A program made the position numbers and the translations under genes. A stretch of 35,601 nucleotides of DNA from contig JAOAFQ010000133.1 of NCBI GenBank assembly GCA_026416195.1, positions 1 to 35,601 on the forward strand, written 5' to 3'. Within the stretch, counting starts at the first letter, position 1. The number at the start of each line of letters is the position of its first letter. The notes under the pieces were generated by a model. It saw only the letters and a program-made list of their open reading frames with translations, was not told the origin of the DNA and made no database searches. Shown piece after piece: positions 1-35,601 of this stretch. This DNA is from Candidatus Aminicenantota bacterium. Lineage in GTDB: Bacteria > Acidobacteriota > Aminicenantia > Aminicenantales > CALLJL01.

Positions 1-155
<155 letters not shown>

Positions 156-214
156 TTAGACCGCCAACCAATTATCAATAATGTTGGAGCTGTTCAGAGC
201 AAAAAAGAAAATTT

Positions 215-469
215 CTAAACGGGCAGGACAGAAACAAATTTCCCCCTAGTTCCCTTATCTTCAAAATAGACTCGACCGGCCACCAGAGCATATAGCGTAT
301 CATCACGGCCGCGGCCAACATTTAAACCGGGCTTAAAAGGGGTGCCTCGCTGACGGATTAAAATACAGCCAGCTTTAACCAACTGGCCAGCGAAACGTTT
401 TACTCCCAGTCTTTTGCCGCGGCTGTCACGTCCATTTCGAGCACTGCCGCCTGATTTTTTATGGGCCAT
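215..469 (-). CDS. rpmA: 50S ribosomal protein L27
   Basis: This 84-residue protein starts [16 protein letters not shown] and contains the [16 protein letters not shown] and [12 protein letters not shown] stretches typical of bacterial L27, which sits by the peptidyl-transferase centre of the large ribosomal subunit. Length is normal for the family. The lysine/glycine-rich N-terminus begins directly at MAHKK, so it lacks the cleavable N-terminal extension known from many Firmicutes. It follows rplU by 19 bases and precedes obg by about 100 bases on the minus strand, so the three are probably one operon. Confidence 0.97.
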
Positions 470-488
470 GGCTCAGACCTCTCTTCTT

Positions 489-965
489 TTAAGACTCACC
501 AGTTTTTTTCTTTCGCCCTCTAACCTTTTTTTCAGCTTCTTCAGTTTCAATCTCAATGGCCTTGTCTTCTCTTTCCAAAACTTCAGTCATCTCCTTCTTT
601 TGAAGTTCATCTATTGGTTTAGTTTCGAAAGTCTCTTTTTCTTTTAATTCAACATCAGGAATTATTTCCAAAATTTTAACCCGGCTTTGGATTTGACGAT
701 GACCTCTTTTCTTCTTATATTGTTTTCGTCTCTTTTTCTTAAAAACAATAATTTTATCATCCTTAAATTCCTCAAGAAGTTGAGCCCTAACCAATGCTTT
801 AGGTAAATAGGGCTGACCAAGCCAGGTTTTATGGCCATCATCAATCAAAAGGACTTCTTTAAACTCGACAAGGGAACCTCCGCCAACAGATATTCTTTCA
901 ACTTCAAGAGTATCACCGACGGAAACTCGATATTGCTTTCCACCACTTTTAATAACCGCAAACAT
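489..965 (-). CDS. rplU: 50S ribosomal protein L21 with long charged C-terminal tail
   Basis: The N-terminal ~100 residues are L21: MFAVIKSGGKQYRV, then the basic FKKKRRKQYKKKRGHRQ segment that contacts 23S rRNA. About 58 residues rich in Glu and Lys follow, ending in a basic RGRKKK stretch; L21 is usually near 100-105 residues, so this is an extension. An upstream ATG at 974 is in frame, but the AGGAAAGG Shine-Dalgarno directly abuts it and lies about 9 bases from the ATG at 965, so 965 is preferred (158 residues). First gene of the rplU-rpmA-obg operon. The tail is unlike a second known domain; its role is unknown. Confidence 0.95.
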   Translation of the reverse strand: MFAVIKSGGKQYRVSVGDTLEVERISVGGGSLVEFKEVLLIDDGHKTWLGQPYLPKALVRAQLLEEFKDDKIIVFKKKRRKQYKKKRGHRQIQSRVKILEIIPDVELKEKETFETKPIDELQKKEMTEVLEREDKAIEIETEEAEKKVRGRKKKTGES

Positions 966-995
966 AGCCTTCATCCTTTCCTAAAAGGGAAATTA

Positions 996-1024
996 AATCT
1001 AACATAGCTTTACCTTACTGTCAA
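996..1024 (-). promoter_or_regulatory. Candidate sigma70-type promoter for rplU-rpmA-obg
   Basis: On the minus strand TTGACA (1024-1019) is followed 17 bases later by TAGATT (1001-996), a 4/6 match to TATAAT. Transcription would start near 988, giving a leader of roughly 20 bases that keeps the AGGAAAGG ribosome site. Inferred from consensus only. Confidence 0.5.
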
Positions 1025-1166
1025 ATCCCGGTAGTTTGACCTGAAATTTATTCTCGATTGAAAATAATAAAAAAGCGATTAAACTTTGACCTTAATCCCA
1101 TCTCAGCTAAAAATTACTTGATTCTTTGGAAAAAAACTCCTTTCTTTTTTTCGACTATATTTTTTG

Positions 1167-1172
1167 TATAAT
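1167..1172 (+). promoter_or_regulatory. Candidate -10 box of tRNA-Val
   Basis: A perfect TATAAT ends 8 bases before the first base of tRNA-Val, the expected distance for a start at or just before the tRNA 5' end. No convincing -35 hexamer is visible in the T-rich stretch upstream. Confidence 0.5.
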
Positions 1173-1180
1173 AATTTATC

Positions 1181-1255
1181 GGGCGGTTAGCTCAGTGGTA
1201 GAGTATCGGTCTTACAAACCGGGGGTCACTGGTTCGATCCCAGTACCGCCCACCA
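1181..1255 (+). tRNA. tRNA-Val (anticodon TAC)
   Basis: A complete cloverleaf can be folded: acceptor GGGCGGT/ACCGCCC, D-arm GCTC/GAGT, anticodon stem TCGGT/ACCGG enclosing the loop CTTACAA (anticodon TAC, reads GUA), and T-arm ACTGG/CCAGT around TTCGATC. The 3' CCA is encoded in the DNA (1253-1255), unlike the two other tRNAs in this window. The downstream kinase gene begins 38 bases later on the same strand. Confidence 0.97.
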
Positions 1256-1292
1256 CTCTATTGACCTAAAAATCAATGCCGGAAAAAGAGAG

Positions 1293-3332
1293 TTGAGACA
1301 ACCCACTCAACTTGACCAAGGCCAATTTCTAATCCGCTTTGCTTCTTCTCTTATCGATTGTCCGGTTGATAAAATTGAAGAAATAATAAGCCAATCCCTT
1401 GAAAATCTAGCCCTTTGGGCTCAGGCTGACCGAGCTTCCCTGATAATAGAAAAAAGTGGGGGACAAATTGCCTCAATGATAGCCGAATGGGGCTCGAAAG
1501 GAAGACCAAGCCTCAAAGAAAAATTAAAGAGTTTCGATCCTAAAGTTTTCCATTATTGGTATAAAATCCTTCTCGAAAAAGGAGAAATTATCAAAACTTC
1601 CTCTTGGAGACGATTGCCTCTTGGAGCCAAAGCAGAAAGACAATTTCTAGAGACCGCAGGTATTCAAAGCCTTCTTTTAGTCCCTATCTGTCAGGAACAA
1701 AGAATAATTGGTGCCTTAGGAGTCTCAAGTCAACAGGAAAAAGTCTGGCCTAAAAAAACAATTAATTTTCTTCGGCAAGCCTCAGATATTATCGCCCGAG
1801 CTTTCAAGCGCCGACAACGGGGCCAGACAATGGCCACTTTGATTCGGATCGGCGAAGCTGCCGCCACTACTGGCAATCTCGAGTCCCTTCTTTCCTTTAT
1901 TCACCATTCAATTAGTCAACTCATTCCAGCCAATAATTTTTATTTAGCTCTTTATGAAGCCAAGAAAAAACTTATCTATTTTCCTTATTTTATTGATGAA
2001 AAGGACCAAAAACCGCAACCAAGAGTTTTGGGCCGAGGTATAACTGAATATGTTTTAAGAACTGGCCAACCTTTGTTAGCCACAAATAAAGAGATTGAAC
2101 AATTAGCAGCCGCCGGGGAGATTGAGATCATCGGGACCATTCCTTTTGTCTGGCTGGGAGTGCCGCTAAAGGTAGATGGCCAAACTATTGGAGTACTCGC
2201 TTTGCAAAGCTATGATCAAAAGGTCACTTACACTAAAGAAGATGAAGCCCTCCTTCGACTAATCTCGGAAAATATCGCTCTGGTAATTAACCGAAAAAGA
2301 AATGAAGCTGAGCTAGCAGCCAAGGAATACTTTTTGCGCAATATTTTTATGAGCATCCAAGACGGCCTCTGCGTCCTTGACAACGAATTTAATATTCTAA
2401 GCGTTAATCAAGCCATGGAAAAATGGTCCAGTCAAGCCTTGCCCCTAGAAGGCAAAAAATGCTACCAGGCCTATCATAACCGCTCTGAGCCTTGTGAAAT
2501 TTGTCCAACTAGGCAGGTCTTGGCTACCGGACGTCCCTACATGGAAATTGTACCTTTAAAACAAGAGGAAAAGATAACTGGCTGGCTTGAAGTTCATGCT
2601 TTCCCCCTTATTGATAGCCAAAGTGGGTTGATCACTGGCGTAATAGAATATGTTCGAGATATTACAGCCCGAAAAGAAGCTGAGGAACAGCTGAGAGAAA
2701 GCCTACGGGAGAAAGACATTCTTTTAAGGGAACTTCATCATCGGGTAAAAAACAACATGCAAGTCATTTCCTCCTTGTTAAATTTACAGGCTAACCATAT
2801 ATCGGACCCTATAGCTAAAGAAATGTTTCGAGAAACCCAACGTCGGATTCGCTCCATGGCTTTAGTCCACGAACAACTCTATCAATCGGCTAATTTATCC
2901 CAAATAAACTTTTCATCTTATCTTACTCATCTTTCAAGTCACCTCTTTCAATCTTGTGGGGTTAGTACTCATCAGGTCCAACTTCATTTGCAAACTGAAG
3001 AACTTTTTCTGGAGGTCAATATCGCCATTCCCCTTGGCATGATTTTCAATGAGCTGTTAACAAATTCTTTGAAACATGCCTTTCCTGGAGAAAGAAAAGG
3101 CGAAATCAAGGTTATTCTTCGCCGTCTTGATCACCATCGGGGACTGCTCGAAGTGGCTGATAATGGCGTTGGCTTACCTGAGGGTTTTAAATTAGAAGAA
3201 AGCGAAAGCCTGGGTTTGCAAATTGTCCACACTCTTTCCAATCAAATTCGGGCCGAAATCCAAATCGATCAAAGTAACGGCACGGCCTTTAGAATTATCT
3301 TTCCTTGCCCAAGCGATTCTTCCTCTTTTTAG
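1293..3332 (+). CDS. Cytoplasmic GAF-GAF-PAS sensor histidine kinase (HisKA_2 type)
   Basis: This 679-residue protein has no membrane segment, so it probably senses an internal signal. Domains in order: GAF (about 20-170), second GAF (about 182-336), PAS (about 345-462) with a compact cysteine set (C390, C401, C404), a HisKA_2 dimerisation domain with RELHHRVKNNMQ (phospho-acceptor His near 482), and an HATPase_c domain with NELLTNSLKHA, ADNGVGLP and SLGLQIV motifs. The only usable start is a TTG at 1293 behind a weak GGAAAAAGAGAG; an ATG at 1276 is out of frame. A response regulator follows after 67 bases and is the likely phosphotransfer partner. The PAS cysteines could bind metal or sense redox state; that is inference. 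Confidence 0.88.
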   Translation: MRQPTQLDQGQFLIRFASSLIDCPVDKIEEIISQSLENLALWAQADRASLIIEKSGGQIASMIAEWGSKGRPSLKEKLKSFDPKVFHYWYKILLEKGEIIKTSSWRRLPLGAKAERQFLETAGIQSLLLVPICQEQRIIGALGVSSQQEKVWPKKTINFLRQASDIIARAFKRRQRGQTMATLIRIGEAAATTGNLESLLSFIHHSISQLIPANNFYLALYEAKKKLIYFPYFIDEKDQKPQPRVLGRGITEYVLRTGQPLLATNKEIEQLAAAGEIEIIGTIPFVWLGVPLKVDGQTIGVLALQSYDQKVTYTKEDEALLRLISENIALVINRKRNEAELAAKEYFLRNIFMSIQDGLCVLDNEFNILSVNQAMEKWSSQALPLEGKKCYQAYHNRSEPCEICPTRQVLATGRPYMEIVPLKQEEKITGWLEVHAFPLIDSQSGLITGVIEYVRDITARKEAEEQLRESLREKDILLRELHHRVKNNMQVISSLLNLQANHISDPIAKEMFRETQRRIRSMALVHEQLYQSANLSQINFSSYLTHLSSHLFQSCGVSTHQVQLHLQTEELFLEVNIAIPLGMIFNELLTNSLKHAFPGERKGEIKVILRRLDHHRGLLEVADNGVGLPEGFKLEESESLGLQIVHTLSNQIRAEIQIDQSNGTAFRIIFPCPSDSSSF

Positions 3333-3353
3333 TGGCTTGATAAAATAAACTTT

Positions 3354-3384
3354 TTGACTTTTTTCTTCTTAATAAGACTATAAT
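3354..3384 (+). promoter_or_regulatory. Candidate promoter for the HD-GYP response regulator
   Basis: TTGACT (3354-3359) and a perfect TATAAT (3379-3384) are separated by 19 bases, slightly long. If used, transcription would start close to 3391, only about 10 bases before the start codon and downstream of the AAAGGA at 3385-3390, so the gene may mainly be translated from read-through mRNA of the kinase or as a nearly leaderless message. Confidence 0.35.
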
Positions 3385-3402
3385 AAAGGACCAAAGATTT
3401 TG

Positions 3403-4749
3403 ATGATGAAACCTAATATTCGCTTGCTTATTGTGGAAGACGAAACTCTTGTGGCTCGTGATTTGCAACTTATGGTCGAAAGAGCTGGTTATGAGGTCTG
3501 TGGAATAGCTACGACGGCTCAGGAGGCTTTGAACTTAGCCTTTACCCTCAAACCTGACTTAGCCCTTGTTGATATCGTTATCAAGGGTTCAATCGATGGA
3601 ATTGAAATTGCTCAAAAAATCTGGCAGGAAATGGAAATTCCGGTAATTTACGTCACGGCTTATGCCGATGAATCTACCTTAAACCGAGCTAGAGAAACGA
3701 CCCCTTTTGGTTACCTTCTCAAACCTTTTGATGAACGAGAATTGCATATTAATATTGAGATGGCCCTTTTTAAAAGCCAACTCGAGCTAAAGCTTAAAGA
3801 AAGGGAGAATTTCTTAGCCACTATTTTGAAAACCATTAAAGAGGCAGTCATTACCACCAATAAAGATAATTTAATCACCTATTTTAACCCCTCGGCCGAA
3901 AAACTGACTGGATGGCGGGCAGCCGAAGCTTTAGCTCAACCCGTCGATAAGATAATCAATTTAATTGATTCATCTAATTATCAAGAAGCACCTCTTTTTT
4001 CTTCAGGATGGCTTTTCCTTAAAACGAAAAAAGGTGAATTAATTCCGGTTGAATATAACTCTTCCCCTCTCAAGCCTAAGCCATCCTTTACCGAGGGTGA
4101 AGTTATTGTTATTCATGATATAAATGAAAGATATCGCTCGCAACAAGAACTTTTCCAAAGCTGGCAAAAATTGCAGCAGGCCTTTGAAGGAACAATCCAA
4201 GCTTTGGCCCTAACTATAGAAATTCGCGATCCTTATACCGCCGGCCACCAAAGGCGAGTCAGCGAACTCGCAACCGCTATAGCCAAAGAATTGAGCTGGC
4301 CAGCCGAACAAATTAAAGCTATAAGTATTGCAGGCGATATCCATGATATTGGGAAAATCTCGATTCCGGCCGAAATTCTGAGTAAGCCAGCCAAACTGAG
4401 TGAAGTTGAATACAGCCTCATTAAAACTCATCCCCAAGTGGGCTATGAAATTTTGAAAAATGTTGATTTTCCATGGCCCATCGCTCAGATTGTCTTGCAA
4501 CATCACGAAAGATTAGATGGTTCAGGTTATCCCGCTGGCCTTAGTGGTGATAGCATCCTCCCTGAGGCGAAAATTTTGGCTGTGGCTGACACCGTGGAAG
4601 CTATGGCCTCTCACCGACCTTATCGCCCTGCCTTAGGGATCGACCGAGCTTTAGCTGAAATTTTAAAATATAAAGGCATTCTTTACGATGCTGAAGCGGT
4701 CGATGTCTGTCTAAGTCTCTTCCGTCGTCAGCTTTTTAAGTGGTCTTAA
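3403..4749 (+). CDS. Response regulator with REC, PAS and HD-GYP domains
   Basis: An N-terminal receiver domain (about 5-120) has the acidic pair in IVEDE, the phospho-acceptor Asp in ALVDIV (near residue 57), the Thr in YVTAY and the Lys in LLKPFD. A PAS domain (about 125-245) follows, then an HD-GYP domain (about 260-448) with AGHQRRV, GDIHDIGK and HHERLDGSGYP. HD-GYP domains hydrolyse cyclic di-GMP (sometimes cGAMP) using a bi-metal site; the HD and GYP signature residues are all present, so activity is plausible. A TTG at 3400 and a second ATG at 3406 are alternative starts. It directly follows the GAF-GAF-PAS kinase and probably forms a two-component system with it. Confidence 0.9.
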   Translation: MMKPNIRLLIVEDETLVARDLQLMVERAGYEVCGIATTAQEALNLAFTLKPDLALVDIVIKGSIDGIEIAQKIWQEMEIPVIYVTAYADESTLNRARETTPFGYLLKPFDERELHINIEMALFKSQLELKLKERENFLATILKTIKEAVITTNKDNLITYFNPSAEKLTGWRAAEALAQPVDKIINLIDSSNYQEAPLFSSGWLFLKTKKGELIPVEYNSSPLKPKPSFTEGEVIVIHDINERYRSQQELFQSWQKLQQAFEGTIQALALTIEIRDPYTAGHQRRVSELATAIAKELSWPAEQIKAISIAGDIHDIGKISIPAEILSKPAKLSEVEYSLIKTHPQVGYEILKNVDFPWPIAQIVLQHHERLDGSGYPAGLSGDSILPEAKILAVADTVEAMASHRPYRPALGIDRALAEILKYKGILYDAEAVDVCLSLFRRQLFKWS

Positions 4750-4758
4750 TAAAAAAAG
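4750..4758 (-). terminator. T-run after tRNA-Glu
   Basis: On the minus strand the GC-rich acceptor stem of tRNA-Glu is followed immediately by seven Ts (4757-4751). The tRNA stem plus U-run could act as a terminator for the tRNA-Lys/tRNA-Glu transcript. It abuts the stop codon of the convergent response-regulator gene. Confidence 0.35.
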
Positions 4759-4833
4759 CGCCCCCGACGGGATTTGAACCCGTGTTGCCGCCTTGAAAGG
4801 GCGATGTCCTAGACCTGACTAGACGACAGGGGC
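4759..4833 (-). tRNA. tRNA-Glu (anticodon TTC)
   Basis: On the minus strand the cloverleaf is GCCCCTG/CGGGGGC (acceptor, one G-U pair), anticodon stem TCGCC/GGCGG enclosing CTTTCAA (anticodon TTC), and T-arm CGGGT/CCGTC region around TCAAATC. The discriminator base is G. CCA is not encoded. It lies 11 bases downstream of tRNA-Lys and is very likely cotranscribed with it. Confidence 0.95.
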
Positions 4834-4844
4834 ATGTAAAAATC

Positions 4845-4916
4845 TGAGCCGTGCTGGACTCGAACCAGCGACACCCGGCTTAAAAGGCCGGTGCTCTCCC
4901 TCTGAGCTAACGGCCC
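4845..4916 (-). tRNA. tRNA-Lys (anticodon TTT)
   Basis: On the minus strand the cloverleaf is GGGCCGT/ACGGCTC (acceptor, one G-U pair), D-arm GCTC/GAGC, anticodon stem CCGGC/GCCGG around CTTTTAA (anticodon TTT), and T-arm GCTGG/CCAGC around TTCGAGT. The discriminator is A and CCA is not encoded. It is first of a two-tRNA unit with tRNA-Glu. Confidence 0.96.
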
Positions 4917-4931
4917 ATCAAAGACCTGTAT

Positions 4932-4959
4932 ATTTTAGCCTAATAAGGGAAACAGTCAA
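4932..4959 (-). promoter_or_regulatory. Candidate promoter for tRNA-Lys/tRNA-Glu
   Basis: On the minus strand TTGACT (4959-4954) is followed after 16 bases by TAAAAT (4937-4932), ending 15 bases before the tRNA-Lys 5' end. It sits in the 45-base gap between the lipoprotein stop codon and the tRNA, so the tRNAs may also receive read-through from gatCA. Confidence 0.5.
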
Positions 4960-4961
4960 GT

Positions 4962-5654
4962 TCAGCTAATTGTTTCAACTTTTACAATAACCCAGCGGCC
5001 CCGATAATTCATGTGGGTCGCCTCATCTTTAAGTTCATAACGTCGAAGATAGAAACGGTAATTCTTAGCCTCTCCATTCCGATCAGTAATTTTAACATCT
5101 ACTTCCTTCGAATGAACTGTCCCGGTTAAATCGCGAACATTAGCCAGCTGAGTCATCCCTAAGGAAAAGAGGGTTAACTCTTCCTCTTTGGCTGCGGCAG
5201 CTTTAGCTTCGTTATAATTCTTTTGCAATTCTTTATGCAAGTTATATTCATAATCATACTTAGCTTGGGCTTCCTCTACTTTTTTCTTGGCTGCAGCTCT
5301 GGCGCCGGCTGTTCGGGCAGCTTCAAGCTCGCTTTGGGCGGCATCAAGAGCATCCTTGGCATCCATCGTCGGACCAATGTGATCTTCCACTTTCTTTTTA
5401 AAATCAAGTTCTTTCTTATTTAATTCAGGCAAAGTAGCTGGTTCAACTCTTTCCGGAGTGATTGAAATAATCTGCCAACTCGCCACTTCTAATTCGACAG
5501 GTTCTAGAGCCATCGTCGAAAGAGTGGTTACATCCCTTAATTGAAGGGCATTAAAGTATCTTTTTAAAAGAGCCTCTTCGGGTTTCGACGCACAGCTCGC
5601 CAAAGCTAAAATAATGAAGGCCACACTAATAACCATGAGCCCCTTCCTGGTCAT
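4962..5654 (-). CDS. Predicted lipoprotein with coiled-coil centre, function unknown
   Basis: The N-terminus is a lipoprotein signal: two basic residues, a hydrophobic core and the lipobox LASC, giving lipidation at Cys21 after signal peptidase II cleavage. The mature part (about 210 residues) begins with a short region, then an Ala/Glu/Lys-rich stretch (about 85-165) likely to form a coiled coil, and ends with a small beta-rich segment (YRFYLRRYEL, GRWVIVKVE). The opening KRYFNALQLRD segment resembles the start of NTF2-like or DUF4878-type lipoproteins, but I would not name a family. Its start codon overlaps the gatA stop by 4 bases, so it is translationally coupled to gatCA; no functional link to amidation is evident. 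Confidence 0.75.
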   Translation of the reverse strand: MTRKGLMVISVAFIILALASCASKPEEALLKRYFNALQLRDVTTLSTMALEPVELEVASWQIISITPERVEPATLPELNKKELDFKKKVEDHIGPTMDAKDALDAAQSELEAARTAGARAAAKKKVEEAQAKYDYEYNLHKELQKNYNEAKAAAAKEEELTLFSLGMTQLANVRDLTGTVHSKEVDVKITDRNGEAKNYRFYLRRYELKDEATHMNYRGRWVIVKVETIS

Positions 5655-7114
5655 TTTTCCTCCTTCCAGTTAAAAATATTTCGTTTAGATTTTACTTTTT
5701 TTTCAATAAAAAAAGCAAGCCAGAAAATTCGCTCCTCTTCAAAGGGAGGGGCCATTATTTGTAGACCTAAGGGTAAACCTTTTTCAGTCAAGGCCATTGG
5801 CAAAGAAATAGCAGGCAGCCCGGCCAGATTGGCGGCAACTGTAAAATAATCAGAAAGATACATTGAAATTGGCTCCACTTTGGCCCCCAAATAAAAAGGA
5901 GGTTCAGGAGTTGTTGGGGTGAGAATAACGTCAACGGAGGCAAAAGTTTTGCGGAACTCCTCCTTGATTAAATAACGAACATGCCTTGCCCGACCATAAT
6001 AAGCTTCATAATAGCCGGCGCTCAGAGCAAAAGTCCCAAGGAGAATCCTTCTTTTTACTTCAGGCCCAAAGCCAACGGTACGAGTTAAGGCATAGAGACT
6101 TTTAAGATTATGTTCTCCAGGATAACGAAAACCATAACGAATGCCGTCATAACGGGCTAGATTAGAGCTGGCTTCAGAGGGAGCAATGAGGTAATAGCAA
6201 GGAAGCGCATAATCCCAAAGTTTTAAATCGAGAGCTTCGCAAGCAAAGCCTTCTCTTTCCAAAAAATTCAATAGGTTGAAATAGGCAGATTTTATTTCCG
6301 GGGTAACTTCTTTAATCTTCTCTTCCGGTAAATAACCTATTTTGAAAACCTTCTTTTCCCCTTTTAAGGCCAGCCTATATGACGGAACAGGAACTGAGGC
6401 CGAGGTAGAATCGTGGGGGTCATAGCCAGCTATAACTTCCATCATTAGGGCAGCGTCCTCAACTGTTCTGGTTAAAGGCCCAATTTGGTCCAGAGAAGAA
6501 GCAAAAGCCACTAAGCCGTAACGAGAAACTCGGCCATAGGTTGGTTTAAGCCCCACTAGGTTACAAAAGGCAGCGGGCTGACGAATTGATCCGCCTGTAT
6601 CTGAGCCCAAAGAAGCGACAGCTTCTCCACTAGCCACCGCAGCCGCTGAGCCACCGCTTGAACCCCCTGGGACTCGGTTTATATCATAAGGATTGCGGGT
6701 CGGGAAAAAAGCTGAATTTTCCGTTGAAGAACCCATCGCAAATTCATCCAGATTTGTTTTGCCAATAATAAGGGCATCTTCAGCCAAAAGACGATTAACT
6801 ACGGTCGCATTGTAAGGTGGAATATAATTTTCCAGGATGCGGGAGGCACAAGTAGTTCGAATGCCGGCAGTTAAAATATTATCTTTAATGGCCAGGGGGG
6901 CCCCGGCTAACTTTCCCTTTTCCTTTTTGTTATCTATCTTTTTAGCCTGTTCCAAGGCCAAATCAGCCGTAACTGTGATGAAGGCTTTAATTTGTGGTTC
7001 TTTTTCATTTATTTTACTTAAATAAGCCTCAACAACTTCTTCAGCTTTAACTTCTCCCCGGTGAATTGATTCAGTCAACTCAATCAAAGTTAATTCAGTT
7101 AAACGGGAATTCAT
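5651..7114 (-). CDS. gatA: Aspartyl/glutamyl-tRNA amidotransferase subunit A
   Basis: This 487-residue amidase-signature protein is full length for GatA. The Ser-cisSer-Lys triad is visible: Lys77 in PLAIKDNI, cis-Ser near 152 in the GGSSGGS motif, and Ser near 176 in SDTGGSIRQPA. GatA releases ammonia from glutamine and channels it to GatB, which amidates misacylated Glu-tRNA(Gln) and/or Asp-tRNA(Asn). It overlaps gatC by 4 bases (ATGA), the usual coupling. gatB is not in this window and must lie elsewhere. The lipoprotein gene follows with a further 4-base overlap. Confidence 0.97.
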   Translation of the reverse strand: MNSRLTELTLIELTESIHRGEVKAEEVVEAYLSKINEKEPQIKAFITVTADLALEQAKKIDNKKEKGKLAGAPLAIKDNILTAGIRTTCASRILENYIPPYNATVVNRLLAEDALIIGKTNLDEFAMGSSTENSAFFPTRNPYDINRVPGGSSGGSAAAVASGEAVASLGSDTGGSIRQPAAFCNLVGLKPTYGRVSRYGLVAFASSLDQIGPLTRTVEDAALMMEVIAGYDPHDSTSASVPVPSYRLALKGEKKVFKIGYLPEEKIKEVTPEIKSAYFNLLNFLEREGFACEALDLKLWDYALPCYYLIAPSEASSNLARYDGIRYGFRYPGEHNLKSLYALTRTVGFGPEVKRRILLGTFALSAGYYEAYYGRARHVRYLIKEEFRKTFASVDVILTPTTPEPPFYLGAKVEPISMYLSDYFTVAANLAGLPAISLPMALTEKGLPLGLQIMAPPFEEERIFWLAFFIEKKVKSKRNIFNWKEEK

Positions 7115-7398
7115 CTTTCTTCGATCACTTTCGGCACTTTAATGAAAAAATCGTCTTTTTCCGGAGCAGCTTGAAGAACAAGGTTTAAAGGAATGGAGCT
7201 TTCAACTTTGTCTGGTCGAAGAGCTAATTTCAATTCCTCTTCGGCCTCCTTAGGAACTACAGCCAGTTCTAATTCTTTTAATTTTCCTACCCAAGCCACA
7301 ATTTCTTCCAACTGCGGTTTAAGCTTTGATTTTTCTTCTGGTTCAAGCAGCAGATGGGCTAACTGACAAAGGTAATCAAGATCAAATTCGTGGCTCAT
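7111..7398 (-). CDS. gatC: Aspartyl/glutamyl-tRNA amidotransferase subunit C
   Basis: This 95-residue protein matches GatC in size and pattern: an N-terminal helix with LCQLAHLLLEPEE, a middle EIVAWVGKLKEL helix and a C-terminal RPDKVE and APEKDDFFIKVPKVIE segment that wraps between GatA and GatB. It stabilises the GatCAB complex. It is first in the gatC-gatA-lipoprotein operon. No Shine-Dalgarno is visible before the ATG (the preceding bases are GGCGGCAC), and a strong promoter lies almost on top of the start codon, suggesting a leaderless message. Confidence 0.93.
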   Translation of the reverse strand: MSHEFDLDYLCQLAHLLLEPEEKSKLKPQLEEIVAWVGKLKELELAVVPKEAEEELKLALRPDKVESSIPLNLVLQAAPEKDDFFIKVPKVIEER

Positions 7399-7406
7399 GT
7401 GCCGCC

Positions 7407-7436
7407 ATTATAGGTAATCTTAAAGATAAAAATCAA
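7407..7436 (-). promoter_or_regulatory. Promoter for gatCA, possibly leaderless
   Basis: On the minus strand TTGATT (7436-7431), an 18-base spacer and a perfect TATAAT (7412-7407) lie just upstream of gatC. The -10 box ends 8 bases before the ATG, so the predicted start of transcription falls about 0-3 bases before the start codon. Confidence 0.55.
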
Positions 7437-7462
7437 CTCCACGAGGTTTTTTATTTTTCCTG

Positions 7463-7492
7463 TTGACAAGACTATTTTTTTATATCTAAAAT
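7463..7492 (+). promoter_or_regulatory. Promoter for the hdr locus 1 operon
   Basis: A perfect TTGACA (7463-7468) is followed after 18 bases by TAAAAT (7487-7492), 5/6 to consensus. It points toward hdrC 1 and would start near 7499, leaving a leader of about 255 bases. It is the best promoter match in the divergent gatC/hdrC interval. Confidence 0.6.
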
Positions 7493-7499
7493 GCTTTTC

Positions 7500-7754
7500 C
7501 TGAAATGGTCAGAGAGGGATAATGGCCATTTCAGTCTGGATTGATGCAGGACGTAAAAATTGATTGAAATCTTAATTAATTTTACCAATTGTTATTAAAG
7601 CCAGAATTTATATCAAATTAAATGGCTTTCGTTTTAATAAGTAGGACTGGTTATGGCTTCTATAGAGGGGGAAAATCATTTTATCCTCTCGCTTTTCTAA
7701 AATCTAGAATCAAGAATTGTTTCTATTTTTTATTTCCTCATTCAAGGAGGCTTT
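7500..7754 (+). promoter_or_regulatory. Long untranslated leader of hdr locus 1 with several hairpins
   Basis: No credible gene lies between the predicted start and hdrC. The stretch holds several inverted repeats: a 9-bp perfect one, CTGAAATGG/CCATTTCAG (7500-7508 with 7526-7534); GTAAAA/TTTTAC (7553-7558 with 7580-7585); AAAGCCA/TGGCTTT (7597-7603 with 7623-7629); and an interrupted one, AGAGG/CCTCT plus inner A/T arms (7664-7689). It ends in a strong AAGGAGG ribosome site at 7745. I do not recognise it as a known riboswitch. AT-rich DNA yields chance repeats, so only the first and third arms carry much weight. Confidence 0.35.
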
Positions 7755-8333
7755 ATGGATATCCACCGCCAAGTTAAATATGAGGAAGAATTAGATAAAA
7801 CCTTCCTCGAAGAAATTAAAGTTTTGTCTGGAGCTGAAGATTTAGATCGTTGCATACAATGTGGCACTTGCAGTTCTTCTTGCCCTATGTCAATTTATAT
7901 GGATTCCCCTCCTAGGAAAATTATTGCTCAGGTTAAAAACGGCTTTAAGGAAGAAGCCCTAAGAAGCTTTACCATCTGGCTTTGTTCCTCCTGCTATACT
8001 TGCCAAGTTCGCTGTCCAGCTAAGATTGAAATCACTGAGGTTATGTACGCTTTAAAAAGAAAGGCCATTGAGGAAAAAGTTTATCCCCAAAAATTCCCAA
8101 TCCCAGTGCTTGATAAAGAAATGACGAATCTAATTAAGAATTATGGCCGTAACTCTGAACTTTGGCTTATTCTCCGGCTCTATTTAAAATCACGTAATCC
8201 TATCGGATTACTAAAAATGGCCCCCCTTGGGCTCAAATTGATGAAAACTGGCCGGATGAGCCTCAAAAGAGAGGCGATTAAAGAAAGAAAGCAGCTGAAA
8301 GATCTATTAAAGTTTCTCAAGGAGGCTACCTAA
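7755..8333 (+). CDS. hdrC: HdrC-like iron-sulfur subunit (locus 1)
   Basis: This 192-residue protein has two complete 4Fe-4S motifs, C33-x2-C36-x2-C39-x3-C43 and C77-x2-C80-x2-C83-x3-C87, followed by a helical C-terminal part, as in HdrC of heterodisulfide-reductase complexes. HdrC carries electrons from the flavoprotein HdrA to HdrB in the cytoplasm. There is no membrane segment, so this is not the membrane-bound HdrE/DsrM type. A strong GGAGG precedes the ATG by 5 bases. It opens the locus 1 operon and its last base is the first base of hdrB, so the two are translationally coupled. A paralogue lies at 18668-19333. Confidence 0.92.
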   Translation: MDIHRQVKYEEELDKTFLEEIKVLSGAEDLDRCIQCGTCSSSCPMSIYMDSPPRKIIAQVKNGFKEEALRSFTIWLCSSCYTCQVRCPAKIEITEVMYALKRKAIEEKVYPQKFPIPVLDKEMTNLIKNYGRNSELWLILRLYLKSRNPIGLLKMAPLGLKLMKTGRMSLKREAIKERKQLKDLLKFLKEAT

Positions 8334-9217
8334 TGAGAGATTATGTTTATTATCCTGGTTGCTCCTTGAAGGGCAATTCTAAACATTATGAGGAATCAAT
8401 TCTTCCTGTTTTTAAAGAACTCGGTTTTCCGTTAGAGGAATTGGAAGATTGGAATTGCTGCGGCGCCACTGCTTATTTTTCGATTGACGATCTCATGGCT
8501 ACGGCCATTTGTGGCCGAAACTTGAGCCTAGCCGAAAAAAGACAACGAAACATCATGGCTCCTTGTGCCGGCTGTTATTTAACCCTAAAAAAGGCAAATA
8601 AAGTCCTTCGAGAGAATTCCGAGAAAGCCAGAAAAATAAATCAAGCCTTGGAAAAGGCGGGCTGTCCCTATCATGGAGGCATCGAAGTTAAACATCCGTT
8701 AGAAGTGCTTATCGAAGATATTGGTCTCGATCTAATCAAAGATAAGGTTAGATATAAGCTAAAAGGACTCAAAGTCGCCTGCTATTATGGCTGTCAGCTT
8801 GTCCGCCCTTTTACCGACTTTGACGATCCTGATTATCCGACTAGCCTTGATCAATTAATGGAAACCATTGGCGCTCAGCCAGTTCCTTATTCAGCCAAAA
8901 CTCGTTGCTGCGGGGGCTCTTTAACTGGGACAATTGAAGAAGTTGGGAAGAGGCTTAATTTCATTCTCCTTAAAGAAGCTAAACGTCGGGGAGCGGATGT
9001 CATCGTTACTCTTTGCCCCCTCTGTCAATTTAATCTCGAAATTTTTCAGGACAAAATGGCCAAAGATTATGGTGAAGATGTCACCATGCCCATCCTCTAT
9101 TTCAGTCAGCTGATGGGTTTGGCCTTTGGTCTGGCTAAAGAGGATTTGGGCTTTAATCGTTCAATTATTGATCTTAAGCCTTTGTGGCCAAAATTAACCA
9201 ATGGAGGCATCGTATGA
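8333..9217 (+). CDS. hdrB: HdrB-like subunit with two CCG domains (locus 1)
   Basis: This 294-residue protein contains two complete cysteine-rich CCG domains: C10, C42-C43, C78-x2-C81, and C154, C192-C193, C228-x2-C231. In methanogen HdrB these motifs bind two non-cubane 4Fe-4S clusters that cleave the CoM-S-S-CoB disulfide. All ligands are kept, so the clusters are probably assembled. Bacteria lack that heterodisulfide, so the true acceptor is unknown (another disulfide, or a relay to a partner enzyme). It is coupled to hdrC (1-base overlap) and to the HdrA N-half (4-base ATGA overlap). Its paralogue is at 19344-20213. Confidence 0.92.
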   Translation: MRDYVYYPGCSLKGNSKHYEESILPVFKELGFPLEELEDWNCCGATAYFSIDDLMATAICGRNLSLAEKRQRNIMAPCAGCYLTLKKANKVLRENSEKARKINQALEKAGCPYHGGIEVKHPLEVLIEDIGLDLIKDKVRYKLKGLKVACYYGCQLVRPFTDFDDPDYPTSLDQLMETIGAQPVPYSAKTRCCGGSLTGTIEEVGKRLNFILLKEAKRRGADVIVTLCPLCQFNLEIFQDKMAKDYGEDVTMPILYFSQLMGLAFGLAKEDLGFNRSIIDLKPLWPKLTNGGIV

Positions 9218-10065
9218 ATCAGAATGGTCAACCCAGAATCGGTGTTTTTATCTGCCATTGTGGAACCAACATTGCAGGCAAAGTAAATGTCAGCGAAGTG
9301 GTCGCGTTTGCGGCCGAGCTCGATAATGTTGTGGTCGCCCGTGAATATAAATTTATGTGCTCCGACCCTGGTCAAGAATTAATTCGACAGTGCATTCGAG
9401 AATATAATCTCAATCGGGTCGTAGTCGCCTCCTGTTCCCCCTTAATGCATGAACCGACTTTCCGAGTCGTTACTTCTGAAGGCGGTCTTAATCCTTTCTT
9501 TTTCCAAATGGCTAATATTCGAGAGCAGGTCTCTTGGGTAACTGAAGACCCGGAAAAAGCGACGAAAAAAGCCAAAGCCATGGTTGCCGCCGCTGTTCGG
9601 CGGGTAGCTTTACATGATCCATTAACTAAGAAGGAAGTACCGGTGAGACCTGAAGTTTTAATTGTCGGCGGGGGTATTGCCGGTATTCATGCAGCCTTAA
9701 CCTATGCTAATTCAGGAAAAAAAGTCTATTTAGTCGAAAAGGATGCCTCTATAGGTGGCCATATGTCCCATTTAGATAAAACCTTTCCTACCCTCGATTG
9801 TGCTGCCTGTATTCTAACGCCGAAAATGAGTGAGGTAGGTAAACATCCCAATATTGTTCTTTTGACTTGGAGTGAAATTGAGGAGGTTTCTGGTTACGTG
9901 GGTAATTTTAAAGTAAAAATAAGAAAAAAAGCTCGTTATGTGGATATCAGTAAATGTAATGGGTGCGGCGCTTGCTGGGAAAATTGTCCGACCACGATTA
10001 CTCCCTCAGAAAGAATTATCCGTAAAGGAAATATCATCATCAAGACCGTCGAAAAAGAAGCTTAA
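9214..10065 (+). CDS. hdrA: N-terminal half of HdrA (split HdrA, locus 1)
   Basis: This 283-residue protein stops where normal HdrA (about 650 residues) is less than half finished. It has the HdrA N-terminal cluster domain (C14, C16 in ICHCG, C49 in MCSDPGQ, C74 in ASCSPLMHE), the FAD-binding VGGGIAGIHAA (151-161), the HdrA signature TFPTLDCAACILTP, and one 4Fe-4S motif C248-x2-C251-x2-C254-x3-C258, then ends 25 residues later. The second Fd cluster, the CC motif, the FAD-closing segment and the C-terminal ferredoxin are all absent here but are found in the gene at 16591-18348. The start is the ATG at 9214 (GGAGG, ATGA overlap with hdrB), not the ATG at 9184. No frameshift: the missing part is not in the adjacent DNA. 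Confidence 0.9.
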   Translation: MNQNGQPRIGVFICHCGTNIAGKVNVSEVVAFAAELDNVVVAREYKFMCSDPGQELIRQCIREYNLNRVVVASCSPLMHEPTFRVVTSEGGLNPFFFQMANIREQVSWVTEDPEKATKKAKAMVAAAVRRVALHDPLTKKEVPVRPEVLIVGGGIAGIHAALTYANSGKKVYLVEKDASIGGHMSHLDKTFPTLDCAACILTPKMSEVGKHPNIVLLTWSEIEEVSGYVGNFKVKIRKKARYVDISKCNGCGACWENCPTTITPSERIIRKGNIIIKTVEKEA

Positions 10066-10066
10066 G

Positions 10067-10414
10067 ATGAAACTAAGGGAGATTAAAGAGCTTCTAGCCG
10101 CCGAAGTTATTTGGGGGGAAAATCATCTCGAGATTGAGATCGACACTGTTTGCGCTTCTGATCTAATGAGTGATGTCTTAGCTTTAGGCAAACCAGGAAT
10201 GCTTTTGATTACTGGATTATCTAATGTTCAAAGTGTCCGTACAGCCGATATTATCGAAGCTAAGGCCATCCTCTATGTTCGAGGGAAAAAGCCAGATCAA
10301 GAAGGCATCTCCCTAGCTAAAAAAAAGGGAATCCCTCTTTTAGCTACAAAATATCTCATGTATCAAGCCTGTGGTCTTCTTTATCAAAAAGGCTTAAAGA
10401 GTGTCCATGATTAG
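10067..10414 (+). CDS. DRTGG-domain protein 1
   Basis: This 115-residue protein looks like a stand-alone DRTGG domain, with VCASDLMSDVLAL, a GMLLITGLSNVQSVRTADI strand-turn-helix and a closing helix containing GIPLLATKYLMYQACGLLY. DRTGG domains are small modules of unclear biochemical function found next to CBS domains, phosphotransacetylases and, as free-standing genes, beside [FeFe]-hydrogenase operons of anaerobes. Here it begins one base after the HdrA half stops and is followed by an RsbT-like ATPase. A related gene lies at 12247-12588, either side of the H-cluster protein. Probably part of the regulatory module; ligand unknown. Confidence 0.75.
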   Translation: MKLREIKELLAAEVIWGENHLEIEIDTVCASDLMSDVLALGKPGMLLITGLSNVQSVRTADIIEAKAILYVRGKKPDQEGISLAKKKGIPLLATKYLMYQACGLLYQKGLKSVHD

Positions 10415-10422
10415 AGCTAAGG

Positions 10423-10887
10423 ATGGCTAAAAACCGAAGTGATGAGAGAGAAAATGGTCTTATTCAACAATTCTCGATTACGGGAGGAGATTTCTATCAT
10501 GCTGGTCATGTCTCGACCCAAATTAAAGAAATTTTAAAAGAATTAGGCATTGATCCAAATATTGTGAGAAGAGCAGCTATTGCCGCCTATGAAGCTGAAA
10601 TGAATGTAGTGATGTACGCGCAAAAGGGCCTCTTCACTCTTGAAGTCACTCCCCAAAAAATTCATTTCTTCGTGGAAGATGAAGGACAAGGAATTCCGGA
10701 TATTGAGCTGGCCATGCAAGAAGGCTACTCAACAGCCACTCCAGAAATGAGAGAGATGGGCTTTGGCGCCGGTATGGGTTTACCTAATATTAAGAAAAAC
10801 TCCGATATTTTTAAGATTACCTCCGAAGTAGGCAAAGGGACTGTCCTCGATATTATAATTTTTATCAATCAGGGGAAAAACCAATGA
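10423..10887 (+). CDS. RsbT/anti-sigma-like HATPase kinase
   Basis: This 154-residue protein is a single GHKL ATPase domain of the RsbW/RsbT/SpoIIAB kind: N-box EAEMNVVMYA, the Mg/ATP loop EDEGQGIPDIELA, and the MGFGAGMGLPNIKKNSD lid region. Such kinases phosphorylate Ser/Thr on partner proteins or bind sigma/anti-sigma factors. There is no dimerisation/His-acceptor domain, so it is not a classical histidine kinase. The ATG sits directly after AAGG with almost no spacer, so translation may depend on coupling to the DRTGG gene 8 bases upstream. It overlaps the H-cluster protein gene by 4 bases, suggesting the two products interact. The target is unknown. Confidence 0.82.
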   Translation: MAKNRSDERENGLIQQFSITGGDFYHAGHVSTQIKEILKELGIDPNIVRRAAIAAYEAEMNVVMYAQKGLFTLEVTPQKIHFFVEDEGQGIPDIELAMQEGYSTATPEMREMGFGAGMGLPNIKKNSDIFKITSEVGKGTVLDIIIFINQGKNQ

Positions 10888-12278
10888 GTCAGTATTACCA
10901 TTCAATCCGTTTTGATGAAACCAAATGTCAGGGTCGAATGCGCTGCCTTCGCGTTTGTCCCACGCAGGCCATTCGCGTTCGTCATGGCAAAGCTAGAATG
11001 ATCGAAGAAAGGTGTATCGATTGTGGTGAATGCATCACCGTATGTCCTAATGGAGCAATCATTCCTCTTACTGACCCTTTTGGCGAGCTGAGTCGCTTCC
11101 GCTATACCATCGCCGTACCCTCGCCCGCTCTCTATGCCCAGTTTGGTCGAGAAATTTTGCCTGATAAAATTTTGGCTGGTCTAAAAAAGCTTGGTTTTGA
11201 TGAGGCTATTGATCTAGCTTACACCTGTGGTGAAGTAAGTTTCGCTATCCAGGAATACCTCCGTAATTATAATGGTCCAAGGCCACTTATTTCTAATGCC
11301 TGTCCGACTATCGTCAGATTAATTCAAGTCAAATATCCTGAATTAATAGCCCACATCATTCCGATTGATACTCCTAGGGAAATTGCGGCTAGGGAGATAA
11401 AAAAGAAAAAAGCTAAGCAGCTTGAAATTCCTGAAAAAGAAATTGGAACCTTTTATCTAACTCCATGCCCCGTCAAAATGATTTCTATCAAACAACCAGC
11501 GGAAAAAGGTCGGTCTCACCTTGATGGCGCCCTTTCTATTGCTGATGTTTATGGACCCTTACTTTCAGCCATGGAAGGTTTGGAAGAAAGCGAAAATTCT
11601 CGCCGAGGTCTCGAAAGTATTTGTATTCTAGGAATAGGTTGGGCTATTGCTGGCGGGATGAGTCGGACTCTTCGCCTTCGCAACTCCTTGGCGGTCGCTG
11701 GACTGGCTGAAATCGTTAAGGTTTTCGATGATATAGAAAAAGGGAAAATAAGAAATATTGATTTTATTGAAGCTTATTCCTGCCCCCATGGTTGCGTGGG
11801 TGGTTCGCTTACGGTCGAAAACACTTATAGCTCCTATAATAAAATTGTTAAATTAATCGAAACCTTAGAATACGAAAAGGTTAAAGCTTGCCCTGATATC
11901 CGAGAAGTTCGACGACGATATGACCAAAAATATTACTTCATTGAAGGAAAACTTGAACCGAGACCACTAGCTCCTCTAGACGAAGATATCAGTCGGGCTA
12001 TTCAGAAGAAAAAACTGAAGGAATCCCTCTATGAACAACTTCCCCAGATTGATTGCGGCGCCTGTGGCTCGCCCTCCTGCCTTACCTTTGCTGAAGATGT
12101 GGTTCAAGGTGAAGCTAACCTGAATGATTGTGTCTTTCTTTGGCCCCAAAAAATAACCCAACTAGCTCAAGAAATAATTGATCTAGTCGAAAAAACCGGC
12201 TTTAAACCTAAAAAAAAGACCAATTTAAAAGAAGGGAAACAAGTTAATGCTTTTACAAGAAATCGTCAGACATCTTAA
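10884..12278 (+). CDS. [FeFe]-hydrogenase-like H-cluster protein, putative sensor
   Basis: Two N-terminal ferredoxin motifs come first: C15, C21, C25 (one usual Cys replaced) and C44-x2-C47-x2-C50-x3-C54. The H-cluster domain follows with SNACPT (C140), TPCPVK (C195) and EAYSCPHGCVGG (C300, C304). All four cysteines that ligate the H-cluster in catalytic enzymes are kept, but the first Cys of the usual TSCCP, which relays protons in catalytic enzymes, is Ala139. That change is reported for sensory (group C, HydS-type) enzymes. A C-terminal FeS motif has C391, C394, C399, C416. No PAS or output domain is present. Placed between an RsbT-like ATPase and DRTGG genes, it probably senses H2 or redox state rather than producing H2. 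Confidence 0.82.
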   Translation: MSQYYHSIRFDETKCQGRMRCLRVCPTQAIRVRHGKARMIEERCIDCGECITVCPNGAIIPLTDPFGELSRFRYTIAVPSPALYAQFGREILPDKILAGLKKLGFDEAIDLAYTCGEVSFAIQEYLRNYNGPRPLISNACPTIVRLIQVKYPELIAHIIPIDTPREIAAREIKKKKAKQLEIPEKEIGTFYLTPCPVKMISIKQPAEKGRSHLDGALSIADVYGPLLSAMEGLEESENSRRGLESICILGIGWAIAGGMSRTLRLRNSLAVAGLAEIVKVFDDIEKGKIRNIDFIEAYSCPHGCVGGSLTVENTYSSYNKIVKLIETLEYEKVKACPDIREVRRRYDQKYYFIEGKLEPRPLAPLDEDISRAIQKKKLKESLYEQLPQIDCGACGSPSCLTFAEDVVQGEANLNDCVFLWPQKITQLAQEIIDLVEKTGFKPKKKTNLKEGKQVNAFTRNRQTS

Positions 12279-12588
12279 CCTAAATATTTTTACAGCTAAC
12301 CTAAATCTTGAAGTTGAAGTGACGGGCGGATATACCTCTGATCTTCTGAGCGATGTCATCGCTAATGCTCAGGAAGGGAATCTCTGGATAACTCTTCAAG
12401 TCCATCCCAATGTGGTAGCTGTAGGCAAACTCAAGGATCTTGCTGGAATTATTTTGGTTAATAATCGTCAACCAGAGGAGGAAACCCGAAGAAAAGCCGA
12501 AGAAGAAAATTTGCCGCTTCTTGGAACCAAAGAAAATGCTTTTATTATTTCTGGAAAACTTTATGCTTTGCTGACCCAAAAGACTTAA
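12247..12588 (+). CDS. DRTGG-domain protein 2
   Basis: This 113-residue protein resembles the DRTGG protein at 10067: GGYTSDLLSDVIANAQEG corresponds to ASDLMSDVLALGKPG, and both end in a Leu-leu-gly/ala-thr-lys segment followed by a hydrophobic helix. It overlaps the end of the H-cluster protein gene by 32 bases in another frame and has AGAAGGGA about 9 bases before its ATG, inside that gene. The tight packing argues for coupled synthesis. The two DRTGG copies flank the H-cluster gene, so they may act as a pair, for example as a heterodimer; that is inference. Confidence 0.72.
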   Translation: MLLQEIVRHLNLNIFTANLNLEVEVTGGYTSDLLSDVIANAQEGNLWITLQVHPNVVAVGKLKDLAGIILVNNRQPEEETRRKAEEENLPLLGTKENAFIISGKLYALLTQKT

Positions 12589-12590
12589 TC

Positions 12591-13322
12591 ATGTTAAAAG
12601 TAGTTAGAGCTGACCTTCACATTCACACCTGCCTTTCTCCTTGTGCTGATCTTTCCATGTCGCCTCGAAGGATCGCCGCTCAAGCTAAGGAAAAATCAAT
12701 TGAGATTATTGGAATAAGTGATCACAATTCAGCTGAAAATGTTCCTGCTTTAATCGAAGCAGCTCGGCCGTATTCCATCAAGGTAATTCCTGGGATCGAA
12801 GTAACCACAAAAGAAGAGGTTCACCTTTTAGCTCTTTTCGCCAATCTCGAATTAGCTATTAACTTCCAAGAAGAAATTTATACCCATTTACCTGGAGAAA
12901 ATGACCCTAATCTTTTTGGTTGGCAGATTGTAGCTAATGAAAAAGATGAAGTCTTGGATTTTAATCCACGATTGCTCCTTGGCGCCACTACTTTAAGCCT
13001 TGAAGAAACAATTGATTTAATTCATGCTGGGGGCGGATTAGTTATCGCTAGTCATATTGACCGAGAAGGATTCAGCCTTCTTGGACAATTAGGCTTTATT
13101 CCTTTCGGTTTGCCTCTTGACGCATTAGAAATTTCGCCTCGACTTAATTTTGAAGAAGCTAAAAAAAGATTTAATTACGACTATCCCTTAGTTACCTTTT
13201 CTGATGCTCATAAATTAGAGGAAATTGGAACAGTCACCACTTCCCTTTTAGTAAAGGACCTTGTCTTTGAGGAGATTGCTTTAGCCATAAAAGGGCAAGC
13301 CGGAAGAAGAATTCTTAATTGA
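12591..13322 (+). CDS. PHP-domain metal-dependent phosphoesterase
   Basis: This 243-residue PHP protein keeps the metal-binding motifs in order: DLHIHTCLSPC (7-17), SDHNS (about 42-46), GIEVTT (about 66-71), ASHIDR (about 152-157) and SDAH (about 202-205). PHP enzymes use two or three metal ions to hydrolyse phosphoesters, for example in histidinol-phosphate phosphatases and 3',5'-nucleotide phosphatases. It begins 2 bases after DRTGG 2 and sits in the regulatory block. PHP genes are known beside hydrogenase operons in anaerobes, where they could dephosphorylate a partner or a small molecule; the substrate here is unknown. Confidence 0.85.
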   Translation: MLKVVRADLHIHTCLSPCADLSMSPRRIAAQAKEKSIEIIGISDHNSAENVPALIEAARPYSIKVIPGIEVTTKEEVHLLALFANLELAINFQEEIYTHLPGENDPNLFGWQIVANEKDEVLDFNPRLLLGATTLSLEETIDLIHAGGGLVIASHIDREGFSLLGQLGFIPFGLPLDALEISPRLNFEEAKKRFNYDYPLVTFSDAHKLEEIGTVTTSLLVKDLVFEEIALAIKGQAGRRILN

Positions 13323-13329
13323 GGTGAGC

Positions 13330-13887
13330 ATGGAAGATCTATCTCTTCACATTCTGGATATTGCTGAAAACTCAGTAGAAGCTGGCGCTACCTGGGTAAA
13401 AATTTCCCTAATCGAGGACCGAAAAACAGATCTTCTTCAGCTCGAAATCGAAGATAATGGTCGAGGGATGTCAGCCGAAGAATGCCGACAGGCGCTTAAT
13501 CCCTTTTATACTACCCGAAAAACCCGGCGTTTTGGTCTTGGCTTACCCTTCCTTCTGGAAGCCTGTCAAGCTGCCGGAGGTCAACTCTCCTTAGAATCAT
13601 CGCCTGGTCAAGGAACAAAGGTAATCGCTACTTTCCGCCTAAGCCACATTGACCTTAAGCCTCTGGGAGATATTCCCTTAACTATCATTGCTTTAATTGC
13701 CGGTCATCCTGAAATTGATTGGCAATATTATCATCGACGAAATGATTGGGAATTTAAATTTGATTCCAAGGAGTTTAAAGAAAATTATCCTGAAATCGCC
13801 ATTAATCATCCTATGGCCTTAAAAGCGATTCGGAATTTTATTAATAAAAATCTATCCCTAATAAGGAGGGAACATGATCGAGGCTAA
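13330..13887 (+). CDS. GHKL ATPase protein (histidine-kinase-like ATPase domain only)
   Basis: This 185-residue protein has an HATPase_c domain at its N-terminus: N-box DIAENSVEAGA, G1 EDNGRGM, the FYTTRKTRRFGLGLPFL lid and SSPGQGTKV. About 65 extra C-terminal residues resemble no domain I know. There is no His-containing dimerisation domain, so it is an ATPase or protein-serine kinase subunit rather than a full histidine kinase. The ATG at 13330 has GAGG 5 bases upstream; a GTG at 13324 is the alternative. It overlaps nuoE by 14 bases. Together with the RsbT-like protein the operon encodes two different GHKL proteins, consistent with a phospho-relay or partner-switch built around the H-cluster protein. 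Confidence 0.8.
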   Translation: MEDLSLHILDIAENSVEAGATWVKISLIEDRKTDLLQLEIEDNGRGMSAEECRQALNPFYTTRKTRRFGLGLPFLLEACQAAGGQLSLESSPGQGTKVIATFRLSHIDLKPLGDIPLTIIALIAGHPEIDWQYYHRRNDWEFKFDSKEFKENYPEIAINHPMALKAIRNFINKNLSLIRREHDRG

Positions 13888-14329
13888 AGTCTCTGATATC
13901 CTCAACAGATATGCTCGCGATGAGAGTTCCCTCATCGCTGTCCTCCAGGACCTCCAGGAGGAATATTCTTACTTGCCCCGGGAAGCCCTGGAACAAATAT
14001 CTAAGGAAATGAATGTCCCTTTGAGTCGGATTCTGAGTCTGGCGACTTTTTTTAAAGCTTTCAGCCTCAAACCCAAGGGAAAACATCCGATCAATGTCTG
14101 TCTGGGAACGGCTTGCCATGTTCGTGGGGCCCAGCTCATCCTCGAAAAATTTGAAAGAGAACTTGGAATTAAAACAGGTGAGACCACTCAAGATTTACTT
14201 TTCAGTCTTGAGGCTGTTCGCTGCCTTGGCTGCTGTGGACTTGCTCCTGTGGTTATGGTTGGCGAAGAGGTCCATGGAAAAGTTACCCAGACTAAAGTGC
14301 CGGCCATAATAAAAAAATATAAAAAATGA
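13874..14329 (+). CDS. nuoE: NuoE/HydC-like thioredoxin-fold 2Fe-2S subunit (locus 1)
   Basis: This 151-residue protein has the helical N-terminus of NuoE (LQEEYSYLPREALEQIS) and the thioredoxin-like 2Fe-2S domain with CLGTACHVRG (C-x4-C) and CLGCCGLAP. NuoE partners NuoF in NADH-oxidising modules of complex I, bifurcating hydrogenases (HydC) and NAD-linked formate dehydrogenases. An AGGAGGGAA precedes the ATG, inside the previous gene. It begins the second electron-transfer block of the operon (nuoE, HndB-like, nuoF, HydA-N/HdrA-C). A paralogue is at 30394-30867. Confidence 0.93.
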   Translation: MIEAKVSDILNRYARDESSLIAVLQDLQEEYSYLPREALEQISKEMNVPLSRILSLATFFKAFSLKPKGKHPINVCLGTACHVRGAQLILEKFERELGIKTGETTQDLLFSLEAVRCLGCCGLAPVVMVGEEVHGKVTQTKVPAIIKKYKK

Positions 14330-14346
14330 TAAAGAGGGAGGCCAGA

Positions 14347-14739
14347 ATGCCAAAATTAACTATAGAAGAACTTGAAAAATTAAGGGAAGAGGCCAGAAAA
14401 ACAACCTTTATCCGTGAACAGGGTCAGTTCAGAGCCAAAATTAATGTGCATATGGGTACATGTGGTCTAGCCGCTGGAGCTCGCCATATTCTTAATGCCT
14501 TTCTACAGGAAATAGAAAAGAGAGGTTTAACCGATGTTTTATTAACCACTTCTGGCTGTGCTGGACTTTGTAGCCGAGAACCAATGGCTACGATCGAAAT
14601 TGCTGGACAAGCCCCGGTTAAATATATCGACTTGACCGAAAAAAAAGTTGAGGAAATTTTTGAAAAGCATATTCAAGGCGGCGAAATTGTCACGGCCTAT
14701 GCTTTAGGCATCGGTAGTGAAAAAACTGATCTCTCTTAA
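14347..14739 (+). CDS. HndB-like thioredoxin-fold 2Fe-2S protein
   Basis: This protein of about 130 residues matches the small HndB-type subunit that sits between NuoE- and NuoF-type genes in NAD(P)-linked hydrogenase operons. It has an N-terminal helix (TIEELEKLREEARK), then a thioredoxin-like ferredoxin with HMGTCGLAAGAR and TTSGCAGLCSREP. One Cys in the first motif and two in the second are seen, so the cluster is not the plain four-Cys kind. The ATG at 14347 follows GGGAGG by 5 bases and is preferred to the ATG at 14326. The nuoEF operon at 30867-28456 lacks this gene, a clear difference between the two NADH modules. Confidence 0.85.
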   Translation: MPKLTIEELEKLREEARKTTFIREQGQFRAKINVHMGTCGLAAGARHILNAFLQEIEKRGLTDVLLTTSGCAGLCSREPMATIEIAGQAPVKYIDLTEKKVEEIFEKHIQGGEIVTAYALGIGSEKTDLS

Positions 14740-14750
14740 GGAGAAAGACA

Positions 14751-16577
14751 ATGGCGGTGGAAAAAGAAAAACTTTATCGGGTTCACTTGATGGTTTGTGC
14801 TGGAACGGGCTGTGTCTCTAACCATGCCTTTGAAATAAAAGAGGCTTTAGAAAAAGAAATTAAACGGCGAGGCCTGGAAAAGGAAGTTAAAGTAGTAACT
14901 ACTGGTTGTAATGGTTTTTGTGAAAGAGGGCCTCTCATGGTGGTTCAGCCCGGAAATATTTTTTATCAGATGTTAACAGTTAAAGACATTCCTTATTTAG
15001 TTGAAGAGCACCTCCTTAAAGGCCGACCAGTTAAAAAACTGATGTATCAGCCACCCGAAGAAAAAACTCCTGTTCCCGTTCTAAGTGAAATTAATTTTTT
15101 TAAAAAACAAGTTCTCGTGGCTTTACGTAATCGCGGTTTAATCGATCCCGAAAAGATTGAAGATTATATTGCCCGAGATGGCTACAAAGCTTTGGTTAAA
15201 GCTTTAACTCAAATGACTCCAGAAGAAATAATCCATGAAGTGACTATTTCCGGTCTCCGCGGGCGGGGTGGAGCTGGATTCCCCACAGGATTGAAATGGC
15301 AACTGGTTCGCAATGCCATTTCGCCTGATAATGAAAAATATCTCGTTTGTAACGGCGATGAGGGCGATCCTGGAGCTTTCATGGATCGGAGTATCCTTGA
15401 AGCCGATCCTCATTCAGTCATTGAGGGTATGTTGATTGGCGCCAAAGCTATTGGCGCCACTCAAGGATTTATTTATGTTCGAAATGAATATCCGTTGGCC
15501 GTGAAAAGAATTCTCATTGCCCTTGATCAAGCCCGATATTACGGACTCCTCGGTCATGACATTTTAGGCACAGGTTTTGATTTCGATATTCGCGTTGTTC
15601 GGGGAGCCGGCGCCTTTGTTTGTGGCGAAGAAACAGCTCTTTTGGCTTCAATTGAAGGTCGGTTGGGCGAACCTAGGCCTCGTCCACCCTATCCAGCTGA
15701 AAAAGGCTTATGGGGTAAGCCGACCTGCATTAATAATGTAGAAACATGGGCTAATATACCAGTCATCATTGACCGCGGGGGAAAATGGTTTGCTTCGATA
15801 GGCACAGCTACGAGCAAGGGGACAAAAGTTTTTTCTATTGTCGGCAAAATTAACAACACCGGATTGGTCGAGGTTCCTATGGGCATTACCCTTAGGGAAA
15901 TAATCTATGATATTGGCGGTGGCATTCCTGGTGGGAAAAAATTTAAAGCGGTTCAAACAGGAGGACCTTCCGGTGGTTGTATTCCGGCTGAATTAATTAA
16001 TCTGCCCATAGATTATGAAAGTTTAACGGCAGCTGGCTCAATGATGGGTTCAGGCGGCATGGTCGTTATGGACGAAGATACTTGCATGGTCGACGTCGCT
16101 CGTTATTTCCTTTCTTTTACCCAAGATGAGAGTTGCGGGAAATGCACTCCTTGCCGAGAGGGAACCAAGGCCATGCTCGATATTTTAACTCGAATAACTG
16201 AAGGAAAGGGAACCGAAGAAGATCTGGGGCTTCTTGAAGAATTAGCTGACACGATTAAAGAGGCCTCCCTCTGCGGGTTAGGGAAGACTGCCCCTAATCC
16301 AGTTTTAACCACCCTTCGCTACTTTCGGGATGAATATATTGCTCATATTCAGGATAAAAAGTGTCCGGCTCATGTTTGCCGTTCCTTAAATGTTTATAAA
16401 ATCGATCCTCAAATTTGCTTTGAAAAAGGACACGGTTGCGATGTTTGTCGGCGCAATTGCGCCACTGACGCCATCATTGGCTCTAAGGGCGAAGCCCATA
16501 AAATCGATCAAACTAAATGTATCAAATGCGGCGTTTGCTTTGATGTCTGCCATTTTGGCGCCGTAAAAGTTGAATAA
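14751..16577 (+). CDS. nuoF: NuoF/HydB-like NADH-binding FMN flavoprotein (locus 1)
   Basis: This 608-residue protein has the HydB layout: an N-terminal thioredoxin-like 2Fe-2S domain (CAGTGC, TTGCNGFCERGP), the NADH/FMN domain (GLRGRGGAGFPTGLKW, NGDEGDPGAFMDRS, RGAGAFVCGEETAL, INNVETWANIP), an SLBB domain, the NuoF 4Fe-4S motif SCGKCTPCREG, and a C-terminal two-cluster ferredoxin (CDVCRRNC and CIKCGVCFDVC). It should oxidise or reduce NAD(H) at FMN and pass electrons through its clusters. Next to it lies a HydA-N/HdrA-C fusion rather than a catalytic hydrogenase, so its partner appears to be Hdr. It follows the HndB-like gene by 11 bases. Confidence 0.95.
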   Translation: MAVEKEKLYRVHLMVCAGTGCVSNHAFEIKEALEKEIKRRGLEKEVKVVTTGCNGFCERGPLMVVQPGNIFYQMLTVKDIPYLVEEHLLKGRPVKKLMYQPPEEKTPVPVLSEINFFKKQVLVALRNRGLIDPEKIEDYIARDGYKALVKALTQMTPEEIIHEVTISGLRGRGGAGFPTGLKWQLVRNAISPDNEKYLVCNGDEGDPGAFMDRSILEADPHSVIEGMLIGAKAIGATQGFIYVRNEYPLAVKRILIALDQARYYGLLGHDILGTGFDFDIRVVRGAGAFVCGEETALLASIEGRLGEPRPRPPYPAEKGLWGKPTCINNVETWANIPVIIDRGGKWFASIGTATSKGTKVFSIVGKINNTGLVEVPMGITLREIIYDIGGGIPGGKKFKAVQTGGPSGGCIPAELINLPIDYESLTAAGSMMGSGGMVVMDEDTCMVDVARYFLSFTQDESCGKCTPCREGTKAMLDILTRITEGKGTEEDLGLLEELADTIKEASLCGLGKTAPNPVLTTLRYFRDEYIAHIQDKKCPAHVCRSLNVYKIDPQICFEKGHGCDVCRRNCATDAIIGSKGEAHKIDQTKCIKCGVCFDVCHFGAVKVE

Positions 16578-16590
16578 GGAGGTAATAGCA

Positions 16591-18348
16591 ATGATTACAG
16601 TTACTATAGATGGCAAAAAAATTCAGGTAGAAGAAGGGACAAATATTCTTAAAGCAGCGGAAAAACTAGATATAAAAATTCCAACTCTTTGCTATCATCC
16701 TCTGATTGAACCTTACGCTGCCTGCCGAGTCTGTCTGGTTGAGGTTACCTTAAGAGGCAAAACGGAATTAGTAACTGCTTGCAATACGAAGGTTCAAGAG
16801 GGGATGGACATTCAAACTACCTCTCCAAGGGCGGTGCAAAGTCGTCGTTTAAATGTGGAAATGCTTTTGGCTCGAGCCCCAGCAGCTGAACCATTGCAAA
16901 GACTAGCCCGAGAAATGGGCCTTGAAAAACCTCGTTTTCCTGTCCGTGATCCGCAGGAAAAATGTATTCTCTGCGGACTTTGTGTTCGAGCCTGTGAAGA
17001 AATAGTCGGCGCTTGCGCCATTAGTTTCGTTGATCGGGGTATAGAGCGCAAAGTTATGCCTCCTTTTGGGGAACCGTCAGTGGCTTGTATTGGCTGCACA
17101 GCTTGTGCTTACTTCTGTCCAACTGGGGCGATAACTTATGAAGATAAATATGGGCGTAAGGTCATTCATGATGAGCTTTATTTAGGGCCCTCAACCGCCA
17201 TTCGGGTGCCTATTCGTCAAGCCGTGCCCATGGTCCCTTTTATTGATGAGAAGGCCTGTATTCATTTCAAGACAGGACGATGTCAGCTGTGTGCCAAAGT
17301 TTGCGACCGCCAAGCTATTAATCATGAAATGGAAGATGAAGTTATCGAAGTTGAGGTTGGCTCAATTATTATGGCTACTGGCTTTAAACCCTTTGATGCC
17401 CGCCGAATTCCAGCATATGGCTACGGTCGATTGTCTAATGTTATCACCGCCCTTGAATTCGAGCATCTAGTCAATGCTTCTGGCCCAACTGGCGGCAAAA
17501 TTCTTCTGACCAATGGTGAAGAACCAAAATCAGTCGGAATTGTCCATTGTGTTGGTTCCAGAGATGAACACTACAATGAATACTGCTCCCGCGTCTGTTG
17601 CATGTATTCCCTCAAATTTGCCCATCTGATTAAAGAAAAAACTAAAGCCGAAATTTATGATTTTTACATTGACCTGCGCTGCTTTGGTAAAGGATATGAA
17701 GAATTTTATCACCGGCTCCTTGAGGAAGGCACTAAATTTATCCGTGGACGCGTTGCCGAAATCACCGATTTAGCTTTAACAAAAGAAGAGGAAGGGAAAT
17801 TAATCATCCGAGTTGAGGATACCTTGCTCGGGGTGGTCCGAAGAATTCCTGTGGACATGGTGATTCTGGCCACAGGCCTTGAACCCAGTGTTGATCATAA
17901 TCAAATCGCTAAAATTTTTAATATCTCTTGCAGCCAAGATATGTTTTTCTTAGAAAGGCATCCTAAATTAGCGCCCGTTTCCTCCTTTTCTGATGGAATC
18001 TTTCTAGCGGGTTGTTGTCAAGGGCCAAAAGACATTCCAGATAGCGTGGCTCAAGCTGGTGCGGCCGCGGCCGAGGCTTTAGCTTTAGCTGACAAAGGTG
18101 TTTTTGCTCTTGAACCAGTGACGGCTGAAATTAACGAAGAACTCTGCTCGGGTTGTCAAATATGCATTGGTCTTTGCCCCTTTAAGGCAATTACCTACGA
18201 TCGAGAAAAAGATATTTCTGTGGTTAATGATGCTCTTTGCAAAGGCTGTGGCACTTGTGTCGCGGCTTGTCCATCAGGGGCTGCTCAACAACGGCATTTC
18301 CGTGACCGACAAATTATGGCTGAGATCGAAGGCCTTTTGATTCTTTAA
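16591..18348 (+). CDS. Fusion of HydA/NuoG-type Fe-S N-terminus with the C-terminal half of HdrA
   Basis: Residues 1-95 form a 2Fe-2S domain (C34, C45, C48, C64) as at the start of HydA and NuoG. The next His/Cys 4Fe-4S site is missing (93-104 reads LARAPAAEPLQR). Two 4Fe-4S motifs follow (C125-C135, C166-C176). From about residue 201 the sequence is HdrA: IRQAVPMVPFIDE, cluster C223/C231/C234/C238, HCVGSRDE and YCSRVCC (C320, C332, C336, C337), FGKGYEEFY, DGIFLAGCCQGPKDIPDS, then a C-terminal two-cluster ferredoxin (C519-C529, C550-C560). No GxGxxG FAD motif is present; that lies in the HdrA half at 9214. The ATG at 16591 has AAGGAGG 8 bases upstream. No H-cluster domain exists. Confidence 0.9.
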   Translation: MITVTIDGKKIQVEEGTNILKAAEKLDIKIPTLCYHPLIEPYAACRVCLVEVTLRGKTELVTACNTKVQEGMDIQTTSPRAVQSRRLNVEMLLARAPAAEPLQRLAREMGLEKPRFPVRDPQEKCILCGLCVRACEEIVGACAISFVDRGIERKVMPPFGEPSVACIGCTACAYFCPTGAITYEDKYGRKVIHDELYLGPSTAIRVPIRQAVPMVPFIDEKACIHFKTGRCQLCAKVCDRQAINHEMEDEVIEVEVGSIIMATGFKPFDARRIPAYGYGRLSNVITALEFEHLVNASGPTGGKILLTNGEEPKSVGIVHCVGSRDEHYNEYCSRVCCMYSLKFAHLIKEKTKAEIYDFYIDLRCFGKGYEEFYHRLLEEGTKFIRGRVAEITDLALTKEEEGKLIIRVEDTLLGVVRRIPVDMVILATGLEPSVDHNQIAKIFNISCSQDMFFLERHPKLAPVSSFSDGIFLAGCCQGPKDIPDSVAQAGAAAAEALALADKGVFALEPVTAEINEELCSGCQICIGLCPFKAITYDREKDISVVNDALCKGCGTCVAACPSGAAQQRHFRDRQIMAEIEGLLIL

Positions 18349-18667
18349 ATTTTTAAATATTCAGTTATTTATTCGATCTTTCGGTTACTTGAAAGTAAAT
18401 TCATCTTAAGATGATAAAATTAAATTTGGAAAATATTCCCAGAGATGGGGAAAAATGCCTCAATTTTCTGGTCGTCTAAACTTTTAACCAATCTCCTTAG
18501 GCTCTTTATTTATTCAATATCAATAAATTAAGTAAAATTAATTTTGTCCTCCATAACCATAATTTGGTACGAAAATTGCTGAACTTTATATCCCATCTCC
18601 AGGTGGTTAGGCGTCCTTTTAAAGGCTCTTGAGGGCAGACGCTGAGATAATTAAAGGAGGTTAAAAG
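18349..18667 (+). other. Intergenic region between hdr loci 1 and 2 with a hairpin near the end
   Basis: No credible gene is seen in these 319 bases. Near the 3' end GGCGTC (18610-18615) can pair with GACGCT (18638-18643), enclosing the palindrome CCTTTTAAAGG (18616-18626), 20 bases before hdrC 2. TTCCC/GGGAA (18436-18440 with 18448-18452) is a small stem, and AAAATTAATTTT (18534-18545) is a perfect 12-base palindrome, probably by AT bias. I see no confident promoter and no T-run terminator, so locus 2 may be partly read through from locus 1. A strong AAAGGAGG at 18653-18660 serves hdrC 2. Confidence 0.4.
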
Positions 18668-19333
18668 ATGCCCCCAAAAGTAAGCCAAGAATGGGGTATT
18701 AAGAACAAAAAAGAAAGTGACCTTCGAGCCGATTTTCTTTATCAAGTGGCCAACATCCCTGGTGGAGAAAAAATAAAAAAATGTATCCAATGTGGCACCT
18801 GCACCGGCTCCTGTCCTGTAAGCTACACCATGGATATCATGCCCCGTGAAATCATCGCCCTTTTTCGAGCTGGATTAATTGAATCAATCCTCCATAGCCG
18901 GACCATTTGGATATGCGCTTCTTGTTACGCCTGTACGGTTCGTTGCCCTGCTGGCATCAAAGTTACAGATATCCTCTACGCTCTCAAAAGAATGGCCATG
19001 GAGAAGGGGCTCTTCCCCAAGAGATTTCCTATCTTCATTCTCTCTAAATCCTTTGTTTATTTAATTAATCTTTTCGGTCGAAGTTATGAGCCAGGACTGC
19101 TTATTCTTTATTATTTGAGGACCAACCCTTTAAAACTGTTTTCTCTTATGCCTCTTGCTTTCAAGCTATTTAGAAAGGGAAGATTAGCCCTTCTTCCCAA
19201 ATCAATTAAAAAAAGAAAGGAACTCTCGGCCATCTTAGCAGAGGCCGAAGTTATGGAGATGATCGTCCCTGAGCGGCCTTATCTGCAAGCTATCCCAAAA
19301 GGGCCAGTCCCTGGTTTTATCCGTCCATCCTGA
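18668..19333 (+). CDS. hdrC: HdrC-like iron-sulfur subunit (locus 2)
   Basis: This 221-residue paralogue of the protein at 7755 has two full 4Fe-4S motifs (C39-x2-C42-x2-C45-x3-C49 and C83-x2-C86-x2-C89-x3-C93). Shared stretches include KCIQCGTC, the second cluster region and DILYALKRMA versus EVMYALKRKA. It is about 30 residues longer, mainly through a Pro-rich C-terminal tail. Role as for HdrC: electron carrier between HdrA and HdrB. GGAGG lies 7 bases before the ATG and hdrB 2 follows by 10 bases. Confidence 0.92.
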   Translation: MPPKVSQEWGIKNKKESDLRADFLYQVANIPGGEKIKKCIQCGTCTGSCPVSYTMDIMPREIIALFRAGLIESILHSRTIWICASCYACTVRCPAGIKVTDILYALKRMAMEKGLFPKRFPIFILSKSFVYLINLFGRSYEPGLLILYYLRTNPLKLFSLMPLAFKLFRKGRLALLPKSIKKRKELSAILAEAEVMEMIVPERPYLQAIPKGPVPGFIRPS

Positions 19334-19343
19334 GGAGGCAAAA

Positions 19344-20213
19344 ATGACCTACATTTATTACCCCGGTTGTAGCTTGGAATCTTCAGCCAAGGCATATGAT
19401 TTATCGACTCGCTGGGTCTTTGAGAACCTGGGGATAACGCTAACTGAACTTGAAGATTGGAACTGTTGTGGCGCCACCATGTATATGTCCATAAAAGAAA
19501 CAATCTCCCTTGTTTTTTCGGCCCGAAATCTAGCTCTGGCTGAGAGACTCAACGGAGAGATTGTCGCTCCTTGTAGTTCCTGTTACACTATTCTTAATAA
19601 GACAAATAAATATTTGAAAGAAAATTTTATCCTTAGAGCCAAAGTTAACCAATCATTAAGACGCGACGGCCTCACTTATCATCTCCAAGTCAAAGTTCGT
19701 CATCCCCTTGATGTCTTAGTCAATGACATAGGAATAGACACGATCGCTTCTCGAGCCAAACGTTCTCTGACAGGACTCAAAATTGCCCAATACTATGGCT
19801 GCCAAATAGTGAGGCCTGAGGGTATTTTTGATGACCCGGAAAATCCAACAACGATGGATGAATTGTTTAGAGCTTTGGGCGCAACCAATGTCTATTTTCC
19901 GGTGAAGGTGCGCTGTTGCGGCGGAATGCTCATGACCACTTTCCCCGAGGTAGCCTTGAAGCTTAACAAAGATATCCTTGAATGTGCGGTGGCCAATAAC
20001 GCTGATTGTTTAGTAACCACCTGTCCTCTATGCCAGATCAACCTAGAAGCCTATCAGAAAAAAATCAACAAAAAGTTCAAAACCAATTTCAAGATACCTG
20101 TGCTATTTTTTACTCAGCTTCTTGCCTATACTTTAGGCTGCTCGCCTAAAGAGGCTGCTTTTGATCAAAACTTGGTTCCTATACCCGAAAAAATTCTTGG
20201 AGGAAGCCTATGA
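19344..20213 (+). CDS. hdrB: HdrB-like subunit with two CCG domains (locus 2)
   Basis: This 289-residue protein keeps both non-cubane cluster motifs: C9, C41-C42, C77-x2-C80 and C153, C191-C192, C227-x2-C230. It matches the locus 1 HdrB along its whole length (YYPGCSL, LEDWNCCGAT, YYGCQ, RCCGG, CPLCQ). An active disulfide-type or related centre is expected, with an unknown acceptor. It overlaps the large HdrA gene by the usual ATGA. Differences around the clusters, such as APCSSC against APCAGC, suggest the two sets may use different acceptors. Confidence 0.92.
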   Translation: MTYIYYPGCSLESSAKAYDLSTRWVFENLGITLTELEDWNCCGATMYMSIKETISLVFSARNLALAERLNGEIVAPCSSCYTILNKTNKYLKENFILRAKVNQSLRRDGLTYHLQVKVRHPLDVLVNDIGIDTIASRAKRSLTGLKIAQYYGCQIVRPEGIFDDPENPTTMDELFRALGATNVYFPVKVRCCGGMLMTTFPEVALKLNKDILECAVANNADCLVTTCPLCQINLEAYQKKINKKFKTNFKIPVLFFTQLLAYTLGCSPKEAAFDQNLVPIPEKILGGSL

Positions 20214-23200
20214 AAAATGATAATGAGGCGAAAGTTGGCGTCTATATCTGTCATTGTGGTTTGAATATCGCTCAGACAGTTGATGTTTATGAAGTAACCA
20301 ATTTTGCTTCCCAGCTTGAGCGGGTCGTTGTGGCCCGGGAATATAAGTTTATGTGCTCTGACCCCGGACAAGAACTTATCATTAAAGATATCAAAGAGAT
20401 AGGACTTAACCGGGTGGTCGTTGCTTCCTGTTCTCCTTTGATGCATGAGAAAACATTTCGGCGAGCCTGTGAAGCCGCCCATTTGAACGGTTTTCTCTTT
20501 CAGATGGCTAACATTCGAGAACAGTGTTCTTGGGTTCATCAAGATAAAAGAGCAGCGACCGAAAAAGCTAAAAGTTTAGTTAAAGCAGCTGTAAAGAGAG
20601 TCATTCGCCAAAATCCTCTCAAGCCGGCGAAAATAAAAATTAATCCGGCGACCCTAGTCGTCGGTGGCGGCATTGCTGGCATTCAGGCTGCTTTGGAAAT
20701 CGCTGATTCAGGTAATAAGGTTTACTTAGTCGAGAAAGATTCCACCATCGGCGGCAAAATGGCTAAGTTTGATAAAACTTTTCCCACCTTAGACTGTGCT
20801 GCTTGTATTCTTACACCTAAGATGGTCTCAGTCGCCCAGCACGAAAATATCGAACTCCTCACTCTGAGTGAAATCATTGATGTCCAAGGCTGTATAGGCG
20901 ATTTTACAGTTAAAGTTAAAAAAAAGGCCAGGTATGTTACTGAAAAATGCACTTCCTGTGGAGAATGCGCTAGAGCTTGCCCCATCCAAGTTCCCAACCC
21001 CTTTGAGGAGAATCTATCTCCGAGATCAGCTATTTATAAAACCTTTCCTCAGGCTATTCCTAACACCTATCTTATCGATAAGGAAGAACGTCCCCCTTGC
21101 CGCGAGACCTGTCCTATTGGCCAAGAAGCTGCCGGATATATTGCCCTTGTGGCTAAAGGAAAGTTTGCTGAGGCAGCTCGCCTGATCCGCCAGCAAAACC
21201 CTTTGCCTGAAATCTGCAGCCGAGTCTGTTACCATCCCTGTGAATCAGAGTGCAATCGAAGGTTGGTCGATGAACCCATAGCCATTAAAAATATCAAACG
21301 ATTTGTGATGGACTGGGAACTCAAACAAAAGGGCTCTTTGGAACCACCCAAGATTGAAATAAAAAGGGAAGAGAAAATTGCCATTATTGGTTCTGGTCCC
21401 TCGGGCTTGGCTTGCGCTCATGACCTTGCCTTAAAAGGATATGCCCCAACCATTTTTGAAAAACTAGAAGTGGTTGGAGGTATGCTCGCCGTTGGGATTC
21501 CAAAATACCGATTGCCTCGGGAAATTCTCAACAGAGAAATAGATTACATAAAAAAGATGGGGGTAACCATCAAAACGAATCTAGCCCTGGGGAAAGATTT
21601 CTCAATTGAGGACCTCTTCAATCAAGGATTCAAGGCTGTTTATATTGCCACAGGCGCTCACAAAAGCCTGAAAATGGATATTCCAGGAGAAGACTTGGCT
21701 GGCGTTTGGCATGGGGTTGATTTTCTTAGAAATGTCAATCTAGGTAAACCTCAAGCTGTTGGCGAGAGAGTGGCGGTCGTTGGAGGTGGCAACACGGCAA
21801 TAGATGCAGCCCGGACAGCCTTACGCCTAGGAGCAAAAGAGGTGACTATCCTCTATCGGCGAACTCGAAAAGAGATGCCAGCTGAAGAAGCAGAAATTCG
21901 AGCCGCTGAGGAAGAAGGAGTTAAGATCAAATATCTTATAGCCCCCATTGAAGTCCTAGGGAAAGAAGGGAAGATCTGCGGCGTTAGGTGCATTCGCATG
22001 GAGCTTGGGGAGCCCGATTCTAGTGGACGGCGCAGGCCAGTACCGGTGAAAGGAAGCGAGCACGACCTAGCTTTTGACACTCTGCTTATTGCCGTCAGTC
22101 AGGCCCCTGAAATTGATTTTATCAGCGATAAAACCCCTTTCAAAACGACCAGATGGGGAACGCTCGAGGTCAACCCAGAAACTTTGGAAACTAATATCAA
22201 AGGTGTTTTCGCTGGCGGTGATGTAGTCCTGGGTCCAGCTACGGTAATTGCCGCTATTAGTGATGGCAAGCGCGCGGCTGAAGCCATTGATAAATACCTC
22301 AATGGTGAACCTCTGGTCGATTTTAAAACCCACCGGGCGAAAAAGTTACCTCGGCGAGACGAAAACGGTCGACCTCATCGATTTGCTCCTACCTTCAAAG
22401 AAACACCTAAGAAATCCCGGATAAAAATGAAAGAAATAAGCTTAGAAAGTCGACTCAAGACTTTTGAAGAAGTAGAGCTGGGGTTTAGCCAAGAAGAAGC
22501 GATAAAAGAAGCGGAGCGTTGCTTGAATTGCGGTCTTTGCGTTGAATGCAAGGAATGCTTGCGGGTCTGCGAAGCCAAGGCCATCGATCACTTTATGAAA
22601 GATGAGATTAAGGAAATAAAAGTTGGGCAGATCCTGATTGCCACAGGCTACACTACTTTTAATTCTAAAGAGCTCAGCCTTTATGGCTATGGGCAATTTG
22701 ACAATGTCTATACAAGCTTGGAGTTTGAGAGATTACTTAATTCAACTGGTCCAACTCAGGGAAGAATAGTCTTGAAAAATGGCCAGGAGCCAAAAGCTAT
22801 CGGCATTATCCACTGCGTTGGTTCTCGGGACGAAAAGCATCACCCTTACTGCTCGCGGGTCTGTTGTATGTATGCTCTGAAGTTTGCCCACTTGATAAAA
22901 GACAGGACTGACGCTGAAGTTTATCAATTTTATATTGATATGAGAGCGTTCGGCAAGGGGTATGAAGAGTTCTATTCCCGAATTTTAGAAGAGGGAGTTA
23001 ATGTCATTAGAGGCAAAGTAGCCGAAGTGGTTCGGGCTAGCTGGTCTAAAAAAGATGAAGAAACGCTCCTCATTCGGTGTGAGGATACCCTGATTAAAAA
23101 ATATCGAGAAATTCCGGTCGATATGGTTGTCCTCTGCAATGCTATCGAGCCCCAAGCTGATGCCGGCGAGATTCAGCGACTTTTTTCTATTAGCCGCAGC

Positions 23201-23614
23201 CCCGACGGTTTCTTTCTGGAAAGACACCCTAAGCTCGATCCCACCTCGACCGCTACTGACGGCATTTATATTGCAGGCTGCTGTCAAGGACCTAAAGATA
23301 TTCCCGATACTGTGGCCCAAGCTAGCTCGGCAGCGGCCCGCATCCTGTCTTATATTTCGCGGGGAGAAGTAGAAATTGAGCCTATTCAGGCCTATATTGA
23401 CCCGCAACTTTGCTCTGGCTGCCGTCTCTGCAACGGCCTCTGCCCTTATGGAGCCATCAAGTTCTTTGAGGATGAAGGAATCTCCAAAGTGTCTGAGGCC
23501 CTCTGTAAAGGCTGTGGAACCTGTGTAGCCGCTTGTCCCTCAGGAGCCTCCCAACAGAACCATTTCCGCGATGATCAAATCTTGGCAGAAATAGAAGGCT
23601 TGCTTTCCCTTTAA
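20210..23614 (+). CDS. hdrA: HdrA with an internal GltD/NfnB-like NAD(P)H module (locus 2)
   Basis: This 1134-residue protein is an HdrA interrupted by a second flavoprotein. Residues 1-290 are HdrA: C14, C16, C49, C74; FAD motif VVGGGIAGIQAA at 150-161; TFPTLDCAACILTP; first cluster C247-C257; then PQAIPNTYLID. Residues about 291-770 are GltD/NfnB-like: CRETCPIG and CSRVCYHPCESEC clusters, FAD motif IIGSGPSGLACA (392-403), NADPH motif VVGGGNTAIDAA (523-534) and ELGEPDSSGRRRP. HdrA resumes at the Cys cluster 771-787 and runs through HCVGSRDE, YCSRVCC, FGKGYEEFY and two C-terminal clusters. Removing the insert leaves about 654 residues, normal HdrA size. Two FAD sites and direct NAD(P)H use are expected. 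Confidence 0.93.
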   Translation: MKNDNEAKVGVYICHCGLNIAQTVDVYEVTNFASQLERVVVAREYKFMCSDPGQELIIKDIKEIGLNRVVVASCSPLMHEKTFRRACEAAHLNGFLFQMANIREQCSWVHQDKRAATEKAKSLVKAAVKRVIRQNPLKPAKIKINPATLVVGGGIAGIQAALEIADSGNKVYLVEKDSTIGGKMAKFDKTFPTLDCAACILTPKMVSVAQHENIELLTLSEIIDVQGCIGDFTVKVKKKARYVTEKCTSCGECARACPIQVPNPFEENLSPRSAIYKTFPQAIPNTYLIDKEERPPCRETCPIGQEAAGYIALVAKGKFAEAARLIRQQNPLPEICSRVCYHPCESECNRRLVDEPIAIKNIKRFVMDWELKQKGSLEPPKIEIKREEKIAIIGSGPSGLACAHDLALKGYAPTIFEKLEVVGGMLAVGIPKYRLPREILNREIDYIKKMGVTIKTNLALGKDFSIEDLFNQGFKAVYIATGAHKSLKMDIPGEDLAGVWHGVDFLRNVNLGKPQAVGERVAVVGGGNTAIDAARTALRLGAKEVTILYRRTRKEMPAEEAEIRAAEEEGVKIKYLIAPIEVLGKEGKICGVRCIRMELGEPDSSGRRRPVPVKGSEHDLAFDTLLIAVSQAPEIDFISDKTPFKTTRWGTLEVNPETLETNIKGVFAGGDVVLGPATVIAAISDGKRAAEAIDKYLNGEPLVDFKTHRAKKLPRRDENGRPHRFAPTFKETPKKSRIKMKEISLESRLKTFEEVELGFSQEEAIKEAERCLNCGLCVECKECLRVCEAKAIDHFMKDEIKEIKVGQILIATGYTTFNSKELSLYGYGQFDNVYTSLEFERLLNSTGPTQGRIVLKNGQEPKAIGIIHCVGSRDEKHHPYCSRVCCMYALKFAHLIKDRTDAEVYQFYIDMRAFGKGYEEFYSRILEEGVNVIRGKVAEVVRASWSKKDEETLLIRCEDTLIKKYREIPVDMVVLCNAIEPQADAGEIQRLFSISRSPDGFFLERHPKLDPTSTATDGIYIAGCCQGPKDIPDTVAQASSAAARILSYISRGEVEIEPIQAYIDPQLCSGCRLCNGLCPYGAIKFFEDEGISKVSEALCKGCGTCVAACPSGASQQNHFRDDQILAEIEGLLSL

Positions 23615-23661
23615 ATTTTCCGGCAAAATGTCATTGGGAAAAGGTATAAAAGCGTCGCTTA

Positions 23662-25152
23662 TCAACTCTGATTCATTAAATAATCATTCATAGCCCGAGC
23701 CGCTACTCGGGCATCGCCCATGGCGAGAATCACGGTCGCTCCCCCTCGGACAATATCGCCGCCGGCGTAGACACCGGGAAGACTCGTCGCCATAGTCTTC
23801 CAATCCACTTTTATTTCACCCCATTTGCCGATTTCCAGACCTTGGGTCGTCAGAGGAATTAAAGGATTAGGTCTCTGACCAATCGCGTTTACAACCAAGT
23901 CAACAGATATTCTGAACTCAGAACCTTTTACAGGGATGGGTCTTCTTCTCCCCGATGAATCAGGCTCGCCAAGTTCCATCTTTATGCATTCTATTTCTTT
24001 AACCCAACCTTTTTCATCGCCAATGAGCCTAACTGGGGCGGTAAGAAAAATAAATTCGATTCCTTCTTCCTCAGCATGTTTTATTTCTTCAATTCTCGCC
24101 GGCATTTCTTTCTTACTTCTCCGGTATATGATGCAGGCCCAATCGGCCCCTAATCTTTTGGCTGATCTGACACAATCCATGGCCACATTTCCGCCGCCAA
24201 TAACCGCCACTCTTTTGGCTCTCGGCACCGGGGTATCATAGCGGGGAAAATCATATCCCCTCATCAAATTTATTCTGGTGAGATATTCATTAGCCGAATA
24301 AACTCCATTAAGATTTTCTCCTTCAACTTCCATAAACATTGGCAACCCAGCTCCGGAACCAATAAAGAAAGCATCATAACCATCCTTTCTTAAATCATCA
24401 ATCGTCGCCGTTTTGCCGACAATAAAATTGGTTATTATTTCCACCCCCATCCTTTTTAAATAATCAACCTCTTCATAAACAATAGCTTTAGGCAGCCTGA
24501 ATTCTGGAATTCCGTAGACAAGAACCCCTCCTGGATAATGCAAAGCTTCAAAAATGGTCACTTGGTGTCCCATTTTTACCATCTCCCCGGCCAAGGTTAA
24601 CCCAGCCGGCCCAGCTCCTATGACGGCAACTTTTTTCCCTGTTGGTGGCGGAATTGAAGGAATTTCCACTAGCCCACTTTTTCTCTCCCAGTCGCTGGCA
24701 AATCTTTCAAGATTGCCTATGGCCACAGAAACTCCAGTGGCCTTAAAAACAGTACACTGGGCTTCACACTGGAGTTCTTGAGGACAGACTCTTCCACAAA
24801 CCGCAGGTAGAGAATTGGTTTCTTTTATCTTCTTGGCTGCCTCTCTGAACTTCCCAATTTCTATCAGCTTAATAAATGAAGGTATATCGATTAAAACTGG
24901 ACAGCCCAAAACACATTGGGGATTAGGGCAATCGAGACATCTTCTGGCTTCCTCCATAGCTTGTTCCTCGGAAAGGCCAAGATTAACTTCGAAGAAATCT
25001 TGATTTCTCTCTTCTGGTTCTCTTTCTGGCATTTTTATCCTTTCTATCTTCATCCTTTCTTTAGTCGGGATTTTCTTTTTTAACTCTTTTCTCCAATCTT
25101 CTTGGGCAGCCAATTTTATTCGATCCAGTTCAGCTCTATTCTTTTCTTCCAT
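23662..25152 (-). CDS. nfnB: NfnB / GltD-like NADPH-binding subunit
   Basis: This 496-residue protein has an N-terminal basic helix of about 45 residues, the conserved NLGLSEEQAMEEARRCLDC opening with cysteine clusters, FAD motif VIGAGPAGLTLA, a second dinucleotide motif VIGGGNVAMDC and the ELGEPDSSGRRRPIPVKGSE stretch. It corresponds to the large subunit of NADH-dependent ferredoxin:NADP oxidoreductase (Nfn), which binds NADPH and the bifurcating FAD. The adjacent nfnA supports this over glutamate synthase. It is last in the minus-strand operon, with GGAGGGG before the ATG. The HdrA 2 insert at 20210-23614 shares this family and a near-identical ELGEPDSSGRRRP segment. Confidence 0.92.
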   Translation of the reverse strand: MEEKNRAELDRIKLAAQEDWRKELKKKIPTKERMKIERIKMPEREPEERNQDFFEVNLGLSEEQAMEEARRCLDCPNPQCVLGCPVLIDIPSFIKLIEIGKFREAAKKIKETNSLPAVCGRVCPQELQCEAQCTVFKATGVSVAIGNLERFASDWERKSGLVEIPSIPPPTGKKVAVIGAGPAGLTLAGEMVKMGHQVTIFEALHYPGGVLVYGIPEFRLPKAIVYEEVDYLKRMGVEIITNFIVGKTATIDDLRKDGYDAFFIGSGAGLPMFMEVEGENLNGVYSANEYLTRINLMRGYDFPRYDTPVPRAKRVAVIGGGNVAMDCVRSAKRLGADWACIIYRRSKKEMPARIEEIKHAEEEGIEFIFLTAPVRLIGDEKGWVKEIECIKMELGEPDSSGRRRPIPVKGSEFRISVDLVVNAIGQRPNPLIPLTTQGLEIGKWGEIKVDWKTMATSLPGVYAGGDIVRGGATVILAMGDARVAARAMNDYLMNQS

Positions 25153-25161
25153 TTCCCCTCC

Positions 25162-25992
25162 TTAAAAAATCTCTTCACATTGAAGAAATCTTAAGGATTC
25201 TAATTCTTCTTTCAAATAAGCTGATCTTCTCATCAATAAAGTCTCCCAATCAACTTCATGGCCATCAAAATCAGGGCCATCAACACAAGCAAACTTAGTT
25301 TTTCCTGCAATCGAGACTCGACAGACTCCACACATTCCTGTGCCATCGATCATGATCGGATTTAAACTCACCACTGTTTTTATCCCAAAAGGTCTTGTCG
25401 TCTCAGAGGCAACCATTAAAAGAAAGGTGCAGCCATTAACCATCACTCTATCAATTTTTTCTCTTTCGATTATTTCCTTAATAGCGGTGGTCACATGCCC
25501 CTTCAGGCCAACTGTTCCATCTCTGGTCAGCAATAAAAGCTCATCGGAAACTAGCTTTAGTTTATCCTGCCAATAAAGAAGAAATGAGCTTCTGGCCTCA
25601 AGAAGAGTTATGACTTTATTGCCTTCCTCTTTTAAAGCTCTTGATATGGGGTAAATCGTTCCAATTCCATAGCAGCCGCCAATGCAAAGAACAGTCCCCC
25701 ATCTCGAAATTTCGGACGGCGAGCCAAGGGGGCCGGCCAGGGCAAAAAGCTCATCTCCCTCTTTGAGCTTAGCTAATTTTCTGGTTGAGCTCCCAACTTC
25801 CATAAAGACAATAGTGATCAATCCTTCTTCCCTATTCCAGTCAGCTATCGATAAGGGAATCCTTTCCCCTCTTTCATCGACCATGACGATGACAAACTGA
25901 CCAGGAAGACATTTCTTGGCAACGGCCGGAGCTGAAATTTTCATTGAATGAATGTTGGGAACAACCATTCTTTTTTCGATAATCTTATACAT
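25162..25992 (-). CDS. nfnA: NfnA-like ferredoxin-NADP reductase subunit alpha
   Basis: This 276-residue protein has the ferredoxin-reductase fold: an FAD-binding RIPLSIAD segment, an NAD-binding CIGGCYGIGTIYPI loop and a C-terminal 2Fe-2S motif with GMCGVCRVSI and FACVDGPDFDGHEVD, the signature of NfnA and sulfide dehydrogenase subunits. NfnA binds NADH and a 2Fe-2S cluster and passes electrons to NfnB. It starts 2 bases after the NuoG-like gene stops and is followed by nfnB, so the Nfn pair is part of the nuoEFG-like transcript. Confidence 0.92.
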   Translation of the reverse strand: MYKIIEKRMVVPNIHSMKISAPAVAKKCLPGQFVIVMVDERGERIPLSIADWNREEGLITIVFMEVGSSTRKLAKLKEGDELFALAGPLGSPSEISRWGTVLCIGGCYGIGTIYPISRALKEEGNKVITLLEARSSFLLYWQDKLKLVSDELLLLTRDGTVGLKGHVTTAIKEIIEREKIDRVMVNGCTFLLMVASETTRPFGIKTVVSLNPIMIDGTGMCGVCRVSIAGKTKFACVDGPDFDGHEVDWETLLMRRSAYLKEELESLRFLQCEEIF

Positions 25993-25994
25993 TT

Positions 25995-28442
25995 CTACCC
26001 CCTTTTTATTTGAACGTTTAGGATAAATTCTATCGGGGAACTTAGGCTGGCAGATAAAAGCAAGGGAAGGTCAGGAAACGAATAAACAAAACCTTCGGGA
26101 ATGTTATCATTGATAATTGTTTTCCTTTGGATAACCCCATTTTGGGTTAAAACATTAACTTGACTTCCATTCGATAAACCAAGCTTAGCCGCATCGTTGG
26201 GATTTAAATATATATTGTCTGGTTTAATTATTCTTCTGAGTTCCCTTATTTCATCAACTAAAAAGAAATCCCGATAGCTCCAATGAAATGGTCGAAAGAC
26301 AAGTCTAAATGAATTCTCATCAATAGGAGAGCTGCTTTGAGCTGAGGTTGGAATACTCTCGATAGAGGCAAACTTTGTCTTCTTGGTTTTTGAATTTAAA
26401 TTACCAATTTTAAGGAAACTTAAAAGACCAGCTTCTTTAATTTCCTTAAATATATCTGAGGGACTTTGATAATCAAAGCCTTCCTCGCCCATTCTTTTGG
26501 CTATCTCGGAAAAAATCCACCAGTCTGGCTTGGCTTCGCCTTTTGGTTTCGTAACACTAATCCCTTTTTGGATAATTCCATCCAAGTTAATGTAGGTTCC
26601 TTCTGTTTCGATGAAGGTAGTCGCCGGAAGAATTACATCGGCTATTGCCGAAATTGGCGTGTGAATGATTCCTTGATAGATAATAAATTCTGCTCTTGGT
26701 GGGTGAAGCTCTGGAAATTCTCCACAAAGATAAAGAGCTCCAATCTTTTCTGAATTTTTAGCCACCTTAAAAATCCCTTGGCCTGGAAGAGAAGGAAGCT
26801 CGGAATTCCAGAGATAAGAAAACTTCTTAACTCCTTCTTCAAGATCGAGAAAGCCCGGATAAATCTCAGGATGACAACCTAGGAGAAAAGCTCCATAAGT
26901 ATTACCCCCCAAAGTAACAGGCAACAGATCAATTTCTTTTGGGAGATCAGTCAATTTATCAAATTTGTTTTGGAAAATCTCATTACCGTAAATTAAAAGA
27001 GTTCGCCCTTTAGAGTTAATCAAATCTCGAATTTCTCTTGTCTCTTTCTTAAATTGGCTAAAGTCAGAATAACCTAAAATACTGGATAGAAATTCATTTT
27101 CTTGGCCAGGCTTAATTGGGACAAAAATATCTGCTTCATCTGAAAAGAAAGAATTAATTGGACTAACCACCGCTACTTTCTTTCCTTCCTTCATCTTTTT
27201 TCTTAGGAAAATACTTAGAACTGGTGACATCTCAAGAGGCGATAAACCTAAGACGATAAAGAATTCATAATCTTTATGAAAGATATTTTCCTCTCTTTTC
27301 CCTTCTATCAGTTGAAAGGGATGATAAAATAAGCTGGAAATCGTGTCGATTGAATTCGATCTCATAACCTTGCGGGCGAACTTTTGTCCAATATAAAGAT
27401 CTTCATTGGAAAGGTAAGGGGATAGAATAAGACAGAAATTCTGCCCTCTTTTTTGAGAAAGCTTTTGAGCCACATAATCAAGCGCCTCATTAAGATTCAC
27501 AGGTTTATGTTTTCCATCAATTTTTAAATAGGCCTCAACGATTCTCTTCCGATTATTAACTATGTAAGGAATCAGAAATCTGCCTTTAACGCAGGCTTGA
27601 CCCTCGTTAAAGCCCTTGGCTGAAGGAATCGAGTTGACCAATTTTTCTTCCTTTACTTTGTAGTCCATGGCACATCCCAAACCACAGAGGACACAGATTG
27701 ATTCCTCACTTTTCTGGGGAACTCCCAGCCATTGACTTTGTTTTTCATAAAGAGCGCCAGTTGGGCAAACATCAACGCAAGCACCACAAAATTGGCAATT
27801 GGTTTCAAGATGGGATAGACCTAAAGGCGTTCCTACTCTGACCTCACTCCCTCGAAAATAAACGGACAAAACTCCTGCTCCTCTTATATCATGACAAACC
27901 CTAACACATCTTTCACACAGAACGCATAAATTGTAATCTCTACCAAAAAAAGGATCCTCTTCTTCAATGGGAAAAAATCTATAATTTGAAGGAAGCTCGA
28001 TTTCGTCGAGACCTATTTCTTCAACTACCTTTTGCAACTGACACTGTCCATCCCTTGGACAAAATCGGCAGCCAGTGGTAATTCCAGTTTTTCTTATGCA
28101 TTTCTGATAAGCTTGACAGCTCTTTCTCTCAGCGCAGATCAAGCAGGCACTGGGATGCTCAGTCAAAAGAAGCTTGAGAATCTCCTTCCTTAAGCTTTTT
28201 ATTTCCTCAGAATCAGTAATAATTTCCATCCCTTCCTCAACCGGAGTCGCACAAGCGACAGGAAAACCTTTCATCTCTTTAATTTGAACTAAACAGAGCC
28301 GACAACCGCCATGAGGCTTGAGCGAAGAGTAGTAGCAGAGAGTAGGTATGTAAATACCTACCTGCTGAGCCGCTTCAAGAACTGTTTTCCCTTTCTCGGT
28401 GATTATTTCTTGACCATTTATTTTTATTTTTATTTTTTTCAT
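25995..28442 (-). CDS. NuoG/formate-dehydrogenase-like subunit with degenerate active site
   Basis: The 815-residue protein starts at the ATG at 28442 (AAAGGA about 9 bases upstream; the longer ORF would overlap nuoF by 116 bases). Domains: a 2Fe-2S domain (LCYYSSLKPHGGCRLC), a His/Cys 4Fe-4S site HPSACLICAERKSC, a second Cys-rich block CRFCPRDGQC, two 4Fe-4S motifs (CVLCERCVRVC, CQFCGACVDVC), then a molybdopterin-type domain opening with CVLCGLGC and ACVKGR. In formate dehydrogenases a Cys/Sec-His pair follows the NEDxY segment; here that site reads SSLFYHPF with no Cys or Sec, so formate oxidation is unlikely and it probably acts like NuoG, as an electron wire. A C-terminal molybdopterin-binding-like domain is present. 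Confidence 0.83.
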   Translation of the reverse strand: MKKIKIKINGQEIITEKGKTVLEAAQQVGIYIPTLCYYSSLKPHGGCRLCLVQIKEMKGFPVACATPVEEGMEIITDSEEIKSLRKEILKLLLTEHPSACLICAERKSCQAYQKCIRKTGITTGCRFCPRDGQCQLQKVVEEIGLDEIELPSNYRFFPIEEEDPFFGRDYNLCVLCERCVRVCHDIRGAGVLSVYFRGSEVRVGTPLGLSHLETNCQFCGACVDVCPTGALYEKQSQWLGVPQKSEESICVLCGLGCAMDYKVKEEKLVNSIPSAKGFNEGQACVKGRFLIPYIVNNRKRIVEAYLKIDGKHKPVNLNEALDYVAQKLSQKRGQNFCLILSPYLSNEDLYIGQKFARKVMRSNSIDTISSLFYHPFQLIEGKREENIFHKDYEFFIVLGLSPLEMSPVLSIFLRKKMKEGKKVAVVSPINSFFSDEADIFVPIKPGQENEFLSSILGYSDFSQFKKETREIRDLINSKGRTLLIYGNEIFQNKFDKLTDLPKEIDLLPVTLGGNTYGAFLLGCHPEIYPGFLDLEEGVKKFSYLWNSELPSLPGQGIFKVAKNSEKIGALYLCGEFPELHPPRAEFIIYQGIIHTPISAIADVILPATTFIETEGTYINLDGIIQKGISVTKPKGEAKPDWWIFSEIAKRMGEEGFDYQSPSDIFKEIKEAGLLSFLKIGNLNSKTKKTKFASIESIPTSAQSSSPIDENSFRLVFRPFHWSYRDFFLVDEIRELRRIIKPDNIYLNPNDAAKLGLSNGSQVNVLTQNGVIQRKTIINDNIPEGFVYSFPDLPLLLSASLSSPIEFILNVQIKRG

Positions 28443-28455
28443 TTTCGCTATCCTT

Positions 28456-30390
28456 TCATCTCTTTCTTCGCCATTCATCAACCAGAATCGGTTCCTTAGG
28501 ACCCTCTCTTTTTTCTCCTGAAATTTTGACCACTGCTGAGACTTTTTTGGGACAAACCTCCAAACAGGCACCGCATTTTAGACATTTTTCCTGAACAATC
28601 ACATGAATCATTTTGTATCCGCCAAGGATAGCTTCAGAAGGGCAATTTTTAAGACACAGAAGACAGCCAACACACTTTTCAGGCTCTATGAAGTAGTTTA
28701 TTAACCCTTTACAGACAAGAGCAGGACATCTTTTCTCTTTTATGTGAGCTTCATACTCCTCTCGGAAATATTGCAGAGTTGTCAGCACAGGATTTGGGGC
28801 AGTCTGGCCAAGACCACAAAGTGAGCCATTCTTAACTGTATAAGCTAAAGTTTCAAGCGTCTGAAGATCTTTTAATGTCCCTTTCCCTTCAGTTATTTCT
28901 CTTAATATCTTTTCCATCTGCCTTATCCCAATTCGACAAGGAACGCATTTACCACACGACTCTTCCTGGGTAAAATGGAGAAAGTATCGAGCCACATCCA
29001 CCATACAGGTATCTTCATCCATAACAATCATCCCCCCAGAACCCATCATCGAACCAACCTCGGTTAATTTTTCAAAATCTACGGGCAAGTCTAAAAATTC
29101 TTTAGGTATGCATCCACCTGATGGTCCACCTGTCTGGACGGCTTTGAATTTTTTGCCCCTTGGAATTCCTCCCCCGATATCGAAGATGATTTCTCTTAAA
29201 GTAATTCCCATGGGAACCTCAACCAGCCCAGTATTATTTATCTTCCCCACCAAAGAAAAAATCTTCGTCCCTTTGGATGTTTCTGTCCCGATATTTTTAT
29301 ACCAATCAGAGCCATTAGAAATAATGATTGGAACATTAGCCCACGTTTCAACATTGTTTATATTCGTCGGTTTTGCCCATAGCCCTTGTTCAGCAGGGTA
29401 GGGGGGTCTTGGCCTTGGCGAGGCTCTCCTTCCCTCAATAGAGGCAATTAGAGCTGTTTCCTCTCCACTGACAAAAGCCCCTGCACCTCTCACTATTGTC
29501 AGGTCAAAATTGAAGCCACTGCCCATTATATCTTCCCCTAGAAGTCCCACTTCTCTTGCCTGATCAATAGCTATCGATGCGTTTTTTACGGCTAAGGGAT
29601 ATTCATTTCTGACATAAATGAAACCTTTGTTAACACCTATAGCGTAAGCCCCTATGGCCATCCCCTCGATGACTAAATGGGGATTCCCTTCAAGGAGACT
29701 CCGATCCATGTATGCTCCTGGGTCGCCTTCATCACAGTTACAAACAATATAACCGCCAAGCGAAGGATTAGAAGAAATATTCTTTCTGGTAATCTCCCAC
29801 TTTAAGCCTGTAAGGAAGCCAGCTCCTCCCCGACCCCGAAGACCTGAACGTTTAATCTCGTCAATAACCTCCTCCGCTTTCATGTCTCTTAAAACCTTTA
29901 ACAGGGCTTCATATCCACCTATAGCGATATAGTCCTCAATCGAGGTGGGATCAATTAATCCATTTTTTCCGAAGACAATTCTCAATTGTTTTTTATAAAA
30001 AGGAACTTCCTTTTCTTTTATTATCTTCTTCCCAGTGATCGGCTCTTCATAAAGAAGCCGATCAATAACCATTTTATGCTCCACAGTTTTTTCGATTATT
30101 TCATCAATATCTTCTATTTTTACTCGTTGATAGAATATTCCTTCAGGTTGGATGACTACGATCGGTCCCCGTTCACAGAAACCGTGACAGCCAGTTTTTC
30201 TAATTTCAACCTTTTCCTTCAGCCCATTTTGATTAATTTTCGCAAGGAAATGCTCTGTCAACCTCTGACATCCATAGGCTTGACAACCAGTTCCATTGCA
30301 GATAGTGATTGTGATTTTTTCTAAAACTCTTTTTTCAAGAATATTTTTTCTTATCCTTTCTAAATCGTTAAAATTATTTATCCTTACCAT
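28456..30390 (-). CDS. nuoF: NuoF/HydB-like NADH-binding FMN flavoprotein (locus 3)
   Basis: This 644-residue protein shares the layout of the NuoF at 14751: N-terminal thioredoxin-like 2Fe-2S (CNGTGC, KTGCHGFCERGP), FMN/NADH domain (GLRGRGGAGFLTGLKW, RGAGAFVSGEETAL, INNVETWANVP), SLBB, 4Fe-4S (SCGKCVPCRIG) and a C-terminal two-cluster ferredoxin (CVGCLLCLKNC, CLKCGACLEVC). It reads CNCDEGDPGA where the other copy reads CNGDEGDPGA. It starts 3 bases after nuoE stops and has a GGAG site. Expected to exchange electrons between NADH and the NuoG-like and Nfn subunits. Confidence 0.94.
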   Translation of the reverse strand: MVRINNFNDLERIRKNILEKRVLEKITITICNGTGCQAYGCQRLTEHFLAKINQNGLKEKVEIRKTGCHGFCERGPIVVIQPEGIFYQRVKIEDIDEIIEKTVEHKMVIDRLLYEEPITGKKIIKEKEVPFYKKQLRIVFGKNGLIDPTSIEDYIAIGGYEALLKVLRDMKAEEVIDEIKRSGLRGRGGAGFLTGLKWEITRKNISSNPSLGGYIVCNCDEGDPGAYMDRSLLEGNPHLVIEGMAIGAYAIGVNKGFIYVRNEYPLAVKNASIAIDQAREVGLLGEDIMGSGFNFDLTIVRGAGAFVSGEETALIASIEGRRASPRPRPPYPAEQGLWAKPTNINNVETWANVPIIISNGSDWYKNIGTETSKGTKIFSLVGKINNTGLVEVPMGITLREIIFDIGGGIPRGKKFKAVQTGGPSGGCIPKEFLDLPVDFEKLTEVGSMMGSGGMIVMDEDTCMVDVARYFLHFTQEESCGKCVPCRIGIRQMEKILREITEGKGTLKDLQTLETLAYTVKNGSLCGLGQTAPNPVLTTLQYFREEYEAHIKEKRCPALVCKGLINYFIEPEKCVGCLLCLKNCPSEAILGGYKMIHVIVQEKCLKCGACLEVCPKKVSAVVKISGEKREGPKEPILVDEWRRKR

Positions 30391-30393
30391 CCC

Positions 30394-30867
30394 CTACTCC
30401 TTTTTTCCTAAAAGATGATCCACTAATTTATCCACCTTAACTTTAGTCATTTGACCATAGTAGTCGTCATTGACAATCACAATCGGGCCAAGAGCACAAG
30501 CCCCTACACAATTAACGCATTCAAGCGTGATTTTATGGTCTTGAGTAGTTTCGCCACTTTTGATCTTCAATTTTCTTTCTAACTCATCCAGAATTAATGA
30601 AGCGCCTCGAACATGACACGCTGTTCCCAAACAGACAGTAACTAAATTTTCTCCCCTTGGTTTTAAATAAAAGGATTTATAAAAAGTGGCTATACTGTAA
30701 AGGGAACTAAGGGGTATTTTCAATTTTTTTGAGATAAGGGCTAGAACATCACCGGGAAGCCACCTTAATTGAGTCTGAACATCCTGGAGGATGCTTATTA
30801 TTGCCTCCTTTTTCCCATCATATTTTTTTATGATGGGTTCAATTATATTTAGGTAATTGGATGCCAT
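30394..30867 (-). CDS. nuoE: NuoE/HydC-like 2Fe-2S subunit (locus 3)
   Basis: This 157-residue protein has the NuoE N-terminal helices (LQDVQTQLRWLPGDVLALIS) and the thioredoxin-like 2Fe-2S domain with CLGTACHVRG and CVNCVGACALGP. It is the first gene of the nuoE-nuoF-nuoG-like-nfnA-nfnB operon and follows a GAGGAGGG ribosome site. It resembles the paralogue at 13874 throughout. It works with the adjacent NuoF. Confidence 0.93.
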   Translation of the reverse strand: MASNYLNIIEPIIKKYDGKKEAIISILQDVQTQLRWLPGDVLALISKKLKIPLSSLYSIATFYKSFYLKPRGENLVTVCLGTACHVRGASLILDELERKLKIKSGETTQDHKITLECVNCVGACALGPIVIVNDDYYGQMTKVKVDKLVDHLLGKKE

Positions 30868-30953
30868 AAGGCCTACCCTCCTCTTGGTATGTAATTCGAG
30901 ACAAAATAAACATCAGTCTAATTAAAAACCAATCATCTCCAAAAATTCATAAT

Positions 30954-30983
30954 ATGCTATCTAAAAATAAATAACGTTGTCAA
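30954..30983 (-). promoter_or_regulatory. Candidate promoter for nuoEF-nuoG-like-nfnAB
   Basis: On the minus strand a perfect TTGACA (30983-30978) is followed after 18 bases by TAGCAT (30959-30954), 4/6 to consensus. Transcription would begin near 30947, leaving a leader of about 80 bases with the GAGGAGGG site before nuoE. Confidence 0.45.
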
Positions 30984-31113
30984 AAATAAGCCTTCTTCCA
31001 GTTTTAACTTCTTTTTTCCATTATTTCTGCAAGACTCATATTTTCATTATACTCATCTTGGATTAATCCTCCTTTAATTGACTCATTCCGATAGCTTTAA
31101 CGATAATTTTTAA

Positions 31114-31144
31114 TTGACAATTCAGGTCATTTTAGGATTAGAAT
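31114..31144 (+). promoter_or_regulatory. Candidate promoter for mvhDGA
   Basis: TTGACA (31114-31119) and TAGAAT (31139-31144) are separated by 19 bases. A perfect TATAAT also occurs at 31191-31196, but with only a poor -35 (TTAGAA) 18 bases upstream. Either could drive mvhD; I cannot choose between them from sequence. Confidence 0.4.
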
Positions 31145-31246
31145 AAACCTTCCTAAAAGATAAAAATTAGAATAAGGAATAGAATTTGGATATAATATAA
31201 AACTCATTCTCATGCGCCTTGATTTTTACTTAATAAGGAGGCGTTG

Positions 31247-31681
31247 ATGGGTAATGGCCATTTTGAGCCCCGTCTAGTGGGCTTCCTCTGTAACTGGTGT
31301 TCTTATACTGGGGCTGACTTAGCTGGAACCGCTCGGATGGTATACGCCCCTAACATTCGAATTATTCGAGTTATGTGTAGTGGTCGAGTCGATCCCCAGT
31401 TTATTTTCAAGGCTTTCCGTGAAGGGGCAGATGGTGTCCTCATCTCAGGCTGCCACCCAGGCGATTGTCATTATCAGGAAGGTAATTACAAAGCCTTAAG
31501 ACGTTACAAGCTCCTCCTCCAAATGCTTGAACAATTAGGCATAGAAAAAGAAAGATGTCGACTCGTTTGGGTTTCTGCCTCAGAGGGAGCTCGTTTTCAG
31601 CAAATTGTTAATGAATTTACTGACCAAATTCGTCGTCTTGGTCCACTTAATTTCAAATTTGATGGAGGTGCTCGTGAGTAA
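31247..31681 (+). CDS. mvhD: MvhD-like 2Fe-2S subunit
   Basis: This 144-residue protein has the MvhD/FlpD cysteine pattern: FLCNWCSY (C15, C18), VMCSGRVD (C44) and GCHPGDCHY (C69, C74). MvhD bridges a donor enzyme such as the MvhAG hydrogenase to HdrA through a 2Fe-2S cluster. The ATG at 31247 lies 5 bases after AAGGAGG and is preferred to the TTG at 31244. It leads mvhD-mvhG-mvhA. In many genomes mvhD sits next to or fused with hdrA; here the nearest HdrA gene is more than 7 kb away and separated by an opposing operon. Confidence 0.93.
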   Translation: MGNGHFEPRLVGFLCNWCSYTGADLAGTARMVYAPNIRIIRVMCSGRVDPQFIFKAFREGADGVLISGCHPGDCHYQEGNYKALRRYKLLLQMLEQLGIEKERCRLVWVSASEGARFQQIVNEFTDQIRRLGPLNFKFDGGARE

Positions 31682-32648
31682 GCCTAAAATTGCTTTCTAT
31701 TGGTGTGCCTCCTGCGGCGGTTGCGAAGAAGCCGTCGTTGACTTGGCAGAAAATATTCTCAAGGTGATCGAAGCAGTGGAGATTGTTTTTTGGCCGGTTG
31801 CTTTAGATTTCAAGAAAAAAGATGTTGAGGCGATGCCTGATGGTTCAATTACCGTAAGTTTCATCAATGGTTCAGTTAGACTGTCCGAACAGGAAGAAAT
31901 GGTTCATTTGCTTCGCCAAAAATCACAGTTGGTAGTCGCTTTTGGAAGCTGTGCCCATCTTGGAGGAATTCCAGGCCTTGCTAACTTCTGGAATAAGGAA
32001 ACCATTTTCCATCGCGTCTATTTTACGACTCCCTCAACAGTTAATCCTGACAGGGTTGTTCCTCAGGAAAAGGTGATAATTGAAAACAAAGAATTGACCT
32101 TACCAGCCTTCTACGACACAGTTAGAGCCCTCGATCAGGTTATCGAAGTTGACTACTACCTTCCTGGATGTGCTCCTCCTCCCAATTTGGTTATGAAGGC
32201 GGTTTTTGCTATTTTGGAAGGGAACCTTCCTCCAAAAGGATCAGTTCTAGCTCCCAATAAATCCCTCTGCGACGATTGTGATCGCAATAAAACCAAACCT
32301 GAAAAATTGACGATCAAAGAATTTAAAAGGCCCTGGGAAGTTTGGCTTGATCCAGAAAAATGCTTTCTGGCTCAAGGGGTCATCTGTCTGGGACCAGCCT
32401 CAAGAACTGGTTGTGAAGAAAGATGTATTTCCGCCAATATGCCTTGTCGAGGCTGCTTCGGTCCAACTGACCAAGTTTATGACCAGGGAGCCAAATTTTT
32501 ATCCGCCTTGGCCTCCCTTATCGATGCTAAGGACGAAAAAGAGATAGAAAAAATTGTTCAAACCATCGTTGATCCGGCCGGAACTTTTTATCAGTTTAGT
32601 CTTCCTAAATCTATTCTCGGTCGGAGAAAACTGGAGGCAATAAAATGA
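31674..32648 (+). CDS. mvhG: MvhG-like [NiFe]-hydrogenase small subunit
   Basis: This protein of about 324 residues begins with YWCASCGGCEE (C11, C14, C17), the small-subunit proximal-cluster motif, followed by AFGSCAHLGGIPG and PGCAPPPN, and later CFLAQGVICLGPASRTGCEERC and MPCRGCFGPT for the outer clusters. There is no Tat signal, so it is cytoplasmic, as in group 3 enzymes. The GTG at 31674 lies 5 bases after GGAGG and overlaps mvhD by 8 bases; the in-frame ATG at 31662 carries that GGAGG inside its own coding sequence. It overlaps mvhA by 4 bases. Confidence 0.92.
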   Translation: MSKPKIAFYWCASCGGCEEAVVDLAENILKVIEAVEIVFWPVALDFKKKDVEAMPDGSITVSFINGSVRLSEQEEMVHLLRQKSQLVVAFGSCAHLGGIPGLANFWNKETIFHRVYFTTPSTVNPDRVVPQEKVIIENKELTLPAFYDTVRALDQVIEVDYYLPGCAPPPNLVMKAVFAILEGNLPPKGSVLAPNKSLCDDCDRNKTKPEKLTIKEFKRPWEVWLDPEKCFLAQGVICLGPASRTGCEERCISANMPCRGCFGPTDQVYDQGAKFLSALASLIDAKDEKEIEKIVQTIVDPAGTFYQFSLPKSILGRRKLEAIK

Positions 32649-34108
32649 GTCAGAGAATAACTATTGATCCTATAACTCGATTAGAAGGTCATGGTAAAAT
32701 CGAAATTTTCTTAAACGAGGCTGGCGAGGTAGAAAGGGCCTTTCTTCAAGTTCCTGAGTTAAGAGGGTTTGAGCAGTTTGCCGTAGGTCGGCCGGTGGAG
32801 GAACTGCCTAGGATTACCCCCCGAATTTGTGGCGTCTGTCCCACGGCCCATCACATGGCTTCAACGAAATGTGTCGACGCCGTTTTTCATGTCGAGCCCC
32901 CTCCCACCGCCCGCAAGATCAGAGAACTAATTTATAATGCTTTTATGATGGAGGACCATACCCTTCATTTCTTTTTTCTCGGAGGACCAGATTTTGTTGT
33001 TGGCCCTCAAGCTCCAGCGGCTGAAAGAAATATTCTTGGGGTAATTGGTAAAGTTGGCCTAGAAATTGGAAGCCAAGTAATAAAAATTAGGCGAGAGGTC
33101 AGAGATATAATCAATTATCTTGGCGGAAAGGTCATTCATCCTGTCTGTGGCCTGCCTGGAGGCGTCTCCAAGGGATTAGATGAGGCTCATCGGGTTCAAT
33201 TCCTTGAAGTTGCTCGTCACGCCGTCGAATTTGCCAAGTTTGCTCTGAAAATCTTCGATGAGGTGGTTCTAAAAAATAAAGAATATGTCGATCTTGTTAT
33301 GAGTGAAGCCTATAAATTAACTACCTATTACATGGGACTCGTAGATGAAAACAACCGAGTTAATTTTTATGATGGAATGGTTCGAATAGTCGACCCAGAA
33401 GGTAAAGAATTCGCTAAATTTAAACCCGCCGATTATCTTAGCCATATTGCTGAACACGTCGAGCCTTGGACTTATATCAAGTTTCCTTATCTAAAAAAAT
33501 TGGGTTGGCGGGGTTTTGTTGAGGGTAAAGACACAAGTATTTACCGCGTAGCCCCTTTAGCTCGATTGAATGCAGCTGATGGCATGGCCACTCCTTTGGC
33601 TCAAGAAGAATATGACCGAATGTATCAAGTCTTAGGGGGAAAACCAGCTCACCATACTTTAGCTTTTCATTGGGCTCGACTGATTGAGGCTTTGCAAGCC
33701 GCTGAAACTATGGTCGCCTTGCTTGAAGATAAAGAAATTACCAGCCCCGACATTCGCCGTATTCCTACAGAAACCCCAACGGAGGGCGTAGGAATAGTTG
33801 AAGCGCCAAGAGGAACTCTTATTCATCATTATAAAACAGATGAAAAAGGCTTAGTGACTGAAGCTAACCTAATTGTAGCGACAATGAATAATTCAGCAGC
33901 GATAGCTATGTCCATTGAAAAAGCAGCCAAAGCTTTTATTAAGGGCGGAAAAATCTCTGAGGGTCTACTTAATTTAGCGGAAATGGCCTTCCGTCCATAC
34001 GATCCCTGTCATGCCTGTGGAACTCACGCTCTACCCGGAGATATGCCTCTAATTATCAATATTTATAACCACCGTGGACAATTAACTGACCAACTTAAAA
34101 GAGACTAA
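32645..34108 (+). CDS. mvhA: MvhA-like [NiFe]-hydrogenase large subunit
   Basis: This 487-residue protein has both NiFe ligand motifs, RICGVCPTAHH (C62, C65) and DPCHACGTH (C455, C458), with RLEGHGK near the N-terminus. About 26 residues follow His461, the expected C-terminal peptide removed by a maturation endopeptidase. The sequence type and the MvhD/MvhG neighbours indicate the group 3c, Hdr-linked, F420-independent class. It should take up H2 in the cytoplasm and feed electrons via MvhD to an HdrA-type flavin. No hyp maturation genes are in the window. Confidence 0.94.
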   Translation: MSQRITIDPITRLEGHGKIEIFLNEAGEVERAFLQVPELRGFEQFAVGRPVEELPRITPRICGVCPTAHHMASTKCVDAVFHVEPPPTARKIRELIYNAFMMEDHTLHFFFLGGPDFVVGPQAPAAERNILGVIGKVGLEIGSQVIKIRREVRDIINYLGGKVIHPVCGLPGGVSKGLDEAHRVQFLEVARHAVEFAKFALKIFDEVVLKNKEYVDLVMSEAYKLTTYYMGLVDENNRVNFYDGMVRIVDPEGKEFAKFKPADYLSHIAEHVEPWTYIKFPYLKKLGWRGFVEGKDTSIYRVAPLARLNAADGMATPLAQEEYDRMYQVLGGKPAHHTLAFHWARLIEALQAAETMVALLEDKEITSPDIRRIPTETPTEGVGIVEAPRGTLIHHYKTDEKGLVTEANLIVATMNNSAAIAMSIEKAAKAFIKGGKISEGLLNLAEMAFRPYDPCHACGTHALPGDMPLIINIYNHRGQLTDQLKRD

Positions 34109-34109
34109 A

Positions 34110-34125
34110 TCTCAGTAGGCTGAGA
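34110..34125. other. Hairpin after mvhA
   Basis: TCTCAG (34110-34115) and CTGAGA (34120-34125) form a perfect 6-bp stem with a TAGG loop 2 bases after the mvhA stop codon. No T-run follows, so it is not a typical intrinsic terminator; it might protect the mRNA 3' end or limit read-through into the kinase gene. Confidence 0.35.
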
Positions 34126-34179
34126 GATTAAGGTTCAGAATAATCAGCCGATTGAAAAAAGGAAGTAAATTAAATTTAA

Positions 34180-35601
34180 ATGCAAAGATTAATTCTCTCC
34201 TTACGGACAAAACTAATTCTAAGCTTTTTAACTGTCATTCTGATTGGAGGCCTAATTTCCTTAGTTATTGGCTCCCGGTTGGTCCGATCAACTCTTATTG
34301 GTCAAGCTCAGCTTAAAGTTAAGCATGATTTAGCTGCCGCCTGGATGGTTTTCAATGAAAAACTCAATGATATTCGCCAAATTGTCACTTTGACGGCGGC
34401 CAGAGAAAGCATCGTTGAAGCCCTCAAAAGGGGTGACAGAGACCTTCTTCTACGATATTTAAACCGCGTTAGAACTGATTTTGGTCTTGATATCCTGACC
34501 CTGACGAATAATCGAGGACAGGTAGTTGTCCGAACCCGCAATCCTCAAATTACTGGTGATGACCAATCCGGCGATGAATTAGTCCAACTAGCTCTTAAAG
34601 GCGCTACAATAGCTTATCCGCAAATTCTTCCCGGTGAGCAATTAAAACTTGAAGGAGAGGATCTAGCCGCTCAAGCCTATATGGAATTTATTCCAACTCT
34701 CAGGGCGGCACCGAAAACGCAAAATTTTGAGACAAGTGGTTTAGTTCTAAAAGCTGCAGCGCCCATTCAAGCCGAAGGAAACCAAATCGTTGGCGTTCTT
34801 TATGGAGCAATCCTGCTTAATCGGAATTATGAAATTGTTGACCGAATCAAAGAAATTGTTTTTAAGGGAGAGAAATACCAAGGCCGGGATGTGGGCACCG
34901 CTACCATTTTCCTTCACGACCTTCGGATCTCGACCAATGTTCGGAACGAAAAAGGCGAAAGGGCTATTGGAACTTTGCTTTCCGCTGAAGTTAAAAAAGC
35001 CGTTTTAGATGAAGGCAAGGCCTGGATCGACCGAGCTTTTGTGGTCAATGACTGGTATATTACCGCTTATGAGCCGATAAAAAATGTTGAAGGCAAGATC
35101 ATTGGCATTCTTTATGTGGGCATGCTGGAAAGACCTTATCTAGATACGGCTAATAGATTAATGTTAACTTTTACGGCCATGGCCTCCCTATGTGTGGTTT
35201 TTCTTCTAGTTATTCTCTATTTTTCCACCACTCAAATTATTCAGCCCCTCAAGAAAATGGTCATAGCGACGCAACAAATTGCTAAAGGGGATCTGGCCCA
35301 TAAAGTCGAGATAAAGGCCAGAGACGAATTGGGGATTCTGGCTGCTTCATTTAATGAAATGATCGATCAATTACGGCGAGCCAATGAAGAATTGGTCGAG
35401 TGGGGCCGAACTCTTGAAAAAAAAGTTGAAGAAAGAACAAGGGAATTAACGGAAATGCAAACGAAACTTTTGCAATCAGAAAAACTTGCTTCCCTAGGAA
35501 AGTTGGCGGCCGGCGTGGCTCATGAAATTAATAATCCTCTTGGAGCCATTTTAATTTATAGTCATTTGCTCTTGGAAGAAACGCCTAAAAATACCCCAGC
35601 C
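34180..35601 (+). CDS. Membrane sensor histidine kinase, Cache-HAMP-HisKA (3' end cut)
   Basis: An open frame from the ATG at 34180 runs to the window edge (474 residues). It has a membrane segment at about 10-32, a large extracytoplasmic domain (about 33-326) resembling a Cache-type sensor with a [10 protein letters not shown] end, a second membrane segment (about 328-348), a HAMP domain ([28 protein letters not shown]), a coiled linker with KVEERTREL, and a HisKA domain with [13 protein letters not shown] (His448). The ATPase domain lies beyond the edge. It starts 71 bases after mvhA on the same strand, with GGAAG about 14 bases upstream. An external small-molecule ligand is likely; any link to the hydrogenase is only positional. 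Confidence 0.88.

Follow-up and report, generated by a model that had tools for sequence, protein, structure and literature searches.

The 464-residue protein encoded on the forward strand (+) at positions 10884-12278 is an H-domain protein that descends from the lineage of the group D (M2e) putative H2 sensors, as seen from its open reading frame, Pfam matches, tree position, AlphaFold2 model and structural superposition. We propose that this protein probably acts as a cubane-only redox sensor for the Hdr-Nuo complex encoded around it in the window (the whole stretch of 35,601 nucleotides that was analysed) and that it does so without a finished H-cluster. Profile searches of its own genome and of related genomes found no H-cluster builders, and thus the protein probably senses electron balance rather than H2 gas.

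The reading frame starts with ATG and is open throughout. The protein consists of an N-terminal region with two Fer4 motifs, an Fe_hyd_lg_C domain (residues 75-307, E 6.3e-27) and an FeS domain (PF04060, residues 386-418). The four Cys ligands of the [4Fe-4S]H cubane are present as C140, C195, C300 and C304, as the preliminary description had claimed, and are invariant in both a 20-row and a 40-row alignment of homologues. The equivalent of the TSCCP motif reads S-N-A-C-P, and its Ala139 occupies the position of the proton-relay Cys (CpI C299), next to the cubane ligand Cys140 (CpI C300; 11298-11303), so that the replacement described earlier is borne out. In the segment T193-P-C195-P-V-K198 (11460-11477), CpI M353 is replaced by Thr, and CpI C355 and K358 are kept. 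A further segment (11769-11795) contains E296 (TamHydS E289), Y298 (CpI M497) and the ligands C300 and C304 (CpI C499 and C503). The first ferredoxin motif is indeed one Cys short, reading C15-x2-R18-x2-C21-x3-C25 with Arg18 (codon at 10935-10937) in place of the second Cys; the protein, like many of its relatives, therefore has one intact N-terminal [4Fe-4S] motif fewer than the two of group D. The C-terminal iron-sulphur motif that had also been noted is C391-x2-C394-x4-C399-x16-C416 in the translation (12054-12131) and lies within the Pfam FeS match. The AlphaFold2 model is confident (mean pLDDT 91.4, pTM 0.87), and its first 360 or so residues align with [FeFe] hydrogenases, including CbA5H (8zqd_A; Z 33.7, rmsd 2.7, 343 residues aligned), and superposes on apo as well as holo hydrogenases.

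A homologue is found in 27 of 40 genomes of the same order, its own included. The motif pattern is not due to chance, because the homologue shares at least 65% identity in 16 of the 40 genomes (own included) and approximately 40-45% in 11 more. A frameshift, a pseudogene or a chance motif is ruled out by the open frame and its retention by homologues across the order. Most of the close relatives that bear a name are MAGs of Candidatus Aminicenantes, and distant homologues come from Deltaproteobacteria, Ignavibacteria, Bacteroidetes, WOR-3, Planctomycetes and Clostridia. One contig of Aminicenantes carries two different group D genes (L075:3305-4585 and 5993-7321), each with cassette genes. A protein from a record named Clostridiales bacterium (L038, JARYMI010000001.1) groups with those of Aminicenantes, and the name of that record may be wrong.

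Where does the protein belong among hydrogenase-like proteins? Our tree comprises 118 rows (21 catalytic-type, a single long row on its own, 8 group C-like and 88 group D-type), for which group labels were assigned from architecture and motifs and which do not include the TamHydS sequence itself. The 88 group D-type rows form one branch (SH-aLRT 100), and the window protein lies inside a mostly non-clostridial sub-branch of 66 rows (SH-aLRT 100) that leaves 22 clostridial-type rows outside. The protein thus groups with the group D-type rows, apart from the A/B-type and C-type rows, in agreement with the earlier expectation that it would stand away from the catalytic enzymes; a catalytic group A placement is ruled out by the same tree. 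Land et al. describe group D/M2e proteins as an H-domain followed by a C-terminal Cx2Cx4Cx16C motif without a PAS domain, with Cys299 lost and Met353 replaced by Ser or Thr (PMC8163306). The window protein likewise has the H-domain, then Cx2Cx4Cx16C, no PAS domain, and A139 and T193 at the two positions. The preliminary description had remarked that sensory enzymes usually carry a PAS domain, which holds for group C but not for group D, whose norm is PAS-free in the account of Land et al. (PMC8163306). Because a missing PAS domain combined with a C-terminal FeS site is a hallmark of group D in that account, the absent PAS domain is already explained. Several of the 8 group C-like rows carry a histidine kinase; the window protein has zero Pfam matches to a PAS or histidine kinase output domain, and a group C protein that had lost its PAS domain is ruled out by the tree and the domain order. 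Group C (M2f) HydS proteins, such as Thermotoga maritima HydS, are described as having N-terminal clusters, an H-domain, a C-terminal FeS site and the loss of Cys299 (PMC8163306), all of which the window protein shares, but the window protein has no PAS or histidine kinase domain and stands on a separate branch of the tree. The closest described counterpart in group D/M2e is TamHydS from Thermoanaerobacter mathranii, which is reported to have the same domain order, Cx2Cx4Cx16C motif and PAS absence, the same Cys299-to-Ala and Met353-to-Ser/Thr changes and an adjacent gene for a histidine kinase-like ATPase (PMC8163306). However, the TamHydS gene precedes that of a bifurcating group A hydrogenase, whereas the window protein adjoins Hdr-Nuo, has Arg in place of one N-terminal ligand and comes from a genome without HydEFG.

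The gene resides in a conserved cassette, all on the forward strand (+). Upstream lie genes for a DRTGG-domain protein (9938-10414), found upstream in 48/50 loci of the 66-row branch and 20/22 clostridial-type loci, and for a SpoIIAB/RsbW-like HATPase (10423-10887), the likely first signalling partner. Downstream follow genes for a second DRTGG-domain protein (12247-12588), a PHP-domain phosphoesterase (12591-13322) and a second HATPase (13324-13887). Among loci with enough flank, the upstream HATPase is present in 48/50 branch loci and 22/22 clostridial-type loci, so that the likely output proteins are separate genes, in keeping with the suggestion of a sensor-like protein with separate partners. 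The downstream DRTGG, PHP and HATPase genes each occur in 32/43 branch loci, and they occur in 17/18, 17/18 and 11/18 clostridial-type loci, respectively.

These constant neighbours bear on a reading in which the protein resembles eukaryotic Nar1 (CIAO3/IOP1) and holds another cluster in the [2Fe] cavity, or handles clusters for neighbouring proteins, instead of sensing. Nar1 is described as a hydrogenase-like protein without [2Fe]H, and a [2Fe-2S] cluster has been proposed in that cavity (PMC12621388); by analogy with this description, such a protein can serve without [2Fe]H. The operon also encodes many Fe-S proteins. However, Nar1 is a cluster-assembly protein of eukaryotes and has no signalling cassette, and the HATPase, DRTGG and PHP proteins of the window resemble signalling proteins rather than cluster-assembly factors. 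We therefore regard a Nar1-like role as unlikely.

HydE, HydF and HydG were each over the cut-off in 0/40 genomes of the order, the own genome included, in profile searches in which the Thermotoga maritima positive control exceeded each cut-off. The preliminary description had set beforehand the absence of hydEFG as refuting its reading, and this absence is found in 40/40 genomes; a complete H-cluster and H2 sensing are accordingly not supported. Incomplete assembly is an unlikely cause, given that 28 of the 40 genomes are at least 90% complete and 0/28 have the maturases. The only PF02906 protein in the own genome (G000) is the product of 10884-12278. In a phylum sample of 297 genomes, 68 contain PF02906 and 42 have HydF over the cut-off. 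A HydF threshold of E 1e-60 or better gives 43 positive genomes: 42/47 of those with a PF02906 protein of catalytic strength, 0/18 of those with the weak class only, 0/3 of those with an in-between protein, and one without a PF02906 match. Among the 50 of 80 named-locus genomes that were examined, HydF is found in 16 (15 of these 16 also with HydG), a catalytic-strength enzyme in 16, and neither in 31. Three of the 16 genomes with a catalytic-strength enzyme have no HydF and three HydF-positive genomes have no such enzyme, and therefore gaps in MAGs do occur; Fisher values on the genome and locus counts of this study ignore relatedness. The large branch retains its cubane site intact, yet most of its tested genomes have no known way to make an H-cluster. 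Published group D work assumes HydEFG dependence (PMC8163306; PMC10407848), and our literature search, with subscription papers mostly outside its reach, brought up no study of group D proteins from genomes without HydEFG.

The residues around the cavity give a more divided answer. In the 66-row branch, the cubane ligands C300, C355 and C503 are kept in 66/66 rows and C499 in 64/66 (two His). K198 is kept in 62/66 rows and corresponds to CpI K358, which binds a cyanide ligand of the [2Fe] site; T193-type residues and E296 are mostly kept. Because these residues are largely retained, the pocket is not simply degraded, which counts against the cubane-only reading. By contrast, ferredoxin motif 1 has its second Cys in 17/66 branch rows versus 22/22 clostridial-type rows (absent in 49/66 versus 0/22), E252 is kept in 12/66 versus 21/22 and D265 in 1/66 versus 21/22. 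The proton route proposed for TamHydS consists of E252, E289, S249 and D265 (PMC10407848). The window protein keeps one of these four, with M259 for E252 and A256 for S249 (A256-G-G-M259, 11649-11660), A272 for D265 (11697-11699) and E296 for E289, whereas TamHydS has E252, S249 and D265. The reported TamHydS variants E252V and E252D have less than 0.01% of H2 oxidation left (PMC10407848). In a further report, attempts to equip the TamHydS variant C20A with the [2Fe] subsite failed, and the C-terminal cluster of TamHydS was not reduced by H2 (PMC13104023). By its position, C20 is another ligand of the cluster whose Cys is Arg18 in the window protein.

The residue differences lie deep in the tree, at the level of clades, and amount to 3 to 5 changes. 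In a tree-aware pairing, six independent pairs that differ in HydF showed no association with them. Furthermore, 8 rows of the 66-row branch come from HydF-positive genomes, and the HydF-positive label is scattered over the tree (15 changes versus 17.0 in shuffles). With differences so few and deep, the six pairs unlinked and the 8 HydF-positive rows, the residue pattern is a description of a clade and not an independent proof. The tree fits either direction of change: E252 and D265 may have been lost in the 66-row branch or gained in Clostridia.

If the protein were a genuine H2 sensor whose H-cluster is complete, either the assemblies would have missed HydEFG or an unknown pathway would mature the cluster. 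Such a sensor would account for the retention of the four ligands, K198, T193 and E296 and for the superposition of the fold on apo and holo hydrogenases, and TamHydS is reported to take up a synthetic [2Fe] subsite (PMC8163306). However, HydE, HydF and HydG are absent from all 40 genomes of the order, although the same kind of search detects HydF elsewhere in the phylum, and E252 and D265 are missing from the window protein. This alternative consequently appears quite improbable.

The cassette is embedded in genes of the Hdr-Nuo complex. Genes for HdrC and HdrB and for the N-terminal portion of HdrA lie at 7755-10065 (+); those for NuoE, a thioredoxin-like ferredoxin and NuoF, which constitute the NADH module, at 13874-16577 (+); and the gene at 16570-18348 (+) encodes a fusion in which a 2Fe-2S/4Fe-4S N-terminus precedes the C-terminal portion of HdrA. 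HdrA is thus split into two segments (9184-10065 and 16570-18348) that flank the cassette. The arrangement with the cassette and NuoE/Trx/NuoF between the two HdrA segments is also seen in further phyla, for example at L056, L060 and L064. Among long-flank loci of the branch, HdrA is found in 24/29, NuoF in 25/29 and catalytic HydA in 0/29, and among long-flank clostridial-type loci, HdrA is found in 0/17, NuoF in 11/17 and HydA in 8/17; the NADH module is the neighbour common to both. The cassette is not tied to one enzyme, given that it adjoins HydA in Clostridia and that NuoF, HdrA and HydA are all absent from the fetched flanks in 3/29 branch and 6/17 clostridial-type loci; a purely structural or electron-transfer subunit of Hdr-Nuo without a regulatory role is accordingly very unlikely, even though the protein shares its operon with NuoEF and the split HdrA and has four predicted cluster sites. 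Further along the window, [NiFe] hydrogenase genes (Oxidored_q6, NiFeSe_Hases; 31605-34108) follow Hdr and formate dehydrogenase-like genes, and the H2 chemistry of this genome, if any, may reside there.

How could a cubane-only protein report on the Hdr-Nuo complex? The four conserved cysteines would bind the [4Fe-4S]H cubane and nothing else, which is also the state of an apo-hydrogenase. The cubane would form a relay with the altered N-terminal clusters, one of which would be a three-cysteine site, and with the C-terminal [4Fe-4S] cluster. Electrons would enter this relay most likely from ferredoxin or from the neighbouring NuoEF-Hdr complex. A putative redox-driven shape change would be relayed to the HATPase whose gene immediately precedes that of the sensor, and the signal would proceed via the DRTGG protein, the PHP protein and the second HATPase to control the bifurcating Hdr-Nuo complex of the same operon. 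In Thermoanaerobacterium, deletion of the PAS-containing homologue hfsB is reported to shift fermentation (PMC11837493), and a regulatory role of hydrogenase-like sensors is therefore genetically supported, in a different group.

It is possible, although we would not presume it, that a whole cross-phylum branch of the 'putative H2-sensing [FeFe] hydrogenases' lacks an H-cluster entirely and senses the ferredoxin/NADH balance with the cubane alone or with another cofactor in the empty diiron cavity. If so, the widest common role of group D cassettes would be the control of electron-bifurcating complexes of the NuoEF type, and H2 sensing would be a special clostridial use of the cassette. Surveys that score such genes as H2 sensors would then be wrong for many anaerobic phyla. 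Such a branch would also raise in bacteria the question that Nar1 poses in eukaryotes, namely, the role of the [FeFe]-hydrogenase fold without the diiron site, and the window protein would offer a natural apo-form, amenable to expression, with which to address it.

Several other rows of the tree deviate at the cofactor site. Sub-branches of group D (L079, L094, L095 and L115) have Met or Leu at CpI K358, and the two rows with His at C499 are L070 and L071. Three group C-like proteins that contain a histidine kinase domain (L116:676-2772, L118:749-2848 and L119:839-2899) come from genomes without HydF (G018, G009 and G065) and read R at the CpI K358 site, at which the other group C-like rows read K. 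TSCSP, the usual motif of bifurcating HydA, is present in 16/21 catalytic-type rows (including L120, L125 and L096:14907-16655) and places Ser at the cubane ligand C300.

Follow-up and report, generated by a model that had tools for sequence, protein, structure and literature searches.

How can one protein begin as an iron-sulfur subunit of a bifurcating hydrogenase and end as the back half of HdrA, and what would such a protein do? Both parts are found in a single reading frame of a Candidatus Aminicenantota bacterium, and it is this frame, hereafter the fusion, that we study here. The whole stretch of DNA analysed, 35,601 nucleotides long, is referred to as the window, and its features are collected in Table 1.

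Table 1. Features of the window in order of position, with the matches or motifs by which each was assigned.
Feature	Position	Strand	Basis and remarks
hdrC, 192 aa, two CxxCxxCxxxC motifs	7755..8333	+	TIGR03290 E 6e-22; all 8 cluster Cys present
hdrB, 294 aa, two CCG motifs for non-cubane clusters	8333..9217	+	TIGR03288 E 8e-64; CCG at residues 42, 192
hdrA_N, truncated HdrA: N-terminal Fe-S domain, FAD-binding GxGxxG, first half of inserted ferredoxin domain	9184..10065	+	5odc match
DRTGG protein and HATPase (anti-sigma-like) protein	9938..10887	+	Pfam; retained in many fusion loci
Fe_hyd_lg_C and FeS (PF04060) protein, degenerate H-cluster motifs	10884..12278	+	Pfam; motifs read from sequence
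Second DRTGG protein, PHP phosphoesterase-like protein, second HATPase	12247..13887	+	HATPase by Pfam; DRTGG, PHP by similarity; co-conserved
nuoE / BfuC	13874..14329	+	PF01257 E 3e-51
Thioredoxin-like [2Fe-2S]-type protein, HndB-like	14326..14739	+	PF01257 weak
nuoF / BfuB, N-terminal [2Fe-2S], C-terminal 2x[4Fe-4S]	14751..16577	+	7t2r_B match
BfuA::HdrA_C fusion, 585 aa	16591..18348	+	Domain, profile and PDB matches
Second Hdr operon hdrC2-hdrB2-hdrA::gltD (type III HdrA)	18668..23614	+	Sits between fusion and mvhDGA
mvhD	31244..31681	+	PF02662 E 2e-56; 92% to mvhD of same-genus relative G001
mvhG, [NiFe]-hydrogenase small subunit	31605..32648	+	PF01058; 90% to G001
mvhA, [NiFe]-hydrogenase large subunit, RICGVC and DPCHAC nickel motifs	32645..34108	+	PF00374; 92% to G001

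The reading frame itself is intact. It opens with ATG 13 bp past nuoF, behind a ribosome-binding site of its own (AAGGAGG), and contains no internal stop. Pfam places Fer2_4 on residues 1-78 (E 6e-20), along with 4Fe-4S domains, and residues 2-187 align with positions 1-211 of the NCBIfam profile FeFe_hydrog_A6 (E 3e-41). The remainder belongs to HdrA: residues 197-581 align with positions 264-639 of NCBIfam HdrA2 (E 3e-135), and residues 198-583 with positions 276-653 of the HdrA structure 8rvu (E 5e-119). The layout is that of a HydA/HoxU-like Fe-S segment at 1-187, after which the chain corresponds to HdrA from residue ~268 of that protein up to its C-terminus. The initial annotation, which had read the first ~200 residues as the accessory Fe-S segment of HydA and the rest as the back half of HdrA, is borne out on both counts, with one refinement: the His-Cys3 [4Fe-4S] subdomain known from HydA/NuoG is missing from the segment, whose closest solved chain is BfuA of the electron-bifurcating tungsten aldehyde oxidoreductase (9mqx_A; 1.6 A, 186 columns), with which residues 2-207 align. 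The H-cluster domain (PF02906) is absent from the fusion by Pfam. To say that the HdrA half takes its place, as had been proposed, is fair by position, because the gene order nuoE-fd-nuoF-BfuA is what we take to be that of tetrameric Hnd-type hydrogenases.

We find ligands for a [2Fe-2S] cluster (C34/45/48/64) and two [4Fe-4S] clusters (C125/128/131/135 and C166/169/172/176) in the BfuA part, and the motif of the inserted HdrA ferredoxin domain (C223/231/234/238) and the C-terminal ferredoxin (C519-C560) in the HdrA part. By position counted in the alignment, E291 and K342 correspond to HdrA E356 and K409, which lie at FAD N5 and stabilise FAD (PMC12054007). Both residues and all of the cluster cysteines are invariant across 39 aligned fusions. 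The C-x7-C spacing in the second ferredoxin motif was considered as a mark of the fusion and rejected, intact bacterial HdrA having it as well. An AlphaFold2 model built with 39 homologues has an N-lobe that resembles BfuA chains and a C-lobe that resembles HdrA; at its pLDDT of 78.3 and pTM of 0.44 the relative placement of the lobes is unreliable, and distances between clusters are not given.

Where, then, is the rest of HdrA? A truncated hdrA in the same operon had been pointed out in the initial annotation, and its residues 16-274 indeed align with residues 3-261 of the HdrA in 5odc (E 4e-99), so that only a few residues of HdrA, about 262-267, are covered by neither piece. Since one piece ends at 261 and the other resumes at ~268, the break separates the first cluster motif of the inserted ferredoxin domain from the second, and HdrA is encoded here by two genes, 9184-10065 and 16591-18348, instead of one contiguous polypeptide. 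The FAD-binding GxGxxG is absent from the fusion and located in the separate HdrA_N; the flavin site would thus be shared by two chains. On this point the earlier proposal of a NuoEF module wired straight into an HdrA flavin is not supported. Pfam finds no GltD domain in either piece. Cys209 of HdrA_N aligns, as counted from the alignment, with Cys197 of M. thermolithotrophicus HdrA. At that same position three Chloroflexi HdrA_N genes (L066 1627, L068 1879, L069 6394) carry an in-frame TGA (DCST*ILGPKM), beyond which the frame stays open for 85 residues; by analogy with the X at this site in the archaeal HdrA 9sfi, the TGA likely encodes selenocysteine.

The NADH module adjoining the fusion is of the NuoEF/BfuBC type, as had been recognised. 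BfuB aligns over its full length with subunit B of NiFe-HydABCSL (7t2r_B, E 9e-262) and has the complete domain set of FMN/51K, SLBB, NADH_4Fe-4S and 4Fe-4S (PF01512, PF10531, PF10589, PF12837/PF00037). In the same alignment it possesses the ligands B1-B5 (Cys 16/21/53/57, 462/465/468/508, 538/543 and 556-600), which mark the bifurcating members of the Bfu family according to Schut 2022 (PMC9304861), where Bfu Types 1-4 are defined. The defining domains of the other two subunits are present as well, namely the thioredoxin-like [2Fe-2S] domain in BfuC (PF01257) and the 2Fe-2S and 4Fe-4S domains in BfuA (PF13510, PF00037). A C-x6-C spacing in the BfuB tail was rejected as fusion-specific, being found in only a subset. 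In one Aminicenantes genome (L040 6891) the BfuB frame is ~1,029 aa long, with an extra C-terminal part, and groups in the tree with BfuB frames of ~1,040 aa.

Other genes of the window complete the picture. The first DRTGG and HATPase genes we take to be regulatory, as in [FeFe]-hydrogenase operons, and the Fe-hydrogenase C-domain protein, co-conserved in the operon with the DRTGG, PHP and HATPase genes, is probably regulatory too. MvhA keeps all four nickel cysteines. The layout downstream of the fusion is exceptional: between it and mvhDGA come the second Hdr operon and, on the opposite strand, a NuoEFG-NfnAB operon. The mvhDGA genes are thus displaced by 12.9 kb here, but they are orthologues of those that adjoin the fusion in most relatives. 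In the second Hdr operon GltD is inserted at the same ferredoxin-domain site of HdrA (20210-23614); bacterial type III hdrA genes with this insertion also occur in three other loci (L090, L102, L106), again with hdrCB and mvhDGA as flanks. The minus-strand operon (23662-30867; nuoE, nuoF, a molybdopterin NuoG/FdhA-like gene, NfnA-like and NfnB-like genes) possibly encodes a formate or transhydrogenase Bfu complex.

Searching for proteins that combine a NuoG-type 2Fe-2S domain with the HdrA C-half, as the initial annotation had suggested, we find the fusion in 20 of 59 genomes of the same order and, by a cross-phylum scan, in more than 25 further loci from more than 8 phyla, the named ones being Neomarinimicrobiota, Planctomycetota, Ignavibacteria, Calditrichota, Zixibacteria, Coatesbacteria, Fischerbacteria and Chloroflexi. 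By our own count some 24 of 396 sampled phylum genomes contain it, if a longer form of ~1,085 aa is included. Frames of ~1,080-1,120 aa that start with BfuA and the HdrA C-half are seen in L028 (G023), G118:C16, G361:C18, G187:C15 and G421:C142, and the L028 chain continues into a second HdrA-like half.

The neighbourhood of the fusion is also conserved. Where the sequence extends 4 kb or more upstream, which is so in 26 loci, nuoF and the truncated hdrA accompany the fusion in 24, usually together with nuoE, hdrB and hdrC. Immediately 3' of the fusion lies mvhD in 37 of 46 loci, usually followed by mvhG-mvhA; the same-genus relative has fusion-mvhD-mvhG-mvhA in one contiguous run, 90-92% identical to the copies in the window. 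The idea that the module operates without MvhD is contradicted by these loci. Control loci with an intact hdrA, from the same scan, read hdrC-hdrB-hdrA-mvhD-mvhG-mvhA with no nuoF between. Fusion loci without adjacent mvhDGA do exist (L037/L056, L053, L063), so that H2 would not be the partner everywhere (L053, L056, L063). These belong to a second fusion paralogue that is more distant, at 50-55% identity, and in L063 the fusion directly follows HdrA_N, with no nuoEF. DsrC as an obligate disulfide partner was rejected: it occurs in 15 of the 20 genomes with the fusion and in 34 of the 39 without, and shows no association.

In terms of gene order and domain content, we find in these deep-branching anaerobic bacteria a BfuABC (HydABC-type) operon lying inside the hdrA of an otherwise canonical hdrC-hdrB-hdrA-mvhD-mvhG-mvhA operon. 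Intact hdrA loci and GltD-inserted hdrA loci share their flanks with the fusion loci, and the simplest reading is insertion of the Bfu operon into hdrA. The trees lend no support to the fusion having arisen only once. On that of the HdrA C-half the architecture labels are scattered: 9 changes of the BfuA label are required, and well-supported branches force every one of them. The labels are partly scattered on the BfuB tree too, which has two main clades and requires 8 changes, 5 of them forced; one of its rows, labelled 'other', probably comes from a contig that stops short of the fusion. For HdrA_N the tree is weak, with 10 changes of which 2 are forced. This scatter makes it possible that the insertion was repeated, or that modules were swapped between operons.

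What might the assembled complex do? With the break lying between the cluster motifs of the inserted ferredoxin domain, HdrA would be made as two chains, HdrA_N and BfuA-HdrA_C, and these would re-form one HdrA with a bifurcating FAD. Every fusion locus has BfuA joined to HdrA_C, and four loci (L046, L048, L054, L058) have HdrA_N fused to NuoE in addition, so that the halves of HdrA are covalently linked to different Bfu subunits, which would tie them into one complex. We consider it reasonably probable, at roughly 0.6, that the fusion serves as the subunit that holds together a Bfu-Hdr-Mvh complex, in which the low-potential branch of the re-formed HdrA feeds the BfuBC core. One branch from the HdrA flavin would pass via HdrC to HdrB and reduce some disulfide-type acceptor; the low-potential branch would lead, not to free ferredoxin, but along the Fe-S chain of BfuA into the FMN/Fe-S core of BfuBC, which would exchange electrons with NAD(H) and ferredoxin. 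Run the other way, NADH and reduced ferredoxin (and thiol) would drive the formation of H2. The initial annotation had wired the NuoEF module into HdrA without MvhD; the module is joined at the inserted ferredoxin domain, which is the low-potential exit in solved HdrA (PMC9012536, PMC12350162), and not at the MvhD entry. From this position, and from the retained FAD, nickel and Bfu sites, we infer a hub of H2, the HdrB disulfide and NAD(H)/ferredoxin, whose structural wiring and direction are what we would predict from sequence.

The same genes can be read differently. If, in line with the initial annotation, NADH oxidised at BfuB were the mid-potential donor to the HdrA FAD via BfuA, with one electron going from HdrA to HdrB and one to ferredoxin, then MvhDGA would be optional or a separate hydrogenase. 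The second fusion group without adjoining mvhDGA and the displaced mvhDGA of the window are in keeping with such a scheme, and comparable proposals exist for GltD-inserted HdrA (PMC12054007) and NfnB-inserted ANME-1 HdrA (PMC9012536). We regard it as unlikely, however, given that mvhD directly follows most fusions, that free ferredoxin would have to leave elsewhere when its exit is occupied by the fusion, and that BfuB has the full bifurcating cluster set, unlike a plain NADH dehydrogenase. NADH could also enter HdrA as donor while free ferredoxin is still made at the Bfu core.

Domain fusions can also be simple tethers, and one might suppose that BfuABC and HdrABC-Mvh are two co-expressed enzymes, electrons from BfuA never reaching the HdrA FAD. 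We find this quite improbable: hdrA itself is split, so that the BfuA chain is needed for HdrA to form at all; the parts are joined covalently in two independent ways, the second of them in four loci; and the cluster ligands of the inserted ferredoxin domain are all invariant. Almost no weight, finally, attaches to an artefact of assembly or annotation or to a decaying gene. The window consists of a single complete contig (35.6 kb), and the named cross-phylum loci come almost entirely from metagenome-assembled genomes, but the same architecture and gene order recur in independent assemblies from many phyla, which excludes the single-genome artefact that had been raised as an objection. Moreover, the fusion is 92% identical to that of a same-genus relative with a dN/dS of ~0.02, a value that is approximate, the synonymous distance being near saturation, and that indicates strong purifying selection.

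Our favoured Bfu-Hdr-Mvh complex resembles several known systems. The class II benzoyl-CoA reductase BamBCDEFGHI (Bam-Bfu) had been named as a precedent, and fairly so: by the account of Schut 2022 (PMC9304861), it combines BfuABC-type subunits with an HdrA-type module, and two bifurcation sites in series have been proposed for it. There the HdrA-type module and a BfuA homologue sit within an eight-subunit benzoyl-CoA reductase with a tungstopterin site, whereas here HdrA is split, fused to BfuA and accompanied by the Mvh hydrogenase; no benzoyl-CoA reductase gene is seen at the fusion locus. The methanogen MvhADG-HdrABC (5odc) and bacterial group 3c share the hdrC-hdrB-hdrA-mvhD-mvhG-mvhA content and order, the flavin-based electron-bifurcation residues and the nickel site, but have neither an HdrA of two chains nor BfuABC inserted at the ferredoxin exit. 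In type III HdrA an NAD(P)H-linked module, GltD (PMC12054007) or the NfnB of ANME-1 HdrA9-11 (PMC9012536), interrupts the same inserted ferredoxin domain, and both insertions are described in archaea; there one domain is added within one polypeptide, whereas here a whole operon splits the gene. Type 1 and Type 2 Bfu enzymes (FeFe-HydABC, Stn/Nfn-Bfu, Wor-Bfu; PMC10482914, PMC9304861) keep the BfuBC core. The BfuA of the fusion has a replacement domain as in Type 1, lacks His-Cys3 as does the aldehyde oxidoreductase Bfu 9mqx_A, and goes with extra subunits as in Type 2, but its replacement domain is half of another bifurcating flavoprotein. The text consulted of Schut 2022 names no Hdr-Bfu besides Bam (PMC9304861). 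In the literature open without subscription we found no report of a BfuA-HdrA fusion or an operon-split HdrA, in keeping with the initial annotation, which did not know the fusion from described complexes. Genome papers label related gene sets simply as MvhADG/HdrABC, as in an Ignavibacteria genome (PMC7509429), which we cite as an example of the labelling and not of the fusion.

It is tempting to go one step further, with somewhat less than even confidence, and to propose a four-substrate hub (H2, NADH, ferredoxin, disulfide) in which Bfu FMN/Fe-S and HdrA FAD bifurcation work in series, created by insertion of a whole operon mid-gene at the ferredoxin-exit domain, into which NAD(P)H modules, whether GltD/NfnB or BfuABC, would have been plugged repeatedly. 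If this is true, four kinds of electron-bifurcating site being known, two of them are covalently joined at the low-potential exit port. For the Bam complex the question has been asked whether two bifurcation steps can operate in series (PMC9304861), and water-soluble, hydrogenase-linked Bfu-Hdr complexes would be a simpler test bed for it than Bam. The fusion also presents a case in which an operon has divided a gene and selection has maintained the two halves, in many phyla without cultured members that live in anoxic sediments and aquifers.
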